Positions 1-64,000 of a DNA stretch of 64,000 nucleotides are shown piece by piece; within the stretch, counting starts at the first letter, position 1; each line of letters opens with the position of its first letter. The stretch covers positions 124,001-188,000 of the forward strand of contig JAUIJL010000018.1 in assembly GCA_030431255.1 (NCBI GenBank), in the 5' to 3' direction. The notes beneath the pieces were generated by a model. The model did no database searches. It was not told where the DNA came from and worked only from the letters and a program-made list of their open reading frames with translations. The DNA comes from Thermoanaerobaculia bacterium. GTDB taxonomy: Bacteria > Acidobacteriota > Thermoanaerobaculia > Multivoradales > J023. The translations under genes were made by a program, and so were the position numbers.

Positions 1-2233
1 AGGAATGCCCGAGCTTGACCATGCAATCGAAATCGCCCGCCTCGGCGGCTTGCCTCAGCCACCCGTGGGATTCCTTGGCGTAGCCGAGATCGGCCAAGAA
101 TTTCGCAAGATAGGCAGGGGCGTTCTTGTTACCGTACTCGGCCGCGCGTTGCCAAAGCTCGACGGTCTTGGCATGGTCTTTATCGACGACGTTGCCATCG
201 GCGTAGAGGGCTCCGAGGAGGACCATGCCTTCAGTATTTCCACGCTCTACGGACTCACGAAGCCAGTCCAGGCTTTCCTTCGCAGCGGGCGGGGCCACAT
301 CCAGTAGGGCGCTACCTAGATCGTACATAGCCAGCCCGTCACCGGTCTCTGCAGCTTGTCGAAAGTATGCGATCGCCTCGGGGATCGAAGGTTCGGCCCA
401 GGTCCCGAAGCGCGCGGCGCGTCCGAGGGTGATCAGCGCAGCGGGGTAGCCTTTTTCGGCGGCCATTTTGAACCATCGCTTCGCTTCCTCGAGATCTTTC
501 TCGGTGCCTTGGCCAAGTTCGTATTTGCGGGCGACGCTTTGCATGGCAATCGCATTGCCATATTTGGCCGCACAAATGGAGAGTTGCAAACCTTGCTGGT
601 GTCGTGCGCCGCCGGGGTGGTCCGGCAGGCTAGCTAGCCAGCCGAGGAAGTGGATCGCTATGGGTTTCGCTATGGGTTCCAAGTAGCTCATCGAGCTATT
701 CTTCTCAGAATCGAGTTGGGCGATGAGTTCCAAGAATCGGCGAGCTCCGACGATGTCTTTCGGCCGGCCCAGGCCTTCACCCAAGACGAGGCTCCAGATA
801 AGGAGAGCCTCGGCATCGTTTTGCTCAGTGGCAAGTCGTTCTAACTCATCTAGATGGTCCGCAAGATATTGATCTGCCCGGGGGCGGTCGACGGCGAATC
901 CACAAGAGCCATAGAGCAAGAGACTAGCTAGCCAACAGCGTTCGACCGATCCGCCCAAATCGGCTGCTTCGCGGTAGCTCAGCCGTGCCACCTTGTAGTC
1001 CACTTTTTCTTCGCCAAGCCCATAGTGCAAAACGAACCCGCGGCGGAAGAGAACTCTGGCCTCTTGATTTTTGGTGAACTCGGTTTCCTCTTTAGCCAGC
1101 TCGTTCCATTTGTTCTGCCACCACCAATGCAGCTCACACCTCGAAGCCCTAGTGTGGTCGAGCTTCTCGATTTCGGCGATCAAGCGGGCATGCTCTTGAT
1201 CGACCTCATCGACGATCAAGGCGGCCCTGATTTGATCTCGAAAGCGACTATCCAATGGCGACTCCAAGTGCTCATTGAGCTGCTCCAGGGCAAGATCTCG
1301 ACGCTCCCGGAGCTTTCTGCGCTGAATCTTTTCCGGGCAACTCGACGCGAGCGGCAGCGATTTCAGCTTACCTTCCAATTTGACGGAGAGTCCCAGATCA
1401 TCAAGTTTTTGTTCTCGATTCCAGGCGCTCACCTCAGCCTCGACATACCTCACCAATGTGTCAGGCGTGATGAAGCCTTCAGCCTGCTGCACGGCTCCGC
1501 CCCTCAGTCCCCTCAATATCGCCGCGGAGAATACGCCGTTTCCCTCGATAGGATCATCGTACGTCAAGCCACCCTTCGGAACGGCCGATATCGAAACGAG
1601 CCCTTTGGCCTCAGTGAATGCCTTCAAGAACTCCGCTTCGGGATTGAAGGCCGCGCCGCGGGGATAATGTTTAACGACGATCTCGTGACAGGCATCCACG
1701 ATCAGCAGCTTTCTCTGCGCTTTACTCTTCTCGATGCCTTGTTGCAGGCTAGGAATTTCGAGTCCGGTGACCCTCAACATTGAACGGTCCGTGTCCGTGG
1801 CCGCGAGGCATTGGACTTGGCCGTCCGAAACACCGTGCGTGGCAAAAGAAACGATCAGCAATCCTTCCTTTTCGACCGTGGAACCTAGCTGGTTGAGCTC
1901 ACTGAGGATCTTATTTCTGCTCGCCCGGAAACGGTGTGCACCACGCGACGACAGAATCTTCAGTCGATAGCGGGATTCTCTCTTCTGCGGTTCGCCGTCC
2001 GTCAAGGCGAGCCAGACCCTTTCGGGATCGAGCAGCCCGAGATCGCAGGAGAATAAATAGGCGAGATCCACGGCATCGTCGGCCGCGCACGCCACAGGCC
2101 TGAGTCGCCTATCCTCGAAGGAGCGAACGCCGACAAATAGGCCAGCGGAAGCTGCCGGAGCCCACGGCTGATCGACCCATTCTTCCGTGATTCCTCGGCT
2201 GGCCCTGACCTCGGCATGGGCACCGTCACTCAT
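1..2233 (-). CDS. Caspase-like peptidase with C-terminal Sel1-like repeats (partial)
   Basis: The frame is open without a stop from an ATG at 2233 down to the left edge, so the C-terminus is missing (at least 744 residues). I read it directly from the minus strand. Residues about 30-260 look like a peptidase C14 (caspase/metacaspase) fold: a motif ending ATHG gives a candidate catalytic His133, and VDACHE gives Cys182. A charged, helical stretch follows. The last ~300 residues carry Sel1-like repeats (alternating A..G...A...L and W...AAE.G patterns), a helical solenoid that usually binds partners. The start overlaps the stop of the upstream GTPase gene by 8 bp (ATGAGTGA), so the two are translationally coupled. 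Family knowledge: bacterial C14 peptidases act as proteolytic effectors in conflict or cell-death systems. The role here is inferred from the context; no substrate can be read from the sequence. Confidence 0.85.
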   Translation of the reverse strand, partial: MSDGAHAEVRASRGITEEWVDQPWAPAASAGLFVGVRSFEDRRLRPVACAADDAVDLAYLFSCDLGLLDPERVWLALTDGEPQKRESRYRLKILSSRGAHRFRASRNKILSELNQLGSTVEKEGLLIVSFATHGVSDGQVQCLAATDTDRSMLRVTGLEIPSLQQGIEKSKAQRKLLIVDACHEIVVKHYPRGAAFNPEAEFLKAFTEAKGLVSISAVPKGGLTYDDPIEGNGVFSAAILRGLRGGAVQQAEGFITPDTLVRYVEAEVSAWNREQKLDDLGLSVKLEGKLKSLPLASSCPEKIQRRKLRERRDLALEQLNEHLESPLDSRFRDQIRAALIVDEVDQEHARLIAEIEKLDHTRASRCELHWWWQNKWNELAKEETEFTKNQEARVLFRRGFVLHYGLGEEKVDYKVARLSYREAADLGGSVERCWLASLLLYGSCGFAVDRPRADQYLADHLDELERLATEQNDAEALLIWSLVLGEGLGRPKDIVGARRFLELIAQLDSEKNSSMSYLEPIAKPIAIHFLGWLASLPDHPGGARHQQGLQLSICAAKYGNAIAMQSVARKYELGQGTEKDLEEAKRWFKMAAEKGYPAALITLGRAARFGTWAEPSIPEAIAYFRQAAETGDGLAMYDLGSALLDVAPPAAKESLDWLRESVERGNTEGMVLLGALYADGNVVDKDHAKTVELWQRAAEYGNKNAPAYLAKFLADLGYAKESHGWLRQAAEAGDFDCMVKLGHS

Positions 2234-3497
2234 CGACTTCCTCCCAGGGCGATTTGCTATTTGCGTCGTCGGTCACCGAGCGCTGCGCAGATTGCATCGC
2301 CGCCCTGGCCTGTTCTTCGCTGGCGCCATCCAAGAAGTAGAGAATCGCGGCTTGCCCGAGTGCCCAGGTGGTGCTGCCGGCGACGGCTGAGCTGATGGCC
2401 AGACCTGCCCCGGGGATCAACTTCACTAGCCCCCGAGCCAATTCTCGAGCCACCATCGCCGCACCCACATTGACGCCCATGGCGGAAGCGAATTCAGCGG
2501 CCGTTTTTTTGGAGAGGTCCCGTCCCGAAACAAAACCGATACCGCTAATCATGGCGAGCTGAGTCGCCGTCAGTGGAATCGCATCTGCTATCGGAAACGG
2601 CGTGGCGGCGATGCCGGCGCAGAGCGCCGACGACGCCGTGACGATGTCGCTGGCCAGGCGTCGCTGGACGGCTTGGACCTGGGCGGTCCGCGCCATGATC
2701 AGCTGGGCGTTCTGCGGCAGGGCTTCGACGAGATAGGTGACCAACTGGTCGATATTCCAGGAGTTGCCGTAGACCAGTTTCTCCCTGTCGTACTCGGCGT
2801 ATGCGGAGGTCGGAAAGATCTCGGCCAAGCGGAAATCCCGGTCTGAGAAGGCGTCAGCGAGCGCCCGCCGAGCCTTGGTAATATTTTCTTGCTTACCGGG
2901 GTGGTCGTAGGGTGGCTCGATTCGTTTGGGATCCAATTCGTCGACTTGTGTCAAGACCCCGAGGATCGGCGGCTCGTAGTGGTGGCTCGCTTTGAGGTGT
3001 GCCCGGATCTCAAGCGCCACGGCAACATCTTCTTCGACCCGCGCGTCGACCTCTTTGGCCTTGCAAAGAAAGAGAATCGCGTCCGGTATCCGGTCCACGA
3101 ATGCCGCGCGGATATCGTCCTCCGCGTGCTCGAAGTCCGCCGAGTCGGGACGGATTCGATCCCCGAGCCCTCGGGTGTCCAGAATCTCCAAACTCCCGAG
3201 GCTTGAGCTGTATTGGTGCCATTGGGCTCTTCCGCTGCAGGCGACGACGGAGCCAACATCCGTCACCGGTTTTTTGAAGATCGCATTGATGAGCGAAGAT
3301 TTGCCTGCCCCTCGACGGCCCATGACCATGATTCGTGGAGCTCGGGTGTCGACGACTAGAGCCCTCAGTTGAGCTACGGCGTCGTCGACCCGTTCCCTGA
3401 GCACGGGAGGAAGGCGTTCGATGCCTTCCTGCCACAAAGCAATTAATTCGTTTGGACTTGGTATATCCTGACCTGGATGGTCTGATTTTGTGTGCAT
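2226..3497 (-). CDS. P-loop GTPase with C-terminal DUF697-like hydrophobic region
   Basis: A 423-residue protein. G1 is GRRGAGKSS (residues 60-68), G3 is within LDTRGLGD and G4 resembles TQVDELD, which places it among Era/dynamin-like TRAFAC GTPases. Residues about 280-400 are rich in Ala, Gly, Ile and Val (AATPFPIADAIPLTATQ, then a glycine-rich hydrophobic stretch), as in the DUF697 region that follows such GTPases and is thought to associate with membranes. It starts 47 bp downstream of the caspase-like gene and overlaps the next gene by 8 bp, so it is the middle gene of a three-gene operon. Inference: it acts as the NTP-dependent switch or membrane component between the two caspase-like proteins. 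The GTPase call is strong; the link to cell death is contextual. Confidence 0.9.
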   Translation of the reverse strand: MHTKSDHPGQDIPSPNELIALWQEGIERLPPVLRERVDDAVAQLRALVVDTRAPRIMVMGRRGAGKSSLINAIFKKPVTDVGSVVACSGRAQWHQYSSSLGSLEILDTRGLGDRIRPDSADFEHAEDDIRAAFVDRIPDAILFLCKAKEVDARVEEDVAVALEIRAHLKASHHYEPPILGVLTQVDELDPKRIEPPYDHPGKQENITKARRALADAFSDRDFRLAEIFPTSAYAEYDREKLVYGNSWNIDQLVTYLVEALPQNAQLIMARTAQVQAVQRRLASDIVTASSALCAGIAATPFPIADAIPLTATQLAMISGIGFVSGRDLSKKTAAEFASAMGVNVGAAMVARELARGLVKLIPGAGLAISSAVAGSTTWALGQAAILYFLDGASEEQARAAMQSAQRSVTDDANSKSPWEEVDE

Positions 3498-3544
3498 GAT
3501 ATTTCCTATAGAGCGCTCAATATTCGAAATCTGGACACTCCGGC

Positions 3545-5488
3545 TCAGTGGCGTTTGAAGACTCGGAAAGAGCGTTTGAGAGTGCCCCAGGTCTCCGCCT
3601 CTTCTATGGACATGCCGCGGGCGGCGATGGAGCCCAGCAGGCCGGTAGCTATGGAGGCTTCGCCAGAGCTACCGGTATCAACGGCGTCGGGGCCACCTAG
3701 CCCCCTGAATCCGGATTGCGTCAAGAAGGACAAGTCAACTTCCGAGAGACTGTTGAAGAGCTGTATGTACTCCAGGCCGCCTGTCCAAGTGGCGGTGAGC
3801 TTGCGTCTCCCTTTCCCGACGGTGCGTGACTGTCCGGGCGCCAGCGCTTCGTGACCGCCCCGGACCGGGTCGAGAAGATGGACCTCGCCCTGATCGCTGA
3901 GGTGAAAAAGATAGGGAAAAATAGGTTCTCGGCTGAGATTCGAGACCTTGAAGGCCATTCGCTGGCCGACTTCGAAGCTAAAGTCACCGCCCTCCAGCAT
4001 CGTCTCCGCTTCGGCCCACCCTTCGTCGGTCTCGGCCAGGAATTGCAGCTCGCATGGCATCCAAGGGCGCTGAGACGCCAGGTCAAGCATTTGACGGTAG
4101 CGTGCCCACTTCACAAGGTTGGCGATCAGGTTAGAGAGTCCCTCCGGGTCATCGATGTTCTGGGCAGTTCCCAGGGGAACGTCGCCGGGAAGCCAGGCTT
4201 GCCATGTACTTGGCTCGGAGAAACATGACTGTTCGAGCAGGCGGAAATCAGCTTCATCAGGTGAGTCGGTCAACGCGACACCCGGAGCAGACTGGAGACC
4301 CGCGATAAGGTCCTGAGGCGCTGAGACGCCCGCGACCTCCAGCTGCACGAAAACCTTCAAGCGCTGATGGCTCTCGGGCCGCCGCAGCTCGAAGGCCCTG
4401 AATCCGGGGAGAATCGCGTCGGGCGGAGCCCCGTCGAGCAGCCTGGCGCGGGCCGTGGTCGACTCTACTTCCAGGACTTCGGCCCGCGCTGTTTGCTGAT
4501 CAGTCTCCGGTACCCGCGTGCCGGGGGGATAGAGCGCCCAGATCGACCCTTCGACCAAGCCATGGAGTATTCCTCCATCCAGTCGGATCTCGTGGCCGTC
4601 GCGGCGGGAAACTAAAACATAGCGATCGCCGAGGCGAGGCTCGCCCGTGGAGATCGGCTTCTGTCGATCACCTTCTAATTGCGGATTTTGGGTCGGGAAA
4701 GCTGATGTGACCTGCAACCTGGCCAGCTCGAAGACATCAATCCACATCGCTCCGTCTTGGGCATTCCGTAAGTTTCTATAAAAGTAGTAGCTGAAAGCTC
4801 CGTAGGCCGAGGATGGATTACCCTGCCGAGCACCGATTTCACAAGCGGCTTGATCGGCTCGACAAGCCGAAGCGAGTACATAGCCCGCTCTCTCCAGGCC
4901 ATCTCCTCCCAGGCCGCGGCCACCCAGCCACCGAGGTGGTGGGGGCTCCGGTGGCAGAGCGCTCGGCGGCAATAGGCGCCGGCGGACACCGAAGGCGTTC
5001 CGAGCCATGCTGCCCGAGTGACAGGAGTCGATGACCAGTACGACGGAGCCGGCTGATCGCCTCACCTCCTGCAGCCAAAGGCGAATCCATTCGTCCGAGA
5101 TATCTAGATTCCGATCCGACCGGCGGCGCCCGCTGTCATAGGGCACCAAAGTTTCCGATTGGCCTGACGACTTCCGTTGCTTTTTGCAGTAGGAACCGTG
5201 GCCGGAATAGTGCATGAAGATCTCCGCCGGCGCTCCTTTGGAGGCCGAAGATTCGGCGAATCGAGCGAGTTTCTCGAGCGCGTCGAAAATTCCTTCACGA
5301 CTGGCCTCAGCATCGAGCAGCGTCGAAATTTCGCCCGCGTCATATCCGCGGGCGAGCAGCGTGCGGCGCGCTAGCTCGACATCGTTCCGGCAGCCTTTGA
5401 GCTGTTCTTGCTCGTCAAAATTCGGGTACTCATTGATACCGATCAGCAAGGCTCGACGGGGTTTTGAAATGAAATTTTGATGAGTCAT
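3545..5488 (-). CDS. Caspase-like peptidase (C14) with long C-terminal extension
   Basis: A 647-residue protein starting at ATG 5488, preceded by GGAG six bases upstream. The N-terminal ~260 residues form a clear C14 domain: RRALLIGINEY opens the first strand, HYSGHG supplies the catalytic His97 and VIDSCHSG supplies Cys156. The remainder (about 270-640) has no catalytic signature I recognise. It contains a segment of the type seen in DUF4384-like regions near FEVGQRMAFKVSN (a predicted beta-rich ligand- or membrane-facing module), but that assignment is tentative. First gene of the operon with the GTPase and the second caspase-like gene. Bacterial orthocaspases of this kind cleave after basic residues in characterised cases; the specificity here is unknown. 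Confidence 0.92.
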   Translation of the reverse strand: MTHQNFISKPRRALLIGINEYPNFDEQEQLKGCRNDVELARRTLLARGYDAGEISTLLDAEASREGIFDALEKLARFAESSASKGAPAEIFMHYSGHGSYCKKQRKSSGQSETLVPYDSGRRRSDRNLDISDEWIRLWLQEVRRSAGSVVLVIDSCHSGSMARNAFGVRRRLLPPSALPPEPPPPRWLGGRGLGGDGLERAGYVLASACRADQAACEIGARQGNPSSAYGAFSYYFYRNLRNAQDGAMWIDVFELARLQVTSAFPTQNPQLEGDRQKPISTGEPRLGDRYVLVSRRDGHEIRLDGGILHGLVEGSIWALYPPGTRVPETDQQTARAEVLEVESTTARARLLDGAPPDAILPGFRAFELRRPESHQRLKVFVQLEVAGVSAPQDLIAGLQSAPGVALTDSPDEADFRLLEQSCFSEPSTWQAWLPGDVPLGTAQNIDDPEGLSNLIANLVKWARYRQMLDLASQRPWMPCELQFLAETDEGWAEAETMLEGGDFSFEVGQRMAFKVSNLSREPIFPYLFHLSDQGEVHLLDPVRGGHEALAPGQSRTVGKGRRKLTATWTGGLEYIQLFNSLSEVDLSFLTQSGFRGLGGPDAVDTGSSGEASIATGLLGSIAARGMSIEEAETWGTLKRSFRVFKRH

Positions 5489-5623
5489 ACGATTCTCCGG
5501 CGGTTGGAAGAAGACCTTCCCTAGATGGAAAGAGCTAAGTGGATAGACCCAGTGGACAGACCTAATGGACTGCGTTCATTCCAGGCAACCCGAAACGGAG
5601 AATTTTGTTACCGGAGTGTCTAG

Positions 5624-6121
5624 TCGGGCCAAAGCGAAATAGGGCGACCGGCGGAGTCCTTTGCTGTTATCGCCAATTTCAGGATTTCATCGAGCTCGGG
5701 TGAATACGTTCTGAAGATCTTCGAATGTGGCAATTTCGAAGAGGTTGGGCTCGCCGATTTACTCGGCCACCTTGCGGAATTCAGCTTCACAACTCCGAAG
5801 GTGAGACCCCTCGAGCAGGGAGGATTCGTCACTCGCTTTGAAGGCAAGCCCGTCTTGATCAAGAGGTTCGTCGAAGGGAGAGTCTTCGAAAAGCCGAATC
5901 TCAAGCAGATCGAAGAAGCCGGCGCCGCCTTGGCCAGGCTTCATGCGGTGCCGCCGCCAAGCGGTCTCAGCCAGGAGCATGTCTACGAGGTTCACGTTTA
6001 CCCAGACGTGCTGGATCGCCGTGGGGCCCCTTCGTCAGCTGGTTTTCGGAGAGAAAATCTGAATTCGATTAGCTCATGGCGGCTCGGAGCTTGCCAGTCG
6101 GCTTGGCCCACGGCGATCTAG
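5624..6121 (+). pseudogene. Remnant of an APH/homoserine-kinase-like phosphotransferase
   Basis: The frame opens immediately after an in-frame TAG (5621-5623) and has no ATG before recognisable protein begins. The reading includes SSGEYVLKIFECGNF and then GKPVLIKRFVEGRVF, followed by AALARLHAVPPP. That is the N-lobe and hinge pattern of the phosphotransferase enzyme family (APH, type II homoserine kinase). Similarity fades near 6010, before the catalytic loop, and the frame ends at 6121 just before the IS66 relic. It therefore lacks both a proper start and the catalytic half. Divergent to the caspase operon. Best read as a gene broken by mobile-element activity. Confidence 0.6.
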
Positions 6122-6332
6122 GATTCGACGCCTGGAAGTTTACATAAACCAAATAATCGGACGCTATGGGCGGCAGACTGTCATCACGGCTGATTGACCC
6201 CGTCAACGTGGAGCTACCATCACTGGACTCCGTCTGACTCTTTGATGTGGAAGCGGCTCCAGAGGTTGTATTGCGGATACTCGCAAACTTCGTAGTGGGC
6301 GCGACCGATGCTCTCCCAATCGCTTTTTGCCC

Positions 6333-6972
6333 GTAAACGCCTGGGGAACGCACCCCGGAAGCCGCACGGCCCCGACGACTCGGTTCTGAGACTGAAATCA
6401 GGCAGGCAAACGCTTCGATTTCAGGTCGATCTCTGCGGCCCAAGCGAACGGAGCCGCTTCGTTGAGCCGGCTTTCCGGTAGGTCCGGTAGCCGTTCGAAG
6501 AGCCAGGCTAGGTAGGCGAAGGGATCCCAGCCGTGGTAGCGGCAGGTGCCGACCAGGGTGTAGATGGCTGCTACCCCCGCCACCTCCAGAGCCGAAAGCA
6601 CCTCGGCCAAATCCCGACCTTCGACTCGGCTCGGCAGACTCAACCGCAGCCCGCTCGGAAAAACGAGCTCGAAACCGTCGTCGCTCGACGGAGCCCGGGC
6701 TCGTTCCGGACGAATCTCTACCGAGAGAAACTCGGGCGTGGATTCCAGAGACTCGTCGACGACCTCACCCAGGCGATTGCGCCAGCGGTGAAACGTGGAA
6801 AGCGCGAGGTTGTTTCTCCGGCAGAACTCGAGCTGAGAAAGGCCGCTGTGGCGCTGAGCGATCAGCGTGCGGTGCCAGAAACCTTGACCGCGGCGTCGGC
6901 GAGAGGGCCGAGATTTCGTTTGATCCATGTTCGTTTACCTCCGAACCGGATCATCGCTGGTCAGCGGACCTT
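6333..6972 (-). mobile_element. IS66-family relic, internally deleted and 5'-truncated
   Basis: The 3' end (at 6333 on the plus strand) begins with GTAAACGCC, the same terminal motif found at the outer end of the second copy near 44 kb. Homology to that copy starts at about 6972 (AGGTCCGCT...), so roughly the first 34 bp, including the other terminal inverted repeat, are missing here. Inside, tnpA is joined in frame to the last codons of tnpC; tnpB and nearly all of the transposase are deleted. It cannot encode its own transposition. Confidence 0.85.
6398..6928 (-). pseudogene. IS66 tnpA fused in frame to the C-terminus of tnpC
   Basis: Residues 1-118 are an IS66 TnpA-type protein: a basic N-terminus, then a helix-turn-helix around LSQLEFCRRNNLALSTFHRW. 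From about residue 119 the sequence switches to the C-terminal tail of the IS66 transposase TnpC (TCRYHGWDPFAYLAWLFERL, LPDLPESRLNE). The DDE catalytic core is absent. The open frame across the junction is a product of deletion rather than a natural gene. The second copy at 44062 shows the undeleted end of tnpA. Confidence 0.85.
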
Positions 6973-7123
6973 CGAGAGTCTGTGTTCTTGGGCCTGGCGC
7001 AGGGTCGCCCAGGTCAACATTGCCTATTGACACGAGCGACGAAATGCGTCAAGATTAATTTCGTCGATATTACGGGTGAGCCCCGCCACCCGATCATGTA
7101 AATGAATTTCTGTGGAGAGAGCG

Positions 7124-8368
7124 ATGCCGAACGAAAAGAAATCCTACACACCTTTCCTTTACCGGAACTTGCTCGATCGACTAAAGGAAACCCGCGAATT
7201 CATGCCAAGAGTTCTCATCGTAGGCGGGCCGGGTTTGGGCAAAACCACAATCCTCAATAGGTTTCGCCAGGAGGTGGAGAACGACGACTCTATCGTGATT
7301 GATGACCTTGATCGCGATTTCGTAAAACACACAAATGCCTATTCCACAAGTCTCAAACCAGACTCCACTCGGGCGGTCATCGCGGCGGCGCGCAATCCCG
7401 AAGATTTGATCAATACCGGTGATGACGGAGCGAGCCTCCTACGCTCGTTTGACATTATTTCGCTGGATCCCAGCGCCAGCACAGTCTCCCCCATCTCAGT
7501 GCTCACTTCGACTCACCAGCGATTCAAAGAAGAAAGAATGAATGGAGAGTCGCTGGTCGAAGATGAGACTCTTCAGATTTGGCGACGAGCGATCCTTCAG
7601 GCATCGGGAGGTCACCCTACGCTTCTCAAAGCTGGAAACGACATCCTACTTCGACTTTGGGCTTTCTTCCCAGACACCCTTGGATTTCGAGAGAAAGAGC
7701 TTTTGAGTAAGCCGCCCGCTCAAGACGAAGTCGAGAAATACTTGGAATCTGCTACGAGAGATTTCGCAACCGCGATCGTCAATCCGGTGGTGGATCGCAT
7801 GGCGGAGCGAAACACGACACGTCTTCTAGAGCAGCTAAAAGCTCTCGGTTCCGGTGACACATGGAATGGCGACGCCACCGACCGCGATGATCTCCTAGCC
7901 ACAGGGCTGGTTTCGCCCTCGGAAGACGGAGGTCTTCAACCCATGTGCCGTCCGTTTCGGAACGCCGTCCAAGCCCATAAAGCTACCCACAACCCTTATG
8001 TCACCCGTCGAACCACACAGACCACCGCCGTCTCTAAGCGCGTGGAAGTGGCATGGACCCTGGGCAGCACCGGAAACAATGAAGGCTCCCTACAGCTGCA
8101 TGGCGAAGGCAATTTCCCCCACTCCATACCCCTGCGCGGAGGAAGCTGGAGGCTGCTCGGGCGTCTAGCGGAGGAACAAGGCGGAGTCGTGCCCATAGAA
8201 GCCCTGCAAGCGGATCTCGGCCTGCCTTCCGAAACAGCGGTCCGCTCAGCCATCCAGCGATTGGTTCGAGAGTTGCGGTCCGCGTCGGTAGAGGATCTCA
8301 TCGAGAACGTTCACGGACAAGGTTATTGCCTCCCCCTCATCCCACACATCGAGCTGAAGGAACGATAA
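7124..8368 (+). CDS. P-loop ATPase with C-terminal OmpR-like winged-helix domain
   Basis: A 414-residue protein. I chose ATG 7124, which has GGAGAG just upstream, over a GTG at 7112. A Walker A motif, GGPGLGKTT (residues 34-42), is followed by a Walker-B-like VIDDLD, so the N-terminal half is a small AAA/STAND-type ATPase. The last ~85 residues read like a transcriptional-regulator winged helix: a dimerising SAIQRLVRELR helix and then ENVHGQGYCL, matching the usual VrGrGYrL wing. The order is therefore ATPase sensor then DNA-binding output. It lies just before, and convergent with, the pseudokinase gene, so it may control the kinase cluster; that is inference from position only. Confidence 0.75.
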   Translation: MPNEKKSYTPFLYRNLLDRLKETREFMPRVLIVGGPGLGKTTILNRFRQEVENDDSIVIDDLDRDFVKHTNAYSTSLKPDSTRAVIAAARNPEDLINTGDDGASLLRSFDIISLDPSASTVSPISVLTSTHQRFKEERMNGESLVEDETLQIWRRAILQASGGHPTLLKAGNDILLRLWAFFPDTLGFREKELLSKPPAQDEVEKYLESATRDFATAIVNPVVDRMAERNTTRLLEQLKALGSGDTWNGDATDRDDLLATGLVSPSEDGGLQPMCRPFRNAVQAHKATHNPYVTRRTTQTTAVSKRVEVAWTLGSTGNNEGSLQLHGEGNFPHSIPLRGGSWRLLGRLAEEQGGVVPIEALQADLGLPSETAVRSAIQRLVRELRSASVEDLIENVHGQGYCLPLIPHIELKER

Positions 8369-8455
8369 GAGAACGCGCTCTTGGGGAACCGCATCGCACC
8401 CGAGAGCATCCCACTATTACCAAACGTAAGTTGCGACGGGGTTCGGCGCTCCTCC

Positions 8456-9898
8456 TTACCACCCCCACCCGCCAGGCATTCGGGAAGCCGGCCACGTCGC
8501 TTCCAGGACCTTCTCTTCATCCCAATATGTTCCTCGCAGCACCTCAGATACCGCCCGAAGGCTCCGGAAGGCCCCCGAGGAAAACAGATTGGTCGCAGAC
8601 GTGATGGCACCGATAAGGGTGTCGTCTACCACATTGCGTTCCCAACCCCTGGATAAGGGCCGGGATAGATCTCCGCACACGATCTGGTAAAACAAGACCG
8701 CGAAAGCATAAAAATCCGATTGCATGCTCGCGACATCAGGGTTGCTTCCCGGCAGCCCATAAAGCCTCTGGCCTACCGAGCCGGGGTTCCTCGGCAGTGC
8801 GAAATCTGTCAAATAAACACGCGGAGAACCATTCGAGCCTACTTTCACCAAAATGTTCCGAGGTGAAAGCCCACCGTGGATAACACCCGAGTTGTGAGCA
8901 ACCGCTAAGGCATCCGCCACCTGCGCCACTATATCCAAGCGGAAAAAAAGAGAAGATCTCAACAGGTCGACTCGGTCCGCCAAGGACTCAGCCGAAGTCT
9001 GAGCCATTGCTATAAACGGCACTTTCCCTTCGAGATTATAGTCGCGGACTCTAATCAGCCTTTTGCACCGCCGTAAAGCTCCTCGCAGTTGGTAGAGCCA
9101 GAGCGTTCGATGCCTGAGCAAGCCCAGCGCCCGTCGATTAAAGATCAGCTGAAATACTCTTCGCTTGAACGTGCGGAGATGAATCCCTATCCACTTTTCA
9201 CCCACCTCGGTCTTCCCCACAAATTCCAACAATCGCCAATCCGGCGAGTCCGGTAGCTCTTGCCCACAAGACGGGCGCCAGCCGGGAGTCTCTTCGTCCT
9301 CAAGACGACACGCCTCCTCTCCCTCTCGGGGTGGATTCCAAGAAGAAAGCCCTTGAAGACCTACCTCGAAAACCTCTACGGGCTGGGGCAAGTCCCTCAT
9401 CTCATATTTTCCGTGCCGCCACCAACAGATGTGAGCAAACTTTGCCGAAGGACCCAAATCGCTCGTACGTAGAAGATCCGCCATGCCTCGCGTAAGGAGT
9501 ATCTGCGGCCTTGACGCCACCTCACTGAGCCGCTCTGCAACAACTGGGACGTCGTCCGATACTCCTGGCATGTCGACATGCCCTCCAATAGATAAGTTGA
9601 CTTCTTCTCCTCGAAGGCAACACAAATCCAATGCACAATCTAAAGCCTGTACAGGATCGTCGAAGATCAAGCAAAGTGCCCGCGGCGCAAGTCTCACCTC
9701 CGTCCCGTAAACCTCCGGCGAGAATCGTGGGCCAAAGAGGTCTGCCCAGCCGATGGCAGCCACCTCTTCCTCGATAGGGAAAAATGGATCCACCTGTCTC
9801 AGCCGTAGAACGGCACGAACCCCAGTCAAGGGCATGGACTTAAGTCCCTCGGTGCTCACTAACCAAAGACCTTGCGGCTCCAGATCGTTACGGAGCAA
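8456..9898 (-). CDS. Cyclase-homology domain fused to a pseudokinase
   Basis: About 480 residues. The listed start is a TTG at 9898 with no good Shine-Dalgarno; an in-frame stop lies a few codons further upstream, so the true start is uncertain by at most about 14 codons. Residues about 40-180 resemble a degenerate class III nucleotide-cyclase homology domain (LCLIFDDPVQALDCAL, then NLSIGGHVDM). Residues about 220-430 are a protein-kinase fold that has lost key residues: the catalytic loop is HGGLSPRN (341-348) in place of HRDLKPxN, the metal-binding motif is DFA (365-367) instead of DFG, and no glycine loop is visible. It should therefore be catalytically inactive and act as a scaffold or allosteric partner. 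It is divergent from the large kinase at 10204, which has the same domain types in active form. Confidence 0.8.
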   Translation of the reverse strand: MLRNDLEPQGLWLVSTEGLKSMPLTGVRAVLRLRQVDPFFPIEEEVAAIGWADLFGPRFSPEVYGTEVRLAPRALCLIFDDPVQALDCALDLCCLRGEEVNLSIGGHVDMPGVSDDVPVVAERLSEVASRPQILLTRGMADLLRTSDLGPSAKFAHICWWRHGKYEMRDLPQPVEVFEVGLQGLSSWNPPREGEEACRLEDEETPGWRPSCGQELPDSPDWRLLEFVGKTEVGEKWIGIHLRTFKRRVFQLIFNRRALGLLRHRTLWLYQLRGALRRCKRLIRVRDYNLEGKVPFIAMAQTSAESLADRVDLLRSSLFFRLDIVAQVADALAVAHNSGVIHGGLSPRNILVKVGSNGSPRVYLTDFALPRNPGSVGQRLYGLPGSNPDVASMQSDFYAFAVLFYQIVCGDLSRPLSRGWERNVVDDTLIGAITSATNLFSSGAFRSLRAVSEVLRGTYWDEEKVLEATWPASRMPGGWGW

Positions 9899-10203
9899 CG
9901 ACGGTTCGATCTGTACACAGCAGATAACTCCAAGCCCTCAGCTCGGCCTTCAATCTATCCACTCTTGGCTAGAACCGCCGCGATGTATATAATATAGCGT
10001 CAAGAGTTGGTGAAAGCCACTCTATCATGAGCATTCAAGCCGGTTTCGAGATAATCTAGGCTTCCGACGAAGGCCTGACATGGAGCTATGTCATTCTTGC
10101 TCCGCTTTTTCACTCGGTTGAGTCATAAGCTTAGTCTAAAAACCGTTTGGCTCGTTGTGCAGGTCCAAGTGGCTCGGAGTAGCCATGGAGGGAAGCTCTC
10201 GTC
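9899..10203. promoter_or_regulatory. Divergent intergenic region between pseudokinase and double-kinase genes
   Basis: About 305 bp separate the two divergent genes, so both promoters probably lie here. AT-rich stretches occur around 9984-9998 (TGTATATAATATAGC) and 10110-10145. GGAGGGA at about 10186 is a good ribosome-binding site for ATG 10204, though rather distant (about 11 bases). I see no confident operator or riboswitch. Confidence 0.45.
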
Positions 10204-13200
10204 ATGAAGTGCTCACATTGCGGCGAGCTGGTTTCAGAAGGAACGACAACCTGCCCAAGCTGCGGCTCGACCCCTTTCGTTGATGACGACTACGCCACAA
10301 AAGCTCCGAGCACCAACCTCGTTGACGCCTCAGATACTCCGCCTGACGACTCGGGCGAAGAGCCGTCTCGTCGAGAATCGCCAGACTCAGAAAGCGATTT
10401 CCAGGATCTCTCTGAAGGGCCCCTAGACGTCCGCGCCCTCCGCCCAGGCACCAGGATCGATCGGCACGAGATCGTCAGAAAGCTGGGGGAAGGCGGGATG
10501 GGAGCCGTCTACGAAGCTTTCGACACGCTCACCAAGAGAGAAGTAGCACTAAAATTCTTGTCGGATCCCATCTCCAGACGCGCTCGATACGAGATCGCCA
10601 AAGAGCTGCTGATGGCGGACATCGTCCATCCGAATGTCTGCAAAACCCACGACCTATTTGAGACGAAGAGCGGGCTGCGCTACATGTCCATGGAGCTGAT
10701 CCAAGGCGAGACTCTTGCCTTACAGCTGTATCGGCTCGGCCGCCAAAGCCGTGACACGGCCTTGAAACACTGTCGTCAGCTTTGCCTCGGACTACAAGCG
10801 ATTCACGACAAAGGCATCGTGCACTGCGACTTGAAGCCTTCGAATTTAATGATCGACGAAGACGGCAATCTACGGATCACCGATTTCGGAGTCGCGGTGG
10901 TGGTCGGCAGCCCGCTAGAGGTCGAAGCCTCAGCCTACTCAGCTCCAGAACACGAGCACGGCCTAGCCTCCCACTATCTCGACATCTACTCAGTAGGACT
11001 CATTCTTCACCAGATCCTCTCGGGGGCCACCCACCCACCCAAGCATCCTGAAGCAGGTATTCTCAGCGACCCACATCTCGAATCCGTTATCTTGCAATGC
11101 CTGAAAAAGGACCCGCGGGACCGCCCGAGCTCCGCCGAAGCGCTGGAGAAAGCTCTTTTCAGTGGACCGGCATTGGAGGCGGCCACCAAAGTTGTGGTCA
11201 TCGCGGATCTCAGCCGCTACACGGAAGCAGCGGTCCTTCTGGATGAGATAGTGAAATCAACCGTCGAGCTGGACAAGCAAATCGCAACGTTGATCGATGA
11301 AGCACTTCTTGCGAGTGGATGCGATCCAGACACTCTCGATCGCAAAGGAGCCGGAGACGGCCAAGTCATTCTCTTTGACGATGCTCTCCAGGCTCACCAT
11401 TTTGCAGTTGCCTTGCACCAAAAAAGCAAGGATCTCAACAAGGGTGCAGATGGTACTCCGAAATCCTCAAGATATTTCCGCATCGGCATGGCCATTGGCA
11501 AGATCATCCCAAGCCAACTGAAAAAGTCAAGCTTCACCATCCAGTCGGGTCTCGCCTACATCGAAGCTGCTCGCCTTGAGAGTGCCTGCATCACCGGCGA
11601 CATTCTCGTCTCCCAGTCCACTTGGGAAAAGTTGCCCAAAAAGATCCAGGATTTGTACGGCGGCCCTGAGCTCATATTCGACAAAAATAGCAAGGATACC
11701 GAGCTCTCCGAAAGGAGAACCTGGCCGGCTCGTCGCTTTGAACGCGTCATCACACCCGCGCCTTGGGACCGGAAGGACGTGGTGGTTTCTCTTAAGCCTC
11801 ACTTCCCGGACGAGACCGCCTCGAGCCTAGAGGATCCCCAAGCATCGATCCGAGATCTGACCAAGAGCCTCCTGCCGAAATACTTAGGAGAGCTCTTTCA
11901 TGTTCATGGCTCGGATGTTTTTCGCTTTCGTAATACTTTATATGCAGGTCGTTTTGCTCTGGCCTGCCAAGACAAAGCCTCTCGTCTCGCTCCAGAGCCC
12001 CTGGCGATCCTTGCTGCAATCCATCAAATCAAATGGCCTGCGGAATCTGAGCCCCTAGCCGTTGAGGAGGCTGCAAAATGCGCCTTGCAGCTTTTGACTC
12101 TAGCTACGGGCAACAGAATCCTTCTCACAGACCAGGCCTTTGAAGCCGGCCGAAAACATCCCGCCGAGCAGAAAGACCTTGGATGGCAGATACACGGAGC
12201 TACCCTCCTGGACGGCTTCGAACAGCCGGTGGAAATTGGCGAACTCGCTTACCTGAAACGTTTGCCGGCACCAGCCCTGGATCTTGGGCCAAGCCCGAGA
12301 TGGATTCCTTCCAAGGGACGCCCCGTTCCTAATTCCCAGAATTGGACGCTCGAGAAAGAATTGGGACAAGGCGGATTCGGCAGAGTTTGGCTAGCCTCCC
12401 GACCCAAAAACGGGAGTGGAGAAGAAGAGCTCAGTGTCTTCAAGTTTCCAACAGATCCCAAACGCTTAGAATCGCTCAAACGCGAAGAGGAAATACTGAA
12501 GGCCGTTGAAAAGCACCTCTCGGACCGCCAGGACATCGCCCAACTCATCTCAAGAGACCTCGAAGGAGACCCCTGCTATCTCCAATCGAATTATGTACCG
12601 GCCGGCAGCCTCAAAGATTTCGCCGATGAACAGGGGCTCTTAGGGCTACCATTGGATCTCCGTGTCAAAATCGGCCTACAAATCGTTACGGCGTTACAAG
12701 CAGCCCATTCTTTCGGCATCATTCATGGAGACCTTAAGCCTTCAAATATTCTGATGCTGAATGCCGAGCATCATGATCTTCGAATCCAACTGAATGATTT
12801 TGGATTGGGCAAAATCAACCAACAATCGGTGATTCAGTTAAGTAGCTCTGCCCTCACTTCTGGAACAGGGTCCTCTTCCACCGCGACTTGGCTCTACGCA
12901 GCGCCGGAGATCATCGAAGGCCACGCAGCGCCAGAAGCCAACGAAAGCTCGCCCAAAGGGGCAAACCAGAAATCGGACATCTATTCCCTGGGAGTGCTTC
13001 TATTCCAACTAGTCGTTGGCAGCTTCCGGAGAGCTCCGAGCCCTGGCTGGAAAAACGAAATACCGAGCGAATCCCTTCGTGAAACCCTAGGCCGGGTCCT
13101 TGATCGCTCACCCGACAGACGCCCTACCCTTGATCAGGTTGAAGAAAAGCTCGAGAGCTATGAAGCAGAAGACGCAAAGAGGGAGGAAGAGCAGGCAAGA

Positions 13201-15552
13201 AAGGAAGCCCGCCTAGCTGAGCGCCGTAAGAGATGCAGCTACGTATTCGTATTAATCTTGTCAGTACTGGCCGGGATAGCCTGGTTCCAAGAACGGCGTG
13301 CTCAAGAGGCAGAGCGCAAAGCCAAACAAGCCGAAGCAGAAACCCAAAGCACTCTCGATTTTCTGGTGAGATCTTTTCAGGTCGCAGACCCATCGGCAGG
13401 CTATGACCAAGATCACAACTATTATCTGGGAGAAGAATTAACCGTCTTCGATTCCCTTGAAACGGCGGTCAAGCGCCTTCCGCGGGAAATCCCCCAGCCC
13501 CGAATTCAGGCTGTCATCCTGGATACCATCGGCAATATCTATGTCCATCTCGGGCTCTTTTCCAAGGCAGAGCCCCTCATTGAAGAAGGCCTCGCACTCA
13601 GGAGAGCACTACCTCCAAGAACTGCGACCAAAGAGGCAGATATTGCCGGCAGCCTTATCAGCAAAGGGCTGCTGCTTAGATCCCAGAGCCGATATGAAGC
13701 TGCGGAAGAGTACCTTACAGAAGCTTTGATCAAGCGCCGCGAAGCCTTTCCCGACAATGCACTGGAGATTGCGGAAAGCCTTAAGCATCTTGCCACGGTT
13801 CTGGATGAGAGGGGTGACTACCGTGAAGCAGCCAAGCTCGCTCGCGAATCGCTGCGACTCTATGAAGATGTCCCCGCAGATGAAAGACCACCGGAATACA
13901 CAAGGGATCTTGTCGACAGCTTGGGGGAGCTCGCGTCTATTCTTCAGAACAACAGTGAGGCCGAAGAGGCTGAAGAACTATTTCGCAAGGCACTGAAGCT
14001 GAGCACTGACGTGCTTGGGGACCATCCTTCCACGGCCGGCTTGATGGCCAACTTGGCCCTTCTGCTTCTCAATTATTCCGACGACCTGACAGAAGCGGAA
14101 GATCTCCTGAAAAGCGCCCAAGACATGGATTTGCGGCTCTACCAAAACCCTATCCACCCCAACGTGATCACAGATTTCAACAATCTCGGCTTGCTCGCGA
14201 TTTATACCGGTCGGCTCGACGAGGCCAAAAGACTCTTGAGCGACGCCCTAAGGCGTTTCGAGCAACTCGAAGATGAAAATCCAGGCACCACTTTCCTCGG
14301 CAAGGCAACCACACTAAACAATCTGGGCGTTCTTTACCAATACCTGGGCGATCTGGATTCGGCCATTCTACGGCACCAAGACGCGCTCGCCCTTCAAGTC
14401 AAGCATCTCCGCGTTCCTGAACACAGCGAAGGCCCTCCTGTGCACCGCAAAATAGCAATTACAAAAACTTTCCTTGCGGGCGCCTACTGGTCGAGCGGCC
14501 GGCTGGAGATAGCTCATCAGATGTTCGAAGAAGCTACGAAGATTCAGGAGCAGGCTTTAGTCTCGAACAGCATCGACCGCGCCAACACACTCGCTCTTCA
14601 CAGTCGCCTGCTCCAAGACCTAGGGAAACACTCGGATGCTACCGACAAATCCTGCCAGGCGCTCGGTATTCTCAAGGGGATCTCGGCAACGGAAGCCGAG
14701 GTCGCAAGGATCCAGAACAATCTCGCCTTAATCTTCATCTTGGAAGGCGAGCTCTGGAAGGCTGAAAGCGTCTACCGAGAAGCTCTCGAAATCATGAGGC
14801 AAACACGGGGCGCAGAGGCTCCTCTCGTTTCCCAAATGACTGGCAGTCTCGGCTATACCTTGATCGAAAAAGGGCTCTTCTTTCTCGACAGAGGAAGCTC
14901 CTCAGCAGCTGAGATCTCATTTGCCGCAGCGAGCCGTGAGCTCAACAAGGCACTTGAGCTCTACCGAAAGCAACTCGGTGAAGGAAGCCGTGATGAAGCA
15001 CGCATTCTCCGAAACTTAGGATTCCTCGCCGAGTCCCGGGGCGACTTCGCCCTCGCCGAGAGGCAGTATCGTCGATCGCTGGAGATAGAGAAGGAAGGAG
15101 ACACAAACGTTCTGAATGTCGCCAAAACTCAACGCTATTTGGCCCATCTGGAGCTTTCTCGCGGCAATCCAGAGGCAGCTGAGAGCCTTGCCTCCGACGC
15201 CCTAAAGAACTTCGCACTCGCGGAAATTTCGAAAGATCATTGGAGAATCGCTTTTACGAGAAACATTCTGGGTGCGTCCCTGGTTGCTCAGGATGACGAC
15301 CGTCTTCGGCAGGCTGAAACGTTGTTGTTAGACAGCTTCAGAATTCTCTCAGAACAGAAAGCCATCACTTCTTTTTATTACCGCGACGCGCTCAAAAACA
15401 TGATCAACCTGTACAGAAAGATCAATAACCGAGCAAAGGAGCTCGAGTACAACTCATTGCTGGGCAACGCTCTGGCAATCGAACTACCAGACTTGGACGG
15501 CCCTCTCCCTAACCCCTGCCCTATGTCAACCTCCAAGCGGGGGAGCGCTTAA
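10204..15552 (+). CDS. Double Ser/Thr protein kinase with cyclase-like domains, TM segment and TPRs
   Basis: A 1782-residue protein. It opens with a zinc ribbon (two CxxC pairs, residues 3-20). Kinase domain 1 spans about 85-320: glycine loop GEGGMG, VALK Lys117, HCDLKPSN with Asp209, DFG 227-229. A class III cyclase-homology domain starts near 328 (VVVIADLSRYT) and a second degenerate one lies near 560-690. Kinase domain 2 spans about 715-980: GQGGFG, HGDLKPSN around 841, DFG, and an APE. A charged coiled region leads to one membrane span near 1010-1028. The remaining ~700 residues are tandem TPRs (repeated LG..Y...G....A). The first kinase has HCD and the second HGD, where R is usual, but the catalytic Asp is kept, so both may be active. 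First gene of an operon with two small membrane proteins. Hanks-type kinases with TPRs are common in Acidobacteriota and Myxococcota; the substrate is unknown. Confidence 0.93.
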   Translation: MKCSHCGELVSEGTTTCPSCGSTPFVDDDYATKAPSTNLVDASDTPPDDSGEEPSRRESPDSESDFQDLSEGPLDVRALRPGTRIDRHEIVRKLGEGGMGAVYEAFDTLTKREVALKFLSDPISRRARYEIAKELLMADIVHPNVCKTHDLFETKSGLRYMSMELIQGETLALQLYRLGRQSRDTALKHCRQLCLGLQAIHDKGIVHCDLKPSNLMIDEDGNLRITDFGVAVVVGSPLEVEASAYSAPEHEHGLASHYLDIYSVGLILHQILSGATHPPKHPEAGILSDPHLESVILQCLKKDPRDRPSSAEALEKALFSGPALEAATKVVVIADLSRYTEAAVLLDEIVKSTVELDKQIATLIDEALLASGCDPDTLDRKGAGDGQVILFDDALQAHHFAVALHQKSKDLNKGADGTPKSSRYFRIGMAIGKIIPSQLKKSSFTIQSGLAYIEAARLESACITGDILVSQSTWEKLPKKIQDLYGGPELIFDKNSKDTELSERRTWPARRFERVITPAPWDRKDVVVSLKPHFPDETASSLEDPQASIRDLTKSLLPKYLGELFHVHGSDVFRFRNTLYAGRFALACQDKASRLAPEPLAILAAIHQIKWPAESEPLAVEEAAKCALQLLTLATGNRILLTDQAFEAGRKHPAEQKDLGWQIHGATLLDGFEQPVEIGELAYLKRLPAPALDLGPSPRWIPSKGRPVPNSQNWTLEKELGQGGFGRVWLASRPKNGSGEEELSVFKFPTDPKRLESLKREEEILKAVEKHLSDRQDIAQLISRDLEGDPCYLQSNYVPAGSLKDFADEQGLLGLPLDLRVKIGLQIVTALQAAHSFGIIHGDLKPSNILMLNAEHHDLRIQLNDFGLGKINQQSVIQLSSSALTSGTGSSSTATWLYAAPEIIEGHAAPEANESSPKGANQKSDIYSLGVLLFQLVVGSFRRAPSPGWKNEIPSESLRETLGRVLDRSPDRRPTLDQVEEKLESYEAEDAKREEEQARKEARLAERRKRCSYVFVLILSVLAGIAWFQERRAQEAERKAKQAEAETQSTLDFLVRSFQVADPSAGYDQDHNYYLGEELTVFDSLETAVKRLPREIPQPRIQAVILDTIGNIYVHLGLFSKAEPLIEEGLALRRALPPRTATKEADIAGSLISKGLLLRSQSRYEAAEEYLTEALIKRREAFPDNALEIAESLKHLATVLDERGDYREAAKLARESLRLYEDVPADERPPEYTRDLVDSLGELASILQNNSEAEEAEELFRKALKLSTDVLGDHPSTAGLMANLALLLLNYSDDLTEAEDLLKSAQDMDLRLYQNPIHPNVITDFNNLGLLAIYTGRLDEAKRLLSDALRRFEQLEDENPGTTFLGKATTLNNLGVLYQYLGDLDSAILRHQDALALQVKHLRVPEHSEGPPVHRKIAITKTFLAGAYWSSGRLEIAHQMFEEATKIQEQALVSNSIDRANTLALHSRLLQDLGKHSDATDKSCQALGILKGISATEAEVARIQNNLALIFILEGELWKAESVYREALEIMRQTRGAEAPLVSQMTGSLGYTLIEKGLFFLDRGSSSAAEISFAAASRELNKALELYRKQLGEGSRDEARILRNLGFLAESRGDFALAERQYRRSLEIEKEGDTNVLNVAKTQRYLAHLELSRGNPEAAESLASDALKNFALAEISKDHWRIAFTRNILGASLVAQDDDRLRQAETLLLDSFRILSEQKAITSFYYRDALKNMINLYRKINNRAKELEYNSLLGNALAIELPDLDGPLPNPCPMSTSKRGSA

Positions 15553-15598
15553 CAGGCCACCCACCAAAGCTCTGATTACCTAATTTGGGAGACTGGCC

Positions 15599-15937
15599 AT
15601 GAATTGGCTCAAAAAGTTTAATGTCCAGCAAATCTGGTTAGTCGAGGCTTGGGAGAAAGCACGTCCTTACCTCATAGAGATGAGCGCCGATCTCATGATC
15701 GGTTCAAGCATGTGGTGTTCATTGTATTTATTCAAAATGATGACCAGCGCACTTACCCTGGGAGGGGAAGCAAGCGAATTAATTCTAATAATCCACTCAT
15801 GGGGTGTAATAATCGCCTTCGGGCTTTTTGCCGGTCTTCTCATCGTCGGTTTGGTTGAGATTCGCATCGGGGAGCTTACTGAAGCCTCAAAACAGCACTA
15901 CCCAAGAGGACATGAAGATGATCCCCCTAAGACGTAA
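15599..15937 (+). CDS. Small two-span membrane protein
   Basis: 112 residues with GGGAG about 7 bases before the ATG. Two hydrophobic stretches are visible, around residues 30-50 and 62-88 (WGVIIAFGLFAGLLIVGLVE), with a charged C-terminus. It starts 46 bp after the kinase gene and its end overlaps the next gene by 26 bp, so it is probably co-transcribed. No family recognised; a membrane partner of the kinase is a guess from position. Confidence 0.7.
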   Translation: MNWLKKFNVQQIWLVEAWEKARPYLIEMSADLMIGSSMWCSLYLFKMMTSALTLGGEASELILIIHSWGVIIAFGLFAGLLIVGLVEIRIGELTEASKQHYPRGHEDDPPKT

Positions 15938-16319
15938 CTCACTTGCTTCGAAATGGATCAAAGCCCTCTTCTTGGGCTGGGCGATCGTGATCGCTGGTGT
16001 GCCCGTCTTGAGAATTGGTCTGTGGGTCGACTCGATTCCTGAAGTAATCCTAGTCGCCTCCATTGTATCGGGTATGATCTCTGGTATATGGGGGAGGTTG
16101 AGCGTTCAGCAAACGCAATCTTTGCTACAGGACGAGCCCAAAGAACAATCGCGACAATGGAGCTACCTTTCCAATAGCTCACCATTGCTGGGAGCAGCTG
16201 CAACTATCCCATTGATCCTCTCCTTGGTCTTTGTGCTCACCAGCAAATCACAGATCGAGCTCCCTCCACCGCAGAGGCTCCCAGAGCTTTATCCTCCCCC
16301 TGTTTCAGGAATTGACTGA
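15912..16319 (+). CDS. Small membrane protein
   Basis: 135 residues. ATG 15912 follows AAGAGGA; a second ATG lies at 15918. There are hydrophobic segments at about 18-38, 45-62 and 93-112, and a proline-rich C-terminus (LPPPQRLPELYPPP). It overlaps the end of the previous membrane-protein gene. It ends about 70 bp before the convergent protease gene. Function unknown. Confidence 0.65.
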   Translation: MKMIPLRRNSLASKWIKALFLGWAIVIAGVPVLRIGLWVDSIPEVILVASIVSGMISGIWGRLSVQQTQSLLQDEPKEQSRQWSYLSNSSPLLGAAATIPLILSLVFVLTSKSQIELPPPQRLPELYPPPVSGID

Positions 16320-16389
16320 TCAATGTCTTCCCTCATTTGACCTATTGTTGTGCCAAGAGAAGGCTGGAAGCCATTTAGGATTCGAAACG

Positions 16390-18894
16390 CTACGAGCACC
16401 CGCCTATGGCTTCGGCCCAACTCGAACAAGCTTCGTTTTCAAAGCCATCCCGGAAGAGGATGTCGCTCGTCGGCTCGCATTGAGGAACACAACTCAAATC
16501 GCTTTCCATGGTTAACAGGCCGTCCAAACAATCGGCGTCTCCCGACCAACCGATGAAGGCAGAGCCGGGCTCCGGCGTTGCAGTCAATACCACCGACGTT
16601 CCATGGTCGTAGAGCTTTTGGCAATCCGGCTCACACTCGATGCCGGCAGGGTCCGAGGTGACTTGGCAAGTGCCGACTCCGCTTAGAGCCACTGCCAGCA
16701 GATGGGATTGCAGATCGAACGTTGCGACACACTCTAAATCTGCGTCCAGGGTCACGGTTCCGTCCTGGCAGTCCTCATCGCCAGTCCAACCGGCAAAAAC
16801 GGAGCCTTGGCCGGCAGAGTCTATCAGTGTCACTTGAGCTCCATAGTCGAACGAGCTCTGGCAAGTCGCGCCACAATCGATTCCAGTGGGAATTGACGTG
16901 ACCTCACCTGCGCCACTACCGATTTTTACTACCGCTAATATTCTCGGCACGAGGTTGCAGACAGCTTCACAACTGACAGGGCCATTTAAGGTTACGACTC
17001 CTTCTGAGCAATCTTCATCTCCTTTCCAACCGGCAAAAGAAGATCCTTGATCGGGAGTCACTGCCAGTGTCACCTCTGTTCCGGGGGGGAAGGTATGGGA
17101 ACAATCCACACCGCACTCGATGCCAGGCGGGCTTGAAACGATCACTCCTGACCCAGTTCCGCTTTTCGTCACTTGCAGGGTCGAATCGATCTCGAAGGTC
17201 GCCGTGCAGGAGATGAAGCTGTCCATGGTCACGACCCCGTCGGAGCAATCTGGATCTCCACTCCAGCCCACAAAGCGAGAATCCGCAGCCGATGACGGGG
17301 TCAAGGTCACCACCGTGTCTTCGGCAAATTGCTCGACGCAATCCGGCCCACAGTCGATACCTCCGGGAACCGAGGTGACGGTCCCGCTTCCAGCACCTGC
17401 TTTGACGATAATCAGAGGATGGGCCACGCTGAAATGGGCCGTGCATGAGGTATGGCTATTCATGGTGACGACCCCGTCGTCACACTCTGAATCGCCACTC
17501 CAATGGGTCCAGATAGAACCCGCCGACGGACTGGTGTTCAAGCTGACCACGGAACCATTGCCGTAGGATTCCTCACAATCAAGCCCACAATTGATGCCGG
17601 CAGGGTTCGAGCTCACGGAACCGGAGCCACTTCCCGCATGGTTGACGGTGAGATCGTAAGATACGGCACTATTGGGAAGATTCGCCCCGAGGTCTTCGAT
17701 GATCAGCTCGACCATGGAGCCCCCATTGCCCAGGGGATCTCCGTGGGCGTGGCTGTGAAGGGCCACCACTCGATGATCCGCGGACGCCAAGATCGGACCA
17801 CCGGACGCACCCGGTTGCCTGTCCGCGCAATAGAGCCACTGTGTGGTGCTGGTACCATCTCCGTGGGTGAAGACATAGGTATCGCGCAACTCGACAAAAC
17901 CACTGGTGTCTTCCGGCTCGGTCGAGCTCACGGCGATGCGTTTGCCCCAACCCAAGGGATGCTGGGGCAAATAGACTTGCTCTCCGAGCACGCCACCGTC
18001 TTCACGCATCTGTAAGTAGCCGTAGTTCGCGGTGGGATTAGACGGCAACTCGAGCAGCGTATAGTCGATGGTCGAGTTGGTCTGAATCAAATCCGCAGTA
18101 TCTGCCACAAGAGCCCCGGAGCAAGCTCCCGTAGCATCGCACGCAGTCTCGCAATCTGTCCCTTCGGCGAGAAATTCATAGTTGGTATTGACCGCATCAT
18201 TGATCGAGGCGATGCAATGATTGTTGGTCATGAGATGCCCCTCGCTACCGACAAGCCAGCCCGTGCAATGACCAGTGCCGTGGATCAGCAAACGGGCCAC
18301 GGTTCTGGATTTGTCATAGATTTCGGTGCCCTCATAGCAACGAGCCCACTCCGAGTCATCGGGGCCGCAAAACTCGTCGCCCTCGGGCTCACCGCTCCCG
18401 AGTCCAGAAGCCATTTCTTCGGGCAGAAAACCGCGGGCGTAGCGATCGATGCGATAGCCGTATAGCCCTTCCACGTTGCGACTGTGCAGCTCGATGATCA
18501 GCCGATCTCCTGGGAAGTGCATGGCCCAGAAGCCTTCCGTGAGCCCCAGTTGCCCCTTACCGGTCCCTTCGTAACGCCAGGTTCTCTGACCGTCGGGGGA
18601 GCGCAAGAGCACATAATCACCTTCCGCGAGCTCCATTCTCGAGAAGTGAGGACAAATGTAGGTGGCACCCGAATGATGAATCTCCTCTCTCGACACTAGG
18701 GTGGACCCATGGGGACGCCCCCCCCAATATGGGTGGGGGGTCTCGAGAATCAGCTCTATGGCCTCGCCGACTTGGATCACCCCACCCTGCAACGGCGCTA
18801 CCGGAAGCCCATGGGCTGAGCAGACTGCCGCTACTCCGAGTATCCAAAGTACAAACCTGGCCGAGCTACCCCACCCGCCCGCCGCCTGCTTCAA
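16390..18894 (-). CDS. Secreted trypsin-like serine protease with five B-type repeats and a C-terminal DGFE tag
   Basis: 834 residues if started at TTG 18894. This TTG overlaps the stop of the giant gene (TTGA) and is preceded by GGGGGAGGGG four bases upstream, whereas the longer frame to 18993 would overlap it by about 100 bp. A signal peptide follows (FVLWILGVAAVCSAHG). The peptidase domain shows TNNHC (His226), TIDYTLLEL (Asp277) and GASGGP (Ser364), a complete trypsin-like triad. Five ~70-residue repeats follow, with the pattern G.G.V.S.P.GI.CG.DC and then F.GWSGD; these match the divergent InlB-type B-repeats of the neighbouring giant protein. The protein ends with LFRDGFENEACSSW, related to the tag in two other proteins here. 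Predicted extracellular. Coupled expression suggests it processes, matures or shares a location with the giant protein. Confidence 0.9.
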   Translation of the reverse strand: MKQAAGGWGSSARFVLWILGVAAVCSAHGLPVAPLQGGVIQVGEAIELILETPHPYWGGRPHGSTLVSREEIHHSGATYICPHFSRMELAEGDYVLLRSPDGQRTWRYEGTGKGQLGLTEGFWAMHFPGDRLIIELHSRNVEGLYGYRIDRYARGFLPEEMASGLGSGEPEGDEFCGPDDSEWARCYEGTEIYDKSRTVARLLIHGTGHCTGWLVGSEGHLMTNNHCIASINDAVNTNYEFLAEGTDCETACDATGACSGALVADTADLIQTNSTIDYTLLELPSNPTANYGYLQMREDGGVLGEQVYLPQHPLGWGKRIAVSSTEPEDTSGFVELRDTYVFTHGDGTSTTQWLYCADRQPGASGGPILASADHRVVALHSHAHGDPLGNGGSMVELIIEDLGANLPNSAVSYDLTVNHAGSGSGSVSSNPAGINCGLDCEESYGNGSVVSLNTSPSAGSIWTHWSGDSECDDGVVTMNSHTSCTAHFSVAHPLIIVKAGAGSGTVTSVPGGIDCGPDCVEQFAEDTVVTLTPSSAADSRFVGWSGDPDCSDGVVTMDSFISCTATFEIDSTLQVTKSGTGSGVIVSSPPGIECGVDCSHTFPPGTEVTLAVTPDQGSSFAGWKGDEDCSEGVVTLNGPVSCEAVCNLVPRILAVVKIGSGAGEVTSIPTGIDCGATCQSSFDYGAQVTLIDSAGQGSVFAGWTGDEDCQDGTVTLDADLECVATFDLQSHLLAVALSGVGTCQVTSDPAGIECEPDCQKLYDHGTSVVLTATPEPGSAFIGWSGDADCLDGLLTMESDLSCVPQCEPTSDILFRDGFENEACSSWAEAIGGCS

Positions 18895-21800
18895 GTGTCC
18901 CCTCCCCCTGAACCGGGGGCTATTCTTGGAGGTTCGGGTGGGCCGACGAAGGACGGGTCCAGGCCTCCACCTAGAGGCGATGCGGAAGACCACATTGACG
19001 TGTCACCGCTTTCGAAGCCATCGGCAAAGAATGTGGACCAGAAACCAACACGACAGGTTATCGATTCATCCATGGTGATATCGATGGTATCTGTCTCCTC
19101 CAAACAATCGGGATGGCCGATGAACTGGATATTATCGATGGGATATTCAGGATTTCCGGTATCACCCGCCACTGCTGTCAGGGTGACCATGGAGCCGGCA
19201 TCGAATTCCCAAGAGCAGGTTTCGCCACAATCGATGCCCGCGGGTGACGATGTAACGTCACCCACTCCAATGCGATTGATCGTCAACGTATGCTGTTGAA
19301 CGAAGGTGGCGGTGCAGTCTCTGGACGCAGTCATAGTGACCGTGATCTCCGCAGCAGCCCCGGTGCACCCTTCACCCGTCCAGCCGTCGAACCGATAGCC
19401 GTCCCCCGGGTTGGCCGACAAGCTCACCGACATGGGCTCGTCAAAGATCTCCTGGCAGTTCCCGGGACAGGCGATGCCCGCCGGAGTGGAATCCACCTGG
19501 CCATCGCCGTCAATCGTGACCATCAGCAGGTGGGTTTGCACGAACGTGGCGGTACAGGTCTTATCCCCGTCCATGACGACGTTAGGACAGCTCACGTCCC
19601 CGGTCCAACCCACGAAGCGAGAGCCCGGGGCCGGTAAGGTGTCGGGAATGGCCGTAAGCGTCACCGGAGTGCCCGCGTCGTAAATACGAGCACAATCGGT
19701 GCTACACCCCGGATCCATTTCCGGTATATCCGGTATCACCGTGCCCCCACCGCTGCTTCCTTCGAGGTCGATGGTCAAGGTGTATTGGCGGAGGGTGAAG
19801 GCAGCGGTACAGGATTTGCTCGCATCCATGGTGACGGTGATCGGATTCTCAGAGCCGACGCAATCACCGCTCCACCCGCTGAGCTCGTAGTCATCCCCCG
19901 GGGTCGCCGTCAACGTCACCATGGTCGGCTCGTCGTAGGTCTGGTCGCAATCACCGGGACACGCAATGCCCGTCGGAGCGGAATCCACCTGGCCATCGCC
20001 TTCGACGGCGACCTCGAGCAGGTGGGTTTGTACAAAGGTCGCCGTACACGTCTTATCCCCATCCATAACGACGTTTGGACAGCTCGCGTCCCCGGTCCAG
20101 CCCGCGAAGCGAGAGCCGTGGGCCGGCAAGGTATCGGGAGTAGCCGTGAGCGTCACCGGAGTGCCCGCATCGTAAATACGAACACAGTCGGTGCTACAGC
20201 CCGGATCTCCAACCGGCGGATTCGGCGTTACCGTGCCACTGCCGTTGCCTTCGAGGTCGATGGTCAGGGTGTATTCGCGGACGAAGCTCGCGGTACAGGT
20301 CTTATGTCCATCCATGGTGACGGCGATCGGATTGTCAGAGCCGGTGCAATCACCGCTCCAGGCATCGAATCGATATCCCGACACGGGGGACGCCATGAGC
20401 ACGACTTCGGTGGGATAGGGATAGACTTCCTCGCAATCCACCCCGCAGACGATTCCAGGTGGTTGCGATTCCACGATCCCGGATCCGTCCGGCACGACCA
20501 TCACCTCAAGAGTGTAGGGAATCGGCTCGAAGATGGCGGTGCACGACAGCCCCTGGTTCATGGTGACCGAGCCGTCATCACAATCTTGATCCCCTTCCCA
20601 TCCGACATGCATATAGCCGGTTCCTGGGGTCGCCGTCAGCTCAACCTCTGTTCCCTGATCAAATAGCTCGTCACAAATCGATCCACAATGGATGGTGCCA
20701 GGAATCGAGGTAATGGTGCTGTTATCGCCGCCACCGTCCCGGCTCACAATCAAGCGGAACGTCTTATTGAAGGTCGCTGTGCAATTCGTATCTTCCGTCA
20801 CGGCTATCTGACCATCGAGACAATCCGCCGGCCCACCCCATTCGACGAATCGGGATCCTGGATCCGCCTCCTCAGAGAGCTGAACCACAGTACCGGAATC
20901 AATCAGCTCGAAGCAGTCGGAGCCACAATCGATACCATTTTCCGTATCGGTGACGGTACCAACTCCGGTACCGCCTTTGGTGACCGAGAAAGCAAACCGC
21001 TTGATGTCGATGGTCGCTATGCAAGTGACGTCTTCGGTCAATGTTGCCTTGCCGCCTGGACACGATGCGCTCCAACCGGTGAATGCCGAATCGGAATCCG
21101 GATTCGCGTTGAGGAATACCATCGTGCCTTCACGGTAGGTAACCATGCAGGTTCCATTGCCATCGGAGTCACACTCGATGGCACCGACTTCCGGGCTAGT
21201 GGATATCACGGTTCCAAAACCGGTCCCATTCACAACCACCGTCAGCGTGTAGGTTTTGACGAAGGTGGCGCTACACGCCACATCCTCGATCATCTCCACT
21301 ATGCCATCCGAGCAGTCTTCATCACCGCCGAATTCCACAAATTCGGAACCGGCGTCGGCGACCGGGCTCAACTCAACGGATGTACCGATCGCATAGAGCT
21401 CGTCACAATCCGCGCCGCAATCGATGCCCACAGGCGTTGAGGTCACGGTTCCGGTACCGGATCCTTCTTTGGTCACAGACAGCTCGAACCGTGGTACATC
21501 GAAGACCGCCTTGCAATACACGTCCGTGGACATGGTGACCATACCGTCATCGCAATCCGCGTCGCCTTCCCAACGAACAAAGAACGCACCAGGATCGCCG
21601 ATCGGCGTCAACGTCACCTCCGTATCCCGAAGGTAACGCTGGTCACAATCGTCGGGGCAATCGATGCCCACCGGGTCTGACGTCACCCTGCCCGGCCCCA
21701 TCACCTCCACGGTCAGCTCAGGAGTCACCATGAAAGTCGCGGTACAGGTCTTATTCGCGGTCATCTCCACCGTGCCATCCACCGCGCAATCGCCGGTCCA

Positions 21801-24800
21801 GCCACCAAAGCTGGAGCCTTCGTCTGGAGCTGCCGAGAGCATCACCGATGTTCCGTGACTATAAGTTTCCATGCAATCGGGATCACACTCGATGCCGGCC
21901 GGAACGGAGGTCACACTGCCGGTGCCCGTACCGTCCTTGGTGACGATCAGCGTTCGATCCAGCCGGCAATCTACATTCACGTCCGTGTCGTCGGTCAGAG
22001 TCAAACGACAATCACCGTTGTGAATGGCGCAAACGTCCACGGGCCAACCCAGGAAGCTACTACCCGGTTCCACCTCGATGCTCAATGTGATTGGTGTATC
22101 GAGGGCGTAGATTTGATCGCAATCCGGACCACAATCGATACCATCCGGGAAGGAGCTCACCGTGCACAGCCCATCCCCAGGCTTGATCACCCGGAGCTCG
22201 GGAGTCGCCTGGTTGAAGGTCGCTGTCACCTCTCGATCGGCGGTCATGGCGAAGGTGCAAGTCATGCCCGCGGGACATTCCGGAACCGACCACGTCGGTG
22301 GCCCGGAACCTGCGTCGGGAGTCGCGGTTAAGGTGACCTCTGTGCCGTCTTGGTAGGAGTGCTCGCAATCCAGACCACAGTCGATGCCGAGCGGGTTCGA
22401 GACGATTCCACCACCGCCGGCCCCGGCCTTCATCACGGTAAGGAGGAATTGCTGTCGAACGAATACCGCACGGCAGGCGCGATCCTCTGACATCGTCACC
22501 ACACCATCGGCGCAATCCGCATCCCCATCCCAACGCTCAAAAAGGTAACCGGGATCGGGGGTCGGCAGCAGAGTGACGACAGTATTCTCAACATAGTCCT
22601 CTTCGCAGTCCGCGCCGCAATCGATGCCTGCCGGAGCCGAGGCCACATGGCCGTCACCTTCCTGGGTCACCGTCAACTGATAGGTCTTGACGAAAGTGGC
22701 CGTGCAGGTCCGGACGGTGTCCATGGTTACCACGCCACCCGGGCATTCTTCGGACCAGGCTTGGAAGCTGGATCCGGCATCGGCAGTCGCCGTGAGCGTT
22801 ACCACGGTCCCGTAGTCGAAAGACTCGGTGCAGTCCGGACCGCAATCGATACCCGGCGGCATCGAGCCCACATGCCCGGTGCCCGTACCGTTCTTCTCGA
22901 CCGTTAAGGCCTGGTCCAGGCGACACTCTGCGGACACTATTGTCCCTTCGGTCAGGATCAATCGGCAGTCCCCATTGACCACGGTACACACTTCCTCAGG
23001 CCACCCCAGGAAGCTACTGCCCGGATTCACGGTGATCGATAGGGTGACCGGAGTATCGTGTGCAAAATCCTCATCGCAATCGACACCACAGGAGATTCCG
23101 GCCGGGAAAGAGTCCACCGTACACTGCCCGTCTCCAGGCTTGGTGACGGTCAAGGTATGTTCGGCGATGCCAAAGGTGACGGTCACCGTTTTCGCGGCCG
23201 CCACCGTCACCTCGCAGGTTGGAACCGCTGCGCAGGCGGGCTCGGACCAACCACCCACGATCGAGCCGGCATCCGGCGTCGCGGTCAAGGTGACCACGGT
23301 TCCGACACCAAACGACTGCTCACAATCCGCTCCGCAGTCGATGCCCGCCGGCACCGAGCCCACATGACCGGCGCCGGCGCCGCCCTTAGCCACGATCAGC
23401 TCGACTTCTTGCCGAGTGAAGACCGCGTGGCAAGCCCGCGCTTCGGACATCGTGACCACGCCGTCTTCACACTCGGGATCTCCCTCCCAACGGGTGAAGA
23501 CGAAGTCCGGATCGGGCGTCGGCAGCAAGGTGACCACCGTATTTTCAACATAGTCTTGCGCACACTCGGGATCACAATCGATGCCCTCCGGCGTGGAACC
23601 TACATGGCCATCCCCTTCTTTGGTCACCGTCAAGGGATAAGTCTTAACGAAGGTCACGGTGCAGACCCGTGCCGCATCCATTGTCACCACGCCACCCGGA
23701 CACTCCGCAGACCAATCCTGAAGCTCAGAGCCGGCGTCGGGAGTCGCCGTCAGCGTCACCGAGGTGCCGTAGTCGAAGGATTCGGTGCAGTCTGGACCAC
23801 AGTCGATACCCGGCGGCATCGAGCCCACATGGCCGGTGCCCGTGCCGTCTTTTTCGACGGTCAAGGTTTGATCTAGACGGCAATCGACGGGTACATCCGT
23901 ATCGTCGGTCAAGGTCAGTCGGCAATCCCCATTGACCACGTTGCAGACGTTTTCGGGCCAACCCAAGAAGCTACTACCGGGATCCACATTGATGCTCAAG
24001 GTGATCGGCGTATTGTGGTTGTAGGTGTGGTCGCAATCCGCTCCACAATCGATTCCGTTGGGGAAGGAGCTCACCGTGCAAGAACCATCGCCGGGCTTGT
24101 TGATCGCCAGCTCGTGACTAGCGATGCCGAAGGTGGCTGTGACGGTCGCAGCCCCTTCGATCGTCACGGTACAAGGGCCCGTACCCGGACATTCCGGCAG
24201 GGACCAACCCGTGAAGCTGGAACCCGGGTCCGGCATCGGGGTAAGCGTCACCATGCTGTAGATCTCGAATGATCCGGTGCAGGTGGCGCCGCAATCGATA
24301 CCCGACGGCTCAGAGATCACTTTTCCGGTGCCGAAATCCTCGTTCTTGAGCACCGCCAAGTCGAACGTCTTGAGCTCGAAGGTGGCGATGCATGAGGTGT
24401 CCGTAGAGAGCGTCACTTGCCCGTCGGTACAGTCACCATCACCGCTCCAGCCGTCAAAAATGGAGTCCGGCTCGGGCGTTGCGGTCAAGGTGATGGCCGT
24501 GTCCTGCTTATAGGTCTCGTCGCAATCGGCTCCACAATCGATCCCCACCGGTGTCGAGGTGACGGTGCCGTTGCCGTTGCCTTGTAACGCCACATCCAAC
24601 ACACGGGAGGCCACATAAACCGCCGTACAAGTCAAGTCGGACGTCAACGTCACTTGGCCATCGGCACAATCCGCCGGGCCATCCCAACGATCAAAGCTCC
24701 AATCGGTTTCAGGGGTCGCTGTCAGATCCACCGTGGTTCCGTGGGTATAGACCTCCGAACAGGTCGGGTCACAATCGATCGCGCCGGGGCTCGAGGTCAC

Positions 24801-27800
24801 AGTGCCTTGGCCGTCGTTAACCACGGTCAAGGTGCGATCCCGCTGACATTCCATGGTGACTTGAATATCTTCCGCGACCGTGAGTTGGCAAGGCTCCATG
24901 CCTGTGCAAGGTTCATCGGTCCAGCCGATGAAGCTGGAGTCCGCTAGCGGGGTGACCGTAAGCGTCAGGGCAGTACCGTTGTCGAAGTCAGCGGAGCAGC
25001 TGACACAGCTGATCCCTTCCGGGAAGGATTCCACGGCACAACTTCCGTCTCCGGTCTTGAGCACCTCCACATTCGACTGCGCCACCGCGAAGTTGGCCGT
25101 TACCGCTTTGTTTGCATCCATAGTCACGGTGCAGGAGTCGGTTCCAGGGCAATCGATGCCCTCGCCGGACCAACCAACGAATCTGGAGCCGTCGTCTGGA
25201 ATCGGCGCAGGTAGGGTCACTTCTTGTCCGTGTGGATAGAGCTCGGAGCAGTCGCCGCCACAGTTGATCCCCGGCCCGGTGACTAAGCCATTTCCGTTAC
25301 CCGATTTGAGAGCGTTGAGGGTCTTCAGGGGCTCGGAATCAAATTGCGCTGTGACGGACAAGTCAGCGGTGAGATTCAACACACAGATCTTGGTTTCTTG
25401 GCCGTCACACGCCCCAGACCAACCGCCGAAGCTGAACCCTTCCGCAGGATCGGCAGTAAGGGTCACAATCCCATGATCGAAACCAGCTGAGCACGTGCCG
25501 GGACAGCTGATACCCGAAGGATCTGACGTTACCAGCCCGTCGCCGACCACGGTCATTGCTAGCTGATGCACCTCGGGCTCGAACCTGGCCGTGGTGGATC
25601 TCGCTTGGTCCATGGTCAACACGCACGTCGGCTGACCTCCAGCACAGTCACCGGTCCAGTCGATGAAACGGGAGCCACTTTCTTCCGTTGCGGTCAGCGT
25701 CACCATCTGCGAGTAGGCGAACGGCGCGGTGCAGGTCACACCGCAGTCAATTCCGGCCGGGATGGATTGCACTGCGCCTGATCCCCCACCATCCAACATG
25801 ACACTGAGATCATAGGTGTCTTGCTTGAAGGAAGCGTCGACGGCCAAGTCGGCATCGACCGGCAAGATGCAGGGATCCGTGCCGAAACCGCTGCATTGGC
25901 CGTCGGTCCAACCGGCAAAAACGCAGCTGGGATCCGCCATGGCTGTCAAGGTGACCACGGTGCCATGGGGATACAACGCATTGCAGACCTGGCCACACGC
26001 AATACCCGTGGGAGCCGAGCTCACGGTGCCCGTGCAGTCGCCGGAACGATTCACGCTGAGGGTCTTTTCAGGCACCAGAGCAAAGTCGGCACTAACCGTC
26101 TGGGCCATGTCCATAGCGACTTGGCAAGAGCCGTCTTCCGGGCTGACCGTGCAGGCCCCGGTCCAGCCGGTAAAACTGGAGCCCACCTCAGCGGCAGCCG
26201 TCAGGGTCACGACGGTGCCGAAGGGGAAGTCCCCTTCACAGGTAAGGCCACAGTCGATGCCCCCGGTGATTCCTTGCGGATGCGAGGTAATCGTGCCGCT
26301 ACCATTGCCCGTCGTCATCACAGTCAATGTTTCCGGAGCCCTAGCGGCAAATTGCGCAGTTACCGTCGTGGCCGTTTGAATCGTCACCTCGCACGGGCCG
26401 GTTCCGGAACAACCCCCGCCACTCCAGCCCGTGAAGCTGAAACCAGGCTCGGCCTCGGCAGTCAGGGTAATTGTGGTGCCAAAACCATAGTGCTCCGAAC
26501 AGTCGCCCGGACACTCGACGCCTTGTGGATCGGAGACCACGTGGCCATCACCATTGACGATCACCGTCAGAAGATAGGGAATCAGGTCAAATTGGGCCTG
26601 GACGCTCTTCGGACCATCCATGGTGAGCCCACAAGAACCGGTCCCCGAGCAATCGCCGGCCCATCCCGCAAAGACCGTCCCCAGCTCTGCGATAGCGCTC
26701 AGGGTCACTTCGGTATTAAAGGGATAGTCCTGCTCGCAGTCGTCCTCGCAGTCGATGCCCGCCGGGCTGGAAACCACCTGACCCGCACCTTCACCCACTA
26801 AGGCTACCGTGAGCCGCTGCGGGACCTCTGCAACAAATCTTGCATCCGCGGTTTTCGCACCGTCCATGGTCACTTGGCAAATCGGATGGGTGCCGGCGCA
26901 GGCCCCGGTCCAGCCGTCGAAACGGGAGCCCGGTGTGGGCTCGGCGGTGAGGGTGACGATGGAATCTTTGTCGAAGGAAGCCGTGCAGCCGCCTCCGCAA
27001 TCGATACCCGCCGGGCTCGAGCTGACCGTGCCCGTGCCGCCCATGCCGTTGTCGGATATGCTCACGGCGAGCTCGTAAGTGAGCACATAAGTGGCCGTAC
27101 ACGTGAGATCACCCGACATCTCCACTTGACCGTCCAAGCAGTCTGGAGCGCCTCCCCAATCCACGAACCTCGAGCCGACCTCAGCGCTCGCCACCAACGT
27201 CACCAGCTCGCCGAAGTCGAAAGAAACCTCACACTCGACACCGCAATCCAGCCTCGTAGGCACCGACGTCACAGTACCGGAACCCTCACCCATCTTGTTC
27301 AAAGTTAGGGTCCGGGAGCCCGCGGCCAGCTGAAAGTCCGCGCTGATCGTCAGAGGCTCAGTGACAGTAATCGTGCAATCGCCGACGCCCGCGCATCCAC
27401 CGCCCGACCAGCCGAAGAAAGCAGAGCCTCCGGCGGCGACGGCATTCAGAGTGATCGTCGTGCCATGGGTTGAGGGCTCGCTACAATCTGAGCCGCAATC
27501 AAAGCCAGGACCAGAAATTGTGCCTGTGCCATCGCCGGTTTTGATCACCGACACGGTGTAGGTGCTCAGATCGAATTGGGCGGTGACATTCTTGACCGCG
27601 TCCATGGTGAGCACGCAGGGAGCCGTACCCGTGCAATCACCGGACCAACCGATGAATGTGGAATCCGACGACGCAGAGGCGCTCAACGTCACCAGGGTGC
27701 CGTCCGCATAATCTTCTACTTCCATCATGCAATTTGCATCACATTGAAGACCTACGGGAGACGAGCTCACCCCACCGCTGCCAGTTCCGCTTTTCGCCAA

Positions 27801-30800
27801 GGTCAGACGCCGCACCTCTCCATCCAAGGTGAATTGGGCGGTCATGGATTTGGCCGCGTCCATGGTGACCACACAGGCTCCAGAGCCGGAACAGGCCCCG
27901 GACCAGCCGGTGAACGTGGAGCCGGCCTCGGCCATGGGGGTCAGTGAGACCAGGGTACCGAAGGCAAAGTCTTCGTCACAACTCGATCCGCAATCGATCG
28001 TGCCTGGGCTCGAGGTCACTTTCCCAAGGCCGGTACCGTCTATGGCCACCGTCAGCGTCACGAAGCGCGGACCGAAAGTCGCTCCTACGACTTTCGTGCC
28101 GTCCATGGTGACCGTACAAATACTGCTATTTGGGTCTGCACAAAGCCCGCCGGTCCACTCGGTGAAGAGCGAGTCTTCGACCGGCGTAGCCGTCAGAGTC
28201 ACCAACGTATTGAGCTTGAAGTCCGCGGTACAGCTACTGCCGCAATCAATGCCCGGCGGATCCGACGCCACCGTTCCAGTGCCACCGTTATCGTTCCTTG
28301 AAACGCTTAAGGTCTCCAGCTCTTCCGACAGAGTGAATTCCGCCTCAATGCTCTTCGCGGATTCCACCGTCAACTCACAAGGATCCAGGCCGGTGCAATC
28401 GCCGGACCAACCGGTGAACGCAGAGCCAGGATCGGGTGTGGCGGAAAGAGTGATTACGTTGCCGTGGTCATAGAGTGCCAGGCAGCCTACCGCGCTGCCG
28501 GTTCGACAAGTCTGGATCCCGCCCGAATCAGCGCTCACCGAGCCGCTGCCCGAACCCGTGGGACTCACGTTCACCAGGTATTGCTCGAGATTACAGATTG
28601 CGGTGACCTGGCGGCTCTGATCCGTCGTGATCACACATTCCGGCACGTTTCCGGAGCAGCCTCCACCGACCCAGCCCTCAAATTCAGAGCCCTCTTCGGG
28701 ACTCACTGTCAAGGTTAGGGTCTGGGTGTCCGTAAAGCTTTCGCTGCAATCTCCGCCACAATCGATACCGGCCGGATCAGAAGTGACCGTGCATTCGCCG
28801 TTGCCACCTTTTTGGACCAACAGCTCGCGGACTTCCGCAAAGCCGGCCTCACAGCCGCGATTCGAGTACATGGTGACCTCACCATCCTGGCAGTCGGCGT
28901 GTCCGCTCCAGCCGACAAAAGCCGAGCCTGGACCGGGATCCGGGGTCAAGGTCACTACGTCACGGAAAAGATGAGACGTGCATCCGGCTACAGCAGGATC
29001 GCACCCGCTACCCGCGGGACTCACAATCACTGATCCGTCTCCCGTTGTGGTCACGGTCAGCTCGTAGGACAGCTCGAAGGTGGCGGTGCACACGATGTCA
29101 CCATCCATGGTCACGACACTGTCCGCGCAGTCAGGATCACCCGTCCAACCCACAAAGGCGGATCCGGGGCCATCCTCAACGACTAAAACAATGACCTCGC
29201 CGCTTAAATAATCCGCAAAACACTCGGTGCCACAGTCAATGCCCGTGGGATTGGAGGTCACAGTGCCGACTCCTGTGCCTTCCTTGATGATGGTCAACCG
29301 GTTGAGGTTGCGGATAAAGGTAGCAGTGCAGCTCAAGTCGGCATCTAAGGTAATGCTGATCTGCTCGGTTGAGGCGTCACCGCACTCCGGATCCCCACTC
29401 CAACCCGCAAAGGTGGAGCCTTGGTCCGCTTCTGCGGTCAGGGTGATCAATGTACCGAGCGCATAGTCCTCCATACAGGCGGCACCACAATCGATGCCCA
29501 ACGGGTCGGAGCTGATGGTACCTCCCCCGTTGCCGTCTTTGGAGAGGGTCAAGGTCCTCAGGTCTTCATCCAACGTGAATTCGGCGTCCACAAAGACCGC
29601 GCTTTCCACCGTCACAATACAATCGTCACGGCCCACACAAGCCCCAGACCAGCCAGTGAACGTCGAGCCGGGGTCCGTGGTGGCGGTGAGCGTCACCATG
29701 GTGCCGAAATCATAAGAGTCATTGCAGTTAAGGCCGCAGTCGATGAGCCCTTCATCAGCACCCACATGCCCTGTGCCCGTGCCGCTCTTGCTCACTTGAA
29801 GTACGAATTGGTCGATAGTGAAGTTGGCTGTGACCTCAGTATCGGCGGTCAAATCCACCAAGCAAGGGTCCGTGCCGGAGCAGCCTCCGCCGGACCAGCC
29901 CGCAAAGGTGGAACCGAGCCCTGCCGTGGCAGTCAACGTGACGTCTGTGCCATAGGCATAGTCCTGCCCGCAATCGGCGCCGCAATCAATACCCACCGGG
30001 CTGGAGCTGACCACACCGTTTCCGAAACGATTGACGGTCAACGTTCTGACGTTGCTGTCAGACGTAAACTCAGCATCTACAGAGGTAGCGTTCTCCACGC
30101 TCACTGTGCAGGAGGGCTCTGCGCCTTCGCATCCACCACCGGACCAGCCGGTGAACGTCGAGCCGGGATCTGCCGTGGCCGTCAGAGTCACACTTGTCTC
30201 GTAGGGATAGCTCTCGGAACAGTCAGGACCGCAATCGACACCCACCGGCAAAGAAGTGACTCTGCCCGCGCCTGAGCCTGATTTATTGACACTCAACGGG
30301 TAAGTGTTCAGCGTGAACGTGGCGGTACATTGAAAATCGAAAAATGTCACTACTTGCCCGTTCGGACAATTCGCGCTCCAACCTCCGAACGTGGAACCTG
30401 GATCCGGAGCCGCGGTTACGGTGACACTCGCTCCATAGTGGTACCATCGACAGTCGGCTCCACACCCGGGACCTTCCGGGAAGAAGGTCGTCATGCCGGA
30501 GCCACTGCCGACCCGATTCGCAGAGACCTGTCTCAGATCCGCGATCTGTGTGAAGTCGGCTTCCACGGTGATTGGGTCATTCATGGTGATTTGGCAACTA
30601 TCGAAGCCACTGCATTGGCCTAAGGACCATCCCATAAACTGAGAGCCTTCGGCGGCTACCGGCGTCAGCGTCACCACGGTGCCCAATGGATGCGTGCTCT
30701 CACAGGCCTCTGGGCACATGATGCCGGCAGGGCTCGACGTCACAGTACCGGATCCGGTACCCGTATTGACAACGGTCAGGGTCTCGGTTCCGAAAGCAAA

Positions 30801-33800
30801 TTCAGCGGTTACCTGCTTCGCTGAATCCACGGTCACCAGGCACGTGTCGGTTTCGAGACCTTCACATTCGGCACCCGTCCAACCCGCGAAGGTGGAATTG
30901 GTTCCCTCATCGGCCTGCAGGATCACCATGGTGCCGAATTCGTAGATCTCCGAACAATCGGAGCCACAATCGATGCCACCGTGGGAGGTCGATCTAATAG
31001 TGCCGTTGCCGTCCCCGACCCGTTGCACGCTGAGCTCGTGACGATCGCGCGTAAAACTCGCGGCCACCAAGGTGTCGCCCTGAACGAGCAGTGAGCAAGG
31101 TGCGGTGCCTGCGCAAGAGCCGCCGGCCCATCCGGCAAACGTGGAGCCTACATCGGCGGTGGCCGTCAAAACGACGGTGTCACCGTTGGGATATTCGAAG
31201 CAATTCGCACCGGGAACACCACAATCCACACTCTCCGGGTTGAAGCTCACGGTTCCCGAGCCATCACCGGTGTTGACCGCAGTGACCATGAAGCCGTCGT
31301 CTTCGTGGGCGAATCTCGCCCTCACCAACCGAGATTCGTCCATCGTAACGATGCAGGTTGTCGCCGACCAGAGGCAGCTCCCTCCGCTCCAGCCTACGAA
31401 TTCAGCCCCTGGGTCCGGAACCGCAAAGAGCTCAACCACGGTGCCGTGGTCATAGATCCCATTGCAATCATCTCCACAATCGATTCCCGGACTCACGGAG
31501 CGCACAACCCCAAGATCAGGGCCGAGAACATCGACCACCAGAACATGTTGTTTCAGGTTAAAAGTAGCTTCGCATTCAAGATCGGCGACCATGGTGATCT
31601 GGCCGCCCGAGCACTCTTCACTCCAGCCCGCGAACTCTGAGCTTTCATCGGGCGTTGGAACCAGAGTCAAGCCGTCGCCTGTTTGATAGTCGGTACTGCA
31701 AACCGAGCCACAGTCAATCATTCCATCTTCAGAGGTCACACGCCCCGAACCAGTCCCCGATCTGATGATCGTGGCCGTATGGAGATCTGATTCCAGGGTG
31801 AACTCGGCAGAAATGAGCTTAGAAGACGTGAGGTTGAAGTTGCAGTTGCCCAGCCCTGTGCAGGGACCATTACCGTCCCCCCACCCCGTGAAGCGGGATA
31901 TCGGAACATCCGCACTGGGGTTCAGTGAGACTTCCGTTCCGTGGAAGAACTCATAGCTGCAAGCAGCCGCGCTACAGGTCTCGCTAAAAGATTCCGCAGT
32001 CACCTCGACGCTGCCCGTTCCAGAGCCGCTATTCGTTGTGATGGTCGCGGAATATTTTCTCTTCTCGAATGTGGCGTGACAGCTCACGGGTGTCGAGGTC
32101 ATGGTGGTCAGACAGATAGCCGGGTCCTCACTTTCACCACAGCCACATCCTTCTCCCCAACTTTCCAGGTTAAGCCCGTTACCTCTTCCTTCCAAGCTGA
32201 CCTCGGCGCCATCGGCAAACCAATAGCAACCTGGCCCACAACTCAGGGTCTCAGGGGTCACGACTACCTCGGGCGAGAATCCGTCAGGGGCTTCAGCCGT
32301 GATGAGCAGGGTGCGTAAATCCGCTTCAAGGATAAAATCCGCGCTGACTTCGGGCGCAACCACCTCCCTCAAATCGATGGTGCACGTGGTGGGCCCTGAG
32401 CAATCACCCGACCACCCCAAGAAAACGGAACCTGATTCAGCGGTGGCTGTGAGCTCAACCACATCGTCCACATCAAATGTTTCTGTGCAGGACCCTTCAG
32501 AACATTCAATGCCCGCGGGAACTGAGATCACGGAACCGGCACCGGAACCCGCAGTGTGGACGGTGATCGTATGATCCTCCAAACAATCGGGAATTTCGTT
32601 GTTATTGAGATCCATATTATCGTCGTCAAGACCCTGACACACATCACAATCGTCAATCACCCCATCCAAGTCCGCATCACCGGCAAGCACGGGAATTGAA
32701 TAGCCCGCTCGACGCCCCAAGATAGACTCGCCGTTCTTCCAAACAGCGATAAATTGATGTTCGGAAACCGCCACATCAGGGCGCCCCAAGACGCCCGAAT
32801 CCCCGTCGACCAGCTCGACTTCGTCATAGGTATCGGCACCGCCTCCAGGGCCCCCTTGAATCACAACGCCGATTTCCCGCCTTACTTTCAGATGGGGAAT
32901 GTCCGGCCTAAGGTTGTCCGCCAGCTTGGTGGACGTCTTCCAGCCGTATAGGAATTCATCACCGCCCAAGAAAGCCGATGTGGGTTGTGTTTGGTCCCCG
33001 TCCAACATTCCTACGTTGACCAACACATCCTCGTCCGTGGCGGGTTCCCCGTCACGGCAGAAGAGCCGCTGCTGGATACTGGTTCCATAGAGATCGTTGA
33101 TCGAGTGTGCGCTGGTCCAGCTGAACAAGACCTCATCGTTACCGGTAGAGGATACGACGGGTTCTTCCTGATCACCCCGAACATCATTGTTGACCAGGAA
33201 TTGATCCCCTGCAGCCACACCCTCGGCCGTGAACCGACGAGCTCGAATACTGCTGCCGTCTGAATCTCCGGTCAGGTCCGTCGGCTCCGTGCTCTCCCAA
33301 GTCACCATGAAATCGCCATCCGAGTTGATGACGGCTACGGATGGGCTCAGCTGATCGCCTAAGGTTTCCTGGTTGACGCCGAATTCACCACCCAAAATCG
33401 CCGGGGCGGATGACCAGCGACGTCCGCGAATATCATTGATACGAATTCCATCGATCAGGCTCTGCCAAACAATCACGAATTCATGGTCGCCTTCATTATC
33501 CTGGCCTTGGTAGGCCACAGCAGCGCGAATTTGCTCCGTACTGTCGGGCTCATTGATCTGTAGCGTCCCGGTTTGCGGAGCGCCCTCAGCGGAAAAATAG
33601 CGCAGGGCTATCTCGAAATCGTCGTCCCCGGCGACTTGTTTGCGCTCCCAAGCTACTAAGAATGAGCCGTCTGGAGCCATGGCCACGGCCGGTCTGAACT
33701 GCAAAGCGGCGGGATCTTCGTTTATCAGGAATTCATCACCGATGGGCTGACCATTGGCGTCGTAGAGACGGCCCTTGATATCGAATTGATGATTCACCGT

Positions 33801-36800
33801 GCCCGGCTGCACGTCACTTTCCCACACCACCACAAAGCTGCCGTCGGCGCGGGCGGCAACTGCCGGCTCATCAACACCGTCCGAGAGCCCGGTGTTGATC
33901 TTGAATTCTGGGCGGACGGTGGTGCTGACCTCGTTGGAGTAATTGTTGACGTAATCGTCTTCAAAGGTGGAGCTCACAACACTACCTGAATTCACCAAAA
34001 CCTGACCTTCAAGGCCGAGCGGCACACCGACTGAAATCAGAACCGAACCCTGTTCATTTTTTGAGAGAAGACCGAGATCACAAATCACTTCTCCTGCCAC
34101 ATCCGCGGACTCAAAGCAGCCGACGGACGTTGCGGATCCGACTCCGGGCTCTGAGAAAACGACTCCGGGCGGCAACGGATTCAAGACCGTTACATTCCCC
34201 GCTGCCGAGGGACCCAGATTGGTTACCGTGAAGGTATAGATGATGTCTCCCCCGGACGAAACAACGCCGATCGGTTCCTCCAACAGCACGATCAAATCGG
34301 CGATTGGGGTCACTTCCAGCGACTCAGTGTCGCTATTGTTCCCTTCGTCCAGGTCAACGAAATCCACTAGGCCCCCCGGCCCCATGGGATCACCGATCCC
34401 TTCCGGCAACACCATATTGACCGTCTTCTCAACGGTTCCCGTGGCTTCGGGTAATACGTTGCAATAGGAGGTGAAGAGCAATCGGCTATTGGGACCCAAG
34501 TCCACCGGATGATCAATCTTGCCGACTTGATCGACCAGGAAGCGCTCGGCTAATCCTGCTTCGCATGAAGCCTCACCGATCTGGGGCGCACAGCTCCACT
34601 CACACGATAGCTGCTCGGAACCGTAGTCATCCACCACCCTGGCACCGAGTGCCGCGGTGGGACCGAGGTTTTCCACCGCGATCTCAAAGGTCAAGACAAC
34701 GTCTTCGCCGTTCTCGTCTTCACCACCGGGCACGATCTCCGTCTCGCCGATCACGGGATCGATCAACGTCTGAGCTACCCGAAGATCCACGGTCGGTTTC
34801 AGCGGAACGAGGGTTTCGGCAGTATTGTTCGACACGTTCGGATCACTGATGCCGGGTCCTACGATGAGCGTTGATGTCGTGACAATGTGGTCGGTGGCGG
34901 CAGCCGCGACCTGAGACGTGACCAAATACGTCACATGACTCAGTGGCGATAAGCGAATCGACTCATTGATCAGCTCGGAGCCACTATCTGTGGCGCCTGC
35001 GATTCCAGACACGCAAGAGGCACCGCCGGACGGCGAGCAATTCCATTGCACATTGATCAGTTGGTCGGGAAATGTCCCGAGGATACGGGCACCTGACACA
35101 CCGACCGTTGCAGATCGATTGGTCGCCGTGATGGTGAAAGCCAGGGTGGTGCTGCCGGGAATCGCTTCGCTCGGTGTCGGCTCTACAGTCACTTCCAGGT
35201 CCGCTTTCGCAATTTCGTATCGCTTACCGGAGACCGTAGGGTTATCGGCACAGGGGAGGCTCGGATTCAATCCCATCACTAGGAGGTCGCCGGCAGAATT
35301 GACCGCCAGGGCCGGCATTTCCTGATCGCCGGCTGTGAAATCACTTACCACCTTATCGCTATCAAAGGGTTGCCCGTCGGGGGCAAAGGCTCGATAGAAA
35401 ATACCCAAACCATCACCATCAGCATCACCATCGGTGGTCCACGTTACGTAGAAGTTACCGTCCTCGCCGAGATCTACCGATGGGCGGGTTTGGTTGCCGA
35501 AGATTCGATCATTGACCTGGATCTGATCTCCCAACAAGGAGCCATCTGATGACAGACGTTGCCCCTGGATGCTCGAGCCGTCCTGATCGGTTCCTGCAGA
35601 GCCCTGGCTCTGCCAAACGACCACCACGGTTCCGTCCCCGTTGGCCGCCACCGAAGGGAAACCTTGAGCACCCGTGGTGTAGGAATTGATCTGGATCTCG
35701 GAGCCTTGCTTGGTGCCATTGGCATCGAAGAGTTGACCGAGAATTCCGGCAGTGGGCTCAGATTCAGTGCTGTCGCTCTGCCACACCGCCATAAATCCAC
35801 CACCGGGCAAACCAGCTACGTCCGCCTCTTGCTGACTGCCGGTGGTGTAGTTGTTGATTTGCATCTGGCCACCTTGCCGACTACCGTCGGCGGCGTACCG
35901 TTGCCCCTGCACACTGCGGCCTGAGCTGTCGTTACCCGCCGAGCCGAGTGTGTCCCACACGATCAGGAAGCTTCCGTTGTCGCTCACCGCCACCGCCGGA
36001 TTGAGTTGCCTACCGGCCCCTTCGGTGTTGACCTCGAATTGACCTGCCACGGGCGTGCCCTGATGGTCGAAAAGGCGAGCCTGGATGCTCTCGGAGTCGT
36101 TGTCGCCGGCAGGAGAGCCTACGCTTTCCCACACCACTGCAAAGTTACCTGCGTTCGACAGAGCTACCGCTGGACGGCTCTGCCGACCGGCGGTGAAGTC
36201 ATTGGCCTGCAGCGCTGAGGAAGCAAAGGTTCCGTCGGCGTTTAGTCTTCGGAAAAGGATGCTTGTGTCGTCGTCATCGTCACCACCAGAACCGTCACTC
36301 TGCCAGGCCGCCACAAATCCGGCGGCGGCTCCAAGCGCTGGTTGTGCATCTGAAAAATCGTCGATGGCCCAAGGGAATTCCCTGAATTCACCGTATAGGC
36401 AGGTGGTTTCTGTAGCGCTACCGTCGATCTCGCCCGAATCGGCGGTGAACGTGGCGGCAGTGTCACTGCTTACCTGGATGGTATTCAGCACCTCGGCAAG
36501 CTGACCGGAGTGATCCACTTGAGCAACCACCTCAAGGCTCTTCGAAGCTCCGGCGACAATCGTTGCCAACCTACACTGCGGGAAAACACTATCCGGCTCA
36601 CAGCCGATGAAACTCAGGTGTGTAATCCCACTCGGCAAAGGCTCGTCAACGACCACGTTCACAGCGTCGGAAGGACCGTTGTTGGTGATCGTGATGGTGT
36701 AACCGGGATCCGCCCCTTGCATTGCGGGGTCGAGTTCGTCGTCTTTGGAGATGAAGAGCGTGGCCGATGGGGTCATCACCGTCTCGGCCGATGTGTCCTG

Positions 36801-39800
36801 GCCATTGACCGTCACGGTATTGACCAGCATTCCAGCCGCGCCGGTCGGAATGGTTCCTGTGATGGTGATAACAACGCCGGTTCCGGCCGGCAGATTGATG
36901 GCGCGATCAATATCGCCCGCTGCCGTCAGGTCGATACCGGCCCCACCACCGCAATCGGCCGGCCCCGTCACCGCACAGCTCCAGGTGAACGGATCTTCCA
37001 AGGGAACATCGTCGAAAACTGTCACCATCGGTGCATCGCTGATACCCAAATTGTCGACCTTGATCGTATAGACGAGCTCCGTGCCGGGCACAGCAGCGGC
37101 TGCAGCGGTTTTCGTGACAATAATGCCATCTTGAGGGATTAGCGTTTCGTCCACTGAAGCTTGTTCTGTGCGACGATCCGGCGCGTTCAAATCGACGATG
37201 CCCAAAGAAAGCTGAGCGGTCACTGTGTTGTCGAGCTGTCCAGTAGCGCCGGCCAGAACATCCGCGGTAAGGGTATAGGTAACTTTGCTCGTCCCACCGT
37301 TGAAAGGTAAATCCACGGTATCACTCAAAGCTCCAGCGACGGGTCCTGCGGTGCAGGCAGCGGCCCCGGACGCCACACAGGTCCACTGGATGTTCTCCAG
37401 CTTTCCCAAAATCCCGGCGAGATCATCGCTTACAGACACACCCATTGCGTCGTCGGGCCCCAGATTCTCAACGTTGATCGTCCAACTGACCGAGCCACCC
37501 GGTACCGGTGGAATAGGGGCTAGGGTTTTGGTGACTTCCAAATCAGCCACCGGGCGCACCTCGATCAGGTGATCCTCGACCTCACCGTCTAGCGCCAGGC
37601 CCTCGGCATTCAAGCCGGCCTGCGTGGATAAACGGAAACGGGCCGCCAACGGGCCACCCGACTTGACGTCCGCGGGCACGGCATACGTCAGCACCTCTCC
37701 AGCTGGATTGCCAACTAGCGGCTCATCGAAGAAAATCTGCTCACCGAAGTCCCAAGTGCCGCTACCGTCAAGGTCGAGCCACATGCTGAGCAACCCCGCC
37801 TGGGATGCAAAGACCGTGATCGCGACATCCAGCCCCGGTTCCAAGATGCTGGGCACCAGGCTGATGCCGTCTTCATCGTCGTTGCCGTCGAGATCGTCAC
37901 CGTCGCCGGGTTGGCCGTCAGCATCGGCATCGACGCTCGATCCGAGCCACAGGCCGCTCGACAGCACATGACGGGCACCGTCGTTGATCAGGAGGGTCGG
38001 GAAGCTTGGATCCACAGCATCGCCGAAATCCAATCCGTAAATCGGAACACGGTAATCCTCGACCTCGCCGTTCGAGGCCAGACCCGTGAAGCCCAAGCCC
38101 GTGTCGGTAGAGAATCGGAACCGGGCATAGGTATCGCCTGGAGACGCGTCGCAGGGGACCTCGAACGTGAGCACATCTCCACCGGGAGGGAGAGCTTGAT
38201 CGGCAAAGATCTGCTCTGAGATCTCGCTCGGCGCAGTGCCGAAGGTATCTTGCCAATCTCCGTCGCGATTGAAATCCACCCAGGCACTCAAGTTGCCGGC
38301 GGCAGACGCGTTGACGGTGATTTGTGCTGTGCCACAGGCGACCCAATCGTTGTCGAAGTCGACACCATTGTTGTCATCGGCTAAGTTATCGGTTTCATCC
38401 CCGTCAGCGTCTTCCGTCGGCAGGCCATCGATCTCCGAATCCGGCAAAGGCCCGAGATGGACTCCCGGCTCCAGCTTATGGCGGGCTCCATCGTCAGCCA
38501 ACGTCGTGGGGTAACGCCACAAACCCGAGACGTCAGCGCTCGGCGTGGTGGGAGGATCGACAGAGCTATCCGGCGCATCGCCGTAATCCGCCCCTTCGAT
38601 TTGAATCTCGACCACTTGCGACGTGTTATTGGCAGGATTCGGATCGCTGGGGTGGCCCACGGACGCGACGTTCTCGAACGTCCCGGTCTGATCGAAGCCC
38701 ACGGTGCCCGTGGCGGTGAACACAACTTGGCTATTGGCGGCTATGCTCACCAGCTCGCTGACCAGATCGCCGCTACCGGCACCGTTGCACGTCGCTCCCA
38801 TGGACGGGGTACAAATCCAGGTCACGGAGGAGCCCAAAGCCGATGCAAAGGAATCGTCGACCTGGGCATTGACGACGTTGCTTGGACCACCATTGGATAC
38901 GGTGATCGAATAGACCACGGGCTCGCCTGGCAGCACAAAGGCTCGATCTCCGATCTTGGTAATCGCCAGATCGGACTCGGGCACCAACACCGTGTCGTTG
39001 TCGACAGCCTCATCATTGGCCCCGTTGGGATCGGGAATGGGTGACGTCACAGTGGCGGTATTGCTCAAGGTGCCGGTGGCCGCCGAATCGATCGTCGCCA
39101 CCGCCGTAAAGGTCGCCGTGCCGGAAACCGGTAAATCGACGGTGGTGTTGATATCCCCAGCACCACCAACAGCGCACGTCGCTCCTCCCATCGCGGCGCA
39201 TGTCCAGGTCACGTCGAGATCTGCTGGAAAGTAATCTTCAACCGTTGCGCCGGTCACGTTGCTGGGGCCGTGGTTGGTTACCGCAATGGTGTAAGTGATC
39301 TGCTCACCCGGGGTCGCTGCTATCACACCATCGGTCTTGGTGATCTCGAGATCCGCGCTGGAAATCAGCTCCACGGCATAGTCTTCGACCTCACCATCGA
39401 TCGCGTATCCGTCAACGCCCAGTCCCCCCGCACTGCTGAGACGGAAGCGAGCGAACGTCTGGGGGGTACCGATGTCACCCGGCGGCATGGCGAAAGACAA
39501 GTCCTGAGGACCGGCTACCAGGAGACGATTGGTGAAGATCTGCTCACCGGCATCAAGCCAATCTCCATCGTCGTTGAAGTCGATCCATGCGTCGAGCCGA
39601 CCAGGCTCTGAAACGGTCACGCGGATGGTCGCCAATTGCCCAGCCGTGAGATCGGTCAAGAGCTCAATACCGTCCTCATCCGCACCATCTTGGTCGTCAC
39701 CGTCGGCATCCGCCGATTGCAGGCCATCAAGCTCGGTATCCACGGCAGCGCCGAAGGTCAAAGAGCCGGTGGCATGCCGAGCACCATCACTGGCCAATAG

Positions 39801-42800
39801 GGTGGCAAAGGTCGGGTCAGGAGCATCGCCGAAATCGAGACCGTGAATCTCAACCGCATAGTCCTCCACCTCGCCGTCCGTAGCCAGGCCGGTGACTCCC
39901 AGACCCGTCTCAGAAGAGAGCCTAAATCGGGCATAGGAAGGACCTGTCTCCACGCCACACGGCACGGGAATCGTAAGGGTGGTGATACCCGCCAAGACAG
40001 GCTCGTCAGCAAAGATCTGCTCGCCGGGATCCAGCCAATTCCCATTCCTATTGAAATCCACCCAGGCGTGAAGGACGCCGTCTGCCGAGGCAGTGACGTC
40101 GATCTCAGCGCTTTCACAAGTGGTCAGTGGTTTGTTGAAATCGACTCCGTCGTCATCCAGCCCATCACCATCGGCATTGTCGGTGGGCAGGCCGTCGGCT
40201 TCGCTATCTACCGCCGCACCCAAGAAAAGCCCTGAACCGAGCCCGTGACGAGCACCATCGTCCGCCAACTTGGTGGGATAGCGCCACAGACCATCCATCG
40301 GATCCAGGCTTGGCGTGAGGGGCGGATCGTTGTCGCTGTCTGGAGCATCACCAAAATCCGCTTCGATGATCGTGACCGAGCCATCGTCGGTAATGTGCCC
40401 ACTATCGGGATCCTCAATATGGGACGCTTCGGCGGTATTGAGCAAGAGTCCTAGGGGCGCAGCCTGATCAATCGTTCCCATGACTTGAAAAACGACGCTC
40501 GTTTCGTCGGGCAGATCTACAAAGGTGCTCAGATCTCCTACCCCGGCAGCCGGACAGGTGCCGCCGTTGTTGGAAGCACAGGTCCAACTCACGTCATTCA
40601 TTCCTGCGGGAAAGGCATCCGTCACCAACACGCCAGGCGCGTCACTGGGACCGTTGTTAGTCACGGTGATCGAGCAACTAAAGGCACCGCCAGGCACGAT
40701 CTGGGCAGGGCCGCAATCCTTGGCAATCACCAAATCCACCACGGGATCCAACGCCGTGTCGTTGTCGGTGGCGGTCCTGGGCCCGGACGGATCCATGATC
40801 GCAGAGACCACAGACGCGGTATTGCTCAGCGTGCCGGTGGCCCCCGAATCGATCATGCCATTGACCGTGAAGACCACGCTCGCACCCTGGCTCAACTGCA
40901 CCATCTCGTTCAAATCACCGGTGCCGCTCGCACTGCACACGGCCCCGGCCGATGGAACGCAAGTCCAGGCCCCAGTAAAGCTCGCAGGAAACGTGTCCGT
41001 GACCTGGGCGTCCGTGACATCACTCGGTCCATTGTTGGTCACGGTGATTTCGTAAGAAATCGCAGTTCCGGGCACTGCTGCCGTCAATGAATCAGTTTTC
41101 GTTATCGCTAGGTCCGCTTGGGACACGATGACGACTTTGTAGTCTTCCACCTCACCATCGGCAGCGCGGCCGGCAGGCCCGTCTCCACCGGCAGTGGAAA
41201 GTCGGAAGCGGGCAAAGCTAGTCCCTACCATCGCCCCACAAGGCACGGAAACCGGCAGAATCTCAAAAGGAGCGGTAACCGGGTAATCTGTATACACCTG
41301 CTCACCTAAGTCCCAAGTACCACTGCCGTCCCAATCGATCCAACCATTGAGCAACGCATCTACAGACACGTCAAAACGGATCGTCCCAGTGGTGTCACAT
41401 GTGATCAGCTCAGCCGGCAGGGTCACACCGTCCTCGTCGTCGGTATCCACGAGATTGTCACCATCGGCATCGTCGGATGCTTGTCCCTCGGTATCAGCAT
41501 CAGGAACGGTTCCGAAAAACACCGAGGTCGGAAGCACATGGCGGGGACCATCGTCTTCCCCGTGCACCAGAGTTTCGTAGGTCGCAGGAGCATCACCGTA
41601 ATCGGCAGCCACCACATTCACTTGACTTTCGCTTGTATTGTTGCCTTCGTTGGTGTCAACGGTCCCCGACGGAATAACCAGGCTGACTTCGTTGGTCACC
41701 AGTCCCACTGGAGTGCCTGCGCCCAATTCCACAGTCACGGTAAAGGTCAACGAGCTTCCCACGATCAGATCCACGGTCTCGTCTAGATGGCCTGTGCCCG
41801 TGACACTGCTTGAGCCGCCGTCGCCTGAGATGCAAAGAGCGCCTGCTGTAGCGGTACATTGCCAACCCGTCACCACCAACTCCGGCGGAAAGGAATCCTC
41901 AACGCCGAGACCCAATACATCACTGGCACCGGAATGGGTCACCTCGACGGTCAGGGTCAATGTATCGCCAGGAACCGCCTCGTCATCGTCCAGAGCTATG
42001 GTGTCCAAGTTGTCTACTGTCATAGCGGCACTCGGATCAGCGCGAGGTAGCTCATAGAGCTTCCGCTGCACGCTCTTGCCGCTGTTGTCACTGCCGCTGG
42101 ACCCCACACTCTCCCAAACCACTAGGAAATCGCCGAGTGCTGTGACCGCCACCTTGGGAGCACTTTGATCTCCCACAACAAAGTCGTTCACCCGTAGCTC
42201 ATCGCCGATCCGAGTGCCATCAGAGGCAAAAAGCTGTGCGAACACACCACTGCCATAACCATCCCGTGTGGCGTCAGTCCAGGCCACCACGAAATCTCCA
42301 TCGTCCTCGACGGAGACACCGGCAAGAGCTTGGTCGCCGGTAAAGAAGGCATTCACTTGAAATTCGGGCAAGAGCGCAGTGCCGTCTGAAGCGAATCGAC
42401 GGGCCCGAATTCCGAACATGTCACCATCTGTGTCGGCACTCTCCCAAACCACAATGAAATCACCGTTGGAGGCTACTGCGACCTCAGGAAAAAGTTGGTT
42501 TCCTGGTGTTACGGTATTCACAGGAAAATCGGCACCAATCCCAACACCATTCGAATCGAAGCGACGCGCCCTGATGCCGATGAGCTCATCCGCATCGGTG
42601 TTTGTGGCCGTTTGCCAAACCACCACAAAGGCTCCCCCAGGAGCCACTCCCACCTCCGGCTCCTTTTGAGCACCGGGCTTGCTGGTGTTGATCCGGAACT
42701 CGTCCCCTATGGGCGCCCCGCTCGCTTCGAATCGGCGACCACGAACCGCCAGATCGCCTTCATACTCACCATATGGAGTGCCCTGGCTCTGCCAGACCAC

Positions 42801-43394
42801 CACGAATTTCCCGCTTTCATCCACGTCTACAGAAGGGGCCTTCTGGGCATAATAAGTGTGGGTATTGACCTGAAAATCGCTGCCGCTGAGGTTACCTGAG
42901 GCATCGATCCGTCTCATCTGGATGCTGGCGTCGCTATCAGACCCCGAGGATTGCGAGCTCTCCCAGACAACCACCAACTCACCGCCCGGTCCGGAGGCGA
43001 TCCTGGGCGCCCGTTGATCACCGGCAACATCCGAATTTACCAACAACTCGCCATCAACGGCTGCAGCCGCAGCATCGAATCGCTGTGCCTTAATATCCCA
43101 ATCCGCACCAGATTCATCTTCCCACGCCGCTGCAAATTTTCCACTTCCATCAGCAGCTACCGCTGGTGCCCCCTGATCATTCAGAGATGTCGAGTTGACT
43201 TGAGCTTCATTCCCCTCGGTCAGGGATTTCGGGGGAGCTTCACCCTCGCCACCTCCTTCCAGCCTAGGCTGCGAAGCACCCTCGCTTCCCTGCGAGGCTT
43301 CTCCGCCCACCGTTCCAGAAATCGTCAAGGCGACGAAAACCAAAAGACTCAGCACAACTTTCACACTTAGGCGGGAATCAAGGGAAATAGACAT
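18891..43394 (-). CDS. Giant secreted repeat protein (8167 residues)
   Basis: ATG 43394 is preferred over a start 26 codons earlier because it is followed by a signal-peptide-like stretch (KVVLSLLVFVALTISG) and has AGAGG upstream. Layout from the N-terminus: ~50-residue repeats of the form VN..G.Q..P.VAV...G.FVVVWES (about 43.2-42.0 kb); alternating DUF11-like domains (ITVTNNGPSDV) and GEVED-like domains (DFGDAPD, then W.DFN.DG.W...EQIF) to about 36.4 kb; a second WES block to 35.2 kb; more DUF11-like domains to 33.9 kb; a third WES block to 32.7 kb; a short Asp-rich calcium-binding-like stretch (DADLDGVIDDCDVC); then 55 divergent InlB/B-type repeats with paired cysteines (GIDCG.DC). It ends in FFADGFESGDTSMW plus a Gly/Pro-rich tail. 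Predicted ~850 kDa, surface-displayed or secreted. Adhesin or surface fibre is inferred from domain types. Coupled to the protease gene downstream. Confidence 0.93.
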   Translation of the reverse strand: MSISLDSRLSVKVVLSLLVFVALTISGTVGGEASQGSEGASQPRLEGGGEGEAPPKSLTEGNEAQVNSTSLNDQGAPAVAADGSGKFAAAWEDESGADWDIKAQRFDAAAAAVDGELLVNSDVAGDQRAPRIASGPGGELVVVWESSQSSGSDSDASIQMRRIDASGNLSGSDFQVNTHTYYAQKAPSVDVDESGKFVVVWQSQGTPYGEYEGDLAVRGRRFEASGAPIGDEFRINTSKPGAQKEPEVGVAPGGAFVVVWQTATNTDADELIGIRARRFDSNGVGIGADFPVNTVTPGNQLFPEVAVASNGDFIVVWESADTDGDMFGIRARRFASDGTALLPEFQVNAFFTGDQALAGVSVEDDGDFVVAWTDATRDGYGSGVFAQLFASDGTRIGDELRVNDFVVGDQSAPKVAVTALGDFLVVWESVGSSGSDNSGKSVQRKLYELPRADPSAAMTVDNLDTIALDDDEAVPGDTLTLTVEVTHSGASDVLGLGVEDSFPPELVVTGWQCTATAGALCISGDGGSSSVTGTGHLDETVDLIVGSSLTFTVTVELGAGTPVGLVTNEVSLVIPSGTVDTNEGNNTSESQVNVVAADYGDAPATYETLVHGEDDGPRHVLPTSVFFGTVPDADTEGQASDDADGDNLVDTDDEDGVTLPAELITCDTTGTIRFDVSVDALLNGWIDWDGSGTWDLGEQVYTDYPVTAPFEILPVSVPCGAMVGTSFARFRLSTAGGDGPAGRAADGEVEDYKVVIVSQADLAITKTDSLTAAVPGTAISYEITVTNNGPSDVTDAQVTDTFPASFTGAWTCVPSAGAVCSASGTGDLNEMVQLSQGASVVFTVNGMIDSGATGTLSNTASVVSAIMDPSGPRTATDNDTALDPVVDLVIAKDCGPAQIVPGGAFSCSITVTNNGPSDAPGVLVTDAFPAGMNDVSWTCASNNGGTCPAAGVGDLSTFVDLPDETSVVFQVMGTIDQAAPLGLLLNTAEASHIEDPDSGHITDDGSVTIIEADFGDAPDSDNDPPLTPSLDPMDGLWRYPTKLADDGARHGLGSGLFLGAAVDSEADGLPTDNADGDGLDDDGVDFNKPLTTCESAEIDVTASADGVLHAWVDFNRNGNWLDPGEQIFADEPVLAGITTLTIPVPCGVETGPSYARFRLSSETGLGVTGLATDGEVEDYAVEIHGLDFGDAPDPTFATLLASDGARHATGSLTFGAAVDTELDGLQSADADGDDQDGADEDGIELLTDLTAGQLATIRVTVSEPGRLDAWIDFNDDGDWLDAGEQIFTNRLLVAGPQDLSFAMPPGDIGTPQTFARFRLSSAGGLGVDGYAIDGEVEDYAVELISSADLEITKTDGVIAATPGEQITYTIAVTNHGPSNVTGATVEDYFPADLDVTWTCAAMGGATCAVGGAGDINTTVDLPVSGTATFTAVATIDSAATGTLSNTATVTSPIPDPNGANDEAVDNDTVLVPESDLAITKIGDRAFVLPGEPVVYSITVSNGGPSNVVNAQVDDSFASALGSSVTWICTPSMGATCNGAGSGDLVSELVSIAANSQVVFTATGTVGFDQTGTFENVASVGHPSDPNPANNTSQVVEIQIEGADYGDAPDSSVDPPTTPSADVSGLWRYPTTLADDGARHKLEPGVHLGPLPDSEIDGLPTEDADGDETDNLADDNNGVDFDNDWVACGTAQITVNASAAGNLSAWVDFNRDGDWQDTFGTAPSEISEQIFADQALPPGGDVLTFEVPCDASPGDTYARFRFSTDTGLGFTGLASNGEVEDYRVPIYGLDFGDAVDPSFPTLLINDGARHVLSSGLWLGSSVDADADGQPGDGDDLDGNDDEDGISLVPSILEPGLDVAITVFASQAGLLSMWLDLDGSGTWDFGEQIFFDEPLVGNPAGEVLTYAVPADVKSGGPLAARFRLSTQAGLNAEGLALDGEVEDHLIEVRPVADLEVTKTLAPIPPVPGGSVSWTINVENLGPDDAMGVSVSDDLAGILGKLENIQWTCVASGAAACTAGPVAGALSDTVDLPFNGGTSKVTYTLTADVLAGATGQLDNTVTAQLSLGIVDLNAPDRRTEQASVDETLIPQDGIIVTKTAAAAAVPGTELVYTIKVDNLGISDAPMVTVFDDVPLEDPFTWSCAVTGPADCGGGAGIDLTAAGDIDRAINLPAGTGVVITITGTIPTGAAGMLVNTVTVNGQDTSAETVMTPSATLFISKDDELDPAMQGADPGYTITITNNGPSDAVNVVVDEPLPSGITHLSFIGCEPDSVFPQCRLATIVAGASKSLEVVAQVDHSGQLAEVLNTIQVSSDTAATFTADSGEIDGSATETTCLYGEFREFPWAIDDFSDAQPALGAAAGFVAAWQSDGSGGDDDDDTSILFRRLNADGTFASSALQANDFTAGRQSRPAVALSNAGNFAVVWESVGSPAGDNDSESIQARLFDHQGTPVAGQFEVNTEGAGRQLNPAVAVSDNGSFLIVWDTLGSAGNDSSGRSVQGQRYAADGSRQGGQMQINNYTTGSQQEADVAGLPGGGFMAVWQSDSTESEPTAGILGQLFDANGTKQGSEIQINSYTTGAQGFPSVAANGDGTVVVVWQSQGSAGTDQDGSSIQGQRLSSDGSLLGDQIQVNDRIFGNQTRPSVDLGEDGNFYVTWTTDGDADGDGLGIFYRAFAPDGQPFDSDKVVSDFTAGDQEMPALAVNSAGDLLVMGLNPSLPCADNPTVSGKRYEIAKADLEVTVEPTPSEAIPGSTTLAFTITATNRSATVGVSGARILGTFPDQLINVQWNCSPSGGASCVSGIAGATDSGSELINESIRLSPLSHVTYLVTSQVAAAATDHIVTTSTLIVGPGISDPNVSNNTAETLVPLKPTVDLRVAQTLIDPVIGETEIVPGGEDENGEDVVLTFEIAVENLGPTAALGARVVDDYGSEQLSCEWSCAPQIGEASCEAGLAERFLVDQVGKIDHPVDLGPNSRLLFTSYCNVLPEATGTVEKTVNMVLPEGIGDPMGPGGLVDFVDLDEGNNSDTESLEVTPIADLIVLLEEPIGVVSSGGDIIYTFTVTNLGPSAAGNVTVLNPLPPGVVFSEPGVGSATSVGCFESADVAGEVICDLGLLSKNEQGSVLISVGVPLGLEGQVLVNSGSVVSSTFEDDYVNNYSNEVSTTVRPEFKINTGLSDGVDEPAVAARADGSFVVVWESDVQPGTVNHQFDIKGRLYDANGQPIGDEFLINEDPAALQFRPAVAMAPDGSFLVAWERKQVAGDDDFEIALRYFSAEGAPQTGTLQINEPDSTEQIRAAVAYQGQDNEGDHEFVIVWQSLIDGIRINDIRGRRWSSAPAILGGEFGVNQETLGDQLSPSVAVINSDGDFMVTWESTEPTDLTGDSDGSSIRARRFTAEGVAAGDQFLVNNDVRGDQEEPVVSSTGNDEVLFSWTSAHSINDLYGTSIQQRLFCRDGEPATDEDVLVNVGMLDGDQTQPTSAFLGGDEFLYGWKTSTKLADNLRPDIPHLKVRREIGVVIQGGPGGGADTYDEVELVDGDSGVLGRPDVAVSEHQFIAVWKNGESILGRRAGYSIPVLAGDADLDGVIDDCDVCQGLDDDNMDLNNNEIPDCLEDHTITVHTAGSGAGSVISVPAGIECSEGSCTETFDVDDVVELTATAESGSVFLGWSGDCSGPTTCTIDLREVVAPEVSADFILEADLRTLLITAEAPDGFSPEVVVTPETLSCGPGCYWFADGAEVSLEGRGNGLNLESWGEGCGCGESEDPAICLTTMTSTPVSCHATFEKRKYSATITTNSGSGTGSVEVTAESFSETCSAAACSYEFFHGTEVSLNPSADVPISRFTGWGDGNGPCTGLGNCNFNLTSSKLISAEFTLESDLHTATIIRSGTGSGRVTSEDGMIDCGSVCSTDYQTGDGLTLVPTPDESSEFAGWSEECSGGQITMVADLECEATFNLKQHVLVVDVLGPDLGVVRSVSPGIDCGDDCNGIYDHGTVVELFAVPDPGAEFVGWSGGSCLWSATTCIVTMDESRLVRARFAHEDDGFMVTAVNTGDGSGTVSFNPESVDCGVPGANCFEYPNGDTVVLTATADVGSTFAGWAGGSCAGTAPCSLLVQGDTLVAASFTRDRHELSVQRVGDGNGTIRSTSHGGIDCGSDCSEIYEFGTMVILQADEGTNSTFAGWTGAECEGLETDTCLVTVDSAKQVTAEFAFGTETLTVVNTGTGSGTVTSSPAGIMCPEACESTHPLGTVVTLTPVAAEGSQFMGWSLGQCSGFDSCQITMNDPITVEADFTQIADLRQVSANRVGSGSGMTTFFPEGPGCGADCRWYHYGASVTVTAAPDPGSTFGGWSANCPNGQVVTFFDFQCTATFTLNTYPLSVNKSGSGAGRVTSLPVGVDCGPDCSESYPYETSVTLTATADPGSTFTGWSGGGCEGAEPSCTVSVENATSVDAEFTSDSNVRTLTVNRFGNGVVSSSPVGIDCGADCGQDYAYGTDVTLTATAGLGSTFAGWSGGGCSGTDPCLVDLTADTEVTANFTIDQFVLQVSKSGTGTGHVGADEGLIDCGLNCNDSYDFGTMVTLTATTDPGSTFTGWSGACVGRDDCIVTVESAVFVDAEFTLDEDLRTLTLSKDGNGGGTISSDPLGIDCGAACMEDYALGTLITLTAEADQGSTFAGWSGDPECGDASTEQISITLDADLSCTATFIRNLNRLTIIKEGTGVGTVTSNPTGIDCGTECFADYLSGEVIVLVVEDGPGSAFVGWTGDPDCADSVVTMDGDIVCTATFELSYELTVTTTGDGSVIVSPAGSGCDPAVAGCTSHLFRDVVTLTPDPGPGSAFVGWSGHADCQDGEVTMYSNRGCEAGFAEVRELLVQKGGNGECTVTSDPAGIDCGGDCSESFTDTQTLTLTVSPEEGSEFEGWVGGGCSGNVPECVITTDQSRQVTAICNLEQYLVNVSPTGSGSGSVSADSGGIQTCRTGSAVGCLALYDHGNVITLSATPDPGSAFTGWSGDCTGLDPCELTVESAKSIEAEFTLSEELETLSVSRNDNGGTGTVASDPPGIDCGSSCTADFKLNTLVTLTATPVEDSLFTEWTGGLCADPNSSICTVTMDGTKVVGATFGPRFVTLTVAIDGTGLGKVTSSPGTIDCGSSCDEDFAFGTLVSLTPMAEAGSTFTGWSGACSGSGACVVTMDAAKSMTAQFTLDGEVRRLTLAKSGTGSGGVSSSPVGLQCDANCMMEVEDYADGTLVTLSASASSDSTFIGWSGDCTGTAPCVLTMDAVKNVTAQFDLSTYTVSVIKTGDGTGTISGPGFDCGSDCSEPSTHGTTITLNAVAAGGSAFFGWSGGGCAGVGDCTITVTEPLTISADFQLAAGSRTLTLNKMGEGSGTVTSVPTRLDCGVECEVSFDFGELVTLVASAEVGSRFVDWGGAPDCLDGQVEMSGDLTCTATYVLTYELAVSISDNGMGGTGTVSSSPAGIDCGGGCTASFDKDSIVTLTAEPTPGSRFDGWTGACAGTHPICQVTMDGAKTADARFVAEVPQRLTVALVGEGAGQVVSSPAGIDCEDDCEQDYPFNTEVTLSAIAELGTVFAGWAGDCSGTGSCGLTMDGPKSVQAQFDLIPYLLTVIVNGDGHVVSDPQGVECPGDCSEHYGFGTTITLTAEAEPGFSFTGWSGGGCSGTGPCEVTIQTATTVTAQFAARAPETLTVMTTGNGSGTITSHPQGITGGIDCGLTCEGDFPFGTVVTLTAAAEVGSSFTGWTGACTVSPEDGSCQVAMDMAQTVSADFALVPEKTLSVNRSGDCTGTVSSAPTGIACGQVCNALYPHGTVVTLTAMADPSCVFAGWTDGQCSGFGTDPCILPVDADLAVDASFKQDTYDLSVMLDGGGSGAVQSIPAGIDCGVTCTAPFAYSQMVTLTATEESGSRFIDWTGDCAGGQPTCVLTMDQARSTTARFEPEVHQLAMTVVGDGLVTSDPSGISCPGTCSAGFDHGIVTLTADPAEGFSFGGWSGACDGQETKICVLNLTADLSVTAQFDSEPLKTLNALKSGNGNGLVTGPGINCGGDCSELYPHGQEVTLPAPIPDDGSRFVGWSGEGIDCPGTDSCTVTMDANKAVTANFAVAQSNVEVLKTGDGSCAVESFPEGISCVSCSADFDNGTALTLTVTPLADSSFIGWTDEPCTGMEPCQLTVAEDIQVTMECQRDRTLTVVNDGQGTVTSSPGAIDCDPTCSEVYTHGTTVDLTATPETDWSFDRWDGPADCADGQVTLTSDLTCTAVYVASRVLDVALQGNGNGTVTSTPVGIDCGADCDETYKQDTAITLTATPEPDSIFDGWSGDGDCTDGQVTLSTDTSCIATFELKTFDLAVLKNEDFGTGKVISEPSGIDCGATCTGSFEIYSMVTLTPMPDPGSSFTGWSLPECPGTGPCTVTIEGAATVTATFGIASHELAINKPGDGSCTVSSFPNGIDCGADCDHTYNHNTPITLSINVDPGSSFLGWPENVCNVVNGDCRLTLTDDTDVPVDCRLDQTLTVEKDGTGTGHVGSMPPGIDCGPDCTESFDYGTSVTLTATPDAGSELQDWSAECPGGVVTMDAARVCTVTFVKTYPLTVTKEGDGHVGSTPEGIDCDPECAQDYVENTVVTLLPTPDPDFVFTRWEGDPECEDGVVTMSEARACHAVFTRQEVELIVAKGGAGAGHVGSVPAGIDCGADCEQSFGVGTVVTLTATPDAGSIVGGWSEPACAAVPTCEVTVAAAKTVTVTFGIAEHTLTVTKPGDGQCTVDSFPAGISCGVDCDEDFAHDTPVTLSITVNPGSSFLGWPEEVCTVVNGDCRLILTEGTIVSAECRLDQALTVEKNGTGTGHVGSMPPGIDCGPDCTESFDYGTVVTLTATADAGSSFQAWSEECPGGVVTMDTVRTCTATFVKTYQLTVTQEGDGHVASAPAGIDCGADCEEDYVENTVVTLLPTPDPGYLFERWDGDADCADGVVTMSEDRACRAVFVRQQFLLTVMKAGAGGGGIVSNPLGIDCGLDCEHSYQDGTEVTLTATPDAGSGPPTWSVPECPAGMTCTFAMTADREVTATFNQATPELRVIKPGDGLCTVSSFPDGIDCGPDCDQIYALDTPITLSIEVEPGSSFLGWPVDVCAIHNGDCRLTLTDDTDVNVDCRLDRTLIVTKDGTGTGSVTSVPAGIECDPDCMETYSHGTSVMLSAAPDEGSSFGGWTGDCAVDGTVEMTANKTCTATFMVTPELTVEVMGPGRVTSDPVGIDCPDDCDQRYLRDTEVTLTPIGDPGAFFVRWEGDADCDDGMVTMSTDVYCKAVFDVPRFELSVTKEGSGTGTVTSTPVGIDCGADCDELYAIGTSVELSPVADAGSEFVEFGGDEDCSDGIVEMIEDVACSATFVKTYTLTVVVNGTGFGTVISTSPEVGAIECDSDGNGTCMVTYREGTMVFLNANPDSDSAFTGWSASCPGGKATLTEDVTCIATIDIKRFAFSVTKGGTGVGTVTDTENGIDCGSDCFELIDSGTVVQLSEEADPGSRFVEWGGPADCLDGQIAVTEDTNCTATFNKTFRLIVSRDGGGDNSTITSIPGTIHCGSICDELFDQGTEVELTATPGTGYMHVGWEGDQDCDDGSVTMNQGLSCTAIFEPIPYTLEVMVVPDGSGIVESQPPGIVCGVDCEEVYPYPTEVVLMASPVSGYRFDAWSGDCTGSDNPIAVTMDGHKTCTASFVREYTLTIDLEGNGSGTVTPNPPVGDPGCSTDCVRIYDAGTPVTLTATPDTLPAHGSRFAGWTGDASCPNVVMDGDKTCTATFVQTHLLEVAVEGDGQVDSAPTGIACPGDCDQTYDEPTMVTLTATPGDDYELSGWSGDCVGSENPITVTMDASKSCTAAFTLRQYTLTIDLEGSSGGGTVIPDIPEMDPGCSTDCARIYDAGTPVTLTAIPDTLPAPGSRFVGWTGDVSCPNVVMDGDKTCTATFVQTHLLMVTIDGDGQVDSTPAGIACPGNCQEIFDEPMSVSLSANPGDGYRFDGWTGEGCTGAAAEITVTMTASRDCTATFVQQHTLTINRIGVGDVTSSPAGIDCGETCSWEFDAGSMVTLTAVAGDTGNPEYPIDNIQFIGHPDCLEETDTIDITMDESITCRVGFWSTFFADGFESGDTSMWSSASPLGGGLDPSFVGPPEPPRIAPGSGGGDT

Positions 43395-43988
43395 ATAGAG
43401 GACCTCTGAAATCTTCCAATAGAACAAAACAAAACGACAATAGAAACAAAAACTCAGCACTGGCAGGTTCATTCAGACACTCGCAACTTCTTGCGAAAAG
43501 TGCTCAATTCATCGAGGTGCCTCCAAGTGCCGAGGATATAGATGGGCGCTGATTCGCTCCCGGTAGGCGTACAGCTGCCGATTGAATCGTCTCTAGAGGT
43601 AAACGCGTCGACTTTAAGACGAATAGCTCAGAATTCCTGAGATTTCTCATGCTCTTTTAGCCCAGGGGATTTGCGATGCCTCGATCTCAAGTGATTTATG
43701 CATATTCCGATGATCTCGGCCACCCATTCCGACGCAAGTCGGCCACCTTGAAACTATAGACGCGTAATGTCTCACCACCGGTTGTAAGTTGGACAGAATC
43801 ACCGGTTTGGATTGGACACTTTTCCGGCAGTAGGCCCTGAGACGATCAGAAGCTGCCGGACCTATTCAAAAACGAACCGGCTTCTTTGTATTTTTGCGTT
43901 TGAGAAAAACCACAACGGTTAACGCAAGAGAAAGAAGCCGGTGCCGCATGATATCCAACGAGGTCGTTTTGATGAATCGACGTTTTTG
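43395..43988. other. Intergenic region upstream of the giant gene, with a 12-bp inverted repeat
   Basis: About 590 bp with no gene I can support. It should contain the promoter of the giant gene; AT-rich stretches lie at 43400-43470. A perfect 12-bp inverted repeat, ACCGGCTTCTTT (43876-43887) with its complement (43931-43942), is separated by 43 bases. This may be the end of another decayed mobile element or a transcription terminator, but neither is certain. Confidence 0.4.
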
Positions 43989-44061
43989 GTAAACGCCTGA
44001 GCAACCACACCTTCTCTCAGGTCCGCTGACCAGCGATGATCCGGTTCGGAGGTAAACGAAC

Positions 44062-44424
44062 ATGGATCAAACGAAATCTCGGCCCTCTCGCCGACGCCGC
44101 GGTCAAGGTTTCTGGCACCGCACGCTGATCGCTCAGCGCCACAGCGGCCTTTCTCAGCTCGAGTTCTGCCGGAGAAACAACCTCGCGCTTTCCACGTTTC
44201 ACCGCTGGCGCAATCGCCTGGGTGAGGTCGTCGACGAGTCTCTGGAATCCACGCCCGAGTTTCTCTCGGTAGAGATTCGTCCGGAACGAGCCCGGGCTCC
44301 GTCGAGCGACGACGGTTTCGAGCTCGTTTTTCCGAGCGGGCTGCGGTTGAGTCTGCCGAGCCGAGTCGAAGGTCGGGATTTGGCCGAGGTGCTTTCGGCT
44401 CTGGAGGTGGCGGGGGTATGTTGA
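44062..44424 (+). CDS. tnpA: IS66 accessory protein TnpA
   Basis: 120 residues, with GGAGG about 10 bases before the ATG. A basic N-terminus (RRRRGQGFW) is followed by a helix-turn-helix around SQLEFCRRNNLALSTFHRW, and the C-terminal half matches the conserved part of IS66 TnpA (ELVFPSGLRLSLPSRVEG). Its stop overlaps the start of tnpB (ATGTTGATG), the usual coupled arrangement. It helps DNA binding by the transposase in complete IS66 elements, but here the transposase is lost. Confidence 0.9.
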   Translation: MDQTKSRPSRRRRGQGFWHRTLIAQRHSGLSQLEFCRRNNLALSTFHRWRNRLGEVVDESLESTPEFLSVEIRPERARAPSSDDGFELVFPSGLRLSLPSRVEGRDLAEVLSALEVAGVC

Positions 44425-44774
44425 TGCTGCCACCTTCGGTTCGAGTGTTTCTCGCCGCCGAGCCTGCCGACATGCGGTGTGCGTTCGACGGTTTGACCGC
44501 CCGGGTCCAATCTCTTTTAGAGCAGGATCCGTTCTCCGGTCACCTTTTTGTTTTTCGCAACAAACGTGGGGATCGGGTCAAAATCTTGTTCTGGGATCGT
44601 TCTGGATTTTGCCTTTGGTACAAGCGGTTGGAAAAGGGTACTTTTCGCTTTCCCGAAGCGACGGGTTCGAGTGTCGAGGTGCTACCGGACCTACCGGAAA
44701 GCCGGCTCAACGAAGCGACTCCGTTAGCTTGGGCCGCAGAGATCGACCTGAAATCGAAGCGCTTGCCTGCTTGA
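44418..44774 (+). pseudogene. tnpB: IS66 tnpB joined to the tail of tnpC
   Basis: Residues 1-90 are a recognisable IS66 Orf2/TnpB: ADMRCAFDGL, DPFSGHLFVFRNKRGD, KILFWDRSGFCLWYKRLE. The reading then jumps in frame to LPDLPESRLNE and AAEIDLKSKRLPA, the extreme C-terminus of the transposase. A deletion of well over 1 kb removed the end of tnpB and most of tnpC. A different deletion is present in the left relic, so the two copies decayed independently. Confidence 0.85.
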
Positions 44775-44839
44775 TTTCAGTCTCGGAACCGAGTCGTCGA
44801 GGCAATGCGGCTTCCGGGGTGCGTTTCCCAAGAGTTTAC

Positions 44840-45204
44840 TCATTCGCACCTCTGCACCCTCAGCTCACTCCACCGAGATCTTAGAAACTCTCAATGCCCT
44901 AAACGGCCTTTCTCATTCGCACAGCGCCCTCTGCAGCCCACTGAACCCAAAGCACTTACAGCCACGTTTCCGGGGATCTCCGAAAAACCGGTGCCGACAG
45001 GCCCGAAAGTGCCGGTCTTCGGTCGATCGGCAAACCCGCAACTCTTTTGTTTGCCTGTAGTTAAGCAACCTTCCGGGGATCTCGGCATCACCTCCGTTCG
45101 GTAAAGTTCCCGCAAACCCTTGAAATACAGGCACTTCCGACGTTTTTCGCCGCTTGGGCGGCGAAAAAAGCCGAGATTCGCGGAAGCCGGCCGAGGATCG
45201 GTGC
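44840..45204. other. Intergenic stretch with short GC-rich inverted repeats
   Basis: About 365 bp without a supportable gene. It is rich in short CCGGT/GCCGA/CGGCA-type motifs similar to those around the retroelement. Frames on the minus strand are open but have no domain, no good start signal and repetitive composition. Confidence 0.35.
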
Positions 45205-45456
45205 ATGTCGGAATCCTACTCCTCGACGGACGGCGGTGCAACTCGGGCTCGGAGCCGATTCGGAAGGAAAGATTTTTCCGGAGACAACATAAAAAGCACC
45301 GCTCGAAATGTCGAGATTCTGTGGCGGCAGATTTCGTACATCCCGGCCCGACGGTTCCCGTCGAGGATCCACCCCCTCGACGATCCGTCCCGCCTTGAGC
45401 GACGAGCGACCGAGGAAATCCGAACCGAGGCAAGAAAGATTTTCCGAATCGAGTGA
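45205..45456 (+). CDS. Small hypothetical protein
   Basis: 83 residues. ATG 45205 has GAGGA about eight bases upstream. The protein is charged and lacks a recognised domain; its second half (NVEILWRQISYIPARRF, then RRATEEIRTEARKIF) looks like a folded, helical protein. The stop lies immediately before a hairpin and the start of the next plus-strand gene, suggesting an operon-like order. A longer frame starting at 45154 is possible. Confidence is moderate because the opposite strand is also open. Confidence 0.45.
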   Translation: MSESYSSTDGGATRARSRFGRKDFSGDNIKSTARNVEILWRQISYIPARRFPSRIHPLDDPSRLERRATEEIRTEARKIFRIE

Positions 45457-45489
45457 GGGCCGCGACGGACGCGGCCCAGGGGGCACTCG
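45437..45489 (+). promoter_or_regulatory. Hairpin leader, instance 1 (before the 45490 gene)
   Basis: A T-containing tract (AAGATTTTCCGAA) is followed by an 8-bp hairpin, GGGCCGCG (45457-45464) pairing with 45470-45477 across a 5-base loop. AGGGGG and an ATG come about 13 bases later. The order T-tract, hairpin, ribosome-binding site, start is shared with leaders before 48493, 50626 and 52912, although the stem sequence here is different. The T-tract precedes the hairpin, so it is not an intrinsic terminator on this strand. Confidence 0.5.
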
Positions 45490-46251
45490 ATGCGAGACAT
45501 CACGATCGAACGGAATACCCGTTCCAGACGGCGCAAGAGCCGGCGGTTTTCCGCTCGGCTCTTGGCGCTTTTGAGCCGCCGGGATTTCGTCGGGAGGGGA
45601 TTCGGTGAGGTGTTGCCTTGGTGGATCGCCTGCGGTGGGCCGACGACGACGTTGGAGCCGTTCGTCGCCAATTTGCGCGGCGGGTTCAAGGCTCGCTCGT
45701 TCGGTGACGAGATCCGCATTCCCAAGAGCTCGCGGTACGGGTGGCGGAGCTCTTCGGGACCGGCCGGTCAGGTCACGGTTGCTTACGACCCTGCCTTGCT
45801 TCATTTGGAGCCGACGGTGCCCGAGGCCGAGGACGTGCGGTTTCTGTTGCTGCCGTCGGAGGCTTGGCTCGCTCGGGCTCGTCGGCCCGGGCTCGACGAT
45901 GTGGATTTGATCGCGTCGCTTTTCGCCGCCTATGTGGATCGTCGGACGCGATGGCCGGTGCTCCGGGACGTGCGTTTTCATCGACAGATGCTCGAAGCGG
46001 CCCGGGACGGTGACGGGTTGCTGCGGGAGCCGGCTCCGGACCGTGCGGTGATCGAGGGGCTCGGGGCTCTCGGGTTCCGGTCGCCCTGGTGGTTTCAGGC
46101 TTCCCATCGGGAGGTCGAAGGTTTTTTGATCGAACAAACTGCGCGGTGGCGCCGGAAGGAAATCGAAGATGTCGAGACTCGGATCCAAGCAAATCGGGGG
46201 CTACTACCTCATGCCGACCCGCCTGCTTTCCAGCTGTGCCTCGCATTTTGA
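45490..46251 (+). CDS. Hypothetical protein upstream of the methyltransferase/helicase
   Basis: 253 residues from ATG 45490, which follows a hairpin leader and AGGGGG. The N-terminus is strongly basic (RNTRSRRRKSRRF), suggesting nucleic-acid contact. The body is regular with hydrophobic periodicity (VRFLLLPSEAWLARARR) but matches no family I know. Its end overlaps the following gene by 83 bp in another frame, so expression is likely coupled. An accessory of the methyltransferase/helicase protein is plausible from position only. Confidence 0.7.
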   Translation: MRDITIERNTRSRRRKSRRFSARLLALLSRRDFVGRGFGEVLPWWIACGGPTTTLEPFVANLRGGFKARSFGDEIRIPKSSRYGWRSSSGPAGQVTVAYDPALLHLEPTVPEAEDVRFLLLPSEAWLARARRPGLDDVDLIASLFAAYVDRRTRWPVLRDVRFHRQMLEAARDGDGLLREPAPDRAVIEGLGALGFRSPWWFQASHREVEGFLIEQTARWRRKEIEDVETRIQANRGLLPHADPPAFQLCLAF

Positions 46252-48376
46252 GCTCGCCGGCCGGGTGTCGGTGCTCGATCCCTGTGCCGGGGACGGTGAG
46301 GCGTTGGAACGGCTTTGCGAGGCGTTGGGGGATCGGGCGATTCCTTTGGCCTGTGAGCTCGAAGCCGAGCGGGCGGAGGCGTTGCGGGCTCGCGGACGGT
46401 CTTGGGAAGTCCGGCCTTTGGAGGGCGACGCCATGTTGCTGCGCACCCGAGCGCAGATCCTATTTCTCAATCCGCCCTACGATTCGGACCCCAACTACGG
46501 ACGGCTCGAGCATCGGTTTCTGTCCCGCTTGACCCGGGAGTGCTTGGAGGTCGGTGGTGGCTTGATCTTCGTCATCCCGTCGAGCGCGATCCGGGCTTGT
46601 GCTCGGTTTTTGGCCGAGCATTATGACGAGCTTTGCTGTCGGCGCTTTCCCGATCCGGAATTCGCCGACTTCCGGCAGGTGGTGATCTTCGGTCGACGAA
46701 GAGAGCCCGTGCCCGGGGCCGATACGGCTCGAATCCGGGATTGGACGACGAAGACGGATCGGCTGCCGATCCTGGGGCGGGCGGAAACGCCCATGCGGAT
46801 CTCGGGCTCCCCGTGGCGCTTGGTTCCCCGTTTCGAGCTGGACGTCTTCGATCTCGAGCTGCTTTGTGAGCAAGCCTCGGGGTCGATGACCCACGCCGAC
46901 GAGCCGCTGCCCGACCTCGACGAGCTGATCGGCGGCACGTTCGGCACGGCGGTGCCGCCCAAGCCGGCGCACATCGCGTTGGCGATTTCCTCGGGCATGT
47001 TGAACGGCCACGAGATCGAGCCCGACGACCCTCGCCGCCATCCACCGATGCTCGTCAAGGGCACCTTGAGCCGTCGATTCGTCGAAATCGACCGACGTAC
47101 GAATTCGGACGGTGAGGTCACCGGTGTCGTGGAGGTGCAGCGGCCGAATCTTTCGGTCCAGTGCTTGGATCTTCGGCGGTACCGATACTTTCAGCTTCTA
47201 GAAGGGGTCGAGCCGAACGGTGGCGACGATCCCGAGCGGTGGACCTTGGCGGATCTCATGGTCTTTTACGGCCGGGGGCTGACCCGCTTGCTGGCCCGTC
47301 AATTTCCGGCTCTACACGATCCGTCCCGGGACGACCATCGCCTGCCGTTGCCCGATTTGGCGCGCAGGCCCTATCGCGCTCAGCGGACCGCCGTCGAGGC
47401 CTGCCTCAAGCTCATCGCCCGCGGCGAGAATCCCTTCGTGGTCGCCGAGGTGGGCACGGGCAAGTCCACCATCGCTCTCTACTTGACCGCGGCGCTCCGG
47501 CCCGAGTTTCGATCGACCCTGGGCCCTGCTCTCGAGCGCCAGGGCTTGCCCGCCGATCCGTCCGAGCCCCTCGACCGCGAGCTGTCGGCGGAATACGCAC
47601 GCTTGCAAACCCTCCTGCTCGAGCGCATTCGCGAGGATCGCTGGATTCCCGACCGTGCGGGTCGTCTGATCGGGCAATTGGTGGAGCTCCCGTCCTACCT
47701 CGACCGCGCGTCCCGGGAGCTCGGTCCGTTCGAGCTGCGCTATCCCGAGTCCTTGGGTGGCGAGACCCTCGGTCGGGGCCAAGACTTTCCCGACGACTAT
47801 CTCTCGCCCAAGGAACGTCGGCTCTTGGAGCTCCTTCGCGAGCGGCGGGCCGCGGGAGAACGGATCTTGATCTTCCTCCGCCACACCCGGGGTGCCCTCC
47901 CCCGTCGGCTCCGGCGCCTGATCGACGAGCAGCTCGGCGAGCGGTCCGTCTTCCTCGACGCGTCCAAGGTCTCGACCCGCAAACGGCAGGAGTGGATCGA
48001 GCGCAAAGTGGTCCGGCCCGACGTGCCGATCCTGCTGGTCAACCCCAACGCCGTGCGCACCGGCCTCAACAACCTGGTGGGTTTCTCCACCGCCGTCTGG
48101 TTCGAGGTAGACCCGTCCGCCTCCACCTATCGCCAAGCCAACGGGCGCCTGCACCGCATCGGTCAGACCCGGCCGGTGACGGTGGTGTCGTTGGTCTATA
48201 GGGGCACGGCCCAGGAGGTGTTGCTGGATCTGGTGGCCAAGAAGGTGTCGACGTCGCTCCAGGTGGACGGTTTGGACGTGCAGGCGGCGTTGGAGGCCGC
48301 GGGGGTCGGGTCGGACGATGCGTTGGAGCTGGCGCTCTCGATCGGGCAGGCGGTGTATCGGCGGTTGGTGGCTTGA
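46169..48376 (+). CDS. N6-adenine-type methyltransferase fused to a SNF2-like helicase C-terminal domain
   Basis: 735 residues. An N-terminal class I methyltransferase (DUF6094-like) shows SAM-binding VLDPCAGDGEAL (35-46) and catalytic NPPY (101-104), the signature of amino-methyltransferases. A helicase part begins with RPYRAQRTAVEACL and Walker A VGTGKST near 430. The RecA2 half has ILIFLRHTRGAL and motif VI GRLHRIGQTRPV, characteristic of SNF2/RapA-like ATPases. Between motif I and RecA2 there are only about 120 residues and I see no DExx/DEAH motif, so the motor may be crippled by an in-frame deletion. Homologues sit on mobile elements and may act in restriction-modification-like defence or element maintenance. 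The start matches the conserved N-terminal RLGSKQxGGYY. Confidence 0.85.
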   Translation: MSRLGSKQIGGYYLMPTRLLSSCASHFELAGRVSVLDPCAGDGEALERLCEALGDRAIPLACELEAERAEALRARGRSWEVRPLEGDAMLLRTRAQILFLNPPYDSDPNYGRLEHRFLSRLTRECLEVGGGLIFVIPSSAIRACARFLAEHYDELCCRRFPDPEFADFRQVVIFGRRREPVPGADTARIRDWTTKTDRLPILGRAETPMRISGSPWRLVPRFELDVFDLELLCEQASGSMTHADEPLPDLDELIGGTFGTAVPPKPAHIALAISSGMLNGHEIEPDDPRRHPPMLVKGTLSRRFVEIDRRTNSDGEVTGVVEVQRPNLSVQCLDLRRYRYFQLLEGVEPNGGDDPERWTLADLMVFYGRGLTRLLARQFPALHDPSRDDHRLPLPDLARRPYRAQRTAVEACLKLIARGENPFVVAEVGTGKSTIALYLTAALRPEFRSTLGPALERQGLPADPSEPLDRELSAEYARLQTLLLERIREDRWIPDRAGRLIGQLVELPSYLDRASRELGPFELRYPESLGGETLGRGQDFPDDYLSPKERRLLELLRERRAAGERILIFLRHTRGALPRRLRRLIDEQLGERSVFLDASKVSTRKRQEWIERKVVRPDVPILLVNPNAVRTGLNNLVGFSTAVWFEVDPSASTYRQANGRLHRIGQTRPVTVVSLVYRGTAQEVLLDLVAKKVSTSLQVDGLDVQAALEAAGVGSDDALELALSIGQAVYRRLVA

Positions 48377-48428
48377 GGTGCCGGATCGGGACATCCGGCA
48401 GATTCCGAGGCGGGATCCAGATGATTTT

Positions 48429-48492
48429 TCGAAGATTTTTGAGATCCCGAGGGTCCTCGGGATCGGCTGTTCAGGATTCAGAGGGAATCCCC
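48429..48492 (+). promoter_or_regulatory. Hairpin leader, instance 2 (before the RadC-like gene)
   Basis: GAAGATTTTT is followed by a 10-bp perfect stem, GATCCCGAGG (48443-48452) with CCTCGGGATC (48455-48464), and a GT loop. GAGGG and ATG 48493 follow. The stem core CCCGAG/CTCGGG is the same as in the leaders at 50583 and 52869. Confidence 0.6.
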
Positions 48493-48918
48493 ATGCTCTA
48501 TCTACCGTCGTCTCCGTCGAGCTCGCTGCTCTTTCGTCTTCATGCCGCCGAGTATGCTGCCTGGATTCGGTTCCATCACCCGCAGCGGAGGGTCTTGGGG
48601 GCTCTTCATTTGCACTCCACCGGAATGGTCTTGGCCCAGACCATCGCCTCGCACTATTCGGCGTTCGATGCGGAAGCGACCCTCGAAGAGACGATTCGGC
48701 TCGGAGCCGGGGCCGTTCTCCTCTTTCAACACCACCCGGACGGGCTCGGTCGATGGTCGGCTTGCGATCTCGAGCTGACCCAGAGATTTCTGGAGGCGAC
48801 CCAATCCGCCGGCATCCAGCTGCACGACCACTTGATCGTCGCCGAGCCCGGATCCTCGGCGTCCCTCGCGGCCGGTCAGTGGCGGGATCTGCCGAGCATC
48901 TTTTCTGAAGCACACTAA
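48493..48918 (+). CDS. RadC-like JAB-domain protein
   Basis: 141 residues from ATG 48493, preceded by GAGGG. RadC-type JAB features are present: RRVLGALHLHSTG, then GAGAVLLFQHHPDG, then SACDLELTQRF and GIQLHDHLIV. In RadC/JAMM proteins the metal site is H-x-H...S..D. Here the first His is Gln79 while His81, Ser89 and Asp92 are kept, so metal binding may be weakened or the ligand shifted. RadC-like genes are frequent on genomic islands, near helicases and anti-restriction genes; their biochemical role is still unclear. Follows the methyltransferase/helicase gene by 116 bp. Confidence 0.85.
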   Translation: MLYLPSSPSSSLLFRLHAAEYAAWIRFHHPQRRVLGALHLHSTGMVLAQTIASHYSAFDAEATLEETIRLGAGAVLLFQHHPDGLGRWSACDLELTQRFLEATQSAGIQLHDHLIVAEPGSSASLAAGQWRDLPSIFSEAH

Positions 48919-49174
48919 AGGTTTGCTGGACAGAGTAGGGGAGCTCGACCTGATTTATGCCTGGATCGAAAAAACACCGGAACCCACCCACGGCAACACA
49001 CCTTCCCGTCGGGGACCGCCGGCAGAGAGTCGGCTCCCCTCCCGTCGCCCTAGACCACCGGTTACGGCGTAGCCGGGCGGAGGCTCTCCACCGCGCGGGA
49101 TACCGCCGACGAGAGGCGTTGTCAGGGTCCTCCTCGACCGGGCGATCGAAACAACAACCGTACCGCCGGAGCTG
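48919..49174. other. Convergent intergenic gap
   Basis: About 256 bp between the RadC-like gene and the convergent lectin-like gene. I see no gene, RNA or clear terminator; short GC-rich frames on both strands lack start signals. Confidence 0.3.
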
Positions 49175-49846
49175 TTACCGCTCCCCGATAGCCAGCCAGT
49201 GAAAGCAGTCACACTCCGAAAGGCTGGTGGTTCCGTAGCTACTCCAAGAGAATTCCGTGGTGCTCCGGGCTTGTAGGCGGACGGCGATACACCCGCTGTT
49301 GTTCGCCGATTCGTCCGCGGTCGTCAGGATCCTCGGAATCGTGGCGAAGGGTGTTTCGAAGACGACGGTGCCGCTGGTTCCCGTGGATCCGCTGGTGGAA
49401 CAGTCACCGACGGTGCCGGTTTCCAAGGCTTGGTGACCGATGGTGTCGGAATTTTTCGCATGGAGCGTGTAGGGGCCGGCTTTGATTTCTTGTCTCGGCT
49501 GGAGGGTGGTGAAGGTCCCGGTGTCGCTTCCGGCTCGAACCTCGATCTGGACCCATCGCCTTTCTCCGGAAAAAACGTCCGGTCCCAAATCCACATCGAG
49601 ATCGACCAAACCGTCCAGGACCTCGACGTCTTCCAGCACGACCACCGGACCCACTTGATTGCCGAACTCTAAAGAGTCGAAGGCCACGACCCGAAAATCG
49701 AAAAGGCCGTTGGCCGCGAGGCCGGCCTGCTCGAGCCGACCCTGGTACGAGAAGCTCGTGGTGACGGGCTCCGCGCCGAGGCTCGCAGCGCAGAACAGAC
49801 CGACGGCAAGGGTGAGGAAGATACGGTTGTAGGTTTGCTGCAGCAT
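49175..49846 (-). CDS. Secreted protein with H-type-lectin-like C-terminal domain
   Basis: 223 residues from ATG 49846, with GGGAGAG upstream. A signal peptide is evident (RIFLTLAVGLFCAASLGAEP). The N-terminal half (TSFSYQGRLEQAG, GLFDFRVVAFD) matches a common secreted-protein beta domain that often precedes phage-tail- or lectin-like modules. The last ~65 residues (VVFETPFATIPRILTT, FSWSSYG, HWLAIGE) fit the H-type lectin pattern, so it may bind carbohydrate. It lies downstream of another secreted-protein gene (17-bp gap), likely one transcript. Confidence 0.75.
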   Translation of the reverse strand: MLQQTYNRIFLTLAVGLFCAASLGAEPVTTSFSYQGRLEQAGLAANGLFDFRVVAFDSLEFGNQVGPVVVLEDVEVLDGLVDLDVDLGPDVFSGERRWVQIEVRAGSDTGTFTTLQPRQEIKAGPYTLHAKNSDTIGHQALETGTVGDCSTSGSTGTSGTVVFETPFATIPRILTTADESANNSGCIAVRLQARSTTEFSWSSYGTTSLSECDCFHWLAIGER

Positions 49847-49862
49847 GGGTTTTTCTCTCCCT

Positions 49863-50369
49863 TCAAAAGAAGACATGAGGGTGGGCCCCCAAGGAATCGT
49901 CGCTCCAACGGCTGGTGTCGCCACTCTCGAAACCGTCGGCGAAAAGAATGTCGACGGAGCTCGACTGGGTCAGAAAGCCGCCTTTCAGGACGAAGCTGCC
50001 ACCGACGACGACCCCCGCATCCGCTTGACCTGCAATGCCGCTCAGCGCGAAGTCGCCGTCCGAGAGCCGAAAAGCTCCGTTGTCGATCGAGAACGACGTC
50101 ATATCGAAGGCATCGCCGGCCTTATTCAAGTACTCACCCAGGGTTTGCCCGTTGGAGAGCACCATGTCGTCGATCGAATCCCAGACTCGTCCTGTTGCCA
50201 GAACGTTCGAAGGCATGAGCTTCAAGGCCCCCCGTTCCGTCGAAGAAACGTCGCGCAACCGACTCGGGCTGTCGCGGATCAAGAGATCCCACGCGGAGTC
50301 TTCCTGCGCTTCCAAAGCCAGCGCCACGAAGGACAAGAGAATCGAAAAAACCAAAATATAGAGCTTCAT
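49863..50369 (-). CDS. Secreted protein with C-terminal DGFESGDTS tag
   Basis: 168 residues from ATG 50369, which begins a signal peptide (KLYILVFSILLSFVALALEAQ). The middle part (FRLSDGDFALSGIAGQADAG, then GSFVLKGGF) is a pattern seen in many extracellular proteins of Acidobacteriota and Planctomycetes. The C-terminus is ILFADGFESGDTSRWSDD, nearly the same tag as in the giant protein and the protease. Forms a two-gene unit with the lectin-like gene. The 5' region is divergent from the cysteine-rich gene on the plus strand. Confidence 0.8.
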   Translation of the reverse strand: MKLYILVFSILLSFVALALEAQEDSAWDLLIRDSPSRLRDVSSTERGALKLMPSNVLATGRVWDSIDDMVLSNGQTLGEYLNKAGDAFDMTSFSIDNGAFRLSDGDFALSGIAGQADAGVVVGGSFVLKGGFLTQSSSVDILFADGFESGDTSRWSDDSLGAHPHVFF

Positions 50370-50560
50370 CAGAGCTATTACCCCCGGAGAAAACGGTGCA
50401 CGACCCATCCGGCCACGAAGTCCGGCGTCTCGGCTTGCATGAGATAGACGCGACATATCGGCCGCGAGGGGCTCAAGGGCCGCCGTGGCCCCGCAGCAGC
50501 ACCGATCTGTCTCCTCGCCGGGGTCGAGCTCCCCATCCTGCTCGGCGGAGGAGGCTTTCA

Positions 50561-50625
50561 GAAGGTTTTTCAAATCGGGTGCATCCCGAGCGATGACGCT
50601 CGGGATCGATTTCGAGGACACCGTG
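50561..50625 (+). promoter_or_regulatory. Hairpin leader, instance 3 (before the cysteine-rich gene)
   Basis: GAAGGTTTTT is followed by a 10-bp stem, ATCCCGAGCG (50583-50592) with CGCTCGGGAT (50597-50606), and an ATGA loop; then GAGGA and ATG 50626. An ATG inside the loop (50593) is in frame with the gene but would be masked by the stem, which supports the downstream start. Confidence 0.6.
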
Positions 50626-51414
50626 ATGGCCGATATCGATTGTTCGAAGTGTGGGGAGCCTTGGGACGCTTACGAGGTGCGGCAAGCGGAGTTGCACGGG
50701 CTGGGAGACATGACGCTCGAGGAAGCTAGGCGGTTTTGTCGAGGAGAAGGGTGTCCTTGCTGTGGGTTCGGCAGCCGGTGCCCGAGCTGTGCCGGCGGGG
50801 GCAGGGATCTGCGGTACGCCTACGGGCCGAGGCGATGTCGTTTGTGCTCGGACACGGGACGGGTCCTGGCGCGACTCTTGGTTCGAAACCTTCCACCGAC
50901 GACCAGCGCGGCGACGGCGCTTCGGGTGGAGCGCCCGGCCGGGATTTGGATCACGGGTTACGGCACGGCCGAGCGGAGGATTTTCAGTCCCCGGGCATTC
51001 AAGGGGCTGCCCGGGGAGCTGGAAGATTCGGCGGACGGGCCGTTTCTGGAGCGGTATCTGCGATGCCCCGAGGGATGTTGGGACGATTTGCCGGAGTGCT
51101 CGGCTTGTGGGGGTGACGGGTCGTTGCACGTCGACGATCCGGAGGCCCTCGCCGAACGGGCCGCTCGTCAGGACATAGCCGCTTGGGACGGAGATCCCTA
51201 TCTGATCTTGGAGAAACGAGGGCTGCTCGCTGAGAATCGGCCACGGATCTTTGCTTTTCCGAAGAGCACGGGTCGATCGGTCAACCGATCGGACGGTGAT
51301 CTTCGAGAGATCGACGGGTCTTTGCCGGCGGCCACTCTCCCCCGCTACGTTCGCAGGTGGCCGTCCCGACCCGACGATCCGCGCATCGGAAGGGTCGCAC
51401 CGACGGCCTCGTGA
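50626..51414 (+). CDS. Cysteine-rich, zinc-binding-like protein
   Basis: 262 residues from ATG 50626 (GAGGA eight bases upstream, after a hairpin leader). At least four Cys clusters appear: DCSKCGEPWD, CRGEGCPCCGFGSRCPSC, CRLCSDTG and CPEGCWDDLPECSACGGDG. The spacing resembles DnaJ-type or rubredoxin-like zinc knuckles. The C-terminal ~100 residues are without motif. It probably binds zinc and nucleic acid or protein; the actual role is unknown. Located in the plus-strand block of leader-bearing genes. Confidence 0.75.
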   Translation: MADIDCSKCGEPWDAYEVRQAELHGLGDMTLEEARRFCRGEGCPCCGFGSRCPSCAGGGRDLRYAYGPRRCRLCSDTGRVLARLLVRNLPPTTSAATALRVERPAGIWITGYGTAERRIFSPRAFKGLPGELEDSADGPFLERYLRCPEGCWDDLPECSACGGDGSLHVDDPEALAERAARQDIAAWDGDPYLILEKRGLLAENRPRIFAFPKSTGRSVNRSDGDLREIDGSLPAATLPRYVRRWPSRPDDPRIGRVAPTAS

Positions 51415-51509
51415 TCACGGTCGTGTTAATCTATCCGTGCCGGGATGGCTTCCCTCGAAGCCGCGCGACGCGGACGTTCGAGCCCGAGAGGCTCCCGGAG
51501 AAATTAAAT

Positions 51510-52307
51510 ATGGGTCGACTCTACTCCACTCCTAACGGTCCCTTCACCGCCGATCAGGTCAAACCCGGCGATCCCTACGAGCTGTCGAACGGGCATGCCA
51601 TCCACTGCTTGCCTTCCGGTGGACGGCATTCCGGGGCCAACGCTGAGGGGGCTTCGGTGATCGGGTCCGATCCCGAGGTCGAGTCCGTGGGTGTCGACGC
51701 GGGGTTTACTCCTGAGCCCGGCACTCTGCGGGCACCCGACGTGGCCGTGGGGGTATCGAACGAACCCGGTTGGAGCCCTGGCGTGCCTCCACTGGCGCTC
51801 GAATACGCCGATCGTGGCCAAGACGAAGACGACCTGACCGACAAGATTCGCGATCTGTTGGCCGCCGGCACCAAATACGTGTGGGTCGTGCGTCTCGACG
51901 GTCCGCGGCGGGTGGAGATCCACCGGCCGAAGGAAAAGATGCGTTTGGCCCATCCCGGTGACGAGCTCAAGGCTCCCGGGGTGTTGCGGAATCCGGTGCC
52001 CGTAGAGGCTCTCTACGACAAGGAAGCCGCCCAGAAGGTGACCCTTCGGAATCTGTTGCAGCGTCAGGGTTACGAGGATCTCGATGCGGTGTTGAATGCG
52101 GGCAAGGCCGAGGGTATCGCCGAGGGAGAGCTTCAAGGTCGCCTAGACGACCGCCGCTCTTCGTTGATCGAGCTCTGTGAAGCCAAGGGGCTCGAGCTGG
52201 GTGAGGACGACCGGGCTCGGATCGCGGAGTGTGCGGATCTGGATCGGCTCAAGCTCTGGTTCGGCCGGGCGGCCACTGCCGACACCGCCGACGGTCTTTT
52301 CGACTGA
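51510..52307 (+). CDS. Uma2-family (PD-(D/E)XK-like) nuclease-like protein
   Basis: 265 residues. ATG 51510 is preceded by GGAG at an ideal distance, so the much longer upstream frame is not used. The central part (APDVAVGVS, LALEYADRGQD, then a helix and YVWVVRLDGPRRVEIHRP) follows the Uma2/DUF820 pattern: an Asp and a Glu before a helix and a V-x-W-V strand, as in PD-(D/E)XK folds. After residue ~205 there is an Ala/Glu/Gly-rich linker (AGKAEGIAEGELQG) and a helical tail, RRSSLIELCEAKGLELGED onward, that recurs in the Rpn-like protein at 53493. Catalytic activity of Uma2 proteins is mostly predicted, not shown. Confidence 0.8.
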   Translation: MGRLYSTPNGPFTADQVKPGDPYELSNGHAIHCLPSGGRHSGANAEGASVIGSDPEVESVGVDAGFTPEPGTLRAPDVAVGVSNEPGWSPGVPPLALEYADRGQDEDDLTDKIRDLLAAGTKYVWVVRLDGPRRVEIHRPKEKMRLAHPGDELKAPGVLRNPVPVEALYDKEAAQKVTLRNLLQRQGYEDLDAVLNAGKAEGIAEGELQGRLDDRRSSLIELCEAKGLELGEDDRARIAECADLDRLKLWFGRAATADTADGLFD

Positions 52308-52324
52308 GCCCAACCGAGCTGCGG

Positions 52325-52819
52325 ATGAGCCGGATCTGGCGGAGGATGGTTCGGCTGACCGCAGCTCACGGGCATTTGTTCGCCGTACGGTGGACGACCT
52401 ACGGTTGCGTGGTGCTTCCCGTGTTGGTTTGGGGCGTCTCGCTCGCCTTTATCCCTTTCTTCTCGAATCCCGAGTATCGATCCATGGTGTGGCCGCCTCC
52501 GCTGGACGTGTTGTCCTTAGCGGTTCTCGCCCATCTCTTGCTTGCGGTGTGCTTCCATTTCGGACTACTTCTGCTCGCATGGCGCGGACGTCGCCTTCTC
52601 GATCAGGGTCGATGGGAGGAGGCGGTGGTGCTGAAAGTCGTTCTCATCTGGGGTTTTCTGGTGTTGACCGTGCGATTCGAAAAGACTTCGCGTCTCAGGG
52701 CGATCACGGTACTCGCTGTCGGTCCCTTGGAGCGAGTGGAGGTCGGCGACCATCTGCGTTTTCCGACCGCTTTTCGCACGCCCATCCTGGCGATTCCGGC
52801 CCAGGCGTTCGAAGACTGA
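52325..52819 (+). CDS. Hypothetical membrane protein
   Basis: 164 residues from ATG 52325, 17 bp after the Uma2-like gene. Hydrophobic segments lie at about 23-47 (CVVLPVLVWGVSLAFIPFF), 60-82 (VLSLAVLAHLLLAVCFHFG) and 103-117 (VVLKVVLIWGFLVLTVRF). The C-terminus is soluble. No family recognised. Confidence 0.6.
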   Translation: MSRIWRRMVRLTAAHGHLFAVRWTTYGCVVLPVLVWGVSLAFIPFFSNPEYRSMVWPPPLDVLSLAVLAHLLLAVCFHFGLLLLAWRGRRLLDQGRWEEAVVLKVVLIWGFLVLTVRFEKTSRLRAITVLAVGPLERVEVGDHLRFPTAFRTPILAIPAQAFED

Positions 52820-52830
52820 ACCGCTCCCCC

Positions 52831-52911
52831 GCCGATCCGATCCAGAAGGTTTTTTCCTCACTTCGTGAGATCCCGAGCATGGAGCTCGGGATCCTAATGA
52901 GGATAAAGCCC
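52831..52911 (+). promoter_or_regulatory. Hairpin leader, instance 4 (before the 52912 gene)
   Basis: GCCGATCCGATCCAGAAGG is followed by a T6 tract and a 10-bp stem, GATCCCGAGC (52869-52878) with GCTCGGGATC (52884-52893), loop ATGGA; then GAGGA and ATG 52912. This whole ~80-bp unit recurs in decayed form at 55776-55860. Confidence 0.65.
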
Positions 52912-53358
52912 ATGTTGCACTTCACAGGTATCCTCACCATCGACAGTCTGCTCGCCGGTGCCGAATCATCCCGGGACGGGCACGGCAACACCTTCCTTTA
53001 TCTCTTTCTCGAAGACACCGAGCGCTACCTCTTCGATTTCGAAATGGACTGCGATCGATGGGAGCAATTCGACACGAGAAGCGATGCTTCCTATTTCGGG
53101 ATTTGGATCTCGAAGAAGGACTTGCGCACGCTGACTTTTGCCGAGGGCGACCTCACCGCCGTGCAATTCGTCGACGAGACGGCTTTCGACCGAGGCGTGG
53201 CCGAGATGTGCCGGTGCTATGAGGAGTCCCCGGCGTTCACCACCATCGATTTGTCGAAGCGGACGGTGACTCGTCACTACGAGGATCGGGAGCTTCACTT
53301 CATCGACGTGGAGCGGGGCCGGGCGTTGTTGGCGGAGCTCGGGGCGTCCGGATCTTAG
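52912..53358 (+). CDS. Hypothetical protein after the hairpin leader
   Basis: 148 residues from ATG 52912, with GAGGA eight bases upstream. The frame is open far upstream (to 52177), but that part overlaps two other genes and the leader, so the short form is chosen. The protein is acidic, mixed alpha/beta (FLYLFLEDTERYLFDFEMD, FGIWISKKDLRTLTF, HFIDVERGRALLAELG) and cytoplasmic. No family recognised. Only its leader links it to the RadC-like and cysteine-rich genes. Confidence 0.65.
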   Translation: MLHFTGILTIDSLLAGAESSRDGHGNTFLYLFLEDTERYLFDFEMDCDRWEQFDTRSDASYFGIWISKKDLRTLTFAEGDLTAVQFVDETAFDRGVAEMCRCYEESPAFTTIDLSKRTVTRHYEDRELHFIDVERGRALLAELGASGS

Positions 53359-53492
53359 TAGGCCCGGCGCCGGCCGATGTCCGTGCAGCCCTACATCTGC
53401 ACCGAAATCTCTTCTATTCAGTGAGTTTGATTCTTGGTCAAGTTTTTCTCTAAAATCTGAGCTGATCTTCAACGAAAACACAGGAATACCGA

Positions 53493-54518
53493 GTGCAGCC
53501 ACCCAAACCCGAGCACGACGCCAGCTACAAGAGCTTCTTCAGCCACAGGGCCATGGTCGAGCCGCTCCTCAGACGCATCGTCGCCCAAGAGTGGATGAAG
53601 GACCTCGACTTCTCTTCCCTCGAGCCGGTCAAAACACATTTCGTCGGACCCCAGAACCACAAGCGGGACACCGACTTGATCTGGCGCCTTCATCTGAAAT
53701 CCCGAGACGAGTGGCTTTACGTCTATCTATTGCTCGAATTCCAGTCCACTCCCAACGACTTCATGGCCTTGCGCATGCTGACCTACACCTGTCTTCTCTA
53801 CGAAGACTTGGTCAAACGAAAACAGCTCACTCCCTACGCCACGCTGCCCCCGGTGCTTCCGATCCTTCTGTACAACGGCAAAACCCCGTGGACCAAAGCG
53901 GACCAGATCGCAGACCTCATCGACTCCCCGGAAGGCCTCAGTCCCTACGTCCCCCGTTTTCGGTACCACCTGATCGACGAAGGCCGGCTGCCCGAAGACC
54001 TGCTCGAGCCGACCGACGACCCGGTCGCGGCGTTGTTCAAATTGGAGCGGGCCCAAACCAGCGAGGACCTGCTCGGGGGCCTGAGGTCCATGTTTGAGAC
54101 CACCCGGGCCCCGGACCTGAAATCTTTGAGAGAAGACCTGATAAAATGGCTTCAACGCAACGTCCTGCCGATCCGTTTCGCGGGGCAAGCCGTTCCCGAA
54201 GCCCAAAACCTGCTGGAGGCACCCCAAATGCTCGCGGAAACCATCAAAACCTGGCCTGAAAAGTGGCTCAAGGAAGGACTGGAACAGGGCAGAGCCGAAG
54301 GTAGAGCCGAAGGTAGAGCCGAAGGTAGAGCCGAAGGCAAAGCCGAGGCCGCGGCGGAGGAACGACGGAGCTCCATCATCGAGGTTTGCTCGGCCCGCGG
54401 ACTAGTGCTGTCCGGGTCACAGCGACGGCGGATCTCCGATACCCGGGATCTCGACCAGCTGAGGGACTGGCTGATCAAGGCCGCGTCCGCGGACTCCGCA
54501 GACGACATCTTCACCTGA
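53493..54518 (+). CDS. Rpn-family (transposase_31/YhgA-like) PD-(D/E)XK nuclease
   Basis: 341 residues from GTG 53493. The N-terminus is typical of Rpn/YhgA-like proteins: HDASYKSFFSHRAMVEPLL, then DLIWRLHL, WLYVYLLLEFQST (Glu of the nuclease core) and PILLYNGKTPW. E. coli Rpn proteins promote RecA-independent recombination and are DNA endonucleases. A 12-bp tandem repeat encodes a GRAE-type linker near residue 270, followed by a helical tail (RRSSIIEVCSARGLVL, then LDQLRDWLIKAASADSADDIF) homologous to the tail of the Uma2-like protein at 51510. In known Rpn genes, variable C-terminal tails control activity. Stands alone on the plus strand, with 135 bp before it. Confidence 0.88.
   Translation: MQPPKPEHDASYKSFFSHRAMVEPLLRRIVAQEWMKDLDFSSLEPVKTHFVGPQNHKRDTDLIWRLHLKSRDEWLYVYLLLEFQSTPNDFMALRMLTYTCLLYEDLVKRKQLTPYATLPPVLPILLYNGKTPWTKADQIADLIDSPEGLSPYVPRFRYHLIDEGRLPEDLLEPTDDPVAALFKLERAQTSEDLLGGLRSMFETTRAPDLKSLREDLIKWLQRNVLPIRFAGQAVPEAQNLLEAPQMLAETIKTWPEKWLKEGLEQGRAEGRAEGRAEGRAEGKAEAAAEERRSSIIEVCSARGLVLSGSQRRRISDTRDLDQLRDWLIKAASADSADDIFT
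54291..54338 (+). repeat. 12-bp tandem repeat, four copies, in the Rpn-like gene
   Basis: AGAGCCGAAGGT is repeated three times exactly and once with the last base changed, then continues as a degenerate unit. Each copy adds four residues (RAEG), so copy-number change keeps the frame and only alters linker length between the nuclease and the tail. Confidence 0.9.
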
Positions 54519-55068
54519 CTCCGTCGAGCCGGGCCCTCGCCGCCGCCCCGAAACGAGCTCGGCCGAGAAAGTCGGGTCCCATTCCCGGTGGCCCGAACAT
54601 CGGTCACTGTGCCCGCTGCCTGGTCGCTGAGCTCACGCGGGCCCTCGGTTTGGAGGATCGGGCGAACGAAATTTCGAGCTCGATCGTCAGGAAATCAGAT
54701 GACGATCGCGAGGCTGCCGCGGCGAAGGCTGGTTTTTGGGCTCGAAGCTGGCACCACCAATCCACCGGAAGCGTGCTGCCTCCTCCGGGACGACAGAGAA
54801 CAAAATGAGAATTCCTGCTCAGTATGGGGACTTCGGGCCGGAATTCACGCTGTAAGTCAGCAGACGGATCGAGACGAAGCGCAAGCGATACAACGCTTCC
54901 GGTGGTAGCTCCCTCTTGTCTGATCTTGGCCATAATACTTGCCTCAATCGGTAGACACGTCGAGTGTCCAGACACTAGGCGACGTCTACGAATCGCAGTG
55001 GTCGACAAGTTTCTTGCCGAGGTGGGAATGAATCCCTCTCACCTCAGAAACTAAAAATGAGGTCTAAA
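54519..55068. other. Intergenic stretch with no supportable gene
   Basis: About 550 bp. Frames are open on both strands, but none has a Shine-Dalgarno or a recognisable protein, and composition shifts toward lower GC after about 54800. I see no RNA gene or repeat. Confidence 0.35.
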
Positions 55069-55728
55069 ATGAGCATCAATGACATGGGATGGATCGATCG
55101 AGGACGTCGATTGTGGCCACCGATCAAAATGACTTTTTTGATCGTGTTGTGGATCAGTCTTTTCATCGTCGGCTATCACGTCGACAGTGAGCCGATCCGA
55201 CTCGCTCTGTCGGACAGCGCTCGTCTGGGCAACATGGATCTCGACGAATTCCTGACGAGGCTCGTGAAGACCCTATTCACGTGGACCTGGCCGAATTGCC
55301 TGATGCTATGTTGCTTGGCGGCGGTCATCGGCGACATCGGGCGGCAAGTGTCGGACAATCCGCAGATAAGCGAAGACTCACCGGCCCCCTTGAAGAATGC
55401 GACAAAAAGACCCACCGTTACCGAGTATCGTCCAGCGCTCTCCAGAGCGTTTTTCGTTTTCATCCTGCTGTTGAGCGGTCAGCTGATCTTGGGCGGTAGC
55501 TTGGGCAATCCCGTGGCACCTTCGGTCCCGGACACGAGCACCGTCGTCGTCTCGGGAGCGTTGACCGACATAGATTCAGAGCGTCCGGGAGTGACGGCCA
55601 GCGAGAGCGCGATGGTCGCTACCGATGCAGCCCGGTATTTCCGAATCGCCAGCTTCGTCTCTTTCTTGGGGTTCATGGTCGGATACAACCCGGCGGTGTT
55701 TAAAGACTTCTTGCAGAGGGCTCTCTAA
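55069..55728 (+). CDS. Hypothetical membrane protein
   Basis: 219 residues from ATG 55069, with GAGGT just upstream (an ATG at 55057 is also possible). Hydrophobic segments lie at about 20-40 (MTFLIVLWISLFIVGYHV), 75-95 (CLMLCCLAAVIGDIG), 125-145 (FFVFILLLSGQLILGG) and near the C-terminus (FRIASFVSFLGFMVG). No conserved motif recognised. It is followed by a decayed hairpin leader. Confidence 0.65.
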   Translation: MSINDMGWIDRGRRLWPPIKMTFLIVLWISLFIVGYHVDSEPIRLALSDSARLGNMDLDEFLTRLVKTLFTWTWPNCLMLCCLAAVIGDIGRQVSDNPQISEDSPAPLKNATKRPTVTEYRPALSRAFFVFILLLSGQLILGGSLGNPVAPSVPDTSTVVVSGALTDIDSERPGVTASESAMVATDAARYFRIASFVSFLGFMVGYNPAVFKDFLQRAL

Positions 55729-55775
55729 CGTCAAAATTTCGTCTCCGGAAATAGCCGCACTCCGCCGGTCGCCTC

Positions 55776-55860
55776 GCCGATCCGATCCAAAGGGCCTTTT
55801 CCCAACTTCTTGAGATCCCGAGCATGAAGCTCGAAGCTTAGATGGAGGATCAAGCCCCGT
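55776..55860 (+). promoter_or_regulatory. Decayed hairpin leader without a gene
   Basis: This ~85-bp segment matches the leader at 52831-52911: GCCGATCCGATCCAAAGGG, a short T tract, GAGATCCCGAGC with an ATGAA loop, then GATGGAGGATCAAGCCC. The right arm is mutated, leaving a 5-bp stem, and the start position carries GTG followed by only five further sense codons before TGA (55877-55879). It looks like the orphaned 5' end of a lost gene. Confidence 0.55.
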
Positions 55861-55970
55861 GAGGCCCGGGATTCAATGACTCCGTAGCCGTCACCAGCGA
55901 TCTCTCGATCAGCGCCCCACAGTGTCGTATCCTCTAACCGACCCATCCATGTGATCCGGGAGGAACGACC

Positions 55971-58900
55971 GTGGCGTTGCGATTCGACGAGCTGTCCCCC
56001 AGGGAATTCGAGGAGCTTTGTGCCGCCCTGTTGCGGGCGAAGAACCATCAGACTCGGCATCTGGGTGCCGGCGGCAGTGAACGCGGCTGGGATGTCGAGA
56101 GCACGGACCCGGACGGTCGGCTCTGGTGCGTGCAATGCAAGCGGGTCAAGAGCCTAAACCCCGGGAAAGCGGTGCGGGAGCTGACCAAGGTCTTGAACGA
56201 CCCAAAGAGCGTGCAGCCCGAGATTTGGGCGCTGATGGCGTCGACGGACGTCACTCGAAACGTCCAGGAAAAGCTGGTCGAGGCGGCGGATGGTCGATGT
56301 GAGATCCGGTGTTTCGGACCCACGGACCTCGAAGGATGGACCCACGAGCACGCGCGCATTCGCGATCGGTTTTTTGCCGGACGGGAGCCCCATGCGCGGA
56401 TCGCTTACGTAAGTGCCGTCAAGGCGGACCGGGACGTGGCCGCCGAGCTTCGGCGGGATCTCCAGCTGGTCTTGCGGCGGCATTGGGAGGCGGCGTGGAA
56501 CGTCGCTTGGCACGACCCCACCGAGGATGGCCTGCCGGAGATCCCCGAGGCGGCGTCGGTGGCGTTCGTGGTGGTGAGCCCGGAGGCGTTGGCGGATCGG
56601 GCGTTGATGGGTTTTTGGAAGAGCGCGATTTGTCAGGGTCACCGGGCCGGGCGACGGAAGCTCTTCGCCCTGTCGGTGGCGCCCACCGTGCCCTGGCCCG
56701 ACTGGCTGACGGAGCGCTTCGAGCGCCGGGATCTACGGCTCGACAGCGAGGATTACCGAATCGATCTGAGCGCGATCATCTCCAAATGGATCGGCAAGAC
56801 CGAATCCGAGCTGCGAGGCGAGCTGGTGGCAGGCCCGGGATCGCCCGCGATCCGGTTGGACGCCGACCTGCACGGGCGTTTGGTGGATTGGCTTGAGCCC
56901 GTGATGGAGCGAGATCTTTCCAGACGCTTTTTGGCGGTCGGTCTCGGTCTCGACGGCATGAACGTGCTCGACGACTTCCCCACCGACGCGCTGCGGGCGT
57001 CCGCCGCCGTGGTGCTGGGTCGTCGGGACGACGATCCCGTGCGGGCCGCGGAACGTTTGATCCGGGTCGTGCGGGAGGCGTTGAAGGGCGAGGAGTCCCG
57101 GGAACGGCTCCAAGTGCTCGACGGGATCGAGCGGGATCTCAGCGCCCGACAAAAGGCCGAGCCGGAAGCCGTCGAACGGGGCCTTTTGCCGGCCTGGCTC
57201 AAGAGGGTACGAGACGACCACGAGCGCCTGGTGGACCATTTCCAAGTGCGCCACGAGCTGGATTTCTTGGACAAGGTCTACGTGGAGCTGGAGATGCTTC
57301 CCGACCACCTCGCCGAGCATCGGTTGATGGACGGGGGTGGGCTTTCGGAAAAAGGACGGCAGCTCGGCGGTCGGCAGCTGAGCATCCGCGACATCCTGGC
57401 GCTCGGTCCGGAGGACTTCCCTTGGGTCACGCGCCGGTGGGTGGTGCGCGGGGATCCGGGGGCGGGCAAAACCACGTTGTTGCGGCATTTGGCGTCGAGA
57501 CTGGCCGCGGAGCGGGAGCGCGGATGGGTGCCGGTTTTTCAAAGCCTGCCCGTGCTCGTCCGCTCGAAGCAAAGCCTGCTCGACCGGGTCGACGAGGCGT
57601 TCGAGGAGGTCCAGGGACGCTCCGGCCTGAAACCCGTGCTCGAGCGCGAAGGGCAGGAAGGGCGACTCTTGGTGTTGCTCGATGGGCTCGACGAGGTCGG
57701 CCAGGAAGACCGTGCGCGCGCCGAGGACCAGCTCCGCCGGCTCTCCGACCGTTGGCCCGAAACTCCCATCGTGGTTTCGACCCGGCCCATCGGCTACAGG
57801 CGTTTTTCCCCCGACTTTCGTGAGCTGCAGATCCTGCCCTTAAGCCGGGAGCGTCGGCTCGGCTTTTTGGCCGCTTGGTTCGGGCGGGCCGACGACCGGG
57901 TCGATACGGATCGGGCCGAGACCGCGCTTCGTCAGTTGGAGGCGTCGGGGTTGGACGAGCTGGCCGGCAATCCCCTCTACCTCACGTTGATGGCGATCTT
58001 GCTCGAGCAGGATAAAGCCCCCGACAAAAATCGCTCCAAGCTCTACGATCAGGTCTTTACGCTCTTGCTCGAAGGCAAGCACAAACACGAGCAAACCGAG
58101 CCCGTCGAGCGACCCGCTCTGGTGCGCAAGATCCTGCGTCTTTTGGCCTACACCTTGACGGAGGACAATCGGGATTCGGAGTCCAAGGCCGATCTGCAGG
58201 AGCGCCTCTACCACGAGCAGATGCACGGTCTGCACGAAGAGCTGAGGCGGGTGCCTCGATGGGACGGTCCCCTGAGCCACTTCCTCGAAGACTTGGCGGA
58301 AAGAGTGGGCATCCTCGGACCCCACGACGGTGAGGACGCGGATTGGCGGTTCTGGCATCGCACCTTCAAGGAAGCTCTGACCGCCGAGCATTTGGCCCAA
58401 ATGAAGGCTGAGGACCTGCTCGCGCGGGCCGCTTCCTTGGGCGGCGAGGAGAGCCGTTGGGCCGAGCCTTTCGCCTTGCTCACCGGCCAGGTCGAGGAGC
58501 CCGACGCCCTGGTGAAGCAGCTGGTGGACACCAACAAGACCCTCGGCCTGCGGGCCCTGGCCACGGCTCAAGGGGTGAGCGATGCCACCCTGGACGAGAT
58601 TCTCGCTCTGACCGACGATCCCGACGCGCGGACCGAGGTCTTCGAGCAGATCCCGGGTCAATTGCAAGATCCAGAGCGCTCTTTGCAGCTGATCGATCGG
58701 CTGCGCCGGCGGACCCGCAACGGTAGCGATTTGTTCTGGCTCTACGATGCCGCCGAGGCGGTGGCCGGGCAGTCCGAAGACTGGGTCGAGCCGGCTCGAG
58801 ATCTCCAGGCCCGTTTCTTCGACCACATCGCCGTGCCGGATCCGGCGCTCTTCCGACGCTTCCGAACGGCCGAGGGCGAGGACAAGGAGCTTTGGTGCGA

Positions 58901-59636
58901 GATTCCGAAAGGCACCTATTGGGTGGGCAGCCCGGAAGACGAGGAAGGGCGGACGGAACATGACGGCGACGAGATCCGCCATCGAGTGGAGCTGGCACGG
59001 AGCTATTGGATGGCGGCAATTCCGGTGACCAACGCTCAATACGCGGCGTTTGATCCAGGTATCCCGCCCCATCGCTGGGACAGTGTGCCCAAAGAGTCGG
59101 ATCCAGATTTTCCACGGGTCAAGATTTCTTGGTGGGAGGCGGTGTCGTTCTGCCGTTGGCTGGCGAGCCGAGGCGGTCTCACCGGGGCGCGCTTGCCGTG
59201 GGATGCGGAATGGGAGGTGGCCTGCCGCGGCGGCAGTGACACCACGTATTGGAGCGGCGATACCGAAGAGGACCTCGAGCGGGTCGGTTGGTACGATAAG
59301 AACGCCGATGGCCGGGCCCATCGCGTCGCCGAAAAGCCCGCCAATGCCTTCGGGCTCTACGACGCGCACGGCAACGTGTGGGAGGGAATCCAGGACACCG
59401 ACAACTGGGAGGCCTTCAAAACCCGGCCCACCGACGGCCTGTTCGCGGTCGATCCTGCCGACCCACCGGCAGATCTTGCCGCGTCCCCCCGCGCGAGCCG
59501 CGTGATTCGCGGTGGCAGCTTCTTGGGTTCCGCTCGGGACGCCCGTTCGGCTTTTCGGTTCAACTGGGTCCCGTGGTATCGGGGTCTGTTTCTGGGTTTT
59601 CGCGTGTTGCTGCCCTTCGCCCCGAGCGACCCTTGA
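55971..59636 (+). CDS. DGR target 1: Mrr-like nuclease / TIR-like / NACHT / FGE-lectin-fold protein
   Basis: 1221 residues from GTG 55971, preceded by GGGAGG. Residues 1-110 form an Mrr-type restriction endonuclease-like domain: LSPREFEELCAALLRA, then GWDVES and VQCKR, the D...(E/Q)xK signature. Residues about 135-270 look like a TIR/SEFIR-like domain (ARIAYVSAVKADRDVA, ASVAFVVVSPEALADR). The NACHT/STAND ATPase has Walker A GDPGAGKTT (494-502), Walker B LLVLLDGLDE and STRP, with C-terminal helical parts up to ~860. From about 967 an FGE/SUMF1-type, C-type-lectin-fold domain begins (ELWCEIPKGTYWVGS, NAYGLYD-like NAFGLYDAHGNVWE, RVIRGGSFLGS); its final ~47 residues are encoded by VR1. The FGE active-site function is probably lost and the fold serves as a diversified ligand-binding surface. 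Inference: a defence NLR-like protein whose nuclease or TIR effector is triggered by ligand binding at the variable end. Confidence 0.93.
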   Translation: MALRFDELSPREFEELCAALLRAKNHQTRHLGAGGSERGWDVESTDPDGRLWCVQCKRVKSLNPGKAVRELTKVLNDPKSVQPEIWALMASTDVTRNVQEKLVEAADGRCEIRCFGPTDLEGWTHEHARIRDRFFAGREPHARIAYVSAVKADRDVAAELRRDLQLVLRRHWEAAWNVAWHDPTEDGLPEIPEAASVAFVVVSPEALADRALMGFWKSAICQGHRAGRRKLFALSVAPTVPWPDWLTERFERRDLRLDSEDYRIDLSAIISKWIGKTESELRGELVAGPGSPAIRLDADLHGRLVDWLEPVMERDLSRRFLAVGLGLDGMNVLDDFPTDALRASAAVVLGRRDDDPVRAAERLIRVVREALKGEESRERLQVLDGIERDLSARQKAEPEAVERGLLPAWLKRVRDDHERLVDHFQVRHELDFLDKVYVELEMLPDHLAEHRLMDGGGLSEKGRQLGGRQLSIRDILALGPEDFPWVTRRWVVRGDPGAGKTTLLRHLASRLAAERERGWVPVFQSLPVLVRSKQSLLDRVDEAFEEVQGRSGLKPVLEREGQEGRLLVLLDGLDEVGQEDRARAEDQLRRLSDRWPETPIVVSTRPIGYRRFSPDFRELQILPLSRERRLGFLAAWFGRADDRVDTDRAETALRQLEASGLDELAGNPLYLTLMAILLEQDKAPDKNRSKLYDQVFTLLLEGKHKHEQTEPVERPALVRKILRLLAYTLTEDNRDSESKADLQERLYHEQMHGLHEELRRVPRWDGPLSHFLEDLAERVGILGPHDGEDADWRFWHRTFKEALTAEHLAQMKAEDLLARAASLGGEESRWAEPFALLTGQVEEPDALVKQLVDTNKTLGLRALATAQGVSDATLDEILALTDDPDARTEVFEQIPGQLQDPERSLQLIDRLRRRTRNGSDLFWLYDAAEAVAGQSEDWVEPARDLQARFFDHIAVPDPALFRRFRTAEGEDKELWCEIPKGTYWVGSPEDEEGRTEHDGDEIRHRVELARSYWMAAIPVTNAQYAAFDPGIPPHRWDSVPKESDPDFPRVKISWWEAVSFCRWLASRGGLTGARLPWDAEWEVACRGGSDTTYWSGDTEEDLERVGWYDKNADGRAHRVAEKPANAFGLYDAHGNVWEGIQDTDNWEAFKTRPTDGLFAVDPADPPADLAASPRASRVIRGGSFLGSARDARSAFRFNWVPWYRGLFLGFRVLLPFAPSDP
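59486..59627 (+). repeat. DGR variable repeat VR1 (142 bp)
   Basis: Aligned without gaps to the template at 61292-61151 (minus strand). It differs at 17 positions; 13 are adenines in the template. The other four lie in a 9-bp block opposite template 61187-61195. The last 36 bp (from CTGGGTTTTCGC to GCCCCGAGC) are invariant and would act as the initiation-of-homing site. It encodes the exposed end of the FGE-like domain; the stop codon follows nine bases later. Confidence 0.95.
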
Positions 59637-59986
59637 GCCGAGATCCTTGATTCTTGAAGACGGTAAGAAAATCCGGTCATTCGGCAATTCTTGCCGAGCG
59701 CTCGGCAAGAGCGAATATCCGGAATAGATCCCACCTTCGGCTCAAAACCCCATAAAACGCGACCTTCTTCGGATCCGATCCCTGATCGACTCTGCCGACC
59801 CATCGGCAAATCTGGCCGGGATCCGGCAACGAGACGGCGGATTCGGCCGGATAACGTCCGCGTTTTCGGCAGTTTCTTGCCGCGTTTTTCAGGGATGCGA
59901 CCGTCGACGGTAGATCTTGCCGTTCTACCGGCAGATCCGGCCGGGCGCGGCCATGCCCGGCCGATTCCGGCCGGCTGAGCCGACGG
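59628..59986. repeat. 3' flank of VR1, duplicated in inverted orientation next to VR2
   Basis: The first ~45 bp after VR1 (GACCCTTGAGCCGAGATCC onward) are identical to the sequence after VR2, and weaker similarity continues for about 275 bp (shared blocks include AATAGATCCC, TTCTTCGGATCCGAT and GGCAGTTTCTTGCCGCGTTTTT). No gene is seen. The region is full of short GCCGG/CGGCA hairpins. It separates the convergent target 1 and reverse-transcriptase genes. Confidence 0.8.
59682..59710. other. Hairpin/cruciform downstream of VR1
   Basis: A perfect 22-bp palindrome, TCTTGCCGAGC plus its complement (59689-59710), begins 62 bp after VR1. It overlaps an alternative stem, CGGCAA-TTC-TTGCCG (59682-59696). 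In characterised DGRs a hairpin/cruciform just downstream of the variable repeat aids target recognition; this is the matching position here. Confidence 0.6.
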
Positions 59987-60988
59987 TCACACCAACATCA
60001 CGCCGACCGAGGCGGCGATGGAGCGATCGAGGTCGAGGCGTGGGGGGCGACCGAGGGGGTCCAGGACTTGGGCCAGGGTGCGTTGAAATTTGCGGCCGGC
60101 CCGTGGAAGGGCTTCGATATCGTCGCGACGTATCCGGTGGCCCAAGGCGTCGAGGTGACCACGACAGCTGAGGATCCGCGCGTTCGGGTATTTCAACTTG
60201 AGCCGGCGACGGGTGAACAGCCAATCGGCCGTGGCTTGTCGCCAATGCCGGAGGTCGGTGCGACGATCGCCGAAGCGAAAGTCGTCCACGTAACGTAGGT
60301 ATCCCGGAATTTTCAGCTGCCTCTTGACCCAATGGTCGAAGGCGTTGAGATAGAGGTGGGCGGCGAAGATCTGGCTGGTGTAAGAGCCCACGGCCAAGCC
60401 GCGCCCCGGCGGTGGCCAATTTGGATCGAGAGCCGCTGAGCGGCGATGGGCCGGATCGACGTAGAGCCGCCGGCCCGCTCGTAGGCCGTGGTCGACGACC
60501 GCGAGGAAGCGCTCGTCTCGGATGCGACGGCTCAAGATTTGCCGAAGGATGTCCGGATCGATGGACGGGAAATAGGCCCGGACGTCGAGATGGACCGCGA
60601 AGCGAAAGCGTCGCATCAGATGCCACAGCCGCAGGACGGCACGATGGGTTCCGAATCCCGGACGGCAGGCATAGTCGTCGTCGGAGTATCCCGGCTCGAA
60701 GACCGGTTCGAGCTGCCGGACGAGCGCCGTCTGCACGACCCGATCGCGAATCGGCACCCGAGCGATCAGTCTCGGCTTGGGATCGCGAATCGAAACCACG
60801 TCGAAATCGGACGGTCGATACGTTTGCTCTGAAAGCTCGCGGCTCAGCTTCTCCAGCTCGTGGTCGAGACGGAAGAGGAACCGCGCCACGTCGGGCCGCC
60901 GTCGTTTGCCGCGCACAGTCGCGCTTGCGGCGGCCTCCAGCTCGTCGAGCCGATAGAGACGTTCAAACAGACCCCGGGCCGTCCTCAC
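59987..60988 (-). CDS. DGR reverse transcriptase
   Basis: 333 residues from GTG 60988. All core RT motifs can be seen: RLIARVPIRDRVVQTAL (motif 1), AVHLDVRAYFPSI with catalytic Asp135, the DGR-specific motif 4 VGSYTSQ (200-206, of the form [I/V/L]GxxxSQ rather than the QG of group II introns), and YVDD (233-236). The length is typical of DGR RTs, with no maturase or endonuclease domain. It makes mutagenic cDNA from the template RNA, with misincorporation opposite template adenines, and replaces the variable repeats of target genes. It is the last gene on the minus strand of the core; the template lies 163 bp upstream of its start. Confidence 0.97.
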   Translation of the reverse strand: MRTARGLFERLYRLDELEAAASATVRGKRRRPDVARFLFRLDHELEKLSRELSEQTYRPSDFDVVSIRDPKPRLIARVPIRDRVVQTALVRQLEPVFEPGYSDDDYACRPGFGTHRAVLRLWHLMRRFRFAVHLDVRAYFPSIDPDILRQILSRRIRDERFLAVVDHGLRAGRRLYVDPAHRRSAALDPNWPPPGRGLAVGSYTSQIFAAHLYLNAFDHWVKRQLKIPGYLRYVDDFRFGDRRTDLRHWRQATADWLFTRRRLKLKYPNARILSCRGHLDALGHRIRRDDIEALPRAGRKFQRTLAQVLDPLGRPPRLDLDRSIAASVGVMLV

Positions 60989-61150
60989 GACGGCCCGGGG
61001 ACGCGGTGCGCTTCCGGACGCTCGACTCCGAAGGGTCTACGAGAACGGAAGGCGTCCTGCGGGTGCGGAAAGGTGATCGCACCGCCGGGGGACGGACCTG
61101 CTCGGGGCGTCGGTAGGCACCCGGCTCGGGTGCCGGCTCTTCGGCCGCGG

Positions 61151-61292
61151 GCTCGGGGCGAAGGGCAGCAACACGCGAAAACCCAGATCCCGAAACCGAT
61201 TCCTCGGGTCCCAGTTGTTCCGATAAGCCGAACGGGCGTTCTGAGCGGAATTCAAGTAGCTGCCACCGCGAATCACGCGGTTCGCGCGGGGG
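61151..61292 (-). repeat. DGR template repeat (TR, 142 bp)
   Basis: Located between avd and the RT gene and 142 bp long, it matches both variable repeats end to end. It would translate as an FGE tail with many AAY codons (RGGSYLNSAQNARSAYRNNW), the usual adenine-rich pattern that yields diverse residues when copied. It overlaps the last 20 bp of the avd coding region. Codons at 61187-61195 (Phe-Arg-Asp) lack the adenines expected from the flanking pattern. Confidence 0.95.
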
Positions 61293-61707
61293 AGCCCGTC
61301 CCCTCGAATCTTGAATCTAGTGCGAGCAAAGGCTCGCTTTCTTCTTCCGACGATCTCTCGGCAGCACGGCGAAGCTGCTTTTGCCATCCGCCGAGCATTT
61401 TCCCGATCTCACGCAACCGGCCGAGGGCGTGTCGGCGGCCTCCGGGTGAGATCAGAGCCAGCTCTTCGGCCAAGCGTAGAAGCATCCGGACCTCGACGAC
61501 GATTTCGTCGGCCCGGCGGAGGGCGCCCAGGCGCCGATCGGGGAAGGTCAACGCCACCGAAACCGCGGTCACCAAGCCACAAACGGCATCCGACAAGGGT
61601 CGGCGGAGCGTCCGGCCGCGATCCACGGGCCAAGCCTCCACACGGCCGAGCACCCAAACGGCCAAGTCATAAGCCTCCACGTAGAGCGGTGCGTGCCGAC
61701 GGCTCAC
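61273..61707 (-). CDS. avd: DGR accessory variability determinant (Avd, four-helix bundle)
   Basis: 144 residues from GTG 61707, whose first base pairs overlap the stop of the upstream gene (GTGA); a longer frame in the same phase reaches further upstream but overlaps that gene completely. The sequence is all-helical with the Avd/S23-like pattern: LYVEAYDLAVWVLGRVEAWP, RTLRRPLSDAVCGLV, ALRRADEIVVEVRMLLRLAEEL, and RLREIGKMLGGWQK, the last being a well-kept signature. Avd forms a basic pentamer that binds the RT and template RNA and is required for mutagenic homing. The 3' end overlaps the template repeat. Confidence 0.9.
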   Translation of the reverse strand: MSRRHAPLYVEAYDLAVWVLGRVEAWPVDRGRTLRRPLSDAVCGLVTAVSVALTFPDRRLGALRRADEIVVEVRMLLRLAEELALISPGGRRHALGRLREIGKMLGGWQKQLRRAAERSSEEESEPLLALDSRFEGTGSPARTA

Positions 61708-62189
61708 CGCGCTTGACCCAATCGGTCGATGAACCGGGCTAAGCCGCCGACCGAAGGCAAGATTTCGTGCTCGAGCCGCTGAAACCACTCGCGGGCGGGC
61801 GGCGAAAGCGTCAGACCGTGCTCGATCAACAACGTGGCCGTGCATCGCGACAAGCAAGCTCGGGCCCGGCGAACGCTCCGACGCTTGGCCTCGCGATCGA
61901 ATTCATGGAATGTCTCCGCCAAAGCCAAAAGGGCACCGTGGGTGAGCCGCGAGCAGCGCCGGCGATCTTCTTCCGGCAAGGTATCGTCGGTGACGAGCTC
62001 TCGGTGGAGGTCGAGGGTCAAACGGAAGACGTCGAGATCCGCCAGGGATCGATGCTTGTCGCCACGGGTTCTTGCGTTTCGTGACGGTAAGACCTGATCA
62101 ACCCGCCGCCGGACGTCGTCCGCTTTCTGTTCCAGGCGACGGCGCGCTGGTCGTCGGTCAGCGGCAGGTTTCGCCGATCCAGCACCCAC
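61704..62189 (-). CDS. Avd-like second four-helix protein (start uncertain)
   Basis: 161 residues if GTG 62189 is used. From about residue 45 the sequence is helical with a spacing like Avd (LDVFRLTLDLHREL, LTHGALLALAETFHEFDRE, ARACLSRCTATLLIEHGL, WFQRLEHEILPSVGGLARFI), so it looks like a divergent Avd paralogue directly before avd. The first ~57 codons overlap the HTH gene in another frame, and there is only a weak ribosome-binding site. A -1 shift near 62125 would instead join the HTH domain to this protein as one polypeptide. Either way, it is coupled to avd through the GTGA overlap. Confidence 0.65.
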   Translation of the reverse strand: MGAGSAKPAADRRPARRRLEQKADDVRRRVDQVLPSRNARTRGDKHRSLADLDVFRLTLDLHRELVTDDTLPEEDRRRCSRLTHGALLALAETFHEFDREAKRRSVRRARACLSRCTATLLIEHGLTLSPPAREWFQRLEHEILPSVGGLARFIDRLGQAR

Positions 62190-62296
62190 CTGCCGTTGCG
62201 TTTCACCCCGGGCATCTCCCCGCGCGCGAGCTGAGCCCGCAGGGTGCGCGGGCTGCGACCGGTGAGCAAGGCCGCCTCTCGAACCGACAGATCCAT
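62018..62296 (-). CDS. Small excisionase-like helix-turn-helix protein in the DGR cluster
   Basis: ATG 62296 has a strong AGGAG seven bases upstream. Residues 1-47 form a MerR/excisionase-type winged HTH: DLSVREAALLTGRSPRTLRAQL, then GVKRNGRWVLDRRNLPL. Coding quality drops after about residue 58, where the alternative frame (the Avd-like protein) looks better. The 92-residue frame may therefore be an artefact of a frameshift, with the true product being an HTH/four-helix fusion. It could regulate the DGR or bind the template locus. Confidence 0.7.
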   Translation of the reverse strand: MDLSVREAALLTGRSPRTLRAQLARGEMPGVKRNGRWVLDRRNLPLTDDQRAVAWNRKRTTSGGGLIRSYRHETQEPVATSIDPWRISTSSV

Positions 62297-62726
62297 AGGA
62301 TGCTCCTTTCCTTCTCAGTGAAGTCTCTGTTTAGAGGAGACGGACGCCGAGTCGAGAAGGTTCCCAAGGAACCCAAAACGCATCGAGCAGTGTTTGCCCG
62401 TGGCACCATTTGCCGAGATCGGCACCCATGGCCGGCTCCTCGGCGGGTTCTGCCGACCTCCGCCACGCGAGGGAAAAACGCGGCAAGAAACTGCCGAGCC
62501 ACTCCGGTTTTTGCGGCGAAATCTGCCGACGGCGGACCGGGCTGCGGCAAGATCCGCCGTTGAGCCGGCAGTCCGATCCTGAAATCGGATCCGAAGAAAG
62601 CCGCGTTCTATGGGGGTTTTAGGCGAAAGCGGGATCTATTCCGAAAATTCGCCCATGCCGGTCATTCGGCAAAAATTGCCGGATGACCGGGTTTTCTTAC
62701 CGTCTTCAAGAATCAAGGATCTCGGC
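62297..62726. repeat. 3' flank of VR2, inverted copy of the VR1 flank
   Basis: Intergenic sequence of about 430 bp between target 2 and the HTH gene. From 62726 down to about 62460 it matches the VR1 flank in inverted orientation, identical for the first ~45 bp and patchy after that. Short CGGCA/TGCCG hairpins are dense. The likely promoter of the HTH-avd-TR-RT transcript lies near 62300-62400. No gene seen. Confidence 0.75.
62660..62692. other. Hairpin/cruciform downstream of VR2
   Basis: 15-bp arms (CCGGTCATTCGGCAA, 62660-62674, against 62678-62692) with one mismatch and a 3-base loop, 43 bp beyond the VR2 end on the coding strand. It occupies the same place as the stem after VR1 and fits the cruciform known to assist DGR homing. 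Confidence 0.65.
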
Positions 62727-64000
62727 TCAAGGGTCGCTCGGGGCGAAGGGCAGCAACACGCGAAAACCCAGATCCCGAACCCGATCCCCCGGGACCCAGC
62801 CGAACCGATAAGCCGAACGGGCGCCCCGAGCGGAATTCAAGTAGCTGCCACCGCGAAACACGCGGCCCGCGCGGGGGGACGCGGCAAGATCTGCCGCAAG
62901 CTCGGCAGGATCGACCTTCATCTCAGTCTCAGACGCGGACTCGTCGTCTTGCCCAACACTGGCCGTCCATTCCCAGACATTGCCGTGCATGTCGTAGAGA
63001 CCCCATGGATTGGCGGAGCTCTCACCGACCGCATGGAGTCTCTTCCCAGAATTACCTGAATACCAGCCGACCCTAGCGAGATCCGACTCCGTGGTTCCAC
63101 TCCAGTAGGGAGTGTCTGTCCCTGCTCGGCACGCGTACTCCCACTCCTCTTCGGTCGGAAGTCGAGCTCCTTCAAAACCCGGCAATTTGGCCAGCCATGC
63201 GCAAAATCTCGCCGCATCCTCCCAGCTCACGTTCACCACGGGATGATTCGGTCGCTTAGGATCGGCCTTCTCACGGTCAAATAGAGCAAATTGTGCGTTG
63301 GTCACCGGAACTGCTGCCAGCTGGAAGGGGCGAGCTACCCGGATTCGCCGCGGGCCGGGTGCTACTTCGTTTCCGCCAATCTGACCCTCACCCGCAGGAA
63401 TCTCACACCAGAGGGGAATCTCACCTCGGAAAACGGTAACCGCAGTATGCAAGCGATCCAAAGGGATGCTCGATGCGACGGCACCTGTCCATTTCACCCT
63501 CTCCAGCCGAGCGCCGCGGAAATCAGCGTCCGTCAAGTCGGTATGAGTCAGATCCACATCCGTCAGATTCACACCGGCAAAGCACGCGCCTCGTAAGTCC
63601 TGCCCAGAAAAATCTCGACCTTGAAGATTTCGAAACGAAAGATTCGGAAACTGCCATCGTGTCGACGGCAGATCCGCAGATTCGCCCTCAGGCCAAATCA
63701 AATCAGCGGGTTGCTCGATCTGCTGGGCATCGAGATAGGGAGTGAGATCCGGAAAGGTTGGGTCAGCTCGGACCGCCGACAGGTAGAAACGGATCATCTC
63801 GTCGGTCGCCGGGACAGCCTCTACGGCCTGACCCGCACGGACTTGCTCCGTCAAATATTCAATAGCCAAGAACTCTTGGACAGTCCGATGGGCGAACCGA
63901 AATTCTTGCTCGGAGGTTTTGTTGAGCAAAGAACGCCCTTCGATGTCGATCACTTTTAAGTGTCCAAGCTCCGTATCGTCGAGAAAAGATCTCAAATCTT
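62727..64000 (-). CDS. DGR target 2: NACHT C-terminus / pentapeptide / FGE-lectin-fold protein (partial)
   Basis: The frame is open to the right edge, so the N-terminus is missing; at least 424 residues are visible. The first part (EFRFAHRTVQEFLAIEYL) is the typical C-terminal helical end of NACHT/STAND NTPases. A short run of pentapeptide repeats follows (NLQGRDFSGQDLRGACFAG, DLTHTDLTDADF). The FGE/SUMF1-type domain starts at about PLWCEIPAGEGQIGG, continues through NVSWEDAARFCAWL and NPWGLYDMHGNVWEW, and ends in the VR2-encoded RGGSYLNS...GFRVLLPFAPSDP. The last 11 residues are identical to those of target 1. The upstream, unseen part probably holds the P-loop and an effector. Inferred role: a second diversified NLR-like receptor. 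Confidence 0.9.
   Translation of the reverse strand, partial: DLRSFLDDTELGHLKVIDIEGRSLLNKTSEQEFRFAHRTVQEFLAIEYLTEQVRAGQAVEAVPATDEMIRFYLSAVRADPTFPDLTPYLDAQQIEQPADLIWPEGESADLPSTRWQFPNLSFRNLQGRDFSGQDLRGACFAGVNLTDVDLTHTDLTDADFRGARLERVKWTGAVASSIPLDRLHTAVTVFRGEIPLWCEIPAGEGQIGGNEVAPGPRRIRVARPFQLAAVPVTNAQFALFDREKADPKRPNHPVVNVSWEDAARFCAWLAKLPGFEGARLPTEEEWEYACRAGTDTPYWSGTTESDLARVGWYSGNSGKRLHAVGESSANPWGLYDMHGNVWEWTASVGQDDESASETEMKVDPAELAADLAASPRAGRVFRGGSYLNSARGARSAYRFGWVPGDRVRDLGFRVLLPFAPSDP
62736..62877 (-). repeat. DGR variable repeat VR2 (142 bp)
   Basis: Aligns gap-free with the template. Fourteen positions differ; 13 are template adenines and one is a T-to-G in the 61187-61195 block. The final 36 bp are identical to the template and VR1. 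It encodes the end of target 2 (RGGSYLNSARGARSAYRFGW). Confidence 0.95.

Follow-up and report, generated by a model that had tools for sequence, protein, structure and literature searches.

A short leader module, in which a T-rich motif, a spacer and a hairpin precede a gene start, recurs in this genome and in two related ones; the repetition is real and exceeds chance. Sixteen copies, one of them decayed, were found: six on contig C43, four on contig C21 of the same genome, five in a genome of another genus of the same family (G006) and one in a congeneric genome (G001). We propose that they mark an establishment-type regulon of a plasmid- or ICE-like island, whose genes have this promoter-proximal module with its hairpin in common, and we put the probability of this reading at about one half. 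The hairpin likely acts as RNA, as far as the sequences tell. The window, that is, the whole analysed stretch of 64,000 nucleotides, is part of C43 (202 kb) in a genome of 10.19 Mb.

The initial annotation of the window had suggested that a shared element ties unrelated genes into one regulon. The sharing is supported by the 16 copies, by their near-constant geometry in the own genome and by orthologues that keep the leader. "Unrelated" proved only partly right, since the genes with recognisable domains, namely SSB, RadC, a weak ArdC match, a Mg-chelatase/YifB-like ATPase and a DUF6094 methyltransferase-helicase, form a plasmid- or ICE-type set.

A leader module repeated along the island

The four hairpins first noticed in the window, at 45457, 48443, 50583 and 52869, all have perfect arms, of 8, 9, 10 and 10 bp (c1 to c4, Table 1). 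Three of the four share CCCGAG/CTCGGG, as had been stated, and the stem at 45457 differs. In c1 to c4 the 17-nt T-rich motif, aligned by hand, ends 12, 12, 11 and 12 nt before the stem, and the start codon follows the stem by 12, 28, 19 and 18 nt. A fifth leader, c5, keeps the left arm of c4 with a decayed right arm and is without a clear cognate gene. Rho-independent terminators likewise place a GC-rich hairpin by a T tract; here, however, the tract lies before the stem on the coding strand, none follows directly after it and gene starts come next. The view that these are not terminators was thus right for the coding strand, and a terminator scan listed none of the four window stems.

Table 1. 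Leaders, hairpins and associated genes. Plain numbers are window positions; other locations carry the contig, genome or locus name.
Feature	Location	Strand	Description
Leader c1	45428..45477	+	motif AGGCAAGAAAGATTTTC; spacer ends GAGTGA
Stem of c1	45457-45477		GGGCCGCG/CGCGGCCC; 8 bp, loop 5
Gene after c1	45490..46251	+	253-aa protein
DUF6094 methyltransferase with helicase C-terminal domain	46169..48376	+	second gene of the c1 unit
Leader c2	48414..48464	+	motif GATCCAGATGATTTTTC, spacer, stem GATCCCGAG/CTCGGGATC
Stem of c2	48443-48464		9 bp, loop 4
Gene after c2	48493..48918	+	RadC-like JAB protein (PF04002, E 9e-12)
Leader c3	50555..50606	+	motif CTTTCAGAAGGTTTTTC, spacer AAATCGGGTGC, stem ATCCCGAGCG/CGCTCGGGAT
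Stem of c3	50583-50606		10 bp, loop 4
Gene after c3	50626..51414	+	262-aa protein, CxxC pairs by eye
Leader c4	52840..52893	+	motif ATCCAGAAGGTTTTTTC, spacer, stem GATCCCGAGC/GCTCGGGATC
Stem of c4	52869-52893		10 bp, loop 5
Gene after c4	52912..53358	+	148-aa protein
Leader c5	about 55785..55839	+	decayed duplicate of c4; right arm GCTCGAAGCT, aligns with c4
Leader c6	C43:59347-59396		110 kb from the window leaders; before a 382-aa gene
Leader e1	G006		before SSB
Leader e2	G006		precedes a gene whose ArdC match is weak (PF08401 E 0.0037, below cut-off)
Leader e3	G006		before a c1 relative, then DUF6094
Leader e4	G006		before a Mg-chelatase/YifB-like ATPase
Leader e5	G006		precedes a gene whose DUF6573 match is weak
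Three-way-junction leader	L098:1012-1104, 3577-3672, 11513-11604, 15078-15164
Three-way-junction leader	L100:4087-4180	-
Three-way-junction leader	L187, L189, L190, L192, L194-L196, L198

Several of the genes behind the leaders are of no recognisable kind: the c1 protein is without a Pfam family, and those after c3, c4 and c6 are without a Pfam or NCBIfam family. Relatives of the c1 protein were aligned from five genomes, and a comparison of its structural model (mean pLDDT 67.7) with solved folds gave nothing at E 0.001. The second gene of the c1 unit carries PF19587 (E 1.1e-15) and PF00271 (E 3.9e-07).

Chance was assessed in several ways. Non-overlapping stems of at least 8 bp number 22 in the window, against 6-13 in ten first-order Markov simulations, so the leaders are a minority of such stems there. 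Among 3000 random 60-nt stretches of the contig, 1.1% hold such a stem (background 1.1-2.3% per random 60 nt), as against four of nine hand-listed island gene starts between 45490 and 55971 (nominal binomial P 1.8e-6), the other five having none. As a harder control, a stem lies within 60 nt upstream of 4 of 92 starts along the whole contig, these being crude longest open reading frames whose real starts were not called. In a genome-wide search the palindrome ATCCCGAG-N2-12-CTCGGGAT occurs at six places in 10.19 Mb and at none in the reversed control. Four of the six are modules with the T motif on C43; the other two, on contigs C29 and C37, are without it. The C29 palindrome, ATCCCGAGCTCTCGGGAT (L001:1501-1518), without a T motif, stands about 24 nt before a minus-strand ATG.

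Further copies in the same genome came from models and scans. A model trained on c2 to c6 (R1) scored c1, which had no part in building it, at 18.6 bits (E 0.0054 in 23 kb), and c1 was absent among its genome-wide matches. Genome-wide, R1 added d1 (E 0.0098) and d2 (E 0.43), both on the 16.9-kb contig C21, and d3 and d4 were found on the same contig through hairpin lists and scans. These four modules precede four consecutive genes on one strand, encoding a 238-aa protein, a DUF6908 protein, SSB and RadC; the d1 gene is related to the RadC-like gene after c2, and d2 has the variant CCCTTC. A second model, R2, returned genome-wide only its nine own-genome training copies, missed d3 and gave its next match at E 3.47. 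A scan of the genome for GATTTTTNNNNTCNNGTGA with two mismatches gave 151 hits against 45 in the reversed control, and c1 was the sole clear module among the 30 loci read. Outside the window, contig C43 has three further hairpins (C43:28739, 31618 and 33751) that at first seemed similar. They follow an A-rich tract and TTTTCC and were set aside as minus-strand terminators.

The surroundings of the leaders hold other features of note. A single open reading frame of 8193 codons on the minus strand (18891-43472) takes up more than a third of the window. The protein encoded at 55971-59636 (+) combines FGE-sulfatase, NACHT and Mrr domains, with TIR below cut-off, and adjoining it at 59987-60988 (-) is a reverse transcriptase with kinship to the group II type (below cut-off); a quick search of 58800-60060 found no template/variable repeat pair at 40/60 identities.

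Leaders of related genes in other genomes

Of the 148 genomes of the class, 7 have DUF6094 relatives, the own genome among them. In G006 five modules (e1 to e5) lie on one strand of one 28.8-kb contig. In G001, examined on orthology alone, GGGTGA and an 8-bp stem with different arms, GACCCGGC/GCCGGGTC, lie upstream of the c1 relative, without a T run. Wider searches added nothing: a scan of 20 genomes for GATCCNGAAGGTTTTTC yielded only e1 and c4, both already known, as modules among the 28 of 30 listed loci that were read, and none was convincing among 12 of 21 other-genome loci read for R1 (59 genomes) or all 18 for R2 (148 genomes). A 26-nt pattern of e4 and e5 retrieved those two alone from 148 genomes. 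R2 reported nothing in G006 and G001 although six copies are there, so absence elsewhere is weak evidence. Pattern scans of genome and viral collections gave five and four stretches, of which the known contig alone was genuine on reading; no relative of the DUF6094 protein was confirmed in these collections. Plasmids hold relatives in 69 records, all below 60% identity and none with 80% coverage. Apart from the leaders, C43:195446-197977 (-) and L084:9036-10680 (-) are related open reading frames, TIR-like by eye and 35% and 49% identical in two matches; the pair sits on both leader-carrying contigs.

Within the own genome the geometry of the module is close to constant. From the end of the T motif, aligned by hand for these counts, to the stem there are 11-13 nt in nine own-genome copies and 15-16 nt in the three measured copies of the relative; from the stem to the start codon there are 12-44 nt in 11 of 12 measured copies and 73 nt in e2. 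The spacer ends in GTGA, by eye, in 8 of 16 copies, with close variants in most others. The hairpin usually has 7-10 bp, and its loops of 3-6 nt have no common sequence. A T-rich motif and a hairpin 11-13 nt apart in the own genome resemble a processive-antitermination signal of the lambda nut kind, in which an island-encoded factor would read a linear box together with a hairpin at a set distance from it. In lambda nut, however, the boxB hairpin has a conserved pentaloop, whereas the loops here vary in length and sequence, and antitermination would be of little benefit to such short units. We therefore hold this possibility to be very improbable.

In several cases the arms change and the pairing stays. 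Orthologues c1/e3 (30% identity) and d4/e1 (60%) retain the leader with different arms, and the RadC pair c2/d1 (34%) retains it with the CCCGAG core in common. When 10 copies are aligned, pairing holds in 97.1% of cells and two-sided change occurs at each of the 7 core pairs, while registers slid by 1-3 pair in 17.2-47.5% of cells. The rows were picked with the stem among the criteria (by eye, palindrome, scan or a pairing-scoring model), and the count thus overstates covariation; less biased are the congeneric copy, taken by orthology, with its 8-bp stem, and e4 and e5, found through the motif alone, whose stems of 4-5 bp are interrupted. Could the hairpins be functionless, a single ancestral intergenic region having been copied by neutral duplication? 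The clear c4/c5 duplication and the likeness of arms within C43 would fit, but the differing arms of the stems before orthologues (c1/e3, d4/e1 and the congeneric copy) would not, nor would the low background of stems of at least 8 bp, and we regard this account as quite unlikely.

Two families of the order (f6 and f9) have a different and larger leader of about 95 nt before related genes: c1-like with DUF6094, RadC, YifB and, by eye, an SSB-like protein. It forms a three-way junction with a basal stem, a long second stem bearing GCAAGG/CCTTGC and two short hairpins. At E 0.01 a model from five copies, four of G011 and one of G022 (R3), matched 14 sites in 5 of 148 class genomes, training copies included; among 396 genomes sampled from the phylum, with 10 candidates scored per genome, G022 was the sole match at E 1e-4. 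Across 13 copies (12 distinct), in an alignment fitted to R3 itself, covariation is strong: two-sided change occurs at 22 of 33 pairs, the covariation score is reached by 0 of 500 shuffles, and slid registers pair in at most 45.2% of cells. No Rfam match was found for this leader in the loci searched. Folds of G011 place a further closing stem outside the three-way junction. Thus two kinds of structured leader, showing no kinship to each other, stand before related genes.

How the hairpin may act

The initial annotation offered two mechanisms, a palindromic operator or an RNA-level element, and the second fits better. An operator for one island-encoded transcription factor would account for sites just before genes and for the CCCGAG/CTCGGG core in c2 to c4, c6 and d1 (c5 keeps the left arm), including both RadC copies. 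But the half-site gaps in the five copies of this type are 4, 8, 7, 7 and 7 nt, which is not the fixed spacing of conserved half-sites expected of a dimeric operator; other arms occur in c1, d3, d4, e1 to e5 and the congeneric copy; and the likeness of arms within C43 can stem from duplication, as in c4/c5. The differing arms and variable gaps favour a folded transcript, or a folded single strand, over a palindromic operator, although the stem itself served to pick out most copies; we consider the operator unlikely.

Pairing alone does not distinguish RNA from single-stranded DNA, being compatible with both alike. A single-stranded-DNA signal in conjugative entry, such as an Frpo/ssi-like promoter or priming site before early genes, would suit a set of genes that includes SSB, RadC and an ArdC-like protein and the placing of the leaders on one strand per contig; Frpo elements precede such genes, according to the part of PMC11541004 that describes them. 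Against this, it would be difficult to fit the two promoter boxes, paired, into 7-10 bp of stem, and no sigma-70 boxes were seen. Its prospects appear slim.

Returning to a leader acting in the transcript, we propose the following. A T-rich sequence, roughly AGAAAGGTTTTTC, would form part of a promoter or recognition site at the 5' end; after a short spacer would come the hairpin, whose arms vary with pairing kept, and then the ribosome-binding site and start codon. The module would put establishment and single-stranded-DNA-handling genes (SSB, RadC, ArdC-like, the DUF6094 unit and YifB-like) under one control. The simplest role of the hairpin in the transcript may be that of a 5'-end hairpin stabilising and insulating each short mRNA, and it might also be the site of an island-encoded factor.

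Several features bear on this proposal. Directly upstream of d1 lies a stem of 11 bp that resembles a terminator and ends in a T tail, and at c2 the upstream stop codon and the RadC start are 116 nt apart; these leave little room for a promoter outside the module, and thus a promoter should lie in or next to it. Overall, shuffled sequences give nearly the same number of terminator-like sites (3.1 against the 4 present, and 10.4 against 12). The T-rich motif is, by eye, the only common upstream sequence, and sigma-70 scans at modules c1 to c5 and d1 to d4 gave no promoter site. As the motif keeps a constant distance from the stem, the hairpin would be at or near the 5' end of the mRNA, and reuse of the module over one functional gene set suggests co-regulation. 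More broadly, it is possible, if rather doubtful, that DUF6094-type islands of Acidobacteriota have an island-wide leader-RNA regulon, in which many establishment genes would begin with the structured RNA peculiar to their island. The fold would be alike within an island and replaced between islands before related genes, as a small hairpin in one family and the 95-nt three-way junction in others, and an island-encoded or single-stranded-DNA-handling reader would switch on the whole set at cell entry.

Other structural candidates were dropped. An outer helix suggested by single folds gave a combined P of 0.12 over 14 leaders (c1 alone 0.06, e3 alone 0.017) and P 0.26 for own against exchanged flanks; pairing between the ribosome-binding region and bases ahead of the T motif gave P 0.74; and a leader peptide and a K-turn were weighed by eye.

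Comparison with known systems

Rfam gave nothing relevant at gathering score in the window and eight island loci, and nothing in the parts searched to E 5 or 1. The radC motif is a candidate cis-regulatory RNA named for radC. It is listed for Proteobacteria (RF01754) in the part of PMC2864571 that covers it, and its Rfam model had no match in the window or the island loci searched. STAXI (RF01728), as that part of PMC2864571 describes it, likewise folds and is found close to genes for SSB, antirestriction, topoisomerase and integrase. It is a pseudoknot repeated two or three times, one hairpin per gene being seen here, and it had no gathering-score match in the window or the eight island loci and none to E 5 in window 45300-56000. 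Frpo/ssi elements resemble the module as folding sequences before SSB and anti-defence genes of mobile elements, but their -35 and -10 boxes lie in the folded strand, by the relevant part of PMC11541004, and none were seen in the 7-10-bp stems here.

A parallel in arrangement is offered by the establishment genes of pLS20-family plasmids, whose upstream regions are termed EGeRS1 and EGeRS2 in the part of PMC8708921 devoted to them. There too, one regulatory region is repeated before several establishment units, ardC among them, and related plasmids use two unrelated regions (PMC8708921). According to the same part, EGeRS1 spans 400-600 bp with many inverted repeats, whereas the module here is of about 50-60 nt with one hairpin and belongs to Acidobacteriota; a region of 400-600 bp does not precede each unit, the interval before RadC at c2 being the 116 nt given above. 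EGeRS2 has promoters with Reg operators, unlike the present module, and plasmid p576 has two short inverted repeats that most likely enhance mRNA half-life (both in that part of PMC8708921). Each of the nearest parallels, the pLS20 family, STAXI, the radC motif and Frpo, therefore has at least one defining feature that was looked for and is lacking here.

The way in which mobile elements activate their establishment genes in a new host is understood for few plasmids, namely those of Escherichia coli and Bacillus, as the parts of PMC8708921 and PMC11541004 on this subject indicate. If our reading is true, it would add a short, easily cloned module from another phylum, and related genes would keep a principle, the structured leader, while the structure itself is swapped. 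The c1, c3, c4 and d2 proteins and a DUF6908 protein would then be candidate establishment or anti-defence factors. The open-licence literature searched (most subscription papers lie outside its scope) had no mention of DUF6094, and the phrases "radC motif" and "radC RNA motif" were not found in it. A relative of the DUF6094-helicase protein, in two pieces with 92% coverage and 35.4% identity, is present in an unannotated 485-kb record of an uncultured phage (LR745208.1).
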